49,520 nt of DNA, from the IMG/VR virus record IMGVR_UViG_3300045120_000487, positions 1 to 49,520 of that record; one strand, given 5' to 3'. The position numbers and the translations under genes are program-made. The notes under the pieces were generated by a model. The model did no database searches, had not been told where the DNA came from, and was given only the letters and a program-made list of their open reading frames with translations. Positions 1 to 49,520 of this stretch are shown piece after piece; positions within the stretch are counted from its first letter, which is position 1; the number at the start of each line of letters is the position of its first letter. Origin of the DNA: a virus.

Positions 1-127
1 ATCAGTGAACTGGATGAGTCTCCGGTCAATAACACCCCAGTGCATGGCCTTGGTCTTCTCGACCAGGTGCTCCCAGTCCTTGTCTTCTAACAAGAGAATC
101 CCGCCCTTGGCTGCGTCCAGGGCATCG
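1..127. repeat. Terminal direct repeat, left copy
   Basis: The first 127 bases are identical to the last 127 bases of the window (49394-49520). Both copies lie inside the same minus-strand coding sequence, and reading across the joint keeps that frame open. This is what an assembler leaves when it closes a circle, so the genome is circular or circularly permuted, and the repeat is unlikely to be a true physical terminus. Confidence 0.95.
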
Positions 128-276
128 AGGATATGCACGCCCCGGCGGATCTCTTCTATGTCCGCACCCTGCTGCTGGTTCAGAGGCTGCCGGATGACTT
201 GCTCGATAATGACTCGCCAGTCCAGATCAGGCATGCCGTTCTTGCCCAGCGTAGTGCGCAATGGGATCTGCTTCAT
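1..276 (-). CDS. Late hypothetical protein, N-terminal 92 codons (gene crosses the contig joint)
   Basis: The ATG at 276-274 overlaps the TGA of the upstream 92-aa gene in an ATGA junction. The frame stays open to base 1. Because the contig is circular, it continues from 49393 down to a TGA at 49316-49318, giving a 117-aa protein. The product begins MKQIPLRTTLGKNGMPDLDW and is soluble, mixed alpha/beta and charged. It has no signal peptide or membrane segment. I do not recognise the family. Its place between the fibre genes and the putative tail nozzle suggests a small virion-assembly or tail protein, which is inference from position only. Confidence 0.8.
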   Translation of the reverse strand, partial: MKQIPLRTTLGKNGMPDLDWRVIIEQVIRQPLNQQQGADIEEIRRGVHILDALDAAKGGILLLEDKDWEHLVEKTKAMHWGVIDRRLIQFTD

Positions 277-554
277 CACATCCCAATGATGCGGGAGATG
301 AACGTCATGTCCACCGCATCCAGCGCCACGTCCAGATCTGCAATGGCAGACTTGAGCAATGTCTCCTGCTCGTCCGTGAAGTAATACGGCGCAGCCTTCA
401 GGTCCGTGCCACCGAGAAAGTTGTGGTCCTGGTTGATCTGGTTCTTGCTGGACACAAAGCCCCGGAGATGGGTGCCGATCAGGTTATTTACTTCGTAGGC
501 ATTGATCGGCTGGCTACCGACTGTTGCCGGAGGCTGGGGTTCAGGAGGGGTCAT
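276..554 (-). CDS. Small late hypothetical protein (92 aa)
   Basis: This 92-aa frame starts at an ATG that overlaps the fibre gene stop (ATGA at 551-554) and ends in another ATGA junction with the next gene, so it is translationally coupled on both sides. The N-terminus is Pro-rich and the rest looks helical and acidic, with no cysteines or membrane segments. It sits directly downstream of the S74-type tail fibre, a common place for a fibre-assembly factor or small tail protein. No family is recognised, so the function stays open. Confidence 0.75.
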   Translation of the reverse strand: MTPPEPQPPATVGSQPINAYEVNNLIGTHLRGFVSSKNQINQDHNFLGGTDLKAAPYYFTDEQETLLKSAIADLDVALDAVDMTFISRIIGM

Positions 555-3535
555 GTGGCTTTCTCCAATGCTGCGAGTCTTGCTTCCGTCTTCACGATGT
601 ACTGCTTGAGGGCCTCGAACGTGACTGCCGAGATCCGGCCATAGTCCAGTGCCATCACGTCGCCGAGGTTGTCCAGGGCGACCACCTCGGGCAGCACCGG
701 CAGCCAGTCGTCGGCGACCATGCCCACGCTCGCCTTGCCGGTGGCACGGTCGGTGTAGCGCACCGCGTGCAGCCTGTCGTCCCGCACCATGCTCAGCGGA
801 TCTTCGAGCGTGCGGATGTCGAGCTTCGAGCGACGGGAACTCTGCACCGAGAACGCCGCGCCATACAGCGTCGTGTACGCACCGACCAGGTTCTGGAAGT
901 AGTGGTTACCGCCGACAGTGAGAGCACGGAAAAAGATGTTTGTGCCCTCACTGCTGATATAGGGACCACTGCTCCCAAAGTAGTAGGCCATACCGCCCGA
1001 CACAATGTGGGCACCCGCCGAGATAGGACCAGCAGCCACGACGCCACCGGTCCCGTCCACCTGAAGGCACGAGACGTTGTCGTACATGCGGCGGATTACG
1101 AACTGGGATCCCTGGGCGGCAGCAAGGGTAGAGTTGCCGCCGAAGTTGAGGTAGGCGTTGTTGGCAACCCCGCCCACGCCCATCATGATCTGGTTGCCAC
1201 GGACGATCAGGGCGTTGTAGACGCTGGTGTTACCGACGTTATCGACAGTGAGAAGATTGGGCAGCGCAAACGAGCCATCCGGGTTGATAGCCAAGCGGCT
1301 TGTGAAAGACGTGATCGGGTTGGCACCGGCGGGTGCGTTATAGAACCCCATCGAGCCGCCGCCGTCGTTGATCATCGATGCCCCGGCAGCGGTGTCGTAG
1401 CGGTTCCAGTTGGTGCCGTCCCAGTAGGCATTGCCGGTCAGGTGAGAGCCGGACTTTCCGTGGACGGACGCGAATCCAGCGGGAGCCTCAATCGCCAGAT
1501 GAAGACTGCTGGCTGCGGTCGTCTTGATGTACGGCTTACTGCCACCGGCGGCGCTACCGACGTTGAACTGGTTGGCCCACAGGTTGCTGGCGATCACGTC
1601 GCCAGTCAGGTTCAGGTTGCCGCCGGCGTTCACGTTCCGGTACACGTTCACATCACGGGGCCGGACACTAGCTATCCCGAGATCCACAGTGTTGTCCGAA
1701 ATCGGACGGAAGTGACCGTTCGTGTCGAGCACCCACCTGGAGGTGCCACCGCTGTACAGGGTCAGCGCTATGCTGCCAAGGGGGCCAATGTTCTGAGCAT
1801 CCACCTGGCCGAACGCAGTCATGCGGAGGTCGCCGGCCAGGTACAAGTTCAAGGGCCGGCTGGTGGTGGTGCTCCCGCCGATGTTGTAGCTACCGTCGGG
1901 AGTGAAGAGCAGGTTGCCAGACAGGCCCCCAGCCAGGTTCGTGGTGCCAGCCACGTACAGGCCAGTGTTCGAGACTGCTGCACCGGACTGGTTGGCGATG
2001 TAGATTCCGTAGGCGTTGTTCACGCCGGTCGCACCCTGGTTCTCGATCCGGAGTCCGCTCATCACCGTGATCGTGTTGCCCGCACCCAGGCCTGGCGACT
2101 GGACGTACAGGCCGTAGCCGTTGGACGTGGTGAACGTCGTTGCCTGGCTGGAGTACTTGACTGACATCACGCCGGCGTTGTTGGTACCGCTGGACGAGAA
2201 CGTCGGGCTAACGAAGATGGCGTACTGTGTGCTACCGGTCAGTGTCTGGTTAGGTGTGATCCAGAGGGAGTAGAACGCTGCCGGTGCTGAGCTTGTGCCT
2301 ATCGACACGCCCCCGTTGATGACGGCATTGCGCGCCAGGTTCAGGTCTCTCGGTCGGTAGCTGCCACCGGCACCAATATCCAAGGTGTTGTCGTACAGGC
2401 ACTCGAGATTTCCGTTGACCCGGAACGCCCAGCGTTCTGCGTTGCCCATCTGGAGCACCAGTTGCTGGGCCGAAGTCCACCGGAAGTTAGCCCAGGGATC
2501 AATGTAGAAATTATTCGACGGGTCTGTGCCCAGCACCATGCGCGGCTGCGTGGTGTCCGTCCCGTCAATCATGAACACTTGCTGGCCGTTGGCTCCGAAG
2601 CTCAGCTTCTCATTGCCAGATCTGTAGAGCCCAGTGTTCGGATCTGATGTAAACGAATAGCTGGGCGCAGCTGCCGTACCATCCGGAGCCAGCAGTGGCC
2701 AGGTCAGAGATCCGCCCCCAGACACAGTAGTCCAGGCCAGAGCGTAATCAGAGTTACTCGACTTGCTCAGGACCTGGCCTGTGGTACCACCGGTAGGCAC
2801 CGCACCTGGTCCGATAAAGCTGGTGCCGGCGTAGACCGTGCGGGGCCTGCTCGCCGCACTGGCACCGATGTCATAGGTCGAATCGGGTGAGAACGTCAGG
2901 GTCTGGGTCAGCGGCAGGGTCAGGCCTCCGCCGCCTGCTGCCGGCGTCTGCCAGTTGGTGTTGTAGTCAGTGGCATTGATCTTGGTCAGGACCTGGCCAG
3001 TGGCACCACCTGGTGGCACACCCGGGCCGGCTGGGCCGGTCGCCCCAGCAGCACCGGGTGCACCAGGCGAGCCCTGCGGACCAGCAGGGCCCTGCGGACC
3101 AGGTGGGCCAGACAGGACAAGCGAATCCACGTACTGCTTGGGCGTCGCCTCGAGAGCCAGCAAAGGGTTCCGGCTCAGCATAGTCACGCCCACGATCGTC
3201 AGATTGCCGCCGATCTGAGCATTGGACTGCGTAGCGAACTGGCCACCGGCAGTGTTGGCCGTGATGTTCTTGCCCCTGAGCAGGACGTCCTGATAGAGAT
3301 CTTCGTCGTGGTCGTAGGCCAGCAGATGGGCTATGCCACCGGTGTAGAAAAGCTCCACGCCCACGCCGTACGGGGCAGGCTGGGCACCCGTGGCCCGCAG
3401 CGACTTGGCATCAATCCGATTGGCGACCGTGATCAGCTGGTCACTCAGCTGGCCCGTAAGGCCGGCATACAGGTCAGAGATATGCCGGCCCAGGACGGGC
3501 TTGCCTGGGCCGATAGACGCCGTATCGAAGGGCAT
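551..3535 (-). CDS. Tail fibre with collagen-like segment and S74 intramolecular chaperone
   Basis: This is a 994-aa fibre protein. Residues about 140-175 form Gly-X-Y collagen-like repeats ([10 protein letters not shown] and similar), a trimerising segment common in phage fibres. Long Gly/Ser/Thr/Asn-rich beta-repetitive stretches follow, with recurring motifs such as RPR(D/T)(V/L)(N/Y) and SDYALAW. From about residue 896 the end matches the Peptidase_S74 chaperone: SSRRSKLDI provides the Ser/Lys pair used for self-cleavage, then VGMVADD and a C-terminal helix. In this family the chaperone trimerises the fibre and cuts itself off. The protein probably binds the host surface. The start ATG at 3535 lies 3 bp after the previous stop. 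Confidence 0.92.
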
Positions 3536-3538
3536 TAG

Positions 3539-4615
3539 CTAGGGGGCGGGCACTACATCGAGTGGCTCGTCCGGCTGATCGTACTCCAGCGTCGCCGCAT
3601 CCACGTTGCCCTCTTGGCCCTGTGGTCCAGTGAGATCCGTGGTCGTCGGGGTCCAGCCCCCGGGCAGCCGGTACTCCCAGACGGTGCCGTCGCCCTGGAG
3701 ATAGAAGTCTCCCGGCCTGCCGATCGCATACGTTGGGGCAGCGTCCCCGGTGTACCACTGGCTGGCTCGAGCCATGCTCGGCGGGACAGCGACGTGCCCG
3801 GGCGTAGCACCCGTGCCCGTGGGCCGCACACGCCTGACGTTATTCGGCTGGCGCAGGCGCATGGTCCGACGCAGCGTCTCTTCTTCCTGCTTGAGCGCAG
3901 CGTAGATGGCCTTCATGCGGTCCGCGTCTGAGCCCTTCATCATCCGCAGACACATCAGCTTCGCCGCGAACACGGCCACGAAGCTGGGCTCGACCTCACA
4001 GGTCGTCTGGTCATTAGGCATCTCGCGTGGACGCCGGGTGCCCAGTAACCGGACTCGAGAGCCCAGCGGGATCAGCGGCTCGTAGAGCGTCACTAGCTCG
4101 GGCTCGATGACGTTCCAGTCGTTGTGGCTTATGGGGTACCAGTTGGCGTCGTTCTGATCTACGGGTGCCTGGTACAGGATCTTGTAGACGCAGTCCATCT
4201 CCGGGGGTACCGGGTACGCCGTCGTCTCGGTGACGGCAACAGGAAGATCCCCCAGATCATCCAGGTAGCTGTCCAGTAGGACCCACGCCGTGAGTTGCAC
4301 GTCCCGGACTGCGGCATTGGCGAACGCGATCATCTGCTCCCGTGTGTGCAGCTGGTCTTTGCGTAGCTCGTAGGGATCCCCGGCATGGGGCGTGAACGGG
4401 AACGCGTTGGTCTCGAACTGGCCGGGACGGGAGTAGCCCGTAACCCGACGCTCTACCCCGTTCACGGTCAGCCAGGCGTCGGTCCAGTGCCCATCGGGCT
4501 CTGTCCGGCCTGTGTCTATAGGGTGTCCTGCATCCACGCCCCCGGTCAGAATGCCAATCTCCAGGTCACCGACCCGAAAGCTGGCATCCTGGACCACGTC
4601 CAGCCGGAGCGACAC
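3539..4615 (-). CDS. Putative head-tail adaptor or tail protein with short collagen-like C-terminus (358 aa)
   Basis: The N-terminal two thirds is a compact, mostly hydrophilic domain (MSLRLDVVQDASFRVGDLEI onward). Helical, Arg-rich sequence containing RMMKGSDADRMKAIYAALK follows, then a Gly/Pro-rich tail with LTGPQGQEG, a fragment of collagen-like repeat resembling that of the next gene. It lies between the capsid/decoration genes and the fibre. In podovirus-like late operons this place is usually held by the tail-tube adaptor that joins portal to nozzle. I assign that role from order and size only. The shared collagen-like ending suggests physical contact with the fibre. Confidence 0.75.
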   Translation of the reverse strand: MSLRLDVVQDASFRVGDLEIGILTGGVDAGHPIDTGRTEPDGHWTDAWLTVNGVERRVTGYSRPGQFETNAFPFTPHAGDPYELRKDQLHTREQMIAFANAAVRDVQLTAWVLLDSYLDDLGDLPVAVTETTAYPVPPEMDCVYKILYQAPVDQNDANWYPISHNDWNVIEPELVTLYEPLIPLGSRVRLLGTRRPREMPNDQTTCEVEPSFVAVFAAKLMCLRMMKGSDADRMKAIYAALKQEEETLRRTMRLRQPNNVRRVRPTGTGATPGHVAVPPSMARASQWYTGDAAPTYAIGRPGDFYLQGDGTVWEYRLPGGWTPTTTDLTGPQGQEGNVDAATLEYDQPDEPLDVVPAP

Positions 4616-4617
4616 GG

Positions 4618-4935
4618 CTAGGTGGCTTCAGAGAGTGGCTCTGGAACAGGGATTCTCTGGCCCGGATGGTGCGTGTCGATGACCCGGTAGTGGAACTCGT
4701 CTCTGAGTCTGTTGGCCACGGTCAGGTCATCCGTTCTGCCGATGCCCTCGATGAACTTGACCTCGTAGGACGTGAAGTTCACGGCACGCGGAGTGATGAC
4801 CTTGTACCGGCCTTCGTGCTCGATGGTCATGGCCTCGTCGTCGGAGAGTTCAAAGCCGGGTGTCAGCCGGTCGACCTCTTCGACGCCGTTGACAGCGGCA
4901 ACGGTTGTGCTGGCGTTCTTCACTCCGCGTGGCAT
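4618..4935 (-). CDS. Hypothetical virion or connector protein (105 aa)
   Basis: This is a short, acidic, soluble protein in the tight run between the capsid-side gene and the adaptor-like gene, with 2-bp gaps on both sides. It contains a beta-rich stretch (GRYKVITPRAVNFTSYEVKF) that could form a small sandwich or Ig-like fold. It has no cysteines or membrane segments. The context fits a head-completion or decoration protein, but no family is recognised. Confidence 0.75.
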   Translation of the reverse strand: MPRGVKNASTTVAAVNGVEEVDRLTPGFELSDDEAMTIEHEGRYKVITPRAVNFTSYEVKFIEGIGRTDDLTVANRLRDEFHYRVIDTHHPGQRIPVPEPLSEAT

Positions 4936-4937
4936 GT

Positions 4938-5363
4938 CTAGCCAGACCTCGTGAGCTTGTGCGCGCCCGAGCAGAGCCCGGCCATGACGCCCAGGAACGA
5001 GCCAGCGCCAGTGGTCACGATGACCGAGCGCATGTAGCGCCGGCGCTTACCGAAGCGCAGCCAGTAGAGTTCCCCGGTCGTCGGGACAGCCTCGCCGCCG
5101 GTGCCGAGCGCCGCCAGGGTAGCCGTCTCCTTGATCGTCGGCGTGGCGATGTCGTCCGCAAACTGCAACGTCAGGGTCAGCCCGCCGGCCACCGTCTGGG
5201 GTGGGATGGTCAGGCCGTACTCACCCTCGTCCACGCCCGCGATATCCCGCCAGGGGCCGTTGATCGTGACTGCGCCAGTGATGTTGCCGCCCACACCCGC
5301 CGAGCCCGTGCTGAGCGCAGCGCTGGTGCCGTCTGCGTCGAGGACCAGTGCATCAAAGATCAT
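4938..5363 (-). CDS. Putative capsid decoration or accessory structural protein (141 aa)
   Basis: I chose the ATG at 5363, 2 bp beyond the capsid gene stop, over an in-frame ATG at 5414 that would overlap that gene by 49 bp. The product is Gly/Ala/Thr-rich and beta-prone (MIFDALVLDADG, then GLTLTLQFADD). It ends with a basic patch FGKRRRYMRS and a hydrophobic run VIVTTGAGSFLGVMAGL. Genes immediately after the major capsid protein often encode decoration or minor capsid proteins, and the composition is compatible. The role is inferred from position. Confidence 0.75.
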   Translation of the reverse strand: MIFDALVLDADGTSAALSTGSAGVGGNITGAVTINGPWRDIAGVDEGEYGLTIPPQTVAGGLTLTLQFADDIATPTIKETATLAALGTGGEAVPTTGELYWLRFGKRRRYMRSVIVTTGAGSFLGVMAGLCSGAHKLTRSG

Positions 5364-5365
5364 GC

Positions 5366-6346
5366 TTACGCCACCTTCAGGGCACGCAGGCGGACCATCG
5401 AGCGCTTGCCCCACACGACGGGACCAAGCACCCAGTCCACGCGGGTGCGGTTCTTCGGGCCAGACTGAAGCTCACCCATCTCGCGGGTGTCGATGGCCTG
5501 CAACTGGATCAAGCCGCAGTGCCGCTTCGCGTCGAGCTTCAGGAAGTAGATCGAGGTACCGAGCGCCGTGTTGCCGGGCACGTCGTGGTCATCGCCCAGG
5601 ATCAGGGACGCACCGTCCGGGTCCTTGTAGCCAGCGTCCACGAACGAGATCTTCTTCCAGCTTGTCACCTCGCGCTCGAACTGATCCTCGTTGACCTTGT
5701 ACAGACCCTCACGCCGGAGCATGGAATCGAACAGATCCAGGACGTTCTCGTTCATGATCGCCAGATCAGGCTGGGATCCTTCGGCTACGCGCTTGGCCCT
5801 CAGGAGAGCATCGAAGAAGCCCTGGCGAACAGCAGAGCTAGCACCGCCAGCACTGATATCCAGAACAGTACCGGTACCACCGTACTTGGCTTGTCCTGCA
5901 TCTACGATCTGCCTCGCCGGGAGGCCGGACGAGATCTTCTTGTAGCCGTCGAAGCCTCGGGGATTAGCTGCCTTGTCGCCGTTGATCAGCGAGTCGTTGA
6001 TCGTGAAGTTGATCGCCTCGAGAGTCTGCTCCGTGTAGAGCGTCTTGGGCTTCACGAAGTGGGCGGTCTTGTCGTAGATCCGGTCGATGTCGATGTCGTG
6101 GCCGATACGTACCACGCCCCAGGCGATCGACTCGATCTTGCCGGTGCCCTCGGTGTAGTTCTCGTTCGGCAGGTTGAAGGACACGGAGGGCAGGCTCTTC
6201 CAGCGAAAGCCCTCCGTCTCCAGAGCGTTGACGTTTTCGACCGGCAACTTGTCGAGCACCTGGCCAGCGGTCAGGATGCCCTTGGTTACCGCCGCTCTCT
6301 TGGGATCTTCCATGAGAGCGAGTTCGTCAGCCATCGTATGTGGCAT
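5366..6346 (-). CDS. Major capsid protein (HK97-fold type)
   Basis: This 326-aa protein directly follows the scaffold-like gene. Its features fit HK97-fold capsid proteins of the non-cleaved class. A helical N-terminal arm is followed by AWGVVRIGHDIDIDRIY and an E-loop-like stretch. Next comes INDSLINGD and a gene-typical phrase, DLAIMNENVLDLFDSMLRR. The protein ends with a P-domain strand, TRVDWVLGPVVWG. Size, gene order (portal, accessory genes, scaffold, capsid) and lack of any signal peptide support the call. It should be the most abundant virion protein. Confidence 0.88.
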   Translation of the reverse strand: MPHTMADELALMEDPKRAAVTKGILTAGQVLDKLPVENVNALETEGFRWKSLPSVSFNLPNENYTEGTGKIESIAWGVVRIGHDIDIDRIYDKTAHFVKPKTLYTEQTLEAINFTINDSLINGDKAANPRGFDGYKKISSGLPARQIVDAGQAKYGGTGTVLDISAGGASSAVRQGFFDALLRAKRVAEGSQPDLAIMNENVLDLFDSMLRREGLYKVNEDQFEREVTSWKKISFVDAGYKDPDGASLILGDDHDVPGNTALGTSIYFLKLDAKRHCGLIQLQAIDTREMGELQSGPKNRTRVDWVLGPVVWGKRSMVRLRALKVA

Positions 6347-6364
6347 GTCTGTCTCCGGTAGGGA

Positions 6365-7039
6365 TTAGAGGTATTTCTCGAGCATCTCTCGGGTGTCCAT
6401 CTTCAGCCAGTTTGGCCGGGCGGTGCGTCCACCGGTTGCCGCCACTCTGCCTGTCTGGGTCACCGTCTTAGCGCCCTCACGCTTGTGCGCGGCCTCGGCT
6501 CGTCTGATCAGGCGCTCCATCTCTTGCGGGGTGTCGCACTCGGCCAGTTCAGCCTTGGTAACGCCAAACTTTCTGCCCTCGTCAAAGTAATCTCTGACGG
6601 CGATTTCCTTGTAAACCACTTCCATCTGCTGTTGCTGGGCGGCGAACTGCTGCCGCGCAGTCTGCACACGGGTGGCCTCTTCCCTGAGAGCACGCTGGGC
6701 ATTGGCGTACTCCAACTGTTCCGGAGGCATGCCCTGCGTCTGAAGCTGCCAGACCAGGTCCCGGAGTTGTCCTTGCTGTGCCTGATGGGCCCGAAGCTGC
6801 TGGGCCTGATATGCCATCGCCCGCTGGTACTCAGACAGGCGAGGGTCGGGAGCCGGCGTGCGCGAGGCATCGGAGGGCGATGCTGTCTCTTGCGGGACAG
6901 TGGCCGTGCCGTTCCGGTCTGGAGTAACCCCTGAGCTTTCGCGTTCAGGCAAGTTCCTCGATTCACGGGGTAGGCCCGGTTCCGACATCGTCGGCTCATT
7001 GGTCGTTTCGCCCGGTACGTCTAGAACGTCCTCGTCCAT
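6365..7039 (-). CDS. Capsid scaffolding protein
   Basis: This 224-aa hydrophilic protein sits directly upstream of the major capsid gene. Residues 1-75 are disordered and Pro/Ser/Glu-rich. Residues about 75-170 are Gln/Ala-rich coiled coil (for example QYRAHQAQQ-like and RQQFAAQQQQMEV). The C-terminus is basic, ending in RPNWLKMDTREMLEKYL. This layout, a Gln-rich helix followed by a basic capsid-binding tail, is standard for scaffolds that are lost when the prohead matures. No protease domain is visible in it. Confidence 0.85.
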   Translation of the reverse strand: MDEDVLDVPGETTNEPTMSEPGLPRESRNLPERESSGVTPDRNGTATVPQETASPSDASRTPAPDPRLSEYQRAMAYQAQQLRAHQAQQGQLRDLVWQLQTQGMPPEQLEYANAQRALREEATRVQTARQQFAAQQQQMEVVYKEIAVRDYFDEGRKFGVTKAELAECDTPQEMERLIRRAEAAHKREGAKTVTQTGRVAATGGRTARPNWLKMDTREMLEKYL

Positions 7040-7044
7040 GCCTG

Positions 7045-9579
7045 CTACCTCTTCCTTCCCGGATCAACTGAATCTGCCATTGATCTCCTGCTCAGCGCTT
7101 GGTTGACCGCAGGACTAAACGCCACGCGGCCTGCCTTCTGAGCAGCCAGGCCCTTGGAGATCAGCGGGTTCGGGCTCAAGGCTTTGCCTCCGGTATTGTG
7201 GAGTTGCATCGCCAGTTGAGCAAGGAGCTTGTCACGGACCTTCGGATCACGAAACAGCTGTTCGCGTTCAGCTGCGGACAGGTTTCCCCAATTGGCTATC
7301 TGTTGATCCTCAGGGTATAAGTCTGCATACGCCCCCGCTGCTGGATTCGCTCGATAGCCGGCTAGATTTCCCGCCAGCTTGTATGCCTGGGCAAGTCTGT
7401 TGTCATGCCGGATGTTCTGCTCTTCAGGCGTGAGCAGCTTGAGTCCGGGAACACCAGCGAATCCGCCCACGCCCTCGACCGCCATCTGATCCCCTAGCAG
7501 GGCACCAGCTTTGGTCGGGTCTTCTCCGTTCGCCTTGAGTTCTGCCTGGCGCTTTTTGAGAAGATACTCCTGGTACGGGAACGGGCGACCCTGTCCGAGA
7601 CCTTCCTGGACACTTCCAAGAAGCCCCTTCTGGGCCCCCTCGATGTCAACGGGGCGGTCCAGGACCGAACTCAGGATCCCGTTGACAGGCTGACTGGCCC
7701 TCAGGAAGCCCGGTGCAAAACCTTGCCCGTGCTGTCCGGTGGCCGTGAGTGCTGCCTCGATAAACGGGTTGAGCCCCAGCCCAACCCCCTGGAAGTCGTC
7801 GGCCAACTGGCCAAGCCAGCTTCCGTCGTCATCGTTCTGCGAGTGTGGCCGGGTCGCTGCTTTGACCAGGGCACCAAAGGGGAGCACGCCCACCGGGTCA
7901 AAGTTAAACTGGCCGACACCGGGAATCTGGCCACCGATGGGCATCTTGCCGTGCCAGGTAGGGCCAGGCAATCCCTGCTGCTCGTTGTACTTGTCCGAGG
8001 CCCGGTAATACTCGGACGGGATCATCGCGTTGATCGGTCGCTCACCTGAGGCCCGGATGCCCTTGGGAATGTTGTTGACTGCGAACCTGTGAAAGGCAAA
8101 GGCGTTTCTGCCCAGCTTGTCCACAGGGTTATTCGCTGAGTAGTCGAAGAAGATGTCGGTCGAGTTCTTGGTCCCGGCCTCGAGCGAGTCAATGATCCGG
8201 TTCTCCCAGTTCTCGACCAGACCATCGAGATAGCTGGGCTGTACCGGAGGTCTCCCTGACACGCCCACCGGCGCGCCACCGACCATCTGGTTGGTGTTCT
8301 GGGGCATGGCTGCGTTAGACACACGCCGCGCTCGAGTCCCGGGTTGCAGGATTTCCCGGAGATCGTCAGGGGACATCTGGCCCTGGGCCTTCTTGAAGGC
8401 AGCCACTGCCTGCTGAACTTCTGGCGGGCGTCGCCCGGTCATCGGGTCCCGGACGTGCTGGAGTTCCTTGTAGAACTCGCTGGCGTTCTGGTTGAAGGCA
8501 GGCCTGAACGTCTTGTTGAAGGCCGCGTCCACGGCTGGTCCCTCGACCCGCTCGGTACCGAAGCGCTTGTTGGCTTCGAAGATTCCAGCGGCCTTGTCCC
8601 GCAACGGGTTGAGCGGGCTATCAGGAATGTCCCGGTAGACCGATCGCTCAGGTGTCACGTTGTTGATGTTTCCCGGCCTGTTGATCTTGGCCATCTGCTC
8701 GTTCCAACGAGACGTGAAACTGGCCGGGTCGATCGGTGGCGGGGGTGTGGCGTAGTTCAGCGGCTGCCGGTGGTTACCGATCTTGTTCAGGAGGTCCTCG
8801 CCTACCTTGACGTTCTGGACCCCTGGTGCTGTGGTGGTCTTGACGACACGCGCACCACCTCGGCCTGTGAACGGGGCCAGGGCTGCGGCCTTAGCGACGT
8901 CCCACTGGCCTGCCTGGCCTGCGAGAGCCACGTTCCCTAGCCAGTTGTTGACGTGGTACCCGCCTGACGTCAGCGCCTGCTCGCGCCACCCCTGCATGGT
9001 CTTGCCCACGGCGTTGCCAAAGGCGTCCAGGGCCGGGCTACTGGGGACCATTGGGCCAACAACGTCAGCCGCCCCTTGCAGTGCGCCGCGCCCCACGCTG
9101 CTCAACGCATCCATGCTCTTGTTGGCGACCACGCCAGGAGCCCTGTCCAGAATGTCGGCTACTTTCAGGGCTGACGCAAGCTTGCCACCAGCCGGCGCAG
9201 CTGTAGCCAGCTTGCCGGGAACGCCCATGCCCACCAGGTTCAGTGGGTCCAGTGCAGCCCCGGCGAAGAAGTGCTGCCACGGCGAGTTCTTGTAGGCCAC
9301 GTCAACCCAGTCCTTGCCGCCCCGGCGCTGGACGTTGGCCAGGCTGGCGTCGGCCTGGTTGGGCAGCATGAGGTCCATGATCCCGCCGAGAGGACCAGCC
9401 TTGACGATGGCGCTGCCCAGGCCGCCAGGCGGCTGGAACGGCAGCGGAGCCCGGTCAATGGCCCGCATGCCCTGGTTGGCCATGCGGAGGCCCTGGCCCA
9501 GCATCTTGTCGTCCACGACCTCGTCGCCCCACCACCGGGCACCCTCGAGGATCTTGGACAGGATCGGGATATCAGCCAC
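7045..9579 (-). CDS. Large virion-internal (ejection) protein, 844 aa
   Basis: I prefer the GTG at 9579, which overlaps the lysin stop by 8 bp. An ATG at 9630 would overlap it by 59 bp. The protein is Ala/Gly/Pro-rich with an N-terminal stretch FFAGAALDPLNLVGMGVPGK that resembles AGTALDPVTYT in the 1581-aa protein of this genome. The middle is rich in polar, disordered sequence, and a hydrophobic patch FNFDPVGVLPFGALVKAA lies near residue 560. It sits between the lysin and scaffold genes. In short-tailed phages, large proteins here are packed in the capsid and ejected ahead of the DNA. No enzymatic motif is visible. Confidence 0.75.
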   Translation of the reverse strand: MADIPILSKILEGARWWGDEVVDDKMLGQGLRMANQGMRAIDRAPLPFQPPGGLGSAIVKAGPLGGIMDLMLPNQADASLANVQRRGGKDWVDVAYKNSPWQHFFAGAALDPLNLVGMGVPGKLATAAPAGGKLASALKVADILDRAPGVVANKSMDALSSVGRGALQGAADVVGPMVPSSPALDAFGNAVGKTMQGWREQALTSGGYHVNNWLGNVALAGQAGQWDVAKAAALAPFTGRGGARVVKTTTAPGVQNVKVGEDLLNKIGNHRQPLNYATPPPPIDPASFTSRWNEQMAKINRPGNINNVTPERSVYRDIPDSPLNPLRDKAAGIFEANKRFGTERVEGPAVDAAFNKTFRPAFNQNASEFYKELQHVRDPMTGRRPPEVQQAVAAFKKAQGQMSPDDLREILQPGTRARRVSNAAMPQNTNQMVGGAPVGVSGRPPVQPSYLDGLVENWENRIIDSLEAGTKNSTDIFFDYSANNPVDKLGRNAFAFHRFAVNNIPKGIRASGERPINAMIPSEYYRASDKYNEQQGLPGPTWHGKMPIGGQIPGVGQFNFDPVGVLPFGALVKAATRPHSQNDDDGSWLGQLADDFQGVGLGLNPFIEAALTATGQHGQGFAPGFLRASQPVNGILSSVLDRPVDIEGAQKGLLGSVQEGLGQGRPFPYQEYLLKKRQAELKANGEDPTKAGALLGDQMAVEGVGGFAGVPGLKLLTPEEQNIRHDNRLAQAYKLAGNLAGYRANPAAGAYADLYPEDQQIANWGNLSAAEREQLFRDPKVRDKLLAQLAMQLHNTGGKALSPNPLISKGLAAQKAGRVAFSPAVNQALSRRSMADSVDPGRKR

Positions 9580-10801
9580 GGGCTCGCCTGAAGATCGGAG
9601 CAGACCCGACCGGTTGGTTGACGGAGGCAATGTTCACCGACCGGGACGTGCCGCCGCTCTGGATGATCTGGCCATTGCCGATGTACACGGCAACGTGCTG
9701 GAGGTGCGGGTCAGCTGAGTCCATGTTGTAGAAGACGAGGTCTCCCGGCTGCGCCTGCTGAGCCGTGATGGCATCCGTCTGGGGGAACATGGTCATCGTC
9801 GTACCGGAGAGCTTCAGGCCGCGCTGCTGATTCACGTACGACGCGAAGCCTGAGCAGTCGAAACCGGTGTTGGGGTCACGCCCGCCCCAGACATACGCCT
9901 TGCCCAGGAAACCCTGAGCTGTCTGGAGCCAGTCACCCTGACCGGTGGGCTGCGCCGTGGGACCAGGACTACTGTTGACCGTGTTGTACGACGTGACGTA
10001 GTTCCGGCGAGCAGTGCTGTTCTGGTCGTCGTAGCCCTGTGGACGCTCGGCCTGGGCCGCTACCCAGGAGGCGACCTGGGCTTTGTCAGTCAAGCCAGAC
10101 TGTGCCCGGTTGCGGTACGCCTCAACGTACTTCGGGACGATCTGGCTAGCCTGTAGCTTGGCACCCTCTTCGCCCAACAGAGCCTGCTCATTGCCGAGAT
10201 AGGGCTTGCCCATGCCACCCATGTCGAACTGGAACAGGCCCCGGGCACCCTTACCGGAGCCCATGTTGTAGCCATTCTGGACCCTGTTCACGTCCCAGCC
10301 GGACTCGGCATGCGAGCCAGCCGCGATGATCCGCATGATCTCGGGATCGTTCTTCAGGTCTTCGGGGAGATAGCCCTGGATCATGGCCGCGTGGGGGAAG
10401 GCCCCGTCATAGACGGACCCGCCCGTGTCACGCGCCTGCGCGGGCATCCCTGACTTGGCTGCCTGCGCCGCGTTGGCCTTGTCGAAGGCTGCTTGCTGGA
10501 GCCGACGCTTGGTCGCGTCGTACAGGTTGGCTTCCTGCTCGACCTTGCCCTTGAGCGATTGAAGATCGCCCATGGCCGTCATGCCCGCCGAGTCCCGGTT
10601 GAGCGACAGGTCTGGCTGAAGCATGCTGCTGAACGCCTGGCCGAACGGACCAAGGTCCGGGTTCAGCATAGAACTGGGACTCGACATGCCCGCGCCGGGC
10701 TCGAACATGGCACCGCCGCCCGCACCGGGATACAGGTTGAACATCGCATTGGCCTGGATCTGGCCAATGTTTCTCACCATGTCCTCGGTGTCGTAGGCCA
10801 T
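9572..10801 (-). CDS. Virion-associated peptidoglycan hydrolase: transglycosylase-like plus NlpC/P60 domains
   Basis: This 409-aa protein has two wall-cutting modules. Residues about 145-250 resemble lysozyme-like transglycosylases, with AAGSHAESGWD placing the catalytic Glu at 166 and GLFQFDMGG as the substrate-cleft motif. Residues about 287-405 are NlpC/P60: NTGFDCSGF gives the nucleophile Cys316, HLQHVAVYIGNG gives His369, and QPGDLVFYN is the conserved strand. The N-terminal 120 residues are Gly/Met/Gln-rich and probably anchor it in the virion. There is no signal peptide, and it lies among virion genes, so it is likely an ejected tail lysin that opens the wall at infection. Confidence 0.9.
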   Translation of the reverse strand: MAYDTEDMVRNIGQIQANAMFNLYPGAGGGAMFEPGAGMSSPSSMLNPDLGPFGQAFSSMLQPDLSLNRDSAGMTAMGDLQSLKGKVEQEANLYDATKRRLQQAAFDKANAAQAAKSGMPAQARDTGGSVYDGAFPHAAMIQGYLPEDLKNDPEIMRIIAAGSHAESGWDVNRVQNGYNMGSGKGARGLFQFDMGGMGKPYLGNEQALLGEEGAKLQASQIVPKYVEAYRNRAQSGLTDKAQVASWVAAQAERPQGYDDQNSTARRNYVTSYNTVNSSPGPTAQPTGQGDWLQTAQGFLGKAYVWGGRDPNTGFDCSGFASYVNQQRGLKLSGTTMTMFPQTDAITAQQAQPGDLVFYNMDSADPHLQHVAVYIGNGQIIQSGGTSRSVNIASVNQPVGSAPIFRRARG

Positions 10802-11349
10802 CAGGTCTTGTATTGCCCCAGGTACGTGTTCCGGTACCAGTCAGGCAAGTCACCTGGGCCAAAGCCCTTGGAGAACAGCGACTGGCTGTAGTGGCTCGGG
10901 TCAGGCACAGCCGGTGTGCCCCACGGCAGGCTCTTGCCACGCCCCGCCCAGGTGATGTCGCCCAGTCCCTTGAGCCAGGAGATGGGGTTGTGGAGATCCT
11001 GGTTCAACACCGTGTCGTAGTCCTGCTGACTCGGCTGGTACAGGTGGTTCTCGTCCCAGGCGTGCATCATCTCGTGCTCGACCGTCTGCCCATAGTCCGC
11101 GTCTCGCTGCTCGCCTGGATAGCGTCTGATGTCTACTGCGTCGGTACGCGGCAGGTAGGACCCGGAGTAGGGGAGATCGTCCTGCATGGTCAGCGGAACG
11201 CTCTGGGCCCAGTTCCGGGACTCGTCCGTCCAGCCAGCGTCTTTGAGCGTGCTGTCCCTGAATGCGTTCAAAGCTACGGCTTCGTCAGAGCCAGGCACTG
11301 GGTCCTGGTTCAGGTACTTGTTGTTGACGTAGTCAGTGAACGGCGGCAT
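10801..11349 (-). CDS. Late protein with HExxH metallopeptidase motif (182 aa)
   Basis: The centre of this protein carries QTVEHEMMHAWDENH, an HExxH zinc-binding motif in a helix followed by Asp/Glu residues, as in minimal zincin-type metallopeptidases. The N-terminus contains PFTDYVNNKYLNQD, similar in pattern (F-x2-Y-x4-Y) to stretches in the next two genes. It overlaps the lysin start by one base (TGATG) and has a 0-bp gap to the following gene. It could be a virion protease that processes capsid or internal proteins, or act on the host envelope. The motif is visible; the activity and third zinc ligand are not established. Confidence 0.75.
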   Translation of the reverse strand: MPPFTDYVNNKYLNQDPVPGSDEAVALNAFRDSTLKDAGWTDESRNWAQSVPLTMQDDLPYSGSYLPRTDAVDIRRYPGEQRDADYGQTVEHEMMHAWDENHLYQPSQQDYDTVLNQDLHNPISWLKGLGDITWAGRGKSLPWGTPAVPDPSHYSQSLFSKGFGPGDLPDWYRNTYLGQYKT

Positions 11350-11730
11350 CTAGAGCCAGCGCAGCTTGCCAAGGGAACGCCCCGGCGATTCGCCCCGCTC
11401 GGTCGGGGAAAGCTCGGCGTAGTCCGTGGTCAGCGTGTCCTGCTGGCCCTCTAAAAATTTAGTCCAGGTCATCGTCGGGTCGTCGCCGGACGCGGCACCA
11501 AAGAGGTCGTACATGGGCAGGTACTTGGACTGGACGTACTGCTGGAACTTGTTGTTGCCACCCAGGACATCCGCGAACCGGGCATACCCGATACGTCCGT
11601 CATTGGCCGTGTCGTAGTAATCGGTGCCGAAGATGTCATTGCCCTTGAAGGCGTCGGCAGTAACCCGGTTGGTGCCGTACATGTTGCCGGCTGTCCCGGC
11701 GATACCCGACGTGTTGTAGTAGCCGGCCAT
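11350..11730 (-). CDS. Hypothetical late protein (126 aa)
   Basis: The product begins MAGYYNTSGIAGTAGNMYG and contains KFQQYVQSKYLPMYDLFG, which matches in spacing PFTDYVNNKY in the preceding metallopeptidase-like protein and ASWFQRRYSDV in the 309-aa protein. These three neighbours may share a short interaction motif. There is no membrane segment or cysteine. It belongs to the portal-to-scaffold block, so a minor virion or internal protein is most likely. Confidence 0.7.
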   Translation of the reverse strand: MAGYYNTSGIAGTAGNMYGTNRVTADAFKGNDIFGTDYYDTANDGRIGYARFADVLGGNNKFQQYVQSKYLPMYDLFGAASGDDPTMTWTKFLEGQQDTLTTDYAELSPTERGESPGRSLGKLRWL

Positions 11731-11733
11731 GGA

Positions 11734-12234
11734 TTACATCCCTGGTGGTGGCATGCCACGCAGCTTCTGCTGGGCGTACTGGGTGAACGGCATACCACCC
11801 GGCCCAGGTGGGGGACCCAGACCAGGCGGCATGCCTGGCGGCCCCATGGGCGGAGGCCCACCCATGCCCATGCCCCCAGGAGGCGGCGGCATGGGCATGC
11901 CCGGGGGTGGACCTGGAGGCGGACCCATCCCCAGACCCGGCGGCATTCCCCCGCCCATCCCAGGCGAGGGCATTGGCGGAGGCATACCCGGACCGGGCAT
12001 CGGAGGGGGACCTCCCATCCCGCCACCAGGCGGCATCAACGCATCGAGCGGGCTCCCGCCGCCCATGCCCGGCATGCCTGGTGGCGGGGGGATATTTGTC
12101 TGGGCCTCGAGCAAGCTCAAGATCCGACCAAGAATTGCCATCGTCTGGGGATCCGTCCCCTGTGGCCGACCGTCATCAGCGTCCATGTCGGACTCGTTAT
12201 CGATCGGTGCCTGGTTGATATAGGGACCGGGCAT
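11734..12234 (-). CDS. Pro/Gly/Met-rich low-complexity late protein (166 aa)
   Basis: Residues about 52-150 are almost entirely Pro, Gly and Met in runs such as GMPPPMPSPGMGGGMPPG, with no regular Gly-X-Y period, so this is not collagen. The first 50 residues are normal and acidic (NESDMDADDGRP). The opposite strand is also open here as a by-product of the composition. The frame keeps the tight spacing of the operon on both sides (3 bp and 1 bp), which supports it. It is possibly an intrinsically disordered spacer or internal virion protein; no function is known. Confidence 0.65.
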   Translation of the reverse strand: MPGPYINQAPIDNESDMDADDGRPQGTDPQTMAILGRILSLLEAQTNIPPPPGMPGMGGGSPLDALMPPGGGMGGPPPMPGPGMPPPMPSPGMGGGMPPGLGMGPPPGPPPGMPMPPPPGGMGMGGPPPMGPPGMPPGLGPPPGPGGMPFTQYAQQKLRGMPPPGM

Positions 12235-12235
12235 C

Positions 12236-13165
12236 CTATTGGCTCATGTTCAAGCGCTTGCGGAAGTTGTTCAGGAAGACGCCATTGGTAGCCGGATCTC
12301 GACCAACCGGATCGTCGTAATACTCGTCCAGCATCTGGGCACCCAGCTGGTTGACGTACTTGGATGCCAGCGGGTTGGCCCCCATGCCCCCGGAAATCTG
12401 GGCGTTGAAGAGTGCCATCTGGGCCCTCGGGTCATCGAACAGGCCACCCAGCATAGCCACCTGGTCAGGACTCAGGTTGCCGGTGTTCTTATCCCCGAAG
12501 CTCGTCAGGAGATCGCCCAGCTTACCCAGGTTCTCGCTCGCTCCTGCGGTGCCGGTACCGAAGCCGCGCCCCGTGCCGTTGGCGATGAAGTCTTTCATCG
12601 ACTGCTCGGTCATCGGTGCGTAGTCCTGCTCGCCGCCCGAGTTGTTCAGGATCATGCTCAGCAGCTGGTTGGCAGGGACCACGTCCGAGTACCGGCGCTG
12701 GAACCACGACGCATAGGGCGTGCGCGAGTACGGGTTTGAGCTATCAGGCGAGAGCGTGCCGCCGAAGTCACGCGTGCCCTGCTGGAACACCCGCGACATC
12801 CAGTCGGTGAGGTTCTCACCATCACGGAACTCGTAGATGGCACGCGTCCGGTCTTCGCCCTTGCCACCGTTGGCGTTGGTTTTGAACCCGAACATCGTGC
12901 CCGGGTTGGCGCTGGTCTTGCCGGTCGTGGCTGGGCCTCCCGAGTTGTAGGGTCCAGTCTGGCCATTGTTCCCAGCGCCGGCAGTCATGTTCTGGCTGGA
13001 CGTCTGGGCATTCGGTCCGCTATCTATCATCGTCGCGCCACCAGTTGCGGTGTTGCCGCCCTGGCTACTGGCGTTTTCTACGGCAGCGGCTTCATCAGAC
13101 GCATTGACCTCAATCGATCCAGCGGTCCCATCAGGACCAACGATTGGCACTCGAAACTTGGGCAT
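12236..13165 (-). CDS. Hypothetical virion protein downstream of portal (309 aa)
   Basis: The N-terminus (MPKFRVPIVGPDGTAGSIEV) looks like a short beta-grasp module of the type that starts many phage accessory proteins. A Gln/Asn/Ser/Gly-rich linker follows to about residue 90. The rest is a helical domain containing ASWFQRRYSDVVPANQLLSM. Its ATG overlaps the portal TAA. Position and the F/Y-rich helix shared with the next two genes suggest an internal or portal-associated protein. No enzymatic motif is seen. Confidence 0.75.
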   Translation of the reverse strand: MPKFRVPIVGPDGTAGSIEVNASDEAAAVENASSQGGNTATGGATMIDSGPNAQTSSQNMTAGAGNNGQTGPYNSGGPATTGKTSANPGTMFGFKTNANGGKGEDRTRAIYEFRDGENLTDWMSRVFQQGTRDFGGTLSPDSSNPYSRTPYASWFQRRYSDVVPANQLLSMILNNSGGEQDYAPMTEQSMKDFIANGTGRGFGTGTAGASENLGKLGDLLTSFGDKNTGNLSPDQVAMLGGLFDDPRAQMALFNAQISGGMGANPLASKYVNQLGAQMLDEYYDDPVGRDPATNGVFLNNFRKRLNMSQ

Positions 13166-15015
13166 TACATCCCTCCTGGAGGCGGCGGCTGTGGGCCGGC
13201 GGCTGGGTTCTCGTGGGACATGCCGGCCTGGTTCCCTCGCTCAGAGGGGTTAGCTGCCGGGCTCATCTGCGTATTGTCTGCGGGCCTGCCGGGTTCTCCC
13301 GGAGGCTGTTCGCCTGGCGGTCCTCCGCCCATACCAGCCTGACCCATCCGGGCCTGCATGATCTGCTGCTGGAGCTGAGCCATGACCGGCTCGAGGAGCA
13401 TGCCGGCCAGCATGCGCTGCACCGGATCGGGGCTCCGAAGATTGGCGTTCAGGGACATGATCTGGGTGTTCAGCGGGTTCATCATGGCCAGGTCTTGGAG
13501 GACTCTCTCGCCCAGGGCTTCCGGGTTCTCGTTGTACGGCGCAGGCACGCCCAGCTTCCGGGCTGTGAGCAGATCGATGATGTGATCTTTGGTCAGCATC
13601 GAGGTCATGTTGGCTCGAGCCGTCTCGTTCTGCGGGGTGACCTCCGGGTACAGGACGGAGACCTGGATCTTGCCCAGCTGCTTGACGTCCTGGATGGAAA
13701 AGACTTGACCCCCGAGGATGATGCCCTCACCCTGATCACGCCCCGACGTGTACTCGAGATCCTGGTATCCGTACTCCGCGTATAGCTCCAGGACCTTGCG
13801 GTACTTGGCCCTCAGGTGTCGCTCGTGACCCCTGATGTACGGCGCGATGTTGTCGCGGACGTTGCCCATCAGGAGGTAGTCCTGCTGGCCACTATTCCCC
13901 TGCGCTTCCCCGTACAGCCCGCCACCGTACGTGCCGCGCTCGATCTGTTGCTGCGACAGCTTGATCTTCGCTTCAAACTTGTTGAAGTCCGGCGCGGTGT
14001 TGACCAGCTGGAACTTGTCTTCGGCCCAGAACACCATGCTCGCCCCGGCGTCGAGGTCTATCTGGTCGGCCTTACCCTCGTCGTTAGTAAAGAGCACCTT
14101 GGGCGGGTTGGCCTCGCGGGCGAGCATCTCGGTGAGCATCGAGACGTCCCGGTTCTTGGACTTGATCGCCTCTTCGATCTGGTCGAGAATCCCCAGGCCG
14201 ACACCCTCGTTGGGCCGGATGCCTGACAGCGTCGGACGAGTTGCTTCACCGGGTTCCAGCGACTCTTCCGGCGCGGTGTCGGTATCCCCGATGACATACG
14301 TGATGGTCACCGGATCGAAGCCGATCTCGGACAGGAGCAGGATGGTGTCGTCCGCCATCACGCCCATCTCGTAGCCCTGCTTCTTGTTGCCGGTGAAGCA
14401 CTTGGTGACCTTGACCAGTTCGTCATCCTTGGCAGTCATCCACTTGTCGGTGACCCGGTCCAGGATGTCGCCGTACTGGTCCATCATCATGCGGATCTCG
14501 GCTACGGTCGTGTCGTAGATGTACGTGGTCCGCATGCGCGTGTCGCCCGCATAGATCGGGAACACCCGCGTGACGTCGGGCAGGCACGAGTAGAACGGGA
14601 AGTCGGGGTCCGAGTCATCGAAGACGGTGATGTCCACCAGCATGCCGTCACGGACCAGCTTCAGGGCCTCCGTGTAGGCACGATCCCCATTCGGTCCCTC
14701 GCCATACTTCAGGGCTTCCTGCTCGCGGTAGTAGCGCAAATACTCTTCGGCCCGCTGGGCTGGCAGCCTGTTCTGATCGTTTCTGAAAGGCACGTCGATA
14801 GCCGGTGGGTGATTGCTGATCATCGCCGCCGTCTTGCGGACGATCACCTTCGGATCGTTGGTGACCTCGTAGATCTGGCCGGGGCGGAGCTTGTTTCTTG
14901 GCGGCTTCCTGAGCGAGTAGGTTCTTCGCCAGCGCCAGATATTCTGATTGCGTACGGACCATACGCCAGGGTCCTCGGTCTGGAACGTCTTCATCCGGTC
15001 TTCGGTCAGGTACAT
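13165..15015 (-). CDS. Portal protein
   Basis: This 616-aa protein starts in a TGATG junction with the large terminase stop, which is the classic terminase-portal order. The N-terminal half has mixed alpha/beta sequence with RAEEYLRYYREQEALKYG and DPVTITYVIGDTD. A long helical segment typical of portal stems (about residues 340-480) follows. The C-terminus is Met/Gln/Gly/Pro-rich and disordered (MQARMGQAGMGGGPPGEQ). Size and order fit podovirus-type portals of 500-700 aa. Twelve copies would form the DNA channel and the docking site for terminase. Confidence 0.88.
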   Translation of the reverse strand: MYLTEDRMKTFQTEDPGVWSVRNQNIWRWRRTYSLRKPPRNKLRPGQIYEVTNDPKVIVRKTAAMISNHPPAIDVPFRNDQNRLPAQRAEEYLRYYREQEALKYGEGPNGDRAYTEALKLVRDGMLVDITVFDDSDPDFPFYSCLPDVTRVFPIYAGDTRMRTTYIYDTTVAEIRMMMDQYGDILDRVTDKWMTAKDDELVKVTKCFTGNKKQGYEMGVMADDTILLLSEIGFDPVTITYVIGDTDTAPEESLEPGEATRPTLSGIRPNEGVGLGILDQIEEAIKSKNRDVSMLTEMLAREANPPKVLFTNDEGKADQIDLDAGASMVFWAEDKFQLVNTAPDFNKFEAKIKLSQQQIERGTYGGGLYGEAQGNSGQQDYLLMGNVRDNIAPYIRGHERHLRAKYRKVLELYAEYGYQDLEYTSGRDQGEGIILGGQVFSIQDVKQLGKIQVSVLYPEVTPQNETARANMTSMLTKDHIIDLLTARKLGVPAPYNENPEALGERVLQDLAMMNPLNTQIMSLNANLRSPDPVQRMLAGMLLEPVMAQLQQQIMQARMGQAGMGGGPPGEQPPGEPGRPADNTQMSPAANPSERGNQAGMSHENPAAGPQPPPPGGM

Positions 15016-16511
15016 CAGATGAAGTCCCAGCCCGTAGTCCGACGAGGCAGCTTGGCCAGTGTGCCTCTCCGACGCCGGCGCACCGGGCCGAAGTTATCGA
15101 TGAGCCCGTAGGCAATGGCCTTGGCCGAGTGGTTCCGTGCGTCGATGGGCTTCTCGTTCACGACGACATCCATGGTCGAGTTGCCGATCTGGGATTTCAC
15201 GTCGATCGGGTACCGGTAGCCTTCACAGAACTCTTCCATGGTCCGGACACACTGTGGCCCCAGTATAAGACCGGGCACGCCGGTCTCCGGATGAGGGCGC
15301 AGGCTGATCCGCGTTCGCTGGATCCCGTCGAGGATGTCTATCTTCGTACCCCTCGCCCGCAGGCCGGTGATGTCGTACCACACTTCGACCTGAGACTTGC
15401 CTGCCTGATGCTGCCGGCCAGCGACGTCCATGACGATTTTCTTCACGCGCTTCCAGCGGGGGTGCCTCGCCGCCGCAGTCGCCATCTCTTCGCCGGTCCA
15501 GCCCTGCTTGTAGATCTCATCGTAGATATAGGCCACGTCGCCATAGACGGTGACGAACAGCACCGCGTAGCCACCGGTGTAGCCAGGATCAATCCAGATC
15601 TCGTCGTCAGTGTCTTCAGGGAGCAGGACACGCGTCGTCTCGGGGTACATCTCGAACTCTTCGAGCCGCGTCCGCTCGATCTCTCGCATGTGAGTCTCTG
15701 GCCGGAACTCACGAAAGACAAGTCCCCGGGGTGGGACAGGTTCACCGGCGAATCGTTCTTTGAACCAGTCGCTGCCCTTGAGCCGCTCGAGTCGCTTGAT
15801 CTCCGGGTCTTGCCTGCCGCCTGGGTACAGCTTCCGATTCGACCAGGTCGGCAGCGAACAGGACCGCCCACCGTCTATGTTGCTGCCACGCCACTCCAGA
15901 TATTTCAGGCGGTACCAGGCGTACTTCTCGTTCTCAAACGTACCGTTGACGCAGACCCAGCCACGCTTGGGTGCTGCTCGGCCCATGCACCGCAGGAACA
16001 CCGTCTCTGGGCACTGGGCGGCTTCGACTAGCAGGATGCCATCCGGTGCACGCCCCGCGATCTTGGCGGGATCGTCAGAGCTTTTTGTGACTATTTCTGC
16101 ACCCCAAACGGTACGCAGAGTCCACGAGCCCTTCTCGGGCATGGACGGGTACGAGTCCAGGGCTTCGATCTTTTCGAGCGCTTCCCACACGTAGTTGAAC
16201 TCGTTATGCGTCTGCGCGTAGTCGGGTCCGACGATCCAGAACAGTTCACCCCAGGGCAGGAAGCTGAACAACTCCATGGCTGCCGAGAAACTCTTGCCGG
16301 CCTGTTCCCCGCCGACAGCCAGCTTGAACCGGGGAGTGGTCTGGTGCTCGTCCTTGAGGAAGTGGAAGCGTTCCTGCTCGGGGCTGGGGTCGTACTCGAC
16401 CGCGTCGAACAGGAACTTGCGCTGGATGTCTAGTGGCTTGGGCCCGAACGTCTGCCGAAGCTGGTCACGGAGATTCCTCTTCGCCGTCTGATTCGGGGCC
16501 AGTACTGGCAT
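15015..16511 (-). CDS. terL: Terminase large subunit
   Basis: This 498-aa packaging motor has an N-terminal ATPase with a deviant Walker A, GGEQAGKS, at 67-74 and a Walker B-like GILLVEAA near 158-164. It has a C-terminal RNase H-like nuclease with acidic residues in DEIWIDPGYTGGYAV and KKIVMDVAGRQ. It starts at an ATG inside the terS gene end (47-bp overlap) and couples to the portal by TGATG. It cuts concatemeric DNA and pumps it into the prohead. The apparent circular permutation of the contig would fit headful packaging. Confidence 0.93.
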   Translation of the reverse strand: MPVLAPNQTAKRNLRDQLRQTFGPKPLDIQRKFLFDAVEYDPSPEQERFHFLKDEHQTTPRFKLAVGGEQAGKSFSAAMELFSFLPWGELFWIVGPDYAQTHNEFNYVWEALEKIEALDSYPSMPEKGSWTLRTVWGAEIVTKSSDDPAKIAGRAPDGILLVEAAQCPETVFLRCMGRAAPKRGWVCVNGTFENEKYAWYRLKYLEWRGSNIDGGRSCSLPTWSNRKLYPGGRQDPEIKRLERLKGSDWFKERFAGEPVPPRGLVFREFRPETHMREIERTRLEEFEMYPETTRVLLPEDTDDEIWIDPGYTGGYAVLFVTVYGDVAYIYDEIYKQGWTGEEMATAAARHPRWKRVKKIVMDVAGRQHQAGKSQVEVWYDITGLRARGTKIDILDGIQRTRISLRPHPETGVPGLILGPQCVRTMEEFCEGYRYPIDVKSQIGNSTMDVVVNEKPIDARNHSAKAIAYGLIDNFGPVRRRRRGTLAKLPRRTTGWDFI

Positions 16512-16854
16512 CTATGTACTCCAACGGATGGGGTGGAGCCGGCAACGCCTCGACAGTCAGACCGGCTTTGGCCATGTTCTCGAACAGCCGGCTGAGCTTG
16601 TCGAGTCCGGTATCGGTCTGTTGCTCCGGGACTTTACCTTCTGCCCGCTCCCATAGCCACTGAAGCGTCTTGGTGTCCGAGATCTCGATGGTGAACTTGT
16701 GGCTGCACCGGGGGCAGGACAGGGGTCTCTCGGTCTTGAAGCCAGACTCGAGTAGCTCGTCCACGATACGGGGCAGGTTGTCCCGGATCTTGTCGATCGC
16801 CTGCGTGCCTTTGCGAGAGAGCGCGACCTTCTTGGTCGGCCTGCCCATCACCAT
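16465..16854 (-). CDS. terS: Putative terminase small subunit with CxxC zinc-finger motif
   Basis: This 129-aa protein immediately precedes terL. The N-terminus GRPTKKVALSRKG and the helix following it resemble DNA-binding small terminases. Unusually, residues about 46-60 carry LSCPRCSHKFTIEI, a half zinc ribbon. The C-terminus is Pro/Glu-rich and could contact TerL. It begins in a TGATG junction with the 1581-aa gene. Small terminases bind the packaging start site. The assignment rests on position and size more than on sequence. Confidence 0.75.
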   Translation of the reverse strand: MVMGRPTKKVALSRKGTQAIDKIRDNLPRIVDELLESGFKTERPLSCPRCSHKFTIEISDTKTLQWLWERAEGKVPEQQTDTGLDKLSRLFENMAKAGLTVEALPAPPHPLEYIDASTGPESDGEEESP

Positions 16855-19800
16855 CAGGCTGCGTCCTGGCCTTGCATCAGGCGTTGCAGCCGGCCCTGCA
16901 TGTAGCTCTCCCAGGTCTTGCGCGCTGGAGCTTCCACGAACTCGCCCCGGCCAGGTGCCATGCGCTCCATGACCGCAATGATCTCTCTCATCTTCTGCTT
17001 GAAGTAGTCAGTATCCTGCTCAACCGTCTGTCCCTGCTCGCGTGGCACGCCCTCGCGCTTGAGCGTCGGCGTAGCCTTGACAGTACTGCGCGACTCGTCG
17101 GTCGGGTTGAGCAACTCGCCCGTGTCCGGGTCAATGCGCTTCTCGACCGGGACATCCATCTTCGATAGCAACCGGGTCGCGCGCTCGATGCGCCTCCGGG
17201 TGGCCTCGATCTGCTTGCGGACGTCTTCTTCTGAGAACGCTACCCGGCGCTTGACTCGCCGGCCTTCGCTGTCCTCGATGGGCTCGCCGGTCTTCTTGTC
17301 GTAGACGTCCTTGAAGTAGCCGTGCTCCTTGCTCGCGTTGCCGAGATCTATCAGGTACTTCCGGTCGGCTTCGCGCCGGCGCGTTAGCTCCCGATACTCG
17401 AAGGCATCCTGGCTCTCGTTCGGGTCAGGGCGCTTGGGTGCCTGCGAGTAGCTACGCTCGTCGTCTTCTCCGCCGGCGTACGAGGGCTTGTCTGGGTCTG
17501 TCTCGTGGGCATCGCCCCGGTAGTCGCTGGCGATATTGGCGATCTCTTCGTCAGTCGCATCTTCGGACAGGGTCCGGGAGTCTTCTTCCGCGTAGCCTGA
17601 TAGTTCGTCGTCACGCTTGGCTGCTTCGCTCTTGTTGACCTTGGGTCGACGCCGGACAGCCACGTTGTGTTCCATGTTGTCCGGGTTAGCCCAGGTGGCC
17701 ATCTCCTGGGCTTTCTTCCAGATCATGGCCTTGGCCAGGTCCCGCTCGGACTTGCCGACGTTCTTGCCAGCAGCCGTCAGAATGTCTCGGGCAATCTTCC
17801 GCAGAAAGTCCTGGCCGTACGGAGTGTTCTCCCAGCCTGCTACGTCGGTATCCGGACGAGCCCACTTGTCGTAGGCAGGCCCGTAGCCGTCCTTGTACTT
17901 GCCCTCTTTGTCCGCCACGCGGCTGACCAGAGACGGGAAGGACTCGTGCAGGATGGCGTCCTTGGTTTCACCCTCCCAGCGCATGGTCATGGGCTCGCCA
18001 GTGTCGGGGTCGATGCGGGGCTTCGGCTTACCGTACTTGTCGTACTTGGCTGTCTCGGCCCGGATCATGTTGTCCAGGACTTCTTGATACCAGTGTGACT
18101 TCCTGGCATCGCCCCCGACCCGGGCCAGTTCTTCCGTGGCCAACTGGATAGCTCGTGCCCGGGTGACCCGGCGGTAGCGCTGGCCCTCCAGGCTCTTCGC
18201 GGTGTCCCCTGCCTTGCCTGTGCCGATGTGCGCCTCTGACTCAGCCCTGAAGCCAGGCATGGCCCCGACAGCACCCTTGACCGCCCCGACAGGTCCTATC
18301 TGGGGAGGGCCTTCACGCCCGCCTTCCTGGATATCGAAGGGTGCCAGCTGGCGCACCATGCCCCGGCGAAGGGGCGAGCGTGTGTCGTCCCCCTCTGCCC
18401 TCATCGGCTCGTCCAGGTACTCGTCGGCGGTCAACGGCTCGAAGCCCTGCTGCGTCGTGGGAACACGAGTGTCTGGCTCACCAGGCTTGGGAGGCTCCCC
18501 TTCGAGGAAGATGTCCCCCTGCGGCATCCCGGACTCGTAGTCCATCACTTGCGCCAGGAGCTTCTGGGCATAGATCGAGTCTTCCGGGTCAAGGTCCATG
18601 AACTGGCTGGACGGGGGAAGATTCTCTCGAGGACCTCCACCCCGGACACTTAGTCGAGCCCAGTTGGGCCCCATTGGCTCTTCGCTAGTCGAGATGTTCG
18701 GTGGCGGACTCCCCGCTGCCTTGGGAGGCGTTGTCGAGCCAGTGGCCAGACTCGGGTCCTCCCAGTCGTACTCCGGGGGGAACTCATTCGGGTACATGGG
18801 TTCGGCTACATAGCCGCTGGGTTTGGAGACGGGTGGCCCGTTGTTGCCCGGCTTGTCCATCCACGCGGTGTCGATCCACGACTGCCTGTTCTTGGCCTCT
18901 GTCTTGCGCTGCTCGGCCTGCCACTTGGCATCTAGCGGATCACGGCGCGCGACCTTCTTTGTCTCCACCTTGGGATTACCCAGCACGCGGCCCATCTCGT
19001 TGTAGATAGGACGGGCGTCGGGGCCAGCTGACGGGCCAAGGTATTCGTAGTGAACCTGGATACCGGGGCCGTTCTTGGCCAGGTTCTTGCCGGCCTCGAC
19101 ACTCCAGCCCTCGGCTTTGGACCAGGCTTCAAGCTCGTCTGGGCTGGCTTTGGACAGGTCGATCGGGTTCTTGCCAGTGACCCGGAGACGGATGCGCTCG
19201 CCCCTGGCACCGGTGACCTCGACCACGTCGCCGGGCTCGGTGTTGATCCAGTTCTGTGCACCCTGGTGCTGCGGCCACCGGGTGGTGCTGGTCCGTTCGC
19301 CCTTGGTAATCGCCTCGAGCGTCGTCTTCGAGGTCACGCCCGGGCGCTGCTTGCCGTTGTACGGGAATGACATGGCCGACCGGAACTTGTGCGGACGCCC
19401 GTCGTCTGGGGCAATACCCGGCTTATCGGGCTGGTCGAGCAACGGCAAGTCGTCTGTGACAGGCACCGGCTCCTGGCCCAGCGGGGACTTGTGTGCATCT
19501 GGCCACCGGGCCTGGGCCTGCTCGGCAGTCAGGCCCTCCTGATCAATGATGTCGCCTTGCTCGGTGGTGTACCCGCGTGGGTCCCAGTTGTCCTCGTCGC
19601 CCAGGTGTGCCTCGACGTCCTGCTTGGAGATCAGGTCTTCGTTGGCGTAGTCAGGTGACCTGGGATCTTCGATGCTGGCAGGCGTCTTCTGGGCGTTATC
19701 GAAAGCGACCTTGGCCTTGGCCCACTGATTGGCCTGGGTGATCTCGTCCCTGCTCAGGTCCTGGTAGGACCGACCAGCAAAGGGATTAGGGCCAGGATCA

Positions 19801-21599
19801 GTCCCCGGTTGCACCACCATGCCGGGCGAGACCTCTGTGCCAGTGGGAGTATCGAACGGTTTCCAAGGCGCTGCGACTGGCTTGCCGTAATCGGCCATGC
19901 CCTCGTCGGTAACCGGCTCCATAGCCTGAGCCGTGTAGCCCTTCGGAGGCGTTACAGGGGTACCGTCAAAGCCCTGGAGATCCTTGGGATCGACGTAGTA
20001 ACGCCCCGGCTTGTAGTCGGCGTACTTGACGCCTTTGACTTGCTCGTAGATCTTGGTCTTGTTCGGGCCCGCTTCCAGCCAGCGGTAGTAGGACTTGGCC
20101 GGCAATGGCCGGTTGATGTCCCCGAACTTGGAAGAGAACGAGTTCCTGTCGACGTGCTCGGGCAATAGCTCGACGTAGTCCCCGGCCTCGCCATGAATGA
20201 CCCGGCTGTAGCCCCTGCCGATGACTGTCCCGTCTTTGAGCATGACCGGCTGATTGCCTACGGGGTAGCCGTTCTCGCCAGCGTTGGAGAAGCTCGTGGG
20301 GCCAGGGGCAGGCCTGCCAGTGGGCGGAGGCGCAGCACCGGGAGTCTCCGCCGGGGCCACGCCTCCTGTCTCGTCCGTCAGACCCACGAACTTCTTCATG
20401 CGGGCCATGACTGCCGGGTCACCCAGGTCGAAGACCTTGACGCCCTGTGCTCGAGCCAACCGGATGGCCTGTCCTGTACCGCCCCCGCCTTTGCCACCAG
20501 GCGTCCAGGCCAGCACGAAGTCTGACGGTGAGTTCAGGTCCTGGCCCAGCACCTGGTGAGAGTTCCGGGCGTGCAGCTTGCGCGCACCCTGGGTCACCGC
20601 TCCCCAGTTGGGATGGTGCTGGGCTGCCAGGTCCATCGCTTCTTTCGACGGGTTCGGGATATAGCCAGACCCGGTCCGGCCCTCGTAGCCACCCCACGGG
20701 AGGTAGATCTCGTGATTGCCGCCTGCGCCTGCTTCGAACGCTGAGTCCGCTCCCTTGGCTGCCCCCGACCTGAGCGTGAAGCCCTGTTCGTTGAGCTTGG
20801 ACGCAATCTGCGTCATGATCCCCTGGATCTCCGGAGGCGTCTCTCGAGATCCGATGCCGGTATAGAACTTCTTCTTGCCTGCTGTATTGGCATACGCGAC
20901 AGACGGCGGAGAGATGCGATCCATGGTCTCCAAGCCGGTATCGAGTGCGGCGGTACCGGCTTTCTTGGCCAGCGGGATCGCATGCCCAACGTTCTGGACT
21001 CCGAGACCGGCTACTGCCCCCAGGGCTGCCCGCCCTGGATCTATTTCACCGGTCTCGGGATCTCGTCCAGCAAGCTCAGCGCCCTGGACTGCGCCGAGCC
21101 CCTGGTTCATGGCCTCGATCCCGACCTTGGCCGGGCGGGCAAGCCGGGCTGCGGGGCCCAGCGCTTCTAGGACTTTGCCAGCCGCAGCTGGCGTATACGT
21201 GACCGGGTCTAACGCCGTGCCAGCGGCGAAGCCGGCCAGTGTACGGGGCGTGATATTGACCGGCCCGGCCTGGAACAAGGACTGGTCAGGGATCCGGTTC
21301 ATCCCTGGCAGCTCAGTGGCATCGACGTGCCGCTGGCCAGTGAGGCCCTCACCAGCTGCGCGCACGACGTCTGGATGAGACAGGAGCCAGGGCAGGGCTC
21401 CAGACGGATTAGCTGCACCAAGGAGTCCCAGGTACCCGCCGGGCCCCTGGTCTACATCCTGTCCAGCCTGGACTGCCCCGGCCCTGATCGCGTTGCCTGG
21501 TCTCCCGACAATGTCTGCGATGCCCATGCCGGCATCCAGCGGGGAGAAGAGCTTGGCTCTCTCCATCGCCTGACGGGCCAGGTCTAGAAGCTCAGGCAT
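16854..21599 (-). CDS. Polyvalent virion protein with SLOG and ASCH domains (1581 aa)
   Basis: This is the first and longest gene of the late block. Residues 1-235 are Ala/Gly/Pro-rich and contain AGTALDPVTYT, which resembles the 844-aa internal protein. Residues about 245-405 match the phage SLOG (DprA/YspA-like Rossmann) family: FYTGIGSRETPPE, then TLRSGAAKGADSAFE. Residues about 735-850 resemble an ASCH domain (FRSAMSFPYNGKQRPGV, TTRWPQH, PGDVVEVTG). The last 450 residues are charged and helical. Proteins stitching several such domains are known as polyvalent proteins and are thought to enter the cell with the DNA and counter host defences. Delivery here is inference. No clear Shine-Dalgarno precedes the ATG. 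Confidence 0.82.
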   Translation of the reverse strand: MPELLDLARQAMERAKLFSPLDAGMGIADIVGRPGNAIRAGAVQAGQDVDQGPGGYLGLLGAANPSGALPWLLSHPDVVRAAGEGLTGQRHVDATELPGMNRIPDQSLFQAGPVNITPRTLAGFAAGTALDPVTYTPAAAGKVLEALGPAARLARPAKVGIEAMNQGLGAVQGAELAGRDPETGEIDPGRAALGAVAGLGVQNVGHAIPLAKKAGTAALDTGLETMDRISPPSVAYANTAGKKKFYTGIGSRETPPEIQGIMTQIASKLNEQGFTLRSGAAKGADSAFEAGAGGNHEIYLPWGGYEGRTGSGYIPNPSKEAMDLAAQHHPNWGAVTQGARKLHARNSHQVLGQDLNSPSDFVLAWTPGGKGGGGTGQAIRLARAQGVKVFDLGDPAVMARMKKFVGLTDETGGVAPAETPGAAPPPTGRPAPGPTSFSNAGENGYPVGNQPVMLKDGTVIGRGYSRVIHGEAGDYVELLPEHVDRNSFSSKFGDINRPLPAKSYYRWLEAGPNKTKIYEQVKGVKYADYKPGRYYVDPKDLQGFDGTPVTPPKGYTAQAMEPVTDEGMADYGKPVAAPWKPFDTPTGTEVSPGMVVQPGTDPGPNPFAGRSYQDLSRDEITQANQWAKAKVAFDNAQKTPASIEDPRSPDYANEDLISKQDVEAHLGDEDNWDPRGYTTEQGDIIDQEGLTAEQAQARWPDAHKSPLGQEPVPVTDDLPLLDQPDKPGIAPDDGRPHKFRSAMSFPYNGKQRPGVTSKTTLEAITKGERTSTTRWPQHQGAQNWINTEPGDVVEVTGARGERIRLRVTGKNPIDLSKASPDELEAWSKAEGWSVEAGKNLAKNGPGIQVHYEYLGPSAGPDARPIYNEMGRVLGNPKVETKKVARRDPLDAKWQAEQRKTEAKNRQSWIDTAWMDKPGNNGPPVSKPSGYVAEPMYPNEFPPEYDWEDPSLATGSTTPPKAAGSPPPNISTSEEPMGPNWARLSVRGGGPRENLPPSSQFMDLDPEDSIYAQKLLAQVMDYESGMPQGDIFLEGEPPKPGEPDTRVPTTQQGFEPLTADEYLDEPMRAEGDDTRSPLRRGMVRQLAPFDIQEGGREGPPQIGPVGAVKGAVGAMPGFRAESEAHIGTGKAGDTAKSLEGQRYRRVTRARAIQLATEELARVGGDARKSHWYQEVLDNMIRAETAKYDKYGKPKPRIDPDTGEPMTMRWEGETKDAILHESFPSLVSRVADKEGKYKDGYGPAYDKWARPDTDVAGWENTPYGQDFLRKIARDILTAAGKNVGKSERDLAKAMIWKKAQEMATWANPDNMEHNVAVRRRPKVNKSEAAKRDDELSGYAEEDSRTLSEDATDEEIANIASDYRGDAHETDPDKPSYAGGEDDERSYSQAPKRPDPNESQDAFEYRELTRRREADRKYLIDLGNASKEHGYFKDVYDKKTGEPIEDSEGRRVKRRVAFSEEDVRKQIEATRRRIERATRLLSKMDVPVEKRIDPDTGELLNPTDESRSTVKATPTLKREGVPREQGQTVEQDTDYFKQKMREIIAVMERMAPGRGEFVEAPARKTWESYMQGRLQRLMQGQDAA

Positions 21600-21613
21600 G
21601 TGACAGGGATTGC

Positions 21614-21634
21614 CGGGGTGTCTGTCTCACCCCG
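21614..21634 (-). promoter_or_regulatory. Hairpin in the 5' leader of the late operon
   Basis: CGGGGTG at 21614-21620 and CACCCCG at 21628-21634 are perfectly complementary around a 7-base loop. On the minus strand the hairpin ends about 15 nt before the ATG of the 1581-aa gene, where no Shine-Dalgarno is visible. It could modulate ribosome access or bind a protein. This is inference from structure and place. Confidence 0.5.
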
Positions 21635-21753
21635 ACATCCGTGACTCACAGTACACGATGCATGGCTACCTGTGAACTGTGATAGGCGGTAGGTACCAGA
21701 AGACACAGAGGCACAACACTCTTTGCTTTCCGGAGGCCTACTGAGTACTAGGA

Positions 21754-21764
21754 TACTCGCTAGG
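21754..21764. repeat. TACTCGCTAGG direct repeat, copy 1
   Basis: This 11-bp sequence recurs exactly at 21970-21980 in the same intergenic region. Copy 1 also forms an imperfect palindrome with the adjacent GAGTA at 21743-21747. It may be an operator or a promoter -10 segment. Confidence 0.5.
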
Positions 21765-21826
21765 CGTGGAACGCTCGTATCAGGCCGGGCCCCTGACTCA
21801 CTTCGTTCGTCGCGTTCAGAGTTCCT

Positions 21827-21887
21827 GTGATGGGGCATACCGTCCCGTTAGGGTTCTTTACGACCCTAAGCCTGGCTGCCCCATCAC
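21827..21887. repeat. Nested perfect inverted repeats (11-bp outer, 7-bp inner)
   Basis: The outer arms GTGATGGGGCA (21827-21837) and TGCCCCATCAC (21877-21887) pair perfectly. Between them the inner arms TTAGGGT (21848-21854) and ACCCTAA (21863-21869) pair around an 8-base loop. The two stems are separated by internal loops of 10 and 7 bases. No T-run follows on either strand, so it is not a simple terminator, and tRNA signature arms are missing. It may be a structured leader RNA, a protein-binding cruciform or part of a replication origin. Confidence 0.75.
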
Positions 21888-21969
21888 CCTGCCCTCTTCC
21901 CCAAAGTACTGAACCCGACCTCGAGCCTGTCAAGTCTCGAATGCGTCACAGAAATTACCGTGCACTGGG

Positions 21970-21980
21970 TACTCGCTAGG
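21970..21980. repeat. TACTCGCTAGG direct repeat, copy 2
   Basis: This is the second exact copy of the 11-bp sequence found at 21754, lying 38 bp before the first early start codon. Here it runs into TAGTAG, and the GCTAG core also occurs before the polymerase gene (24437-24441 region). It may overlap the early promoter. Confidence 0.45.
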
Positions 21981-22018
21981 TAGTAGCATGACCCCCTCCA
22001 CTGGAGGTAGAAGGCTGT

Positions 22019-22384
22019 ATGCCATTCGTTCCCAACGACCCAGCCGAGTCCCGTCGCATCGTCAGGCAAAGCCTGCTGAGCACCGTGGGACGGCTGTACT
22101 GCAACGACCCGAAGACACCTGAAGAGGCAATCGCTATTGCCCGCACCTGGGAAGCGTACGTCTATGAAGACGCTCCCCCGCTGCAACAGTTCACAGCCAA
22201 TGGCTCACCTGTGATGGTCGCGCCTGCGTCTACGCTCGTGTGTGCTGAGTGCGGGAACCCGCTCACGCCCGTGGCGTTCAAGACGGGCAACACCTGGCCT
22301 GTCGAGCAGCTGGCGAGTCAGGGGCAGACTAAATACGGCAGAGTGCTCTGCAAGCAACACTACTTCGGCAAGAAACCAGCATGA
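22019..22384 (+). CDS. First early gene: hypothetical protein with CxxC motif (121 aa)
   Basis: The ATG at 22019 follows GGAGG about 12 nt upstream. The N-terminal 60 residues are helical and charged. The C-terminal part contains VCAECGNPL and VLCKQHYFG, which could form a single zinc-ribbon (C-x2-C then C-x2-H). Its stop overlaps the helicase start (ATGA). As the first gene of the early block it may help initiate replication or take over the host, but no family is recognised. Confidence 0.75.
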   Translation: MPFVPNDPAESRRIVRQSLLSTVGRLYCNDPKTPEEAIAIARTWEAYVYEDAPPLQQFTANGSPVMVAPASTLVCAECGNPLTPVAFKTGNTWPVEQLASQGQTKYGRVLCKQHYFGKKPA

Positions 22385-23277
22385 CACTGCGCCCGTCACT
22401 TGACAGGGTCCTGTCCGAGGCACAGAACGCACGGCAGAACCCTGGCATGTTGCATGGCCTGCTGACGGGCCTCCCCTCTTTAGATCGACGCCTGCGCGGG
22501 TTGCGCGGGTTCATCCTGTGTGGTGCTCGCCCGTCCATGGGCAAGACCACGCTCTTGCAGACGGTCATCAAGAACATCTGCGAAGAGAGCGTGAAGACCG
22601 GCGAGCCACGCACAGTCGGCTTCTTCAGTGCCGAGATGAGCAAGGACGACTTGACCCGCCGGTGGCTGTGCATGCTCTCAGATGTCCGGGCAGAGGACCT
22701 GGACACCGGCATGCTGGAGGCACAGGACTGGCAAGCCTTGAACGATGCCGCTCGTGAGATAGAGCGCTGGCCCTTACTGATCGAGGACCAGCGATCGCCC
22801 ACTCTGGACTACGTCGGCTACACCTTTCAGCGCTGGGTTCAGGAGGCCGGTGACTCGCTCAGCCTGATCGTCGTTGATCACCTGGGCGAGATCACCGTCC
22901 CTGGTGCCAAAAGCGATTACTGGGCCACGACCCAGGTGGCATCGATGCTGTCTGATGCCTCAGAGGAACTCCAGATCCCGGTCCTGGCTGCTGCACAACT
23001 CAGCCGGAAAGTGGAAGACCGGGACAACAAGCGCCCTCAGTTATCTGACTTCCGAGACTCGGGCAAGGTCGAAGAGAAAGCCACGTCTGCGCTGCTGCTT
23101 TACAGACAGGCGTACTACGAGGCACAGAAGACAGGGGGCGAAGTGGGCACCGCGCCCATGGAGATCATCGTCGCCAAGGGCAGGAACACGGGTACGGGGA
23201 CCGCCCTCGTAGACTTCGTGCCCGAGTACCCGCGTATCGAGCCACACGTCAACGGCAAGCTGCCAAAGGGGATCTGA
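22381..23277 (+). CDS. DnaB-type replicative helicase, ATPase domain only
   Basis: This 298-aa protein is a RecA-fold helicase core. Walker A is GARPSMGKT at residues 48-56, Walker B is SLIVVDHLG near 163, and LSRKVEDRDNKRPQLSDFRD is the strongly conserved DnaB signature containing the arginine-finger region. The DnaB N-terminal domain that contacts primase is missing, as in several phage helicases (usual full length about 450 aa). It unwinds the fork for the polymerase and primase encoded 1-4 kb downstream. It is coupled to the next gene by TGATG. Confidence 0.9.
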   Translation: MTLRPSLDRVLSEAQNARQNPGMLHGLLTGLPSLDRRLRGLRGFILCGARPSMGKTTLLQTVIKNICEESVKTGEPRTVGFFSAEMSKDDLTRRWLCMLSDVRAEDLDTGMLEAQDWQALNDAAREIERWPLLIEDQRSPTLDYVGYTFQRWVQEAGDSLSLIVVDHLGEITVPGAKSDYWATTQVASMLSDASEELQIPVLAAAQLSRKVEDRDNKRPQLSDFRDSGKVEEKATSALLLYRQAYYEAQKTGGEVGTAPMEIIVAKGRNTGTGTALVDFVPEYPRIEPHVNGKLPKGI

Positions 23278-23705
23278 TGCCACGTATCGAAGGGACACCG
23301 GTCCCCAAGCCCGTCTCTACGAAGGCCAAGGTGCGCCGGGGCAAGACCCGGGCGTATGCCATGGAGAAGCGACTCGAGCAGGACTTCAGACAGGCCGGAG
23401 ACACAGGGGCGAAGCGGTCCCTGGCCTCCGGAGCATATAAGGGTATCGGCCAGGACGGGGACGTGACGGCCTCCGAGTTCCTGGCCGAGGCCAAGAACTA
23501 CACGCCCATCATGCTCCGGGGGTCAGAGACCCTGCCCTTGAGACTCAAGTGGCTCTATGGGCCGGAAGGCGTGATCAAGCAGGCCAAGGCTCTTGGCAAG
23601 CCCGGTCTTGTCGTGATGCAGCCCAAAGCCCACGATTACAAAGTCGTGGTCATGGACTATGACCAGTTCCTGGCCCTCTTCGAGCGCTGGAACAGAGGTG
23701 ACTGA
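23277..23705 (+). CDS. PD-(D/E)XK nuclease, Holliday-junction-resolvase-like (142 aa)
   Basis: This small basic protein has the endonuclease-fold pattern: helix AYAMEKRLEQDF, then GDVTASEFLAEAKNY giving Asp followed by E-x-K on the second strand, and a C-terminal strand-helix (GLVVMQPKAHDYKVVVMD). That arrangement is typical of Hjc-like resolvases and other PD-(D/E)XK phage nucleases. It lies in the replication cluster between helicase and polymerase. It could resolve branched replication or recombination intermediates. The fold is likely, the exact substrate unproven. Confidence 0.78.
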   Translation: MPRIEGTPVPKPVSTKAKVRRGKTRAYAMEKRLEQDFRQAGDTGAKRSLASGAYKGIGQDGDVTASEFLAEAKNYTPIMLRGSETLPLRLKWLYGPEGVIKQAKALGKPGLVVMQPKAHDYKVVVMDYDQFLALFERWNRGD

Positions 23706-23778
23706 TCGTGCATTGGTGTGGGTCATGTTCGCGGTGCTCTTTGCTATGGCCATCTACGTCTTGTGGATTCCAAGATGA
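23698..23778 (+). CDS. Tiny single-span membrane peptide (26 aa)
   Basis: A GTG overlapping the previous stop opens a 26-codon frame ending in an ATGA junction with the next gene. After MTDRA the peptide is almost wholly hydrophobic (LVWVMFAVLFAMAIYVLWIP), a clean single transmembrane helix. Exact coupling on both sides argues that it is real despite its size. Similar small phage membrane peptides act as toxins, holin partners or host-takeover factors. Nothing more specific can be said. Confidence 0.5.
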   Translation: MTDRALVWVMFAVLFAMAIYVLWIPR

Positions 23779-24413
23779 TTGAAGACTCGCTGGTCTCGTC
23801 TATTGCAAGCTTCGGACTTGCCGTGGCCGGGGGCGAATGGCAGATCGCACAAATGGCCCGGGATCACCGGGATGCTGACACATGGAAGTCATGGCGAACA
23901 ATCAATCAGACGCACCCCTCGACGTTCGATGTCTTTGTGGACGACTTCTCCCAGAGACTCCGGACTGGCAATCTCACTGGGGGTGTGTGCTTAGACATCT
24001 CGTCCGGGAAGCTGTTGGATCTGATAGATCTGTTCTCGTGGATGTCCTTGCTGGGATTCGATATCCAGCAGATGACGTTTCTCGGGTATCCAAGACTCAA
24101 GAAGTTCCGGGCCAAGACACGGGACTTCTCTCTGGAAGATCAGCAGCAAGAAATAGTCCGGGCCTTAGCGATTCTGGAACAGAACGGCGAAGCGGACCTG
24201 TTCAACGACGAAGTCCGGGAGATCAAGCCGGAGTTGATCATGGAGCGCTTACCTGACGGCAGAGAGCGTCTCTTAGGCCTGACGCTGTGGGTAAACGGAG
24301 CCCCGCAGCGCAATGTGTTCTCGCCTGAGAAAGCCAACTGGCTGGTGAAGCGCATGCGTGCGCGTAAGACTTACATGACGCGTGAGCAATGGCAGGGTCG
24401 CGGCAATCAGTAA
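23775..24413 (+). CDS. Hypothetical early protein (212 aa)
   Basis: I chose the ATG at 23775 (ATGA overlap) over an in-frame start at 23718 that has no coupling. The protein is helical and hydrophilic, with one hydrophobic stretch LLDLIDLFSWMSLLGFDI. It ends in a basic helix WLVKRMRARKTYMTRE. No catalytic motif or zinc ligand is visible. It lies between a nuclease and the DNA polymerase, so a role in DNA metabolism is possible but not shown. Confidence 0.75.
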   Translation: MIEDSLVSSIASFGLAVAGGEWQIAQMARDHRDADTWKSWRTINQTHPSTFDVFVDDFSQRLRTGNLTGGVCLDISSGKLLDLIDLFSWMSLLGFDIQQMTFLGYPRLKKFRAKTRDFSLEDQQQEIVRALAILEQNGEADLFNDEVREIKPELIMERLPDGRERLLGLTLWVNGAPQRNVFSPEKANWLVKRMRARKTYMTREQWQGRGNQ

Positions 24414-24451
24414 TTACCCACTGACTACCTAGTCCTGCTAGACTGCCGCCG

Positions 24452-26524
24452 ATGGCTACCTACATCGACACTCAAGAGGGGCTGGGGGCAGTAGCACAAC
24501 GACTGCTCCGCCGCAGCAGGGTGTCACTGGATCTTGAGACGACGGGCCTGGACCCGCTCAAAGATCACATCCTGCTGGTGGGCATAGACGAGTACGCCAT
24601 AGACGGACGTCTCGATCTGGCCCCGCTCAAGGCTCTCGTGGAGAGCAACGACATACCCAAGGTCATCTTCAACGCCGCGTTCGACGGCATGTTCCTCCAG
24701 AAGCGGGGCATGCTGCCGTACAGGGTCTTCGACCCCATGATCGCGGCCATGCTGCTCAAGTGCGGGCTGCCCTCAGATAAGGGCACGTTCCGCCTGGAGA
24801 ACCTGCTCAAGGTGTGCCTGGGCATCTCCCTGCCGTCTGGCAAGCATGAGATGCAGATGAGCTTCGTGGGAGTGGACCCTGTGCTATGGGTCCCCAGCCC
24901 CGAGCAGATCGACTACGTGTGTGAGGACACCCGGCATCTGGAGCGCCTCAGCGACTGGATGCAACTCCGCATCGAAGAGCAGGATCTGCTGGCCGTGTGG
25001 CGGCTGGAGAACGCCGTCACCCAGGTGATCGCGCAGGAGCAGATCCAGGGCATACCCCTGAACGTCCCCGCGTACACGAAGGCCGTCGCGGAGTGGCAGG
25101 CCGAGTTCGAGGTGCTGGAGAAAGCGCTCTCGGGGGTCCTGACCCCGCCCATCATGGAAGTCCGGCGTGAGCGCATGGACTCCCTGGCCGAAGCCTTCGA
25201 GGCGTGGCAAGCCGCACACGACGATGCCTGGGCGCTGTGGGACCAGAGTCTCGACCCGTTCCTCAGCAAGGGTGAGCGGCGCAAGGCGCTGCAAGAGCGG
25301 GACCGGCAGTGGCGGACCGAAGGCCATCCCCGGCCAGAGCGTCCCCGGCTGGACAACGAGCCCATCAACCTGGGGTCTAGCCAGCAAGTCCAGCAAGCGC
25401 TCAGGGAACTGGGCATCACGCTGCCCAACAAGAAGCGCAGCACGATCCTGGGGGCCAAGGTCGGTCAACCGGTAGAGATGCAGACCGTGCTCAACCAGCT
25501 GGCCCAGTGGTCGAAGCTGGCCAAGCAGCTGGGGACGTATGGCCCGTCGATGCTGGAGAACATGGACGCTGACGATCGAGTCCGGTGCCGCTTCACCCAG
25601 ATCATCGCCACGGGACGCCGGGCCTCGAGCAAGTTCCACGACGAGAGCCGGGGGACCGCCAAAGGAGCCAATCTCCAGAACTTCCCTGCTCCTAGCAGGA
25701 AGCTAGTTCAACCGGCTCAGGACCGTCGCTTCGTCATTGGCGATTACTCGCAGATAGAGCTTCGCGTCGCTGCCGAGTTCGCCTTGCAGAAAAACCCGGA
25801 AGCACAGGATGCGCTGATCCGAGCGTTCAGGGATGGTCTCGATCCGCATGCTGAAATGGCGGCAGTCGCCTTTGGCCTCGACCTCAAAACGCTCCAGGCG
25901 AGGGTCAAGGCTGGTGACGAGGTAGCCATCAAGCAACGCTGGGCCGGAAAGACCACCAACTTCTCGGCACTGTTCGGGATAGCTGCCAAGACTCTTGCCG
26001 TCCGGATCCACGAGATGATGCTCGCCCAGGATGCTGACTACATGCAACCCCTGACCGAGCAGGATGTCTCGAATGCCAAGAAGCTCTTGGAAGCGTTCCG
26101 GTCTTTGAACCCGACCATCCTGGCCTGCCTGTCTGACTGGCGCAAGCAGGCCATGACCCTGGGCTACACGACCACCATGAGTGGGCGTCGTCGCCACTTC
26201 GATGTCCCCGCCAGATCCGACCCTGATTACTTCGCCGTGCGCGGCAGCATCGAGCGAGAGGCGGGTAATCAGCCTATCCAGGGCACATCAGCCGACATCA
26301 CCAAGCTGGCCGAAGTCCTGATCCAGCGAGCGTTCCACGATTCGGGTGCAGACGCGGTGCTGATCAACTCGGTCCACGACGAGGTCATGGTGGAAGCAAG
26401 CGCACGGTACGCGCAGAAAGCTCGCGTGGTAGTCAGTCACCACATGGCAGCGGCCTACAAGAACTGGGTCAAGCATGTGCCCTGCCAAGCAGAGGTAGAG
26501 GTACAGAGAGAGTGGCGACATTGA
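24452..26524 (+). CDS. polA: Family A DNA polymerase with 3'-5' exonuclease
   Basis: This is a 690-aa T7-like polymerase. The N-terminal DEDD exonuclease motifs are SLDLETTGLD, IFNAAFDGMF and YVCEDTRHL. Palm motif A is VIGDYSQIELR, the O-helix is KQRWAGKTTNFSALFG, and motif C is INSVHDEVMV. In the O-helix the Arg, Lys and Phe positions are kept, but the Tyr equivalent to E. coli Pol I Tyr766 is Phe. An insertion of about 80 residues (around 225-305) enlarges the thumb. No 5'-3' exonuclease domain is present, as is usual in phage enzymes. It is the main replicase. Confidence 0.95.
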   Translation: MATYIDTQEGLGAVAQRLLRRSRVSLDLETTGLDPLKDHILLVGIDEYAIDGRLDLAPLKALVESNDIPKVIFNAAFDGMFLQKRGMLPYRVFDPMIAAMLLKCGLPSDKGTFRLENLLKVCLGISLPSGKHEMQMSFVGVDPVLWVPSPEQIDYVCEDTRHLERLSDWMQLRIEEQDLLAVWRLENAVTQVIAQEQIQGIPLNVPAYTKAVAEWQAEFEVLEKALSGVLTPPIMEVRRERMDSLAEAFEAWQAAHDDAWALWDQSLDPFLSKGERRKALQERDRQWRTEGHPRPERPRLDNEPINLGSSQQVQQALRELGITLPNKKRSTILGAKVGQPVEMQTVLNQLAQWSKLAKQLGTYGPSMLENMDADDRVRCRFTQIIATGRRASSKFHDESRGTAKGANLQNFPAPSRKLVQPAQDRRFVIGDYSQIELRVAAEFALQKNPEAQDALIRAFRDGLDPHAEMAAVAFGLDLKTLQARVKAGDEVAIKQRWAGKTTNFSALFGIAAKTLAVRIHEMMLAQDADYMQPLTEQDVSNAKKLLEAFRSLNPTILACLSDWRKQAMTLGYTTTMSGRRRHFDVPARSDPDYFAVRGSIEREAGNQPIQGTSADITKLAEVLIQRAFHDSGADAVLINSVHDEVMVEASARYAQKARVVVSHHMAAAYKNWVKHVPCQAEVEVQREWRH

Positions 26525-26898
26525 TTGGGGCTATCGCCCTTCTGACCGTGGCGTCTTCGGTCCCAACCCTCGATGAGGGCGTGACAGAACCAACACCAAT
26601 CGCAGAAGACGAGACCACAACCGAGACACCACCCGCTGTCTACGAAGAGCCCTACGGGGTCTGGGACAGGCTGGCAGCGTGCGAGAGCACGAGCAACTGG
26701 AGAGCCAACACGCGCAATGGCTACTACGGGGGCGTGCAGATGGACATGGCTTTCTGGCGCAACCACGGTGGGATGGCTATTGCCTCACGCCCTGACCTGG
26801 CTTCGCGCACGGACCAGATCGCCGTGGCCAAGCGGGGCCAGAGGGTACAGGGCTGGGGTGCATGGCCTGTGTGTAGCCGCAGATTGGGGCTCAGGTGA
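26512..26898 (+). CDS. Secreted Rpf-like transglycosylase (resuscitation-promoting factor domain)
   Basis: A GTG inside the polymerase end opens a 128-aa protein. Residues 1-18 are hydrophobic and signal-like, though without a basic n-region. Residues 20-48 are a Thr/Pro/Glu linker. Residues 49-128 match the Rpf domain closely: VWDRLAACES with catalytic Glu58, NGYYGGVQMDMAFWRNHGG, and QGWGAWPVCSRRLGL. Cys57 and Cys121 are the two disulfide cysteines of the family. Rpfs are lysozyme-like muralytic enzymes of actinobacteria that wake dormant cells. Its stop overlaps the primase GTG (GTGA), so it is expressed with replication genes and not with lysis genes. Confidence 0.88.
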   Translation: MATLIGAIALLTVASSVPTLDEGVTEPTPIAEDETTTETPPAVYEEPYGVWDRLAACESTSNWRANTRNGYYGGVQMDMAFWRNHGGMAIASRPDLASRTDQIAVAKRGQRVQGWGAWPVCSRRLGLR

Positions 26899-27779
26899 AC
26901 AGACAGGAGTTCCTGGGCCTGGAGATCTACCAGCAGAAGGTCATTGACCTCAAGACCCTGTTCTCACCCCAATCGGGTGACGGTGCGCTGGTGTCCCAGT
27001 GCATTCGGCCCGATCATCTGGACTACACGCCCTCGATGCACGTCTTCGAGGACCACGTCTACTGCTTCGGGTGCGGTAGCTACTGGTGGCCGGACCAGTT
27101 TCTGGTTGAATTGGGGGACCGGGACCTGGATACCCGACCAGCGCCCAAGCAGGAGCGGTCCAGGTCTCGGTATATCCCCCGGTCCATGGTCGAGACCTAT
27201 AACCGGTGGCTGACCACGGTCTACAAGGACCGTCTGGACTTCTTTTTCGCCAGAGGCCTCCGGCTCGAGGACTCGATCAACCCGAATCTGCTGGGTTACG
27301 ACGGCACGGCGTACACCATACCGGTGTTTGGCCTGGACGGGGAGATCGCAGCCCTCAGATTCAGGCGCGACGACACCTGGCAGGACCCGTTAGTGTCCGA
27401 GACCCACAAATACTGGGGTCTGCCGGGCAAGAACAGCGTCACGCTCTACAGTCCCCGGATTCCAGAGCACATCGATCTTCGGTCAGACGTGATCTTCCTG
27501 TGTGAGGGCGAGCTAGACGCACTGCGTCTGGCTCAGGAGGGCCTGATCGCGTGGAGTCTGACCAATGGCTGCCGGGCGTTTGGGCCAGAGCACGTTGCCA
27601 CGTTCATTGGCCGGAAGGTCAAGGTCGTCTACGACCAGGACACCCCTGGCCGGATGGCGTCCATGAAGATCTGCCAGCTATTGAACTGTGAACGCGTGGT
27701 CTGGCCGGAAGTCCTGGGCAAGGACGTCACCGAGTACCTGCAACGGTGGTCGTTGCAGAGCTTTCTCACCCATCTCTAA
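26895..27779 (+). CDS. DNA primase: CHC2 zinc finger plus TOPRIM
   Basis: This 294-aa DnaG-like primase is compact. The zinc-binding domain has Cys36, His41, Cys57 and Cys60 (CIRPDH then YCFGC). A catalytic core follows, with TOPRIM motifs FLCEGELDALRLA (Glu near 203) and KVVYDQDTPGRM (Asp near 248). There is no fused helicase; the separate DnaB-like helicase lies four genes upstream. The GTG start is coupled to the Rpf gene. It lays RNA primers for lagging-strand synthesis. Confidence 0.9.
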   Translation: MNRQEFLGLEIYQQKVIDLKTLFSPQSGDGALVSQCIRPDHLDYTPSMHVFEDHVYCFGCGSYWWPDQFLVELGDRDLDTRPAPKQERSRSRYIPRSMVETYNRWLTTVYKDRLDFFFARGLRLEDSINPNLLGYDGTAYTIPVFGLDGEIAALRFRRDDTWQDPLVSETHKYWGLPGKNSVTLYSPRIPEHIDLRSDVIFLCEGELDALRLAQEGLIAWSLTNGCRAFGPEHVATFIGRKVKVVYDQDTPGRMASMKICQLLNCERVVWPEVLGKDVTEYLQRWSLQSFLTHL

Positions 27780-27791
27780 AGGAGGCTAGGA

Positions 27792-28175
27792 GTGGCCCGC
27801 ATCAAGGTCCCACCGCACGCCGGGTTCCCGCACAACCTGGGCATTGAAGAGCGCGCATCGCTGCTGCTGTACGGGCAACTGGTCAACGATGACCCGTCAG
27901 CAGCGAGCTACGAGACCGTGGCCATTGCCCGGGGCAAGGCCTATGACACGGTCAAGAATCAGCTGGACTCGGCTCGCAGGAAGATGGGCACCAACACGAC
28001 GTGGGGTGCCTACCTGCTGATGATGGCGCGAGAGAAGGTGCAACTGGAGAAGCTGGACAACGGCACATGGAGTCCGATTACGAAAGGGAAGCCTGGGCAG
28101 CGTACCTCCAGGCCCGTAAAGACTGGCAAGAGCGTGACGCGCCCAGCGTCGGGGCGAGAGCGGGCAGCATCTTGA
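27792..28175 (+). CDS. LuxR-type HTH DNA-binding protein (127 aa)
   Basis: A strong AAAGGAGG lies ahead of the GTG at 27792. Residues about 40-78 resemble the LuxR/sigma-4 helix-turn-helix, including AYDTVKNQLDSARRKMG, the recognition-helix pattern TVK-N-L--ARRKLG. The N-terminus is short and not a receiver domain. The C-terminus is basic and Ser/Pro/Thr-rich. It may regulate phage transcription. The last 109 nt overlap the next gene in another frame, so one of the two ends could be misjudged. Confidence 0.72.
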   Translation: MARIKVPPHAGFPHNLGIEERASLLLYGQLVNDDPSAASYETVAIARGKAYDTVKNQLDSARRKMGTNTTWGAYLLMMAREKVQLEKLDNGTWSPITKGKPGQRTSRPVKTGKSVTRPASGRERAAS

Positions 28176-28336
28176 GGAACCTGATGTACCCGCCCTCCTA
28201 CATTAGAGAGTGCGAGGCAGCGCTCAAGCTGTATCTGGCTCCGTGGCAGCAAGTCGAGCACGGCGACAAGGGCCTGCAAACCCGCAACAACGAGTTGCCT
28301 GTCAGGGACATCGACACCCCGGAGACGCCCGAGTGA
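28067..28336 (+). CDS. Hypothetical protein (89 aa)
   Basis: I chose the ATG at 28067 (MESDYEREAWAAYLQARKDW) because the sequence from there looks like normal helical protein. An upstream in-frame start reads as nonsense. It overlaps the HTH gene by 109 nt, which is unusual here, and its ribosome site is weak. It contains ILRNLMYPPSYIRECEAALK and ends in GTGA coupling to the coiled-coil gene. No family is recognised. Confidence 0.6.
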   Translation: MESDYEREAWAAYLQARKDWQERDAPSVGARAGSILRNLMYPPSYIRECEAALKLYLAPWQQVEHGDKGLQTRNNELPVRDIDTPETPE

Positions 28337-28749
28337 CCAGCACGGTTATCCCCTGGCTAAACAGCCAGATCGCTGACCTGACCCGCGAGCGCGACGAACT
28401 GCACCGGCTGTATGCCGAAGCACTGGCGAGAGGCGATGATGAGCGCCGCGAGGCTGAGGACGAACTCCGTGCCGAAGTCGAGCGGGAGAAAGAGGACAAC
28501 CGCAGATTGCGGATCTCCCTTGCCGACGCGCACGATAAGCTACGGCAATATCTGCGGGACCAGACTCTGGCCGCTGTCAAACTTGAGACTGCTCAGCTAC
28601 AGGCCGAGCGGCTGCGGGCGGCGCTAAAGCAAATAGCGTCGGCCGTGTTCTACGCCAAGCAGACTCCGGTCGAAGCGAAGAACCTTCAAGACATGGCCCG
28701 CGAAGCTCTTGCTGATCCCGTGCCGGCTCACCACCATGCCGCAAGTTAG
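28333..28749 (+). CDS. Coiled-coil protein (138 aa)
   Basis: The GTG overlaps the preceding TGA (GTGA). Residues about 8-110 are a long charged coiled coil (DLTRERDELHRLYAEALARG, EVEREKEDNRRLRISLADAH). A short non-coiled tail ends in HHHAAS. It overlaps the Cas4-like gene by 14 bp. Such proteins often serve as dimerising scaffolds or partners of nucleases, but I recognise no family. Confidence 0.75.
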   Translation: MTSTVIPWLNSQIADLTRERDELHRLYAEALARGDDERREAEDELRAEVEREKEDNRRLRISLADAHDKLRQYLRDQTLAAVKLETAQLQAERLRAALKQIASAVFYAKQTPVEAKNLQDMAREALADPVPAHHHAAS

Positions 28750-29662
28750 CTTCATCTGTCCAGACGAGATGATGTGGACCGTCGAGGACGACGGCATGGT
28801 GACCAACCATGTCCCGGTCAAAGACTGCCTGGATTGCTCTGTCAAGCGACCCGACCGGTCCTGTAATTGGGACTTTGCAGATCTCACTCTGCGTCTGGAT
28901 CGGGACGTCGCCTACGCATCCTTCAATCCATCAAAGATGCTTGGCTGTCCTAGAGAGCACTGGTATCGCATCAACACCGACTATCCGGTTGATCCAGCTA
29001 GTCGGCACGCCATGGTTCGGGGGACGAGAACGCACGCTGCTCTAGAAGTAGCGCACTCGGACATATTGGCTGAGGTCACGGTCGTCCGGAACCTGAAGAT
29101 CTCCTGGAAGCAGAAGGTCTTAGAGATCCCGATCCTGTGCCGCCCGGACAAGGTGTACCCGCAGCATGGCCTGATCCACGACGACAAGACAAAGGCTTAC
29201 CTGCCGCAGAAGGACGGCCAGCCTGTGCTGCCTGACATCAACGCGGAGTACACCTTCCAGCTTTCCGTAGGAGCCTGGTGCTGGGCGAACCCGGCCTACG
29301 CTGTCTTTCCAACAGGCGTGAACACAACCCCTGATCGCATCCTCATTGACCGTGGCCAGATCATCTACCGAGACTCGACCAAGCAGGTAAAGCAGCCGTA
29401 CCCGATCTTTGACTTTGACTGGCTGGAGAAAGAGATGCGGCGCAGGATCCAGCCGTACATGGCGCTGTACGACGACAATGCCCAGGCCCCGCCCCTGGAG
29501 GGCAAGGAGACGTGGCGCTGTCGGACATGCTCGTTCCACAAGAGCAACTACGGGACGTGCGACAGCCACATCGGGGAAGACGTCAGGCCTGAGCCGCTGG
29601 TGGTCAAGCCGACTCGCATCGCGGGGCGTGGCACTGTCTCCAGGGTTAGAGTGATCAAATGA
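28736..29662 (+). CDS. Cas4-like Fe-S PD-(D/E)XK nuclease (309 aa)
   Basis: The RecB/Cas4 motifs are in order: a Cys in GCPREHWYR near residue 70, the motif I His in RGTRTHAALE near 100, and the metal-binding pair in CRPDKV and IHDDKTKAY near 139-152. Next come the Gln-helix EYTFQLSVGAW near 173 and a C-terminal cluster CRTCSFHKSNYGTC near 261-275. Four cysteines (one early, three late) fit a 4Fe-4S cluster. The usual E-x-K is D-D-K. No CRISPR array or other Cas protein is present, so a role in phage recombination or DNA-end processing is more likely than spacer acquisition. Confidence 0.83.
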   Translation: MPQVSFICPDEMMWTVEDDGMVTNHVPVKDCLDCSVKRPDRSCNWDFADLTLRLDRDVAYASFNPSKMLGCPREHWYRINTDYPVDPASRHAMVRGTRTHAALEVAHSDILAEVTVVRNLKISWKQKVLEIPILCRPDKVYPQHGLIHDDKTKAYLPQKDGQPVLPDINAEYTFQLSVGAWCWANPAYAVFPTGVNTTPDRILIDRGQIIYRDSTKQVKQPYPIFDFDWLEKEMRRRIQPYMALYDDNAQAPPLEGKETWRCRTCSFHKSNYGTCDSHIGEDVRPEPLVVKPTRIAGRGTVSRVRVIK

Positions 29663-29913
29663 CGTTCCAAGATCCCAACTGGTCCCAGGTCTCGAGCGAC
29701 CGGGCCAGCCTGCAACCTGCTGACTGGAAAGACCGAGCCCCGCCCCTGACCGTGAACCGTGACCGGCGCATGGACTGGAAGCCTGACCTGGTGCTGGACG
29801 CGACCGAATGGATCCAGCGGGCGATGATGGGTGACGAGGGTGCGATCAAGGAGGTGGTGCTCGTAGTAGCCCCGCTGCTGCTCGCGGAAGTCCAGAGGCT
29901 CCGCAATGCCTGA
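29659..29913 (+). CDS. Hypothetical early protein (84 aa)
   Basis: It starts in an ATGA overlap with the nuclease gene and overlaps the next start by 8 bp. It is hydrophilic, Trp/Asp-rich at the N-terminus (MTFQDPNWSQVSSD) and ends in an amphipathic helix AIKEVVLVVAPLLLAEVQRL. That helix could pack against a partner; it is not long enough to be a clear membrane span. No family is recognised. Confidence 0.7.
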   Translation: MTFQDPNWSQVSSDRASLQPADWKDRAPPLTVNRDRRMDWKPDLVLDATEWIQRAMMGDEGAIKEVVLVVAPLLLAEVQRLRNA

Positions 29914-30115
29914 GTACGTCAAGTTCCGCCGCAAGGGCTACGCCGAGATGACCCCGTGGACTCCCGGCTTCGACATGGCCGGCGTGTCGGTGAGCGATAC
30001 CGAAGCCAAGGCCGGGTCCCCACATGACGGTGACATGATCGCCCGCAACCCGGATAACCACGACGACAAGTGGCTGGTGGCACGTCAGTACTTCCTGGAC
30101 AACTTCGAGCCATGA
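29906..30115 (+). CDS. Conserved small phage protein (69 aa)
   Basis: The sequence MPEYVKFRRKGYAEMTPW, then VSVSD and GDMIARNPDNHDDKWLVA, with the ending DNFEP, follows a pattern I recall in short uncharacterised proteins of many unrelated tailed phages. It is soluble and lacks cysteines. It ends in an ATGA junction. Its recurrence in phage early regions suggests a host-interaction or nucleotide-metabolism role, which is unknown. Confidence 0.78.
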   Translation: MPEYVKFRRKGYAEMTPWTPGFDMAGVSVSDTEAKAGSPHDGDMIARNPDNHDDKWLVARQYFLDNFEP

Positions 30116-30435
30116 CCTCAGATCCAGCAGATGTCGAGTTCCTGCTCGAGCTAGTGCGCCGGCTCAAAGACATCTTAAAGAGCCATCTCGATCGTGACGT
30201 GTCTGTGTCGGAAATCGTTTCCGGTTCAGAGCCTGTCTGGCTATGCGCTCGAGAACTAGAGGATCTCCGGGAGCAAGTCCGGGAGGGCGTGATTGCTCAG
30301 GAGTCCAGCTATGACCTGGCCAGGGAGAACGCGACGCTCGAGTACCGACTGAACGTGGTGACCGGTACAGTGGACGTTCCCGAAGAAGAACAGCTCGAGA
30401 TCATCAAACGTTGGATCGCTGACGGCGGAGCCTAG
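30112..30435 (+). CDS. Hypothetical helical protein (107 aa)
   Basis: The ATG at 30112 is coupled to the previous stop (ATGA). An upstream in-frame ATG at 30070 lies inside the preceding gene and is unlikely. The protein is acidic and helical, with heptad-like stretches (ADVEFLLELVRRLKDILKSH and RENATLEYRLNVV) that suggest a dimer. No motif for function is visible. Confidence 0.72.
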   Translation: MTSDPADVEFLLELVRRLKDILKSHLDRDVSVSEIVSGSEPVWLCARELEDLREQVREGVIAQESSYDLARENATLEYRLNVVTGTVDVPEEEQLEIIKRWIADGGA

Positions 30436-30441
30436 CCCGGA

Positions 30442-31473
30442 GTGAGCACCTGGCTGGGGATCTTCTTCGCCAGCTGCTTCGGCATCGCTGTGATGCTGGG
30501 CATGATCGCCCGGGGGGTTGTCTCGCCGGTCCCGGCTCCCCTGCCGCCTGTGTCTGTCGTGATCACGGCCACGCCGGTGCCCCTGGTACTGGAGATCACG
30601 ATCACGAAAGGAGACGGGGAGGGGGAGGCAGTAGTCGCTATCGGGGAAGTCAGCGCTACGCCCATCCCGGGGGACACGCCAGAACCGACTCCGGTGCCAG
30701 TCGTCATCGCTATTAGCGGGAGCGAAAAGAGCGATCTGGAGATCGAGATTCAGGAACCTGCTGAGCAAGCAGTCCCGGAAGATACCCCTGTGCCAGCGCC
30801 GGTCGTGCGTGTAACCGTTGTGATACCGGCGACTCTTCGTCCAAGTCCGCCAACGAGTACGCCAACGCCCGCCACTGTGGCGGACGAGGACTTGCCGGTA
30901 CTGCCCACGTCCGGTGAAGCGCCTACTGCCACCCCATCTGTGCGAGGGTCAGATGAAGAGCCTGCTGCATCAGCTACTCCTGGACCAGAGCATGGAGACC
31001 CGGGACCGGTACCGACTGACGTCCCTGGCCCTGCAACACCAACCCGTGTACCTGAGTCCCCACCGGCACCAGGTGCTGTCCCTGCCCCTGCGACTCAGAC
31101 TCCTGTACAGCCGGGGCCTGTTGCTCCTGTACCTTCGGCTACTTCAGGCCAGGTACCGGTGCCTCCGACTAGTACACCTGAACGTGTTCCACCCACCCTG
31201 GTTGTTGTGAGTACTGCCACGCCGGTCCCGGCCACGGCCACTCCCATCCCCGGCGAGGGCGTGACTCCAGTACCAAACACCCCGGTACCGACCACCCTTC
31301 CAACCCCTCGGCCTCCCACAGACACCCCGGTACCCCCGCCAATCACAGGCCGACCTCCGCCGCTGCCGACACTGCCCCCGGTGCGCGACATCGCACGGAC
31401 GGCGATAGCTACCAAGTTTCCGCTGCCGACACTCAAGCCCATCTTCCCCAATCGGACGCCGGGTCCCGGGTGA
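30442..31473 (+). CDS. Membrane-anchored Thr/Pro/Val-rich surface protein (343 aa)
   Basis: A GTG start opens a protein with one N-terminal membrane helix (WLGIFFASCFGIAVMLGMIA, residues about 4-23) and then about 315 residues dominated by Pro, Thr, Val and Ala in units such as ATPVPATATPIPGEG and TPVPTTLPTPRPP. There are no cysteines after the anchor. Such extended sequence can cross a thick cell wall. Similar TPTP linkers are common in Chloroflexota and also in actinobacterial wall proteins. It directly precedes a holin-like gene, so a lysis or wall-spanning role is possible. The frame is certain, the function is not. Confidence 0.75.
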   Translation: MSTWLGIFFASCFGIAVMLGMIARGVVSPVPAPLPPVSVVITATPVPLVLEITITKGDGEGEAVVAIGEVSATPIPGDTPEPTPVPVVIAISGSEKSDLEIEIQEPAEQAVPEDTPVPAPVVRVTVVIPATLRPSPPTSTPTPATVADEDLPVLPTSGEAPTATPSVRGSDEEPAASATPGPEHGDPGPVPTDVPGPATPTRVPESPPAPGAVPAPATQTPVQPGPVAPVPSATSGQVPVPPTSTPERVPPTLVVVSTATPVPATATPIPGEGVTPVPNTPVPTTLPTPRPPTDTPVPPPITGRPPPLPTLPPVRDIARTAIATKFPLPTLKPIFPNRTPGPG

Positions 31474-31476
31474 CGA

Positions 31477-31704
31477 GTGGAGACGTACGCAGTTGACGGT
31501 ACGTCTCTGGCAGCAGTGGGCGGGATCCTCGGGGCCCTGACCGGGCTGATCACCTGGCTGCTTCGAATGCTCTTGCGCTCAAAGGACCAGCAGATCAAGA
31601 AGGCTCAGGACGAGACCGAGCACATGGAGCACGACCGGGACTACTGGCGGGACAGGACCCTGCGCCTCATGAGCGATTCTTCCAGAGACTCTTCGCGGCT
31701 CTGA
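31477..31704 (+). CDS. Single-span holin-like or spanin-like membrane protein (75 aa)
   Basis: The GTG at 31477 lies 3 bp after the surface-protein stop. Residues about 11-32 form one membrane helix (AAVGGILGALTGLITWLL), followed by a basic-to-acidic coiled coil (KDQQIKKAQDETEHMEHDRD). This topology is shared by small class III holins and by inner-membrane spanin-like proteins. Its 3' end overlaps a convergent minus-strand gene by 38 bp. Together with the upstream surface protein it could form an envelope module. Confidence 0.7.
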   Translation: METYAVDGTSLAAVGGILGALTGLITWLLRMLLRSKDQQIKKAQDETEHMEHDRDYWRDRTLRLMSDSSRDSSRL

Positions 31705-31873
31705 CGAGTTCCTTGTGGCACTCGAGACAGGGCTGGGTGCCGTAGTGCCCGAACTCGTAGACCGGCAAGAGCAGGGAGCACATATCGCATCTCTTGACGG
31801 CGTGTAGCTCGACCTGTCGCTCATAGACCCGATCGCGTTCCGTGAAGCTCAGGGGCAAGGGCTGGTACTCCAT
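31667..31873 (-). CDS. Minus-strand zinc-finger micro-protein (68 aa)
   Basis: This is one of two leftward genes embedded in the rightward block. It contains KRCDMCSLLLPVYEFG and TQPCLECHKEL, a CxxC-x13-CxxC zinc-finger pattern seen in small phage proteins and in HNH-associated modules, though no HNH residues follow. It starts with ATG 7 bp after the upstream 65-aa gene. Opposite orientation suggests separate control. No conflicting plus-strand gene covers most of it. Confidence 0.6.
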   Translation of the reverse strand: MEYQPLPLSFTERDRVYERQVELHAVKRCDMCSLLLPVYEFGHYGTQPCLECHKELVRAAKSLWKNRS

Positions 31874-31880
31874 GGGCTAC

Positions 31881-32078
31881 TCACCGGTCATGATGCTCCC
31901 TGAGTAGGGCCAGGATCCGGTTCGACATGGCCACGTAGGCTATCAGGCTCTGCATCCCGGCCTGGGTGTTCAGGATCTCGTCCATGATCTGGGAGTCGAG
32001 CTTGGTCATGGATCCGGGCTTCCGTCCTGCGCCTGGTCTCTTCCCGCCCCTGTTTGATTTCCCCGGTTTATCAATCAC
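31881..32078 (-). CDS. Minus-strand basic protein with RPGAGRKPG motif (65 aa)
   Basis: The N-terminus GGKRPGAGRKPGS is a motif common at the start of small phage DNA-binding and terminase-like proteins. A helical segment with AGMQSLIAYVAMSNRILALL follows. The GTG start has no obvious ribosome site, and the true start may differ. An inverted repeat, CAATCA at 32072-32077 and TGATTG at 32085-32090, covers the start and could be an operator. It may be a small regulator of this leftward pair. Confidence 0.55.
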   Translation of the reverse strand: MIDKPGKSNRGGKRPGAGRKPGSMTKLDSQIMDEILNTQAGMQSLIAYVAMSNRILALLREHHDR

Positions 32079-32312
32079 AGGAACTGATTGTATTCAGACG
32101 CGGGGACAGGTAACCCCTCCAGACCCCTATCCGGTTTTTAGCTAGACAGCGTAGGCATCCCACCCACCCCCCATTATTCACGCAATACACCCCCCATATA
32201 CCCCACCCCATACCCCTGTCACATAGACCCTGCCTGGCACTCGGTCTCCGGCTACACTCGAGGGCTGCTACGGGTACGGGGGCTTTGACTGGCTGGCTCA
32301 CGGCTTAGTGCT
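32079..32312. promoter_or_regulatory. Intergenic control region before the cassette block
   Basis: No gene is seen here. It separates the leftward pair from the first rightward cassette. A TACACT hexamer preceded by GGC (about 32248-32256) could be an extended -10 element, and the same hexamer recurs before the AAA+ ATPase gene (about 35334). The stretch 32157-32217 is strikingly C/A-rich on this strand. Promoter placement is tentative. Confidence 0.4.
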
Positions 32313-32362
32313 CGGGCTGTACCGAGGACGGAGATCTACCGGCTCCGCCGGGGTGGGGCGTT
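32313..32362 (+). ncRNA. Structured leader element, copy A
   Basis: This is copy A of a three-copy leader with the core CGGGC(T/G)GT-N7-ACGGAGA-NN-TAC. A stem-loop with a constant TCC loop follows: CCGGC (32339-32343) pairs with GCCGG (32347-32351). CGGAG (32329-32333) can instead pair with CTCCG (32343-32347), which would exclude the first stem. The start codon of the 160-aa gene follows directly. The arms differ between copies but stay paired, which supports an RNA structure. Confidence 0.72.
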
Positions 32363-32845
32363 ATGGTCTTCATTCCTTTCACGAAGCTTGCCGACGAGCC
32401 GCAGGTTTCCATCACCATCGTTGAGGACGGCATCGAGCGCACCGTTCTTGGATTCACGTATCGCTGTGACGGCATCACTGCTCACGGCATGCCCTGTCGT
32501 CTGGTCTGGGATCGGGCGTGGCTGGCCAAGGAGTGCGTTGCTCATGGCCACAAGTCGTCATGGACCACTCAGCAGTACGGCAAGGACGGTGCTGTGTATC
32601 AGCGCACAGCTCTTCGCCGCTGGGGTTCTGATACCCCTGTAGCCCCTGCTGCTCCGGTGGCTGTGGCAGCGCAGGCAACTGCCGTCTCACTGCCCATTGA
32701 TCCTGAAGCCCAGCTTCGGGCACTGGCTGCGGCCATGGGGTTCCGGGTCTCCCGGATCCCCAAGGCCAAAGCCCCTGCGTCAAAGCCCTCTGAGCCTGCG
32801 GGCTTAGAGGACATTGACGAGCTTTTCACAGGGTCTCCGTTCTGA
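32363..32845 (+). CDS. Cassette A protein with CxnC motif (160 aa)
   Basis: The ATG comes right after leader copy A. The N-terminal 80 residues form a compact domain with FTYRCDGITAHGMPCRLVW and ECVAHGHKSSW, whose Cys/His residues could bind zinc. An Ala/Val/Pro linker and a helical C-terminus ending DELFTGSPF follow. A UUCG-loop hairpin comes 5 bp after the stop, so it looks like a one-gene transcription unit. No family is recognised. Confidence 0.72.
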   Translation: MVFIPFTKLADEPQVSITIVEDGIERTVLGFTYRCDGITAHGMPCRLVWDRAWLAKECVAHGHKSSWTTQQYGKDGAVYQRTALRRWGSDTPVAPAAPVAVAAQATAVSLPIDPEAQLRALAAAMGFRVSRIPKAKAPASKPSEPAGLEDIDELFTGSPF

Positions 32846-32850
32846 CCTTC

Positions 32851-32868
32851 AGGGGCCTTCGGGCCCCT
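32851..32868 (+). terminator. UUCG-loop hairpin after cassette A
   Basis: AGGGGCC (32851-32857) and GGCCCCT (32862-32868) form a perfect stem closed by a TTCG tetraloop just after the stop codon at 32845. Only TTC follows, not a T-run, so it may be a weak terminator or a 3' stabilising structure. A similar hairpin follows cassette B. Confidence 0.6.
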
Positions 32869-33159
32869 TCAGGCCAGTTAAGCATTGAGGCATTGAGGCA
32901 GGGTTTCATTGAACCCTTGATCACAGAAGAGCCTGAGTGAGCTTGCGAACGGCTACAGGTACCTTGTTCTCAGGCTTACAGGCTCTCTGAGCCAGCACAC
33001 GACCACATCAATCTCACCCTCACTCATTCTCCTCTTCTATACACACAACACCACGCCCCCGCGATGCCCTACTAAGCGGGCCGTTACACGGACTTTTACG
33101 TGGTCATTAGCGACTCGGTTTCATAGTCAACGAGGGGTTCGTGGCCTCCGGCGAGCGTG
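32869..33159. other. Non-coding, hairpin-rich spacer before cassette B
   Basis: No convincing gene is seen on either strand in this spacer. It carries a tandem GCATTGAGGCATTGAGGC (about 32882-32899) and an 8-bp inverted repeat, AGCCTGAG (32930-32937) with CTCAGGCT (32969-32976). A short stem, GGCTC-TCT-GAGCC, lies at 32981-32993. A TATACA hexamer at 33038-33043 is a possible -10 element without a good -35. The density of inverted repeats suggests a long structured leader or a small RNA. Confidence 0.45.
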
Positions 33160-33208
33160 CGGGCTGTTTACCCAACGGAGAGCTACCGCCTCCGGCGGGT
33201 TGGGCGTC
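33160..33208 (+). ncRNA. Structured leader element, copy B
   Basis: The core CGGGCTGT-N7-ACGGAGA-GC-TAC spans 33160-33186. CCGCC (33186-33190) pairs with GGCGG (33194-33198) around a TCC loop. The alternative pair is CGGAG (33176-33180) with CTCCG (33190-33194). In this copy CCCAAC (33171-33176) can also pair with GTTGGG (33199-33204), extending the first fold. The ATG of the 69-aa gene follows at 33209. Confidence 0.72.
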
Positions 33209-33418
33209 ATGCTTGATATCGCTCACGAGCACCCACGTACCGTCTCCGACACCTATGACCACGAGGGCGACTGTGGCTGCACTTGCTGCCTCAGTGGCTG
33301 TGACCATGACTTCCAGTTCATCTTCGAGCCTTGCTTTGAAGACCATGACTACGACGTCACGCCCCAGCCTTGCCCTTGTGGCCTCATTCACCCAGACCTT
33401 GAGGACCTCCCCTTCTAG
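33209..33418 (+). CDS. Cysteine-rich acidic micro-protein (69 aa)
   Basis: I chose the ATG directly after leader copy B. A TTG 9 nt upstream is in frame but lies inside the hairpin. The protein has eight cysteines in GDCGCTCCLSGCDHDF, FEPCF and QPCPCGLIH, many Asp/Glu and His residues, and no membrane segment. It looks like a metal-binding (zinc) micro-domain. No family is recognised. Confidence 0.68.
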   Translation: MLDIAHEHPRTVSDTYDHEGDCGCTCCLSGCDHDFQFIFEPCFEDHDYDVTPQPCPCGLIHPDLEDLPF

Positions 33419-33440
33419 GGGACGGTCCTTCTCGGCGGTT

Positions 33441-33458
33441 AAGGCCAGGGAGGGCCTT
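33441..33458 (+). promoter_or_regulatory. Shine-Dalgarno displayed in a hairpin loop
   Basis: AAGGCC (33441-33446) and GGCCTT (33453-33458) form a perfect stem whose 6-nt loop is AGGGAG, the ribosome site for the ATG at 33462. The same design occurs before the gene at 34083. Confidence 0.55.
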
Positions 33459-33461
33459 GCC

Positions 33462-33686
33462 ATGCTCACAGCACTTGTCTGCTACCTCGGCAGCCTGATC
33501 ACGCTGTTCATCGATACCTCGGTTCACCTCGTCATCCACGCCGCGCAGTGGCTCACCATCCGCCGCGTCTTCAAGTACGGCATCTGCACCTTCTGCGGCT
33601 ACGAGGCGCAGTGCAAGCTCGAAGACCTCATCCTCGACGCCAAGCTCGACTTCGACTTCGACGTCACCCACAGGTACCCCTTCTGA
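33462..33686 (+). CDS. Small protein with hydrophobic N-terminus and CxxC motif (74 aa)
   Basis: Translation probably starts at the ATG 3 nt after the ribosome-site hairpin. Residues 3-30 are hydrophobic (LTALVCYLGSLITLFI), a possible membrane or amphipathic helix. Residues about 46-56 hold GICTFCGYEAQC, a zinc-finger half. The C-terminus is acidic, with repeated Leu/Asp/Phe (KLDFDFDVTHRYPF). The combination suggests a small membrane-linked zinc protein of unknown function. Confidence 0.68.
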   Translation: MLTALVCYLGSLITLFIDTSVHLVIHAAQWLTIRRVFKYGICTFCGYEAQCKLEDLILDAKLDFDFDVTHRYPF

Positions 33687-33689
33687 CCC

Positions 33690-34034
33690 ATGGACTTCAC
33701 CGACCTCTCCAACTCAGACCTGTTGCTGGCACTCATCAGTGCCAACCACAGCGCCATTCGCGGCGACCTCATGCTCAACGCCATCGAGGACGCCATGGAC
33801 CACGCTGACGGCCTCGCTGTCGCGCCGCCCTGGACACCACCAACCGAGTGCCCTGCCTGCCACAAGCCGTGGCACCTCGCCACGCCCACGGGCTTCACCA
33901 ACGGCCCCCAGTTCTCGGGCATGAGCCTCAGGGAACTCCAGGAACAGCACAGCAACTACCGCCACTCAGGCTTTGACGAGTACGCAGCCAGAATCGAGCA
34001 CGAGTGCTTCACACGCGGCCTCACCCTGCCCTAG
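33690..34034 (+). CDS. Cassette B protein with CxxC motif (114 aa)
   Basis: It lies 3 bp after the preceding gene and before a UUCG hairpin, so it ends the cassette B unit. The N-terminal helix is acidic (MDFTDLSNSDLLLALISANH). The middle has TECPACHKPWHL, a CxxC with nearby His, and the C-terminus has a charged helix with HECFTRG. A zinc-stabilised helical protein is likely. No family is recognised. Confidence 0.7.
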   Translation: MDFTDLSNSDLLLALISANHSAIRGDLMLNAIEDAMDHADGLAVAPPWTPPTECPACHKPWHLATPTGFTNGPQFSGMSLRELQEQHSNYRHSGFDEYAARIEHECFTRGLTLP

Positions 34035-34048
34035 GCCCTTCGGGGCCT
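34033..34048 (+). terminator. UUCG-loop hairpin after cassette B
   Basis: AGGCCC (34033-34038) and GGGCCT (34043-34048) pair perfectly around TTCG, overlapping the stop codon at 34032-34034. As after cassette A, a TTTAAGC stretch follows, not a T-run. It is probably a weak terminator or mRNA-end stabiliser. Confidence 0.55.
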
Positions 34049-34060
34049 CTATGGGCATTT

Positions 34061-34079
34061 AAGCCTCAAGGAGGGGCTT
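34061..34079 (+). promoter_or_regulatory. Second Shine-Dalgarno in a hairpin loop
   Basis: AAGCC (34061-34065) pairs with GGCTT (34075-34079). The 9-nt loop holds AAGGAGG, placed for a TTG start at 34083. It mirrors the hairpin at 33441-33458 in layout, loop content and 3-nt distance to the start. Confidence 0.5.
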
Positions 34080-34082
34080 GCA

Positions 34083-34196
34083 TTGATCCACCACGCCCTC
34101 GCGGCCTGCACCGCACGTTGGCCATGGAGCCACAAGACCAAGCGCTGGGAGCGCGTCAATTGCTACGCCTGTCATCGAGCCCGCAAGGGCTCATGA
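34083..34196 (+). CDS. Zinc-finger micro-protein (37 aa) with TTG start
   Basis: The frame opens at TTG after the ribosome-site hairpin and ends in ATGA coupling to the next gene, which supports it despite its length. The peptide is basic and Trp/His-rich (ACTARWPWSHKTKRW) and ends NCYACHRARKGS, one CxxC pair. The other ligands may be Cys9 and a His. No function can be assigned. Confidence 0.5.
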   Translation: MIHHALAACTARWPWSHKTKRWERVNCYACHRARKGS

Positions 34197-34444
34197 TCAC
34201 GCTCATCCTCGCCCTCGCCATGCTCGTCCAGAGCATGGTCTACGAGGACGGGTCCACGGTTCTGGGCGGCTGCCTCCCGGCACAGCCCTGCGCCGACGAC
34301 CGAGACATTGTCTGGACGCAGACCTTGCAGGCCTGGTCCGATCCCACCGACTACCAGGAAGCTCTGTACGTCACCGTTCCAGACGGGACCTGTGGCGTTG
34401 AGCTATCCGGCCTGGTACTCAAACTCATACTCTGCGAGATCTGA
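34193..34444 (+). CDS. Small secreted or membrane-anchored protein (83 aa)
   Basis: The ATG at 34193 overlaps the micro-protein stop. Residues 1-15 (MITLILALAMLVQSM) are a hydrophobic signal-like helix without positive charge. The rest is acidic with four Cys in two regions (GGCLPAQPCADD and DGTCGVEL plus LILCEI), suggesting disulfides outside the membrane. It could act at the cell envelope. No family is recognised. Confidence 0.65.
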   Translation: MITLILALAMLVQSMVYEDGSTVLGGCLPAQPCADDRDIVWTQTLQAWSDPTDYQEALYVTVPDGTCGVELSGLVLKLILCEI

Positions 34445-34446
34445 CC

Positions 34447-34617
34447 ATGACCGTACGGGAACTCATCCAGCAGCTGCGCGAGATGCCTCCGGACGCCCTT
34501 GTCCTCATCGACATGGACGAGGACGAGACCACTGGCCAACTCGCGCACAGCTACGTTCACCACGTCCAGCACGACATGCCATTGGCCGTGACCATCTATC
34601 ACGACGAGGCTCCATGA
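34447..34617 (+). CDS. Small phage protein of the MTVRELIQQL type (56 aa)
   Basis: It begins MTVRELIQQLREMPPDALVL and continues with an acidic IDMDEDETTG turn and beta strands. That layout, a short helix then beta hairpins, is one I recall in many short uncharacterised phage proteins. It starts 2 bp after the previous stop and is followed by leader copy C. Function is unknown. Confidence 0.65.
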   Translation: MTVRELIQQLREMPPDALVLIDMDEDETTGQLAHSYVHHVQHDMPLAVTIYHDEAP

Positions 34618-34650
34618 GGCCCAATGGCGTCGTGGGTCCCGTCTAGCTCG

Positions 34651-34696
34651 CGGGCGGTTTGGGCGACGGAGAGTTACGCCCTCCGGGCGTGGGAGT
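34651..34696 (+). ncRNA. Structured leader element, copy C
   Basis: The core CGGGCGGT-N7-ACGGAGA-GT-TAC spans 34651-34677. ACGCCC (34676-34681) pairs with GGGCGT (34685-34690), a perfect 6-bp stem with the constant TCC loop. The alternative CGGAG (34667-34671) with CTCCG (34681-34685) is also kept. Unlike copies A and B, the next start codon is about 100 nt downstream, with its own AAGGAG. It heads the OB-AAA+-VWA operon. Confidence 0.72.
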
Positions 34697-34797
34697 GGAT
34701 CAAGGGGGTCGTGAGCAGAACGGGTTCAGAAAGGCTCATGCACGTAATCGGGTCCCCCTTGGCCCAACGCGCACTCATATCAAACAAGGAGTTCATT

Positions 34798-35307
34798 GTG
34801 GCAACGACCACGATCACCACAGTCTCAGGGATTGTCGAACAATCCAACACCAACGGCTTCAAGCTCCAGAATCGCCCTCAGTGGCTGAACTACTCCAAGT
34901 TCGGCTACCAGGGCCCAACCGCAGGGCAGCCCGCACCACAGGTGGGCCAGGTCATCGAAGCACAGGTCAAGCAGGACAAGTTCCTGCACGCACTCAGCAT
35001 CAACGGCGTCGCTCCGGCTCAGATCGCCACCCAGACGCCTGCACCCACGAACACCACGCCCCCGGCGCAGAGCATCACGCCTGCACAGCCCTTCGCCCTG
35101 AGCAGCCTCGCTCAACTGACCATCGAGGCCAGGCAGACGCTGCTCAAAACTGTGGCAGTTGCTCAGCCCAATCTCTTCGTCATGGACCAGATGGAGATGC
35201 TCATCGAAGTCATCCGGAACCTCGAAGAGTTCGTCCTCGAGCCTGCCATGGCCCCCAAAGAAGAAGAGATCACCGAGGACGATCTCCTGGACGAAGAGGA
35301 CATCTAA
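34798..35307 (+). CDS. OB-fold-like protein, putative ssDNA-binding (169 aa)
   Basis: I chose the GTG at 34798 because AAGGAG lies 7 nt upstream. Longer frames read through the leader. Residues 1-75 look like a small beta barrel (TITTVSGIVEQSNTNGFKLQ, then VGQVIEAQVKQDKFLHAL), as in OB-fold domains. A Thr/Pro/Gln linker, a helix and an acidic tail (EEEITEDDLLDEEDI) follow. An acidic tip after a flexible linker is the layout of phage SSBs, where it recruits replication partners. The assignment is inferred from layout only. Confidence 0.7.
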   Translation: MATTTITTVSGIVEQSNTNGFKLQNRPQWLNYSKFGYQGPTAGQPAPQVGQVIEAQVKQDKFLHALSINGVAPAQIATQTPAPTNTTPPAQSITPAQPFALSSLAQLTIEARQTLLKTVAVAQPNLFVMDQMEMLIEVIRNLEEFVLEPAMAPKEEEITEDDLLDEEDI

Positions 35308-35413
35308 AACTACCCAACCCGGAGCCTTGCAGCGTACACTGGGACCCGCAATCCCTACCTACCCAGTACCCAGAGTCTCATTTCACTTTCAACGAGGGTT
35401 CACATCAACCACG

Positions 35414-36850
35414 ATGCCTACCAGCTTCGTACTCAACGCGGAACGGGTCTTTGAGAACGTTCCCGTAACCAGCACGCTCAGGGGCTTTGCCGTCCCGTTT
35501 CCGGCCATTCTGCGGATTCAGGCCACCAGCGGCAAACCCAACCCCAAAGACAAGGAGTGGGATGGCCGGTCCGCCTCGCTCTCATTCAACCGCACGGTCA
35601 AGACTCACTATCTGGCCAAGATCCTTCACAAGCCAGTAGGCAAGGCTGGCTTCACGCGCTCCTTTCTCTCAGTCCAGGAAGTCGATATCCCCACCTGGAA
35701 CAGAGCCCGTGACGAGTGGGCCACATTCCTTATCAACAACGCTGAGGACTTCACCAGCACACACGCCACGGTCATCGAGAACCTGCGCGGTCGCGTTCCT
35801 CGCTCAGTGCTCACGGGAGCACGCCCCGGCTCAGCTGGCAACACGGTCAGCAACACCCAGGGCGCAAATGTACCCAATCCTCCAGCAACTGCTCCAGTTC
35901 CCACTCCAGTAGCAGTCGCGGTTCAGAACGTCACGGCTCCGACCTGGGATCCAGACGACCTGGACATTGCCCATGATCTCTTTGAGGTCCCCATGGACAA
36001 TCCCAACTTCATGCCGGATCGAGAGACCTTCGAGATCCTCGATGCAGCTTGGAAGCGTGCCATCGCCATCAACGGCCCGGTCATGGTCCTGATCTATGGC
36101 GACACCAGCACCGGCAAGACAGAGCATCCCATCATCTGGGCTGCACGCAACGGCCAGCTGCACTGTCGCATCGACTGCGGTGCCTTCGGTGAGATCTACG
36201 ACGTCACCGGACCCATCAAGGCCAAGGAATCCAACGGTGTCAGTGTCACCGAGTGGATCAAGGGCAAGACCATCAGAGCCATGGCTGATCCACGCCCCGC
36301 TGTCATTCAGCTGGATGAGGTCAACCGGATCTCCGACGTCAAGGCCATGAACATCCTGTTCCCGTTCTTCGACATCGCTCGCAAGAGCTACTTCGATGAC
36401 AACCAGACATGGATGCATCTCCAGGGCGCAAAGGTCATCGTTTCCACTATGAACGGTGACACCCGTGGCGACGACATTGGTGAATACGTCGGCACTCAAC
36501 CACTGGACCAGGCCTTTATCTCACGCTTCCCGATCAGACGCCAGTTGCGTTACCCCGACGCTACCAAGCTGGCTCAGATCCTCACTGCCCGCAGCAACGG
36601 CACGATCGGTCAGCCATTGATCGACACCGTGGCTCAGATCGCTGTAGAGCTTGTTGCCTTGAACAAGTTCGTGCCCAACCTCCGGGAACTGTTTGCAGCC
36701 CTGGACTTCCTGGCAGACGGCAAGGATCTGTTTCACGCCCTCAAATGGACCGTGGGCGGCATCTACAAGGATGACGGCACATCCGGCAGCGACTACATCA
36801 GCTTCAAAGCAGTGCTCAACGGCAAGGGCATCAACACGGATGAATCCTGA
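35414..36850 (+). CDS. MoxR/CobS-type AAA+ ATPase (478 aa)
   Basis: I chose the ATG at 35414. The upstream frame is unrelated sequence. Residues 1-200 form an N-terminal domain with no clear match. The AAA+ core has Walker A YGDTSTGKTE near 228-237, Walker B AVIQLDEVNRISD near 296, sensor 1 VIVSTMNGD near 343, and the arginine-finger region FISRFPIRRQ near 368. The gene pairs with a VWA protein two genes down, as MoxR/CobS ATPases usually do. These ATPases remodel or insert metal into target proteins together with the VWA partner. The stop overlaps the next start by 11 bp. Confidence 0.88.
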   Translation: MPTSFVLNAERVFENVPVTSTLRGFAVPFPAILRIQATSGKPNPKDKEWDGRSASLSFNRTVKTHYLAKILHKPVGKAGFTRSFLSVQEVDIPTWNRARDEWATFLINNAEDFTSTHATVIENLRGRVPRSVLTGARPGSAGNTVSNTQGANVPNPPATAPVPTPVAVAVQNVTAPTWDPDDLDIAHDLFEVPMDNPNFMPDRETFEILDAAWKRAIAINGPVMVLIYGDTSTGKTEHPIIWAARNGQLHCRIDCGAFGEIYDVTGPIKAKESNGVSVTEWIKGKTIRAMADPRPAVIQLDEVNRISDVKAMNILFPFFDIARKSYFDDNQTWMHLQGAKVIVSTMNGDTRGDDIGEYVGTQPLDQAFISRFPIRRQLRYPDATKLAQILTARSNGTIGQPLIDTVAQIAVELVALNKFVPNLRELFAALDFLADGKDLFHALKWTVGGIYKDDGTSGSDYISFKAVLNGKGINTDES

Positions 36851-37064
36851 GAACTGCATTGTGTGTGGCACGGTCACCCAGGACGGCAGGCATGCCACCT
36901 GGGGACCCATCACGCTCTACTACCACTTCGACTGCTTCGAGGAATACCAAGCCTACGTTGCACCGCGTCTGCGAGACGCACTGACCTTGGCCATGAGGCG
37001 CTGGATGCGACAGCGCCTCGATCTCCTGGATTCACAAAGGAGCACAACCGACCGTGAACCCTAA
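36840..37064 (+). CDS. Zinc-finger micro-protein between AAA+ and VWA genes (74 aa)
   Basis: The ATG lies inside the ATPase gene end and the stop lies inside the VWA gene, so all three are coupled. The N-terminus NCIVCGTVTQDGRHATWGP followed by YYHFDCFEEYQAY gives a C-x2-C-x(n)-H-x2-C treble-clef-like finger. A basic helix, RLRDALTLAMRRWMRQRLD, ends it. It could be an adaptor or substrate-recognition part of the AAA+/VWA pair. That role is inferred from position. Confidence 0.72.
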   Translation: MNPENCIVCGTVTQDGRHATWGPITLYYHFDCFEEYQAYVAPRLRDALTLAMRRWMRQRLDLLDSQRSTTDREP

Positions 37065-39840
37065 CATCAACGCCCGCTTCGGGCTGATGTGCCCTTCTTG
37101 CAATAAAAAGCTCATCAACCCCAATCAGCCATGGCCGGAGCCATGTGCCACTTGTGGAACCCGGACGCACATCAAGTGCCTCCGGACCACCATTCAATGG
37201 CTGGTGGACTTGGATACCAGTCTAAATCCAGCTGACCTGGCCAAGTGCTGCCAACGCTGCTTCGCTCACGCGATTCACAACAAGGACCTCATCGAGCAGA
37301 TCCCACACGCCTCCGGGGATCAGCTTGTCTCGATCTTCCAGCGCTGGAAAGCACAGCAGCCTCCGGCTCCCAAGCGCAATGTCCAGAGTCTCTGGGGTTC
37401 TTACCGAGTAGACCCGGATAACTTTGTCCCGTCTGTCACCAAGGTCCTGGACATTGTCCACAGCACCGGACCCAAGGTCAGATGGTCCATCAAGCTCACC
37501 CGGCACGACCAGGTGCCTGTCACTAACCTATCGAGCAAGGAGATCATTCTTCCGAACTACTTCGATAGTCCCAACGCTCTGGGCAAGACGCACAACGAGA
37601 TCCTGGATGCCATGACCGGCGCAGCAATGCACGAGGCCGGTCACGCTGCCTACGACACAGCGGAGACCATGATCCAGGCTCAGAGGCGCATCAAGGCGGC
37701 TCCGGGTCAGAGCACCTGGGCGTCTGCCATGTGCTTGAACATCGTGTGCGACTACAACCTCGAGCGCAAAGTGCTGGAGCGCTATCCCGCATTCCGGCAC
37801 TACTTCGCAGAGTGCCACCGTTGGAGCGTCGAGAACTCCCTGCCCTCGATCGTCAGGGAGCTTCAGCAAGACCCGGACGCCGAGAACAAGATGAATGTGC
37901 GCTTGGCAGTCACTGTCTGGGAGATGCTTGCTCCCGGAGACCTGGCAGCAGCTGGCGGCGTCATTACGCACAAACTGCGCTGGATCACCGACAAGTGCTT
38001 CAGCATTCTCAAGTACGGCTACACCAAGGGCCACCTGAACAGCGAGGCAGGCAAGCTCAAAGTAGCCAGAGCCATCTATGAACTGGTCAGGGTCGTTGAT
38101 CCCGTGGGCTACAAGCCTCTGGTCATCGTGCTCCCACCCAGTGCCACGCCCCCGCCACAGCAGCCCCCTCAGCCACCGCAGACGCCCCAGGAGCCCCCAG
38201 AGGTCATCTTCGTGCAGCAGGGCTCTCAGGGCGACCCAGTACCGCCAGGCGTCGATGTGCCTGAGCAAGAGGAACAGGAGAACAACGCCACAGACAATGA
38301 CCAGCCTGAGACCCAAGAAGACTCAGGGACCGAGTCCGACACCCCAGGAGATTCAGGACAACCTGGAGAGACTGGGGAAGACACTGATAGCCCCTCAGAT
38401 GGGCTGCATCCCGGATCCGAATCTGACACCGGAGATCCTGGAGAAGATAGCAGCACACAAGAAGAGTCAGGAGATCAGCCAGGCGGAGAAGACCAGGCTC
38501 CAGGAGACGAGGGACAAGGAGATTCAGAATCTGATGGCCATGGAACCGGAGGAAGTCCTGGAAGCAATGGAGACCCTGATGAATCAGACTTCTCAGGCAT
38601 CCCCAACGACGACTCCACCAGCTTCGGAGACGAAGACGAAGAGGACTCGGAAGCCCAAGCCGGAGAAGCTAAAAACCACGATGACAGAGAGCCAACAGGG
38701 CAGTCCGGCATCGCAGACAACACCGGCCCAGAGAGCCAGGATCCTTCAGGACCTGTAACCCAGGACGGTCCAGCTACCGGACCGACGATGGGTGGCAAAG
38801 AGGGCTCAGAGTCACCTCCGGACAATGATGCCTTCACTGGCAAGTCTGACCTCGAGGACGATCCGTCCAGGCGCAAGAACGCTCGCAAAGACGCCCTGGA
38901 CGACCTCGAGGAAGAGAACGCCAACGAGCCCAAGATCGATGAGTCCGTAGAACGTCCCATAACCAGGGACACTCAGATGGACCACGACACCAGGAAAACT
39001 TCTGAGAACTCCAGCAACGTACCCGAGGTCCAGCACAACGAGGTTCCCAAGTACGAGATCTCCAACAACCAGGCTGCTCATGAAGCCAGGGTCAGGGAAC
39101 TCTCACCGGTGATCTCGCGGCTCAAGAAGATCCTCAGATTCAGGAACGCTGACTGGGGTGGCAGGCAGACCGGGCGTCGCTCAGGCACGCTCACCAGACG
39201 TCATGTGGCCAGGCTCAGTGCCTTTGGTTCAGACAAGGTCTTTCATAAGACTCAGCCTGATGCCACGCCCAAGGTCCGGATAGCGCTGCTCATTGACGAG
39301 TCAGACAGCATGAACTCCATCCAGTCCTACGGCAGCACCTATCCGTACATCAGCGCCAAGAATGCTGCGACTGCCTTGACTCAGGCACTCCACGGCATCC
39401 GGGGCGTGAAGCTGTGGTCCTGGGGCTACTCGCTCAACCGCAACCTGAGCTTCGCACAAGCACCAGGACAACGTCGCAACATCCCAGTCATGCGGCAATA
39501 CTCCGGGCCCTTCCATGAGGTTGGCACCGCAGCCATCGAAGCCGCACCCATGTCAGGCGGCACTCCGACAGGCGAAGCCATGGACTTCGCAGCTGACACC
39601 ATCAACAAGAACTCAGCCCCGGACGAGAAGAAGATCGTCTTCGTCATCACTGACGGAGAAGCAGGCGGCTACGTCTCGACAGCCACGGCAGTCAGGAAGT
39701 GGACCGGCAAGGTCACCTTCGTCCACATTGGGATCGGGAACACCGTAGACCCCGAGATCCCGTTCTACATTGGTCCAGTGACCGATGTCGCACTGCTCCC
39801 AGACCTTCTCAGCGAGTCGGTAGCAGAGATCTTGCGCTGA
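37054..39840 (+). CDS. CobT-like protein: zinc finger, HEAGH zincin and VWA domains (928 aa)
   Basis: A GTG preceded by AAAGGAG starts a multi-domain protein. Residues 12-70 hold a cysteine-rich finger (Cys13, 16, 31, 34, 42, 65, 66, 69). Residues about 185-345 contain MHEAGHAAYDTAE, an HExxH zinc-peptidase motif at 193-197. Residues about 355-640 are a Pro/Gln then Asp/Glu/Ser/Gly-rich disordered linker. Residues about 740-925 are a von Willebrand A domain whose MIDAS motif is DESDS near 748, with TPTGEAMD and VITDGEAGG. CobT-type VWA proteins have an acidic linker too. It should work with the ATPase upstream; whether it cleaves proteins is unknown. Confidence 0.87.
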   Translation: MNPNINARFGLMCPSCNKKLINPNQPWPEPCATCGTRTHIKCLRTTIQWLVDLDTSLNPADLAKCCQRCFAHAIHNKDLIEQIPHASGDQLVSIFQRWKAQQPPAPKRNVQSLWGSYRVDPDNFVPSVTKVLDIVHSTGPKVRWSIKLTRHDQVPVTNLSSKEIILPNYFDSPNALGKTHNEILDAMTGAAMHEAGHAAYDTAETMIQAQRRIKAAPGQSTWASAMCLNIVCDYNLERKVLERYPAFRHYFAECHRWSVENSLPSIVRELQQDPDAENKMNVRLAVTVWEMLAPGDLAAAGGVITHKLRWITDKCFSILKYGYTKGHLNSEAGKLKVARAIYELVRVVDPVGYKPLVIVLPPSATPPPQQPPQPPQTPQEPPEVIFVQQGSQGDPVPPGVDVPEQEEQENNATDNDQPETQEDSGTESDTPGDSGQPGETGEDTDSPSDGLHPGSESDTGDPGEDSSTQEESGDQPGGEDQAPGDEGQGDSESDGHGTGGSPGSNGDPDESDFSGIPNDDSTSFGDEDEEDSEAQAGEAKNHDDREPTGQSGIADNTGPESQDPSGPVTQDGPATGPTMGGKEGSESPPDNDAFTGKSDLEDDPSRRKNARKDALDDLEEENANEPKIDESVERPITRDTQMDHDTRKTSENSSNVPEVQHNEVPKYEISNNQAAHEARVRELSPVISRLKKILRFRNADWGGRQTGRRSGTLTRRHVARLSAFGSDKVFHKTQPDATPKVRIALLIDESDSMNSIQSYGSTYPYISAKNAATALTQALHGIRGVKLWSWGYSLNRNLSFAQAPGQRRNIPVMRQYSGPFHEVGTAAIEAAPMSGGTPTGEAMDFAADTINKNSAPDEKKIVFVITDGEAGGYVSTATAVRKWTGKVTFVHIGIGNTVDPEIPFYIGPVTDVALLPDLLSESVAEILR

Positions 39841-39846
39841 GTACAC

Positions 39847-39876
39847 AGGCAGGGTGTCACCACACACCCTGCCTTT
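39847..39876 (+). terminator. Perfect 11-bp hairpin after the VWA gene
   Basis: AGGCAGGGTGT (39847-39857) and ACACCCTGCCT (39864-39874) pair perfectly around a 6-nt loop, followed by TTC. The T-run is short, so it is a possible intrinsic terminator separating the AAA+/VWA operon from the ParB-like gene, which has its own AAAGGA ribosome site. Confidence 0.7.
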
Positions 39877-39895
39877 CCCGCAAAGGAACGTACCC

Positions 39896-41047
39896 ATGCC
39901 CCAAGAGGCAACCAAAGAATACCCGTACGAGATCGTTCGGGGCACGTTCTTCGAGCACGACGTGCCCATCAGCAAGATGTTCGTGGACTTCAGAACCCAT
40001 CCAGGCGGCTATGCCAGACCCCTCAAAGACTCTCGCGTTGACAAGCTCGTCGCAGACTGGGACCGACAGGCAGTCGGCGTCCTGCTGCTGTCCATGCGCG
40101 AGGACGGCAGCTTCGCCACCATCGACGGACACCACCGCTGGCAGGCCGCACTCCGCCTCGGCATCGAAAGCCTCGATGCGCTGGTCTTCATCGACCTCAC
40201 CCTGGAAGACGAGGCTAGGCTGTACCGCAAGTACGGCGACTACCTCAAGCAGTCACCGCTCGACAAGTACCACGCCGCGATAACCGAGGGCGTCAAGGAG
40301 TACCTCGCCATCGACCGTGTCGTGCGCTCATTCGGACTGGTCGTCCCCAACGCACTCGGCAGCACCAAGAACACCGTGGACGCTGTAGACGCGCTCCTAC
40401 ACGTCGCCAAGACCTATGGCCTGGAACTGCTCCAGCAGACGCTGGGACTCATCCACGACCCCTGGGACGGCGAGCACAGGGCCTACCAGGGACAGCTCAT
40501 GCGCGGTGCCGCCATGTTCCTCGCACGCTTCGGCAAGCACAAGAACTACAAGCGAGCGCGGCTCATCGATCGCATGGCTCGAGAGGGCGTCTCCAACGTC
40601 GAAAAACGTGCCAGAGCCTTCAGGGACGCCAACCTGGCCGGTAATCCTGCATCTGCCTACGGACAGGCCCTGCTCTACCTGCATGACCGTCAGATCGCTG
40701 AAGACAAGGTTCTCGGAGACTGGCCTCGAAAGCTCCTGACCGAGCAAAACGCAGAAGCACAGCGTCAGCGGTTCCGGGAGATGAACGCCAATCTGACCCC
40801 TGAGCAAAAGACCGCCAGAGCCATCAAGGCCCAGGCAACGCTCACGCCCGAAGCACGCACCCAAAGGGCAGTCAACGCAGCCAGGACCAAGTTCGGCTTC
40901 ACAGCCCGGTCAGTGCCGTGCAGCTACTGCTACGCCGAGGCTCAAAGGCCGTGCATCAACAAGGACACCGGCGAGGAACTCAAGTATCTCCACGCCCAGC
41001 GCCGGGCAGCAGCCAAGAAATGGGCTGAGGGAAAGCTAAAGCCATGA
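39896..41047 (+). CDS. ParB-like nuclease-domain protein with C-terminal zinc finger (383 aa)
   Basis: I chose the ATG at 39896, with AAAGGA upstream. Residues about 15-105 match the ParB/sulfiredoxin N-terminal fold, including TIDGHHRWQAALRLGI, the nucleotide-binding box II. The middle is helical. Residues about 341-372 hold VPCSYCYAEAQRPCINKDTG and then LHAQRR, a C-x2-C-x(n)-C-x(n)-H finger of a type frequent in actinophage proteins. ParB-fold phage proteins act as CTPases, nucleases or regulators. A DNA-binding role is likely, the exact activity open. It ends in ATGA coupling. Confidence 0.82.
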   Translation: MPQEATKEYPYEIVRGTFFEHDVPISKMFVDFRTHPGGYARPLKDSRVDKLVADWDRQAVGVLLLSMREDGSFATIDGHHRWQAALRLGIESLDALVFIDLTLEDEARLYRKYGDYLKQSPLDKYHAAITEGVKEYLAIDRVVRSFGLVVPNALGSTKNTVDAVDALLHVAKTYGLELLQQTLGLIHDPWDGEHRAYQGQLMRGAAMFLARFGKHKNYKRARLIDRMAREGVSNVEKRARAFRDANLAGNPASAYGQALLYLHDRQIAEDKVLGDWPRKLLTEQNAEAQRQRFREMNANLTPEQKTARAIKAQATLTPEARTQRAVNAARTKFGFTARSVPCSYCYAEAQRPCINKDTGEELKYLHAQRRAAAKKWAEGKLKP

Positions 41048-41358
41048 CCGACGATCGAGACTACACGTCTCAGGAGCACATGACCGGCTGGGACGACCCG
41101 GACTCACTGGACACGCCCCCACCTAACGTCAACGTAGGAGCAGCCTCAGCGCTGCTCATCGCATTGAACTTCTACATCAAAACCAACGGTAACCGGGACA
41201 ACCCGGCTGCCCAGGAAGCCTTACAGGAACTTCTCAACACCATGGACCAGATCGACTGGGCGGCCATGGACTTCGCCCAGAACGCAATCACCCGAGGCGA
41301 GGACCTTTACTGCAACGCAGAGACGAACGATGTCCTTCTCAAATACCAGCGCCACTAA
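41044..41358 (+). CDS. Hypothetical acidic protein (104 aa)
   Basis: It starts in an ATGA overlap. The N-terminal 30 residues are acidic and disordered (MTDDRDYTSQEHMTGWDDPD), and a helical domain follows (ASALLIALNFYIKTNGNRD and AAQEALQELLNTMDQID). It has no zinc motif or full membrane span. The next gene begins inside its end (29-bp overlap). No family is recognised. Confidence 0.7.
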   Translation: MTDDRDYTSQEHMTGWDDPDSLDTPPPNVNVGAASALLIALNFYIKTNGNRDNPAAQEALQELLNTMDQIDWAAMDFAQNAITRGEDLYCNAETNDVLLKYQRH

Positions 41359-41656
41359 AACACTCTGCTGCCGAGTCACCGGAGACTACGGCGCTGACCC
41401 ACCGATATGCCAGACCCATCTAGACGAGGGCTGGTACATGGGCTTCCTGGGAGCGAAGCCACAAGCAGACAAGGCGACCACAGCACCATGCGGATGCGAG
41501 TACGGCATCATCACTTGCGAAAAGCGTGTCACCTGTGCGACACACGCCATCGGCCCCCTTGCCTGCTGCCCGAGGGCCACAAGGCTCTCCTGCGTCTGCG
41601 CCTACGGCTATACGTGCCCCGACCACGGAGAAAGACACATGGGTAGTCACGAATGA
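41330..41656 (+). CDS. Cysteine-rich zinc-binding protein (108 aa)
   Basis: The protein has 14 cysteines and several histidines in spaced pairs: TLCCRVTGDY, PPICQTHLDEGW, APCGCEYG, ITCEKRVTCATH, LACCPRA, and CVCAYGYTCPDHGERH. It looks like two or three small zinc modules in a row. It ends in ATGA coupling to the next gene. It is the most extreme of the many zinc-finger-like proteins of this phage. Function is unknown. Confidence 0.68.
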   Translation: MSFSNTSATKTLCCRVTGDYGADPPICQTHLDEGWYMGFLGAKPQADKATTAPCGCEYGIITCEKRVTCATHAIGPLACCPRATRLSCVCAYGYTCPDHGERHMGSHE

Positions 41657-41856
41657 TTGGAAATCCGTTAGTCATGCGCTCAGCGTTCTACAGCCTGTCC
41701 TGGAGCGATCTCCGGGGCAGGCTGCCCTTCGCTACCAACATGCAGCTATACGACGCTGCCGAGAGGCTCACACTGATTCTCAACGAGACCTTTACCGAAG
41801 AGGCCCGGAAGCTCGCCTTCGCCTACGAACAGGCTGACACGGCCACGGATGAGTAA
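41653..41856 (+). CDS. Hypothetical protein (67 aa)
   Basis: This short protein is coupled by ATGA upstream and overlaps the next start by 8 bp. It is helical and amphipathic (DLRGRLPFATNMQLYDAAER, then LTLILNETFTEEARKLAFAY), without cysteines or membrane span. No family is recognised. Confidence 0.68.
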   Translation: MIGNPLVMRSAFYSLSWSDLRGRLPFATNMQLYDAAERLTLILNETFTEEARKLAFAYEQADTATDE

Positions 41857-42157
41857 GGACCTACTGGACGCCATTGCCCGGCTAGGGGCTCAGCTAGACC
41901 GCATCGAAAAGCAACTCACCCAACTGGCGGCGCAGGCTTCTGCGCCGTCTCTTGGTTTAACTTGCGTCAGACTTTCAAACACACGCCCCGGCCCCCTGGG
42001 CCAAGTCGTTCCAGGCACCTTGATTCTCGAGGGCAAGGACGCTAGCGACTATTTCACTGCCCTGGGCGAGGCCGCACTGGTCACGCTCGCTGATCTACCC
42101 CCATGGACCCACATGGCCCTTGCAGACAAGTCCTGGTGGCTTGTCCAGATGGCATAA
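41849..42157 (+). CDS. Last rightward gene: hypothetical protein with coiled-coil N-terminus (102 aa)
   Basis: Residues 1-30 form a short coiled coil (LLDAIARLGAQLDRIEKQL). The rest is a small beta-rich, Trp-containing domain ending KSWWLVQMA. The strong hairpin terminator begins 22 bp after the stop, so this ends the rightward block. No family is recognised. Confidence 0.7.
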   Translation: MSKDLLDAIARLGAQLDRIEKQLTQLAAQASAPSLGLTCVRLSNTRPGPLGQVVPGTLILEGKDASDYFTALGEAALVTLADLPPWTHMALADKSWWLVQMA

Positions 42158-42179
42158 TTCACCCGGCCTGCGAGCCACT

Positions 42180-42215
42180 GCCCCCTTCCCAGATTCCTGG
42201 GTTGGGGGCTTTTTT
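42180..42215. terminator. Bidirectional intrinsic terminator between the converging blocks
   Basis: GCCCCC-TT-CCCAG (42180-42192) pairs with CTGGG-TT-GGGGGC (42197-42209), broken only by a TT/TT bulge, with a 4-nt loop and a run of six T at 42210-42215. This is the best intrinsic terminator in the window. The T-run serves the rightward block, and the same stem can also help end the leftward block, whose last gene stops at 42238. Confidence 0.88.
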
Positions 42216-42237
42216 CTTGTTAAGGCCAACGCAGAAA

Positions 42238-42568
42238 TCAGGGACGCATTGCCCTGAGCCTGATTTGCTCTTCTTGAGCCAGACTGAGCCCGGCATAGAC
42301 TCTGGCGGCTCCTATGGCAGATTCCACGCCCCGGCCATACGCGGACCGGGACTCGAGCCGTGCATTGCCTAGCTCTACCTGCAATCGCAAAAGATCAGTC
42401 CGGCATGCCTCTGCGAGGTCAGCCCACTTGTTGCGCTCCGTCTCCAGACGCCGGCGCTCGGATTCGAGGTCAGGCGCTGGGGGCGGGAACAGGGCCGGGT
42501 TCCGGGGGTGCAGGCTCGGGTTCTGGGTCCTGGGGCTCGGGATCGGGTCGAGGGTCGGGTCCGGTCAT
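42238..42568 (-). pseudogene. Coiled-coil late gene interrupted by an apparent frameshift
   Basis: An ATG at 42568 with a good GGAG site 9 nt upstream opens a Pro/Glu-rich frame that stops after 32 codons at a TGA (42470-42472). The following sequence, in the frame one base further on, reads as a clean coiled-coil protein (LESERRRLETERNKWADLAE, then SAYGRGVESAIGAARVYAGL) down to a TGA at 42238. That part has no usable start of its own. One base fewer in the C-run at 42479-42483 would fuse both parts into about 110 aa. This is either a real mutation, a sequencing indel, or +1 frameshifting at the TGAC stop. Function is unknown. Confidence 0.6.
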
Positions 42569-42609
42569 TTCTGTTTTCTCCGATTTTAGATTTCTGGGAT
42601 TTTTGATTT

Positions 42610-43009
42610 CTAAGAGTCCGGGTTTTTCTTTTTCGCAGCAGCCCGGTACGGGTTCCGGGCCTCGAGAGGCAGCGCATCTTCGGCGCAGTCACCTTCGGGA
42701 GTCTTCACAGGCTGGTACTCAGGGTTGCTGAGTGGCCGGAGATAAGTCGGGTCTCCGTCTATGACATAGCTCCGGAGTGGAGCCGCTGATCTCTCGAGAT
42801 ACGCCCAGCCCTCTGACGTAGCGCCCGGTATCGAGAAATACAGTGTCTGTCCGTCCGACGTATTGCCGGTCAGCACCAGGAGCGCGATCGCCCGGCGCAC
42901 CAGGCTCGAGTCTTCTACCGGCTCCGGGTCTAGCTCGAGATGAGCAGAGACCCCGTTCCGGCCATTGACGTACTCCCCAGACTGCTCTGCTAGAAGTAGA
43001 GGTCGCCAC
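42610..43009 (-). pseudogene. Damaged or frameshifted paralogue of the neighbouring 158-aa gene
   Basis: Residues encoded from about 42951 to 42730 align with the upstream 158-aa protein without gaps: FSIPGATSEGW versus TTIPGMTDGVW, and PLRSYVIDG versus PVRSFVLDG. In this frame the first valid start is a GTG at 42900, which would drop about 17 aligned residues. A GTG at 43009 with AAAGG upstream and an ATG near 42963 are in other frames. One extra G in the GGGG run (minus strand, 42951-42954) would join that ATG to the conserved frame. The end is Pro/Lys-rich (AAAKKKNPDS). It is an ancient tandem duplicate, now shifted or mis-sequenced. Confidence 0.6.
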
Positions 43010-43011
43010 GA

Positions 43012-43488
43012 CTAGCTACCTTTGAGTTCTTCTCTCCGGTAATCAACTGCATCCAGGACTGTCACCCGGCCCTCGGCCTGCCGGACTATCTCGTTGAGAT
43101 CTTCCTCGGACTCAGCAGTCTTTGCCCGAGCGATGAGATCTGCCGCCAACGCATGTTCCGGACCTGGCTCCGTTTTCTCCTGAGACCGGGTGAGATCAGA
43201 GCCGTCGCCGTCAGGCGGAGGAGCCTCCGGTTCTGGCACTGGCAAGCCGGTGTACTCCGTGCTGTTGTCCACTGCCGGATACTGCAACGTCCCGTCCAGC
43301 ACAAAAGACCTGACCGGGTTCAACATGCGCTCCATCGAGGTCCAGACGCCGTCCGTCATGCCCGGAATCGTCGTGGCGTAGGCCTTGGCTTCCGAGATCA
43401 TGCCCCGGGCATACAGGCTGACCATCGCACCCCGGGTCTCCATGTCGTTGACCCTTGGCTCCGCGCTCTGGATGTCTATCTGAGTCAT
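43012..43488 (-). CDS. Hypothetical late protein, intact member of a tandem duplicate (158 aa)
   Basis: The ATG is coupled to the upstream stop (ATGA). Residues 1-65 form the part shared with the downstream copy (AYATTIPGMTDGVW, RSFVLDG). Residues 66-105 are a Pro/Glu/Asp linker, and the end is a helical domain (LIARAKTAESEEDLNEIVRQ). The conserved core resembles the short hydrophobic-plus-turn modules of phage tail accessory proteins, but no family is recognised. It lies near the end of the late block, after the lysis-like genes. Confidence 0.7.
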   Translation of the reverse strand: MTQIDIQSAEPRVNDMETRGAMVSLYARGMISEAKAYATTIPGMTDGVWTSMERMLNPVRSFVLDGTLQYPAVDNSTEYTGLPVPEPEAPPPDGDGSDLTRSQEKTEPGPEHALAADLIARAKTAESEEDLNEIVRQAEGRVTVLDAVDYRREELKGS

Positions 43489-43586
43489 GCTTCAGCCGGG
43501 GTGGCCTGGCTCGCGTTGCCCGACCGAACTAAGAGCTTCGCCGCCCGGCGGATCTGCCTGTTGATCGAGAGTGCTTTCACGGTCAA
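43485..43586 (-). CDS. Very small basic protein (33 aa), start uncertain
   Basis: A TTG overlapping the upstream TGA (TTGA), or a GTG 6 nt later, opens a frame that ends in ATGA coupling to the 158-aa gene. The peptide is basic and helical (LSINRQIRRAAKLLVRSGNA). It fills what would otherwise be a 94-bp gap in a very tight operon, which favours a real gene. No function can be assigned. Confidence 0.42.
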   Translation of the reverse strand: MTVKALSINRQIRRAAKLLVRSGNASQATPAEA

Positions 43587-43918
43587 AATTCTATCTCTCT
43601 CTTGTGGCTCAGTTGGCCCAGTAGCCAGCCCAGGGAGTACGTCTGTGCCTTGCTTGAGACGGCCACCAGCCGGATCACATAGGCGTTGGGGAACTCGAGC
43701 ACGGCCCGGTCCCAGCCAGCGACTTCGTAGATCGTCCCGTCCGTATCGATCAGCCAGTTCACACAGTCGTCGCCGGTCTGGCACCTGGCCAGGATCTCGC
43801 CGGCGGTCTCGCCCTGTTCCCCGGCATCCAGGATCAGGCGCTTGGTCCCCGGTGCCATGGGCCGGGCGTTCTGGGTCGGGATGTACAGGTACTCGGGTCT
43901 CGTCTCGGTCATCGTCAT
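43583..43918 (-). CDS. Hypothetical late protein (111 aa)
   Basis: I chose the ATG at 43918, which overlaps the peptidase gene stop (ATGA). A GTG at 43930 is also in frame. The protein has the phrases QTGDDCVNWLIDTDGTIYEV and AGWDRAVLEFPNAYVIRLVA, suggesting a small alpha/beta fold. The DTDGTIY stretch recalls the strand-turn of amidase-type enzymes, but the zinc ligands are missing. It follows the C39-like peptidase and may be its partner. Confidence 0.7.
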   Translation of the reverse strand: MTMTETRPEYLYIPTQNARPMAPGTKRLILDAGEQGETAGEILARCQTGDDCVNWLIDTDGTIYEVAGWDRAVLEFPNAYVIRLVAVSSKAQTYSLGWLLGQLSHKREIEF

Positions 43919-44367
43919 TCGACTAGCCACACCACGCTGAATCCTCCTAGCCGGTCGAAGTCTGCCCGGCTCACCGTGTCCCAGATGCCCTTGTATCCCG
44001 GAGCTGAGTTCGCCACCCAGATATTCGCGCCTTGCACGCCCCGGATGGCCACCCAGTGGTACCAGGAAGCACCCGACATCTGGCCTGTCGTGCCCTGCGC
44101 CAGGGCATAGACACTGTCAAAGTCCAGCCAATCCTGCTCGGTTGGCTGGCGGTACCGGCTATAGACATCCTGGAGAGCCGGACCGCTGGCATCCATGAGG
44201 CCATAGGTGCCATTGATGTTCTGCGTATACCCGATCTCGGCTACCGCTGACCACTCGTCGGCCACCGGGTTCAGGCTGGTCGATCGCAGCACCCACGCCA
44301 GGGCACACGCAGCGCACGTCCAGTCTGCCTCCTGCCCGGGCATGCCCTCCCAGGGGTTCCACGCCAC
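43915..44367 (-). CDS. C39/papain-like cysteine peptidase, candidate endolysin (150 aa)
   Basis: The GTG at 44367 is the longest start. The Cys-His-Asn order of C39-type peptidases is visible: ADWTCAACALAWVLRS gives Cys18 (or Cys21), SWYHWVAIRGV gives His104, and IWVANSAPGYKGI gives Asn120. The size fits a single-domain peptidase. No signal peptide is seen. Directly upstream lie a small holin-like gene and a 60-aa gene, so a holin-endolysin lysis unit is plausible, with this enzyme cutting peptidoglycan cross-links. A tail-associated protease is the alternative. Confidence 0.75.
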   Translation of the reverse strand: MAWNPWEGMPGQEADWTCAACALAWVLRSTSLNPVADEWSAVAEIGYTQNINGTYGLMDASGPALQDVYSRYRQPTEQDWLDFDSVYALAQGTTGQMSGASWYHWVAIRGVQGANIWVANSAPGYKGIWDTVSRADFDRLGGFSVVWLVE

Positions 44368-44395
44368 GCCCCCGCTGACAGGGCTCTCAGCTACC

Positions 44396-44578
44396 TCAAA
44401 AGGGTGACCGGTTTACCCGGTTGTCCTCCTGGTACCAGAAGTAGATCGCGTCTCTGCCGTACGTCCGAGAGATCTTGTGCCCCTCGTCCAGCAGCACGAA
44501 CTGCTCATCACTCCTGGCTTCGTCTCCGTTATCAGAGATCGACTGCGCCACGCCCGGGCCCACGTTCCAGTCGGGCAT
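44396..44578 (-). CDS. Small hypothetical protein between holin-like and peptidase genes (60 aa)
   Basis: I chose the ATG at 44578, which overlaps the holin-like stop (TGATG). The in-frame extension upstream reads as antisense-like sequence. The peptide is acidic and soluble (MPDWNVGPGVAQSISDNGDE, then GRDAIYFWYQEDNRVN). By position it could modulate lysis. No family is recognised. Confidence 0.6.
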   Translation of the reverse strand: MPDWNVGPGVAQSISDNGDEARSDEQFVLLDEGHKISRTYGRDAIYFWYQEDNRVNRSPF

Positions 44579-44730
44579 CACAGCAACCAGGCCACGGCCA
44601 GGCCACCGATCAGCAGCCCGGGCTTCAGGTCTATCTGGCCCAGTGCCATGAACACCACGTCCAGGACCAGCACCAGCAGGGCAATCACGGCCCCGATCCA
44701 CGTTCGTCCCGTCAGGGGATATGCCGGCAT
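44578..44730 (-). CDS. Two-span holin candidate (50 aa)
   Basis: The ATG at 44730 follows GGAG by 5 nt. The peptide has two hydrophobic segments, WIGAVIALLVLVLDVVFMAL and LLIGGLAVAWLL, joined by GQIDLKPG, with a short basic N-terminus (GRTW). Two short spans with a charged turn are typical of very small class II or III holins. It couples to the 60-aa gene and precedes the C39-like peptidase. Holins make the hole that lets endolysin reach the wall. Confidence 0.6.
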   Translation of the reverse strand: MPAYPLTGRTWIGAVIALLVLVLDVVFMALGQIDLKPGLLIGGLAVAWLL

Positions 44731-44741
44731 CTTGTCTCCCA

Positions 44742-45458
44742 CTAGTGCGGATACGTCTGCATGGGCACGAACGAGACCACCAGCTGTCCGTTGCAGCTAG
44801 AGTTCCCGTCCTGGCCGTTGAAGCCCATCGTCACGCTCTGGCCGGCACCGATCAGTTGCACCATGCCCTGGTAACTCGCCCGGCTGTTGCCGTTCTGGAC
44901 GTTCACGTACTGCGCCGTGCCCTGTGGCCCAGCCACGTTGAGGTACGTGTTGTTGCCACCGTAGTTGCCTCGGTACGTGTTGCCCACCAGATAGATCGCG
45001 TAGTACCCAGCCTTCTGGATGACCACGCCGCTGCCAATATTCGTGAACCGGCTGGCATCCGGGTTGGAGAATGCGCTCATCGACAGGTTGCCGCCGCCGG
45101 CTCCAGACGCGTTATAGGTGCACGACCAGGTGGACACCCCAGCCGGCGGCAGCACCCGGTTATAGGCTGCTTCCCAGGATTCCCCGGAGTTCCAGACCCT
45201 TGTCGGACCCCAGGCCTGGTCAGCCCGGTTCTTCCAGGTGTTCCGGTCAGCGGTCATCGCTGCCAGGTCTGCCTCGAAAGAACTGCCGGAGTTCCACGCC
45301 CGGCTCGTGCCCCAGGCCTGGTCTGCCCGGCCATGCCACATGGCCGAGTCCTGCTCGAAGCTCTGGCCGGAGTTCCAGACTCGAGAGGCACCCCAGGCCT
45401 GGTTCGCCCGGCCAATCCAGGTCGCCAGGTAGGCCGCCGCGCTCGCCAGATAGGTCAC
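44742..45458 (-). CDS. Tail fibre or receptor-binding protein with three WNSG repeats (238 aa)
   Basis: Residues 17-100 hold three tandem units of 27-34 residues with the core RA(N/D)QAWG-x2-R-x-WNSG-x-S-(F/W)-E. The C-terminal 135 residues are Gly/Asn/Ser-rich beta sequence (GSGVVIQKAGYYAIYLVGN, SYQGMVQLIGAGQSV) resembling the jelly-roll heads of C1q/TNF-like phage fibres. The repeats probably form a shaft, and the head may bind the host. It starts in ATGA coupling with the gene upstream. Only the layout supports the role. Confidence 0.78.
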   Translation of the reverse strand: MTYLASAAAYLATWIGRANQAWGASRVWNSGQSFEQDSAMWHGRADQAWGTSRAWNSGSSFEADLAAMTADRNTWKNRADQAWGPTRVWNSGESWEAAYNRVLPPAGVSTWSCTYNASGAGGGNLSMSAFSNPDASRFTNIGSGVVIQKAGYYAIYLVGNTYRGNYGGNNTYLNVAGPQGTAQYVNVQNGNSRASYQGMVQLIGAGQSVTMGFNGQDGNSSCNGQLVVSFVPMQTYPH

Positions 45459-46192
45459 ACTGCGTACCAGGCAGAGCCGTTGGACTTCCAGGTGATCGAG
45501 TCACCGGACGTGATCTGCCCGTTGATCACGGCCCCGGTGTTGGGATCGAAGCTGCCGCCCACGACGGAGCCAGAGGCTGCGGCCACGGTCACGTTGCCGG
45601 CCACTGCCTTGACCCAGATCTCCGGCCTGATGGTGTCCGATGCAGCCGGCAACGTCACCGTCACAGCGGCACTACAGAAGACATAGCCCACGCTGCTGGC
45701 CACGGCGTAGTTGGTCCCGGTGACTACCTGCTCAGGCGTGCCGGCCCCGTACCACTGGGTGCCATCGTGGATCCGCAGGCTCTTGGTGTCTGATCGAAAC
45801 ACGATCTGGCCTGCCGCCGTAGGCGTCGGGTCTGTCGCCCGGATGGGGATCCGCATCGCCGCCAGGCTGGCGTCGAACAGTTGGCTCGCGCCTAACACGA
45901 TCGTGTTGGCCAGGTAGACCATGGACATCATGGCCTTGATGGCCCCGTACCTGAGCCGGTACTGCATGCCCATGTTGATCCGCACGTCGTACCAGTAGCC
46001 CGCTGCCGGGTCTGCCAGGTCAGGCTGGTGGCCGGCTATGCCCGTGTCAAAGGCCCACACCCCGCGCACATCGGTCAGGTCCGTGCCGCTGACGACCGTC
46101 GTGGTGCCGTTGGTCAGGATGGCCTGCGCCACGGCTCCCTGCACCGGGCTGCCGCCCTCGTTGTAGACCTTGTCAGTAAGCTTGACTGGCAT
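45455..46192 (-). CDS. Tail fibre or tail-spike-like protein (245 aa)
   Basis: GTG (46195) and ATG (46192) are adjacent; I use the ATG. Residues 1-85 look like an Ig/transthyretin-like domain (GSPVQGAVAQAILTNGT, then GVWAFDTGI). A helical patch, IKAMMSMVYLANTIVLG, follows. The C-terminus has beta-rich fibre modules with TKSLRIHDGTQWYG, a pattern seen in phage fibres where DG-x-W-Y repeats occur. It lies among fibre genes and likely joins fibre to nozzle. The exact role is inferred. Confidence 0.75.
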   Translation of the reverse strand: MPVKLTDKVYNEGGSPVQGAVAQAILTNGTTTVVSGTDLTDVRGVWAFDTGIAGHQPDLADPAAGYWYDVRINMGMQYRLRYGAIKAMMSMVYLANTIVLGASQLFDASLAAMRIPIRATDPTPTAAGQIVFRSDTKSLRIHDGTQWYGAGTPEQVVTGTNYAVASSVGYVFCSAAVTVTLPAASDTIRPEIWVKAVAGNVTVAAASGSVVGGSFDPNTGAVINGQITSGDSITWKSNGSAWYAV

Positions 46193-46195
46193 CAC

Positions 46196-46849
46196 TCACG
46201 TCCAGGGTTGATAGAAGACTTCGTTGGTCGAGTAGCTGTGATCTCGCCCGGCCAAGGCTTCCTTCACGTAGTAGACAGGATCCCGGAGGGCGTCGTCTTC
46301 GTCTATCTGGATCACCACCCAGCCGGCTGAGACAAGCTCTGTCCTACGCACCCGGTCCTGGGCAATCTTGTCGAAGCCAAGCTCGTAGTGCCAGTGGATT
46401 CCCTGCACCTCGATCGCTATCTGGGAACCGTCGATCATGGTGAAGTCAAGCTGGGCTGCTGTCGCCAGGGAACTCAGGAACTTGACCTCGCCCCGGTAGT
46501 TGTAGTCGAGCCCGTTCTTCTTGCCGTTTCTCACCAGGCCCCAGTTCACGTACCACTCGGGCTTGGTGGCCAGGCCCCTGGCAAAGGGCCCGGTCTCTGG
46601 CTGGGGTGGCGGACCGGAGACTAGCTCAGCCGGGCGCAGCGCATCGGCCAGGCCGGCAGTGGCCCGGCCAAAGATCGGCTTGCGTTCTACCTTCGGGAGA
46701 CTGACCCGGCGGGGCAGCTTGACCTCGGAGCTATACAGATCAAACTTGGCATCGCGCTTGCTGCCGGCCTTGCCCACCGGGCCTGACTCAGCCGAGAACT
46801 TGAACGCGTTCTTGCTGGACTTGCCGAAGATCGACTGGGACCGGGCCAT
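46196..46849 (-). CDS. PD-(D/E)XK endonuclease-fold protein in the tail cluster (217 aa)
   Basis: Residues 1-95 are basic, with repeated KLPRRVSLPKVERKP-like stretches. Residues about 118-200 show the core of Vsr/DUF559-type nucleases: Asp135 in LDFTMIDG, Glu147 and Gln149 in IAIEVQGIHW, and a helix-strand AQDRVRRTELVSAGWVVIQI. The catalytic Lys is Gln, which some family members tolerate. Finding it between the nozzle-like gene and fibres is unexpected. It could be a virion protein using the fold for structure, or a nuclease delivered with or protecting the genome. Confidence 0.75.
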   Translation of the reverse strand: MARSQSIFGKSSKNAFKFSAESGPVGKAGSKRDAKFDLYSSEVKLPRRVSLPKVERKPIFGRATAGLADALRPAELVSGPPPQPETGPFARGLATKPEWYVNWGLVRNGKKNGLDYNYRGEVKFLSSLATAAQLDFTMIDGSQIAIEVQGIHWHYELGFDKIAQDRVRRTELVSAGWVVIQIDEDDALRDPVYYVKEALAGRDHSYSTNEVFYQPWT

Positions 46850-48793
46850 CTAGGTGGGCTCGACCGGCTCGACTACTGAGAGCTTGACCATGCCTGACGT
46901 CGTGGGCCCGGAGCCCAGGCTATTGGTCAGGGTCACGATCTTCACGGCCTTCGTAGTAAACATGCCGTCGACCCAGGCCACCATCTCACCCATCATGGCA
47001 CCACGCCCCCCGGGGTCAGCGAGGTCTTTGAGAATCGAGATCTGCTCTTCCGGCTCGAGCCCGGCGTACCTGCCGGTGCAGTCGATGTCCATGCGGTAGC
47101 CATATCTCGGAGGCAGCTGCTTCAGGAAGATCAGCGTCGAGAACTTGAGCACCGGGGAGTGCGTCGTGATCGGACAGCGATAGCCCTGGAACCGGAACCG
47201 GATAGCCCGGTAGGCAATGCCCAGCTGGTCTGCTCCATACCTGATCTTGGGTGGCGTGTTGTCATCGATGGTGCACAGGGGGTACCAGGCCTGCCCGTAG
47301 TCCAGGCCGTAGGACACGATGATCGTGCACGCGCAGTCCTCTTGCAGCCGCTCGACGCCAAACTCCTGGGCAATCGCCAGCTTGTCTAGCTCCGACCAGC
47401 CATGGTCGTTCCACGGGGTGACGTGATCCCAGTTGGGCCGGAACTCCTGGACCGGGTTCTGTAGCGGGTTCAGGATGTCCGGGTGTGCATCCATGATGAC
47501 CAGCTGTCCGTCGAGACCGAAGAAGATCCGGTACTTGTCGTCTGCCGTAGAGGTCCCGGCCCAGCGTGCGCCCGTGCCCACGGTCTCACTCGAGTACAGC
47601 ATGTGCCAGCCGCCACCGATGTGGGTCTGCCCGGCCAGAAAGGCGAAGCCGACTGAGCCGTAGAACACCGTCGCCATGCTTAGCTCGTCGCCGGTGAAGA
47701 TCGGATCGCCCAGCGGCGTGTCTATCTGGGAATCGACTACTGCCATCAGGAAATTCAGGCTGCTATGCAGGTACCGGACTGTGCCCCTATAGGCCTGGGG
47801 TAGCCCGTCGTCCTGGTTCAGGCCGGAGGCTGGGTCAACAGTGGCCCCGGTGTATCTCAGGATCTGGGTGCTGCCACCGGAGAAGAACAGGTTGTCCTGG
47901 TGATTGACCATCGTCGTCCCCTGGTCCTTGAGCCGGGGCAGCATGAGCTTGGTCCGTCTGATGCGGGCCATGCTGTCGTCGTAGAAGTACAGGCCCTCTT
48001 TGGTACCGACGTGGATGGCATCGTCACCGAAGCCATTCGGATACAGCGCCAGCGTGAAAGCACTGTTCTGAGGCAAGGTGACGACACCACCCAGGAGATC
48101 TTGCCAGGTTATGAGGTCCAGCGTGTACCTGATGTTGCCCGTAGTGTCGAGCTTGATCAGCTTGTCATCCCAGATAGTGAACGCGATCGCTCCCTCGCCC
48201 CCGACTCCGGCTGCCCAGGTCAGGTCATCTTTGAAGACCCAGTACCCGGAGCCGGAGCCCGTGGTGTATGCAATCACTACCCAGGACTTGCCAGCGTTAG
48301 CACCGGCCATGATCCGGTACACCGCCATGTCAGCGATGACACCCGGTACTTCAAACAAAATAGAGACAGACTCGTCCATCTCCAGCTTGCAGAAGAATGT
48401 TTCCCAGGCAAAGTACTGGACGTTCCTGAACTCTACGCCCGCCCGGATGTGACGCTGGACCTGGTCGCCTTGTGATGGCGGAGACTTGAACCGGACGGCT
48501 GGGCCCAGCGTTAGCTGACGGGTGAACCAGGTGGCTCCCGTGCTCAGCCAGAAGCGATCGAAGTCCACCGCCGGATCCATCTTCTGCTTGAGCAGGCCGC
48601 CGGTCCAGTCGGACATGACGAAGCTCGAGGCCAGCGGATCGTCTGCTCGAGTGGCATCGCCCTGGACGATCTTGCCGGGGAACACAGAGACCAGAGATTC
48701 CTGCATCATCCCGGAGGCGAGCTTGAATTTATACCCGTAGAGCAGTAGCTCTGTCGGACTGATCAGTTCTTGCAGTGCGCCGTTGTGCGTCAT
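46850..48793 (-). CDS. Putative tail nozzle (tail tubular B-like) protein, 647 aa
   Basis: This long beta-rich protein has about six similar blade-like stretches with W/Y/G turns (for example GKSWVVIAYTTGSGSGYWVF and TKEGLYFYDDSMARIRRTKL), as in beta-propellers. The C-terminus is globular with Cys-containing strands (DCACTIIVSYGLDYGQAWY). In short-tailed phages the nozzle protein has this size and a propeller fold. No tape-measure or tail-tube gene is present, which supports a short tail. The exact family is not recognised. Confidence 0.7.
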   Translation of the reverse strand: MTHNGALQELISPTELLLYGYKFKLASGMMQESLVSVFPGKIVQGDATRADDPLASSFVMSDWTGGLLKQKMDPAVDFDRFWLSTGATWFTRQLTLGPAVRFKSPPSQGDQVQRHIRAGVEFRNVQYFAWETFFCKLEMDESVSILFEVPGVIADMAVYRIMAGANAGKSWVVIAYTTGSGSGYWVFKDDLTWAAGVGGEGAIAFTIWDDKLIKLDTTGNIRYTLDLITWQDLLGGVVTLPQNSAFTLALYPNGFGDDAIHVGTKEGLYFYDDSMARIRRTKLMLPRLKDQGTTMVNHQDNLFFSGGSTQILRYTGATVDPASGLNQDDGLPQAYRGTVRYLHSSLNFLMAVVDSQIDTPLGDPIFTGDELSMATVFYGSVGFAFLAGQTHIGGGWHMLYSSETVGTGARWAGTSTADDKYRIFFGLDGQLVIMDAHPDILNPLQNPVQEFRPNWDHVTPWNDHGWSELDKLAIAQEFGVERLQEDCACTIIVSYGLDYGQAWYPLCTIDDNTPPKIRYGADQLGIAYRAIRFRFQGYRCPITTHSPVLKFSTLIFLKQLPPRYGYRMDIDCTGRYAGLEPEEQISILKDLADPGGRGAMMGEMVAWVDGMFTTKAVKIVTLTNSLGSGPTTSGMVKLSVVEPVEPT

Positions 48794-49329
48794 GCGCGCT
48801 GCTCCGTCACGTACAGCGCCGACGCGGCACCGGTAAACAGCGAGAACGTTCCGACGCCGTTGTTGATGCCCACTGCAAACCGATGCGAACCAGGCGCAAT
48901 GCCTGCGGTGTACAGGATCATCGACGTGGTGACGGCATAGTTGACAGCGGGTGCATTGACCGTCGCCAGAGCACTTACAAGCAGTCCGCCGTCAAGATAG
49001 AAGGCAAAGTAAACGCCTGCTGATGCGACCGATTGCAACCAAACGACGGTTGCCTCCAAGCGCGTAAGCACACCACCGGTGCTGGTGCCGCTGGCCTGAA
49101 TGCCCGACTCGATCCAGCCGGTAGCCGAAGTGCTCCACGCCGCCCCAGACAGGTAACTGGCGAGCGGTGCCTGCGCCGACCCGGCTGGCAACTTGACCGG
49201 ACCTGCACTGACAGTCAGTCCATTGTCAGCAATGATCCCGCCGCCGACGTGCAGCGCCGCTGCCGGGCGTGGCTTCATCACACCCAGCATGCGCTGGCTC
49301 AACGTCAGGACAGAATCAAGCTCGGGCAA
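48790..49329 (-). CDS. Hypothetical virion protein with jelly-roll-like layout (179 aa)
   Basis: The ATG at 49329 lies 14 bp inside the gene that crosses the contig joint. The N-terminal 35 residues are helical. The rest is Ala/Gly/Ser/Thr/Val-rich with alternating beta strands (LEATVVWLQSVASAGVYFAF, then GSHRFAVGINNGVGTFSLF), typical of trimeric jelly-roll head or fibre-tip domains. It ends in ATGA coupling to the nozzle-like gene. It may be a head fibre or tail component. Confidence 0.72.
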   Translation of the reverse strand: MPELDSVLTLSQRMLGVMKPRPAAALHVGGGIIADNGLTVSAGPVKLPAGSAQAPLASYLSGAAWSTSATGWIESGIQASGTSTGGVLTRLEATVVWLQSVASAGVYFAFYLDGGLLVSALATVNAPAVNYAVTTSMILYTAGIAPGSHRFAVGINNGVGTFSLFTGAASALYVTEQRA

Positions 49330-49520
49330 GATCTTTCTTTGAGACCGGTCCGTCTACTTCCGGGACTGGTGGAGACTGGGCATTCAGGATGTCATCAGTG
49401 AACTGGATGAGTCTCCGGTCAATAACACCCCAGTGCATGGCCTTGGTCTTCTCGACCAGGTGCTCCCAGTCCTTGTCTTCTAACAAGAGAATCCCGCCCT
49501 TGGCTGCGTCCAGGGCATCG
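49316..49520 (-). CDS. C-terminal part of the late hypothetical protein split by the contig joint
   Basis: This is the continuation of the gene that starts at 276. The TGA stop is at 49316-49318, and 49394-49520 repeats the sequence of 1-127. Only 26 codons (49316-49393, including the stop) are new. The C-terminus is acidic and Pro/Val-rich, ending VPEVDGPVSKKDLARA. It overlaps the following gene by 14 bp. Confidence 0.8.
   Translation of the reverse strand, partial: DALDAAKGGILLLEDKDWEHLVEKTKAMHWGVIDRRLIQFTDDILNAQSPPVPEVDGPVSKKDLARA
49394..49520. repeat. Terminal direct repeat, right copy
   Basis: These 127 bases are identical to 1-127. They show that the contig closes into a circle of 49,393 bp. 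The round length of 127 is a typical assembly k-mer, so it is most likely an overlap artefact. Confidence 0.95.

Follow-up and report, generated by a model that had tools for sequence, protein, structure and literature searches.

The stretch of DNA analysed here (the window) comprises the 49,520 nucleotides of the IMG/VR virus record IMGVR_UViG_3300045120_000487, a phage genome with a G+C content of 62%; the host is probably an actinobacterium. In its early region, an element of roughly 50 bases is found three times within 2.4 kb, in all cases on the + strand and intergenic relative to the called genes (Table 1). Each copy starts with the linear block CGGGC(T/G)GT-N7-ACGGAGA-NN-TAC, continues into a short hairpin (hairpin B), and includes a palindrome, CGGAG-N9-CTCCG, that could be either an alternative RNA fold (fold A) or a DNA operator. 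Copies 1 and 2, which are similar all the way to the ATG, precede genes A and B, and copy 3 lies upstream of gene C, which is followed by an AAA+ gene and a VWA-domain gene. Structures modelled from single sequences for the products of genes A and C were unusable (mean pLDDT of 45 and 42, respectively). Hairpins resembling transcript ends are located at 32848-32875 and 34033-34047.

Table 1. Features of the three-copy element and of the genes downstream of it.
Feature	Coordinates	Strand	Remarks
Copy 1, linear block CGGGCTGT-N7-ACGGAGA-TC-TAC	32313..32339	+	
Copy 1, palindrome CGGAG-N9-CTCCG	32329..32347	+	Invariant; fold A or DNA operator
Copy 1, hairpin B, CCGGC TCC GCCGG	32339..32351	+	Ends 11 nt before ATG 32363
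Gene A	32363..32845	+	160 aa; no family, no relative; Cys/His cluster, acidic tail ...DIDELFTGSPF
Copy 2, linear block CGGGCTGT-N7-ACGGAGA-GC-TAC	33160..33186	+	
Copy 2, palindrome CGGAG-N9-CTCCG	33176..33194	+	Invariant
Copy 2, hairpin B, CCGCC TCC GGCGG	33186..33198	+	Ends 10 nt before ATG 33209
Gene B	33209..33418	+	69 aa; Cys/His-rich; no assigned family
Copy 3, linear block CGGGCGGT-N7-ACGGAGA-GT-TAC	34651..34677	+	
Copy 3, palindrome CGGAG-N9-CTCCG	34667..34685	+	Invariant
Copy 3, hairpin B, ACGCCC TCC GGGCGT	34676..34690	+	Sixth pair
Gene C	34798..35307	+	169 aa; no assigned family
AAA+ gene (CobS/MoxR-like)	35414..36850	+	Downstream of gene C
VWA-domain gene (PF00092)	37054..39840	+	Downstream of AAA+ gene

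The original prediction placed two copies directly beside start codons, and this is indeed the case for copies 1 and 2, which end 10-11 nt before their ATGs; the hairpin of copy 2 is also followed by an in-frame TTG at 33200. The best start of gene C is GTG 34798, which has AAGGAG 6 nt upstream and lies about 107 nt from copy 3, while the in-frame alternatives are GTG 34711 (about 20 nt from the copy) and ATG 34624. The same prediction had copy 3 heading an AAA+/VWA operon; its position agrees with this, but gene C and a 106-nt gap come before the AAA+ gene. The argument for a coordinated regulon is only positional, and concerns three unassigned open reading frames.

The presence of three copies with identical spacing, as first described, is confirmed: they match the consensus with zero mismatches, and allowing up to three mismatches on both strands still returns the same three, against 0.05 expected by chance. 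A covariance model run with its filters off, so that every position was scored, gave 73-79 bits for the three copies and revealed no fourth or degenerate one, the next best position reaching 9.5 bits (E 0.7). Along the element, invariant blocks alternate with strongly variable ones, and the register is exactly the same in all copies.

Outside this genome, no counterpart was found in the databases searched. The exact consensus had no match in IMG/VR, and looser patterns retrieved 3, 83 and 4 stretches there and 75 in 84,980 prokaryote genomes, numbers close to the chance expectation. When members of the sets of 3, 83 and 75 were re-scored on whether they had the 5′ block, stem and TCC loop, none was left, and the four further IMG/VR matches had no TCC-loop hairpin. 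A blastn search of copy 2 against GenBank phages gave nothing significant; Rfam returned no match to the window at the gathering score, the sub-threshold matches lying away from the copies. At the protein level, searches of IMG/VR with the DNA polymerase, VWA, AAA+ and gene C products, and tblastn of the polymerase, capsid, AAA+, VWA, gene A and gene C against phages, yielded distant matches (about 23-30% identity) or none. The phage is apparently an unusual one without relatives, as judged from these comparisons, and consequently the searches provided no orthologous leader with which the element could be compared.

The conserved block might be coding, or decayed coding, sequence. One frame reads S-x-R-A-V-x-x-T-E-x-Y-x-L-R in all the copies, with nine conserved residues against four to five in the other frames; the block edges fit codons, and in copy 2 this frame, opened by GTG 33157, gives a short open reading frame whose end overlaps the gene B start. 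However, in copy 1 the frame has no start (TGA 32286 is followed by no ATG, GTG or TTG) and no nearby stop, and there is a one-base difference between copies 1 and 2 ahead of the ATG. Neither the codon-position bias of the variable sites (5, 6 and 9 of 15; P 0.14) nor the synonymous-codon count (P 0.22) is significant, and the best protein match is no better than E 4. A coding origin is not supported by this frame, codon-bias and protein-match evidence, and we regard it as very improbable.

Hairpin B consists of a 5-bp stem closed by a TCC loop in every copy, with an additional A-T pair in copy 3. Its arms had been noted to differ between copies while always pairing, and this was borne out: in a single ungapped register 15/15 cells are paired and no pair is broken. 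Both sides have changed between copies in three of the five pairs, while sliding the register by 1-3 columns leaves only 0-1 pairs with such a double change. When columns are shuffled and stems searched for freely, this covariation is matched at p ~0.001-0.0024. Perfect 5-bp hairpins with a TCC triloop number four on the + strand, three of them in these copies (triloop hairpins in general amount to 89 per strand). The upstream part of the element has no stem common to all copies, the CTCGG/CCGAG pairing of copy 1 having no equivalent in copies 2 and 3. Such pairing-preserving changes were originally taken as strong evidence for a functional RNA; the three compensations stand, but the sample consists of three paralogous copies in one genome and not of independent genomes, for which reason the evidence for hairpin B is better described as good, not overwhelming. 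The maintenance of the hairpin despite the changed letters of its stem suggests an RNA control element.

Could the repeats be duplicated intergenic DNA without present function, their hairpin being a by-product of G+C-rich sequence? Three copies within so short a distance, in a genome of this composition and in front of unassigned reading frames, would be in line with that idea, and so are the ordinary folding energies: in none of the three leaders is there extra stability over shuffled sequences (z -1.6 to +0.6). The exact register of invariant and variable blocks and the three compensations with no broken pair argue against it, and make it quite unlikely.

The alternative pairing of CGGAG with CTCCG is possible in all copies, as originally proposed, and both arms are invariant, so fold A has no support from covariation. 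In most of the contexts folded, it is the dominant prediction for copies 1 and 2; for copy 3 it is not. For the isolated 52-nt element of copies 1 and 2, P(A) is at least 0.999, with CGGAG:CTCCG forming most of the predicted fold; in a 68-nt context, neither fold A nor fold B is predicted for copy 1. The preferred fold therefore varies with copy and context, and copies 1-2 and copy 3 disagree. Of the proposed two-fold switch, the possibility of pairing survives, but covariation in both exclusive folds was not seen (three covarying pairs in B, none in A), the fold preference differs between copies, and stability is no greater than that of shuffled sequences.

Invariant half-sites around a variable spacer are also the typical trace of a DNA-binding dimer. 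The main rival reading is accordingly a double-stranded operator or promoter-proximal site, in which a phage repressor or activator dimer would bind CGGAG-N9-CTCCG together with the flanking CGGGCKGT and co-regulate three transcription units. Every copy lies in a long intergenic gap, after hairpins that resemble transcript ends, and in cluster K mycobacteriophages the ESAS repeats, which are also near starts, contain SigA-like promoter hexamers (PMC11373665). A compensated stem B is not predicted by an operator, and no sigma-70-like promoter was detected in 31400-35400, a search that a phage-specific or actinobacterial promoter would escape. On balance, we consider an operator somewhat unlikely.

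Our preferred explanation, held tentatively, is a phage-encoded, genome-specific, start-associated, cis-acting 5′-leader RNA that acts at translation initiation and is possibly bound by a protein. Copies of it would have come to precede three early-region genes or operons. The ribosome would find GGAG in the purine block ACGGAGA, and hairpin B, immediately 3′ of that block, would reduce the distance between GGAG and the start codon. Alternatively, the CUCC within CTCCG could pair over GGAG (fold A), so that initiation is lowered. Such a mechanism would entail transcription through the element, ribosomal use of GGAG, switching between the folds, and a protein or ligand setting the switch; that the linear blocks are invariant points to binding by a factor of phage or host origin. 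The GGAG of copy 1 (32330-32333) is 29 nt before the ATG, or 16 nt without the hairpin, and that of copy 2 (33177-33180) is at 28 and 15 nt, respectively; if TTG 33200 starts gene B, the shortened spacing becomes 6 nt.

A comparable arrangement is known in the split ribosome-binding sites of T4 genes 25 and 38, in which a Shine-Dalgarno-like GGAG is also remote from the AUG and an intervening hairpin shortens the distance from 27 to 11 and from 22 to 5 nt (PMC3014915). Here, in contrast, 15-16 nt remain in two copies, in excess of both the T4 cases and the optimum, and copy 3 does not fit; moreover, the T4 sites are single, whereas this element is repeated and has invariant linear blocks. Against the initiation model it also counts that copies 1 and 2 have weak local Shine-Dalgarno candidates, and that the best-supported start downstream of copy 3 is distant and has its own AAGGAG. 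In favour of the model, the pairing of GGAG with the 16S tail (-6.6 to -6.7 kcal/mol) is roughly as strong as that of local G-rich stretches before the ATG (-5.5 to -6.5); Shine-Dalgarno scoring does not separate the two. The RNA-level reading is partly supported by the three compensations in hairpin B, the support being real but limited.

Repeated RNA elements with conserved letters and hairpins at the start of early transcripts are also a feature of lambda nut and of HK022 putL/putR. Lambda nut combines boxA with a purine-rich boxB loop. The put elements are RNAs of about 70 nt with two stem-loops, downstream of the early promoters PL and PR (PMC9378689). An antitermination or RNA-polymerase-modifying element of this kind, acting with a phage protein as in nut or without one as in put and allowing read-through of downstream terminators, would account for the layout, in which each successive unit has a linear box plus a variable-stem hairpin close to its start and hairpin-like transcript ends separate the units. 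Nevertheless, neither the sequence nor the number of hairpins matches put or nut, there being one conserved hairpin with a TCC loop instead of two, Rfam gave no match, and the closeness of copies 1 and 2 to their ATGs is more typical of translation; this function is therefore improbable.

The nearest known kind of element is provided by the SAS/ESAS repeats of cluster K mycobacteriophages. These phage repeats beside start codons have been known since 2011, and their function is not established. Like the present element, they are phage-specific, are confined to the non-structural genome region, have mostly one orientation, lie near the start codons of unrelated genes and have a GGAG core, to which ESAS adds inverted repeats. 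However, SAS is GGGATAGGAGCCC, located 3-7 nt from the start and present in 11-19 copies, while here the sequence is unrelated and three copies exist: the 13-bp GGGATAGGAGCCC, with up to two deviations, is absent from all of them on direct reading (the common part is only GGAG), and the distance to the start is larger and not constant. The ESAS imperfect 17-bp inverted repeats, with a 4-13 bp spacer and next to SAS, have no equivalent either, the inverted repeats here being 5-bp arms separated by 9 nt and a 5-6-bp stem around a 3-nt loop. ESAS repeats hold promoter hexamers and do not support RNA pairing; their arms do not behave as RNA stems, in contrast to hairpin B, which does covary.

Because one hairpin covaries between the copies, the RNA-level hypothesis is directly testable by arm swaps. 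It is doubtful, but conceivable, that the element represents a phage leader RNA of a new class, repeated and start-associated, with a built-in Shine-Dalgarno/anti-Shine-Dalgarno pair (GGAG/CUCC), through which a phage or host factor would switch several early operons together at initiation. If control at initiation is true, the element would be a compact phage means of coordinating unlinked early operons.

The motif CGGGC(T/G)GT-N7-ACGGAGA-NN-TAC is found in the window as three perfect matches, all on the + strand and exactly where the original prediction had placed them (0.05 expected by shuffles), and no further match appeared when up to three mismatches were allowed. A covariance model built from the three copies scored them at 73-79 bits in a window scan with filters off and no other place above 9.5 bits, so no decayed fourth copy exists in the window. 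All three copies sit in intergenic gaps of the called genes; an automatic - strand ORF call over gene B was dismissed as spurious in favour of the + strand ORF beginning next to copy 2.

Leader copies and other features of the window (stem B pairs are listed from the outermost inward)
Feature	Position	Remark
Copy 1	32313-32362	stem C-G, C-G, G-C, G-C, C-G
Gene A	32363-32845	160 aa, ATG
Copy 2	33160-33208	stem C-G, C-G, G-C, C-G, C-G
Gene B	33209-33418	69 aa, ATG
Copy 3	34651-34696	stem C-G, G-C, C-G, C-G, C-G
Gene C	34798-35307	best start GTG, AAGGAG 6 nt upstream
AAA+ and VWA pair	35414-39840	neither protein has close relatives in IMG/VR
Short ORF	33157-33213	GTG start in copy 2, stop overlaps gene B start
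TTTCA-NNN-TCAACGAGGG(G)TTC	33119-33140; 35381-35402	~20 nt before copy 2; 12 nt before AAA+ start
Hairpin after gene A	32840-32876	
GGCCCTTCGGGGCC-like hairpins, then TTAAG	32853-32890; 34034-34071	behind two genes, 71% alike
TTAAG + hairpin	close to 33437	
1581-aa protein	16854-21599	DprA-like domain at residues 242-410
GG(A/G)TACTCGCTAGG	21751-21764; 21967-21980	divergent region
Perfect 11-nt inverted repeat	21827-21837/21877-21887	between the two preceding sites
Identical 127-base ends	1-127; 49394-49520	

In one ungapped register, every copy forms a 5-bp stem enclosing a TCC loop (hairpin B), with three of the five pairs altered on both sides and none broken, whereas registers slid from it give only 0-1 double-sided changes. 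Since the built-in shuffle of the covariation tool (14/500) is at its floor value for three sequences, alignment columns were shuffled and every stem with a loop of 3-12 nt was searched; a fraction of 0.0011-0.0024 of the shuffles yielded a stem of 5 bp or more with three double changes. The + strand has 89 perfect 5-bp triloop hairpins; TCC is the loop in only four of these, and three of the four are the copies. The expected covarying stem is borne out, with fair evidence that it is preserved as a structure; because the copies are paralogues in a single genome, at most three independent events lie behind these changes.

The 5′ CGGAG can also pair with CTCCG nine nucleotides further on (fold A), and this excludes hairpin B because CTCCG contains its loop and closing pair. 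The two exclusive folds originally proposed are only partly sustained: both words are present and identical in all copies, so fold A has no covariation for or against it, and no leader exceeds its dinucleotide shuffles in stability (z -1.6 to +0.6). For copies 1 and 2 taken alone (52 nt), fold A is predicted over B (P at least 0.999), as it is for copy 2 in every context tried; copy 1 flanked by 8 nt on its upstream side and 60 nt on its downstream side is predicted to adopt neither, and copy 3 with long flanks to adopt B (P 0.997). A switch between the folds is possible, and the invariant palindrome would fit a dimeric DNA-binding protein just as well. A search around the copies turned up no sigma-70-like promoter, which has little weight if the promoter is actinobacterial or phage-specific.

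A coding origin, suggested by one frame that reads S-x-R-A-V-x-x-T-E-x-Y-x-L-R, is not supported: copy 1 has no start codon in that frame, the variable sites show no significant phase (P 0.14), and there is no enrichment of synonymous codons (P 0.22). The short ORF of copy 2 has no counterpart in copy 1.

Abutment on start codons holds for copies 1 and 2, whose hairpins end 11 and 10 nt before the ATG and which are similar right up to it. Unlike these, copy 3 lies ~107 nt before the best start of gene C, and heads the AAA+ (CobS/MoxR-like) and VWA-domain genes in the sense that gene C precedes both, the AAA+ gene following after 106 nt. Gene C may also start in frame at GTG 34711, ~20 nt downstream of the copy 3 stem, or at ATG 34624. 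Genes A, B, and C gave no family matches, and genes A and C, the two tested, no phage relatives. The TTTCA-containing sites (two, against 0.02 expected) form a second upstream motif in common.

Given its identical 127-base ends, the record (49,520 bases, 62% G+C) is probably a complete genome of ~49.4 kb. Structural genes (capsid, terminase, tail) lie on the - strand, while the + strand carries the replication genes (helicase, DNA polymerase A, primase), starting at 22 kb. The paired GG(A/G)TACTCGCTAGG sites and inverted repeat in the divergent region between these two groups are candidate operators or origin. The 1581-aa protein is unassigned outside its DprA-like domain (PHROG 768, E 5e-59). 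The hairpin after gene A matches a gene end in the otherwise unrelated Streptomyces phages Mildred21 and LilMartin (100% identity across 29 nt and 97% across 34 nt), a match suggestive of an actinobacterial host and of a common terminator cassette.

IMG/VR does not contain the exact consensus, and looser patterns in IMG/VR and one genome per species (84,980 species) matched only places without the element's other parts. Neither blastn against 50,697 phage records nor Rfam gave a significant match; four proteins revealed no near relative of the phage in IMG/VR, and polymerase and capsid match other phages only distantly. Among known kinds, the SAS/ESAS repeats of cluster K mycobacteriophages come closest, being likewise repeated, start-associated, GGAG-containing, located in a non-structural region and without known function (PMC3203893). 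The present element is not a member, because it departs from them in sequence, copy number, and spacing, and because the ESAS arms fail to support pairing as RNA and carry promoter hexamers (PMC3203893; PMC11373665).

The favoured reading is an RNA leader working at translation initiation. If the element is transcribed, the ribosome would use the GGAG of ACGGAGA, 28-29 nt before the ATG; hairpin B would shorten this path to 15-16 nt, in the style of T4 genes 25 (27 to 11 nt) and 38 (22 to 5 nt; PMC3014915), and CUCC, within CTCCG, could cover GGAG. Against this, the spacing that is left is still long, G-rich stretches nearby might serve too, and copy 3 fits poorly. The conserved linear blocks besides GGAG point to a trans-acting factor that the element would bind.
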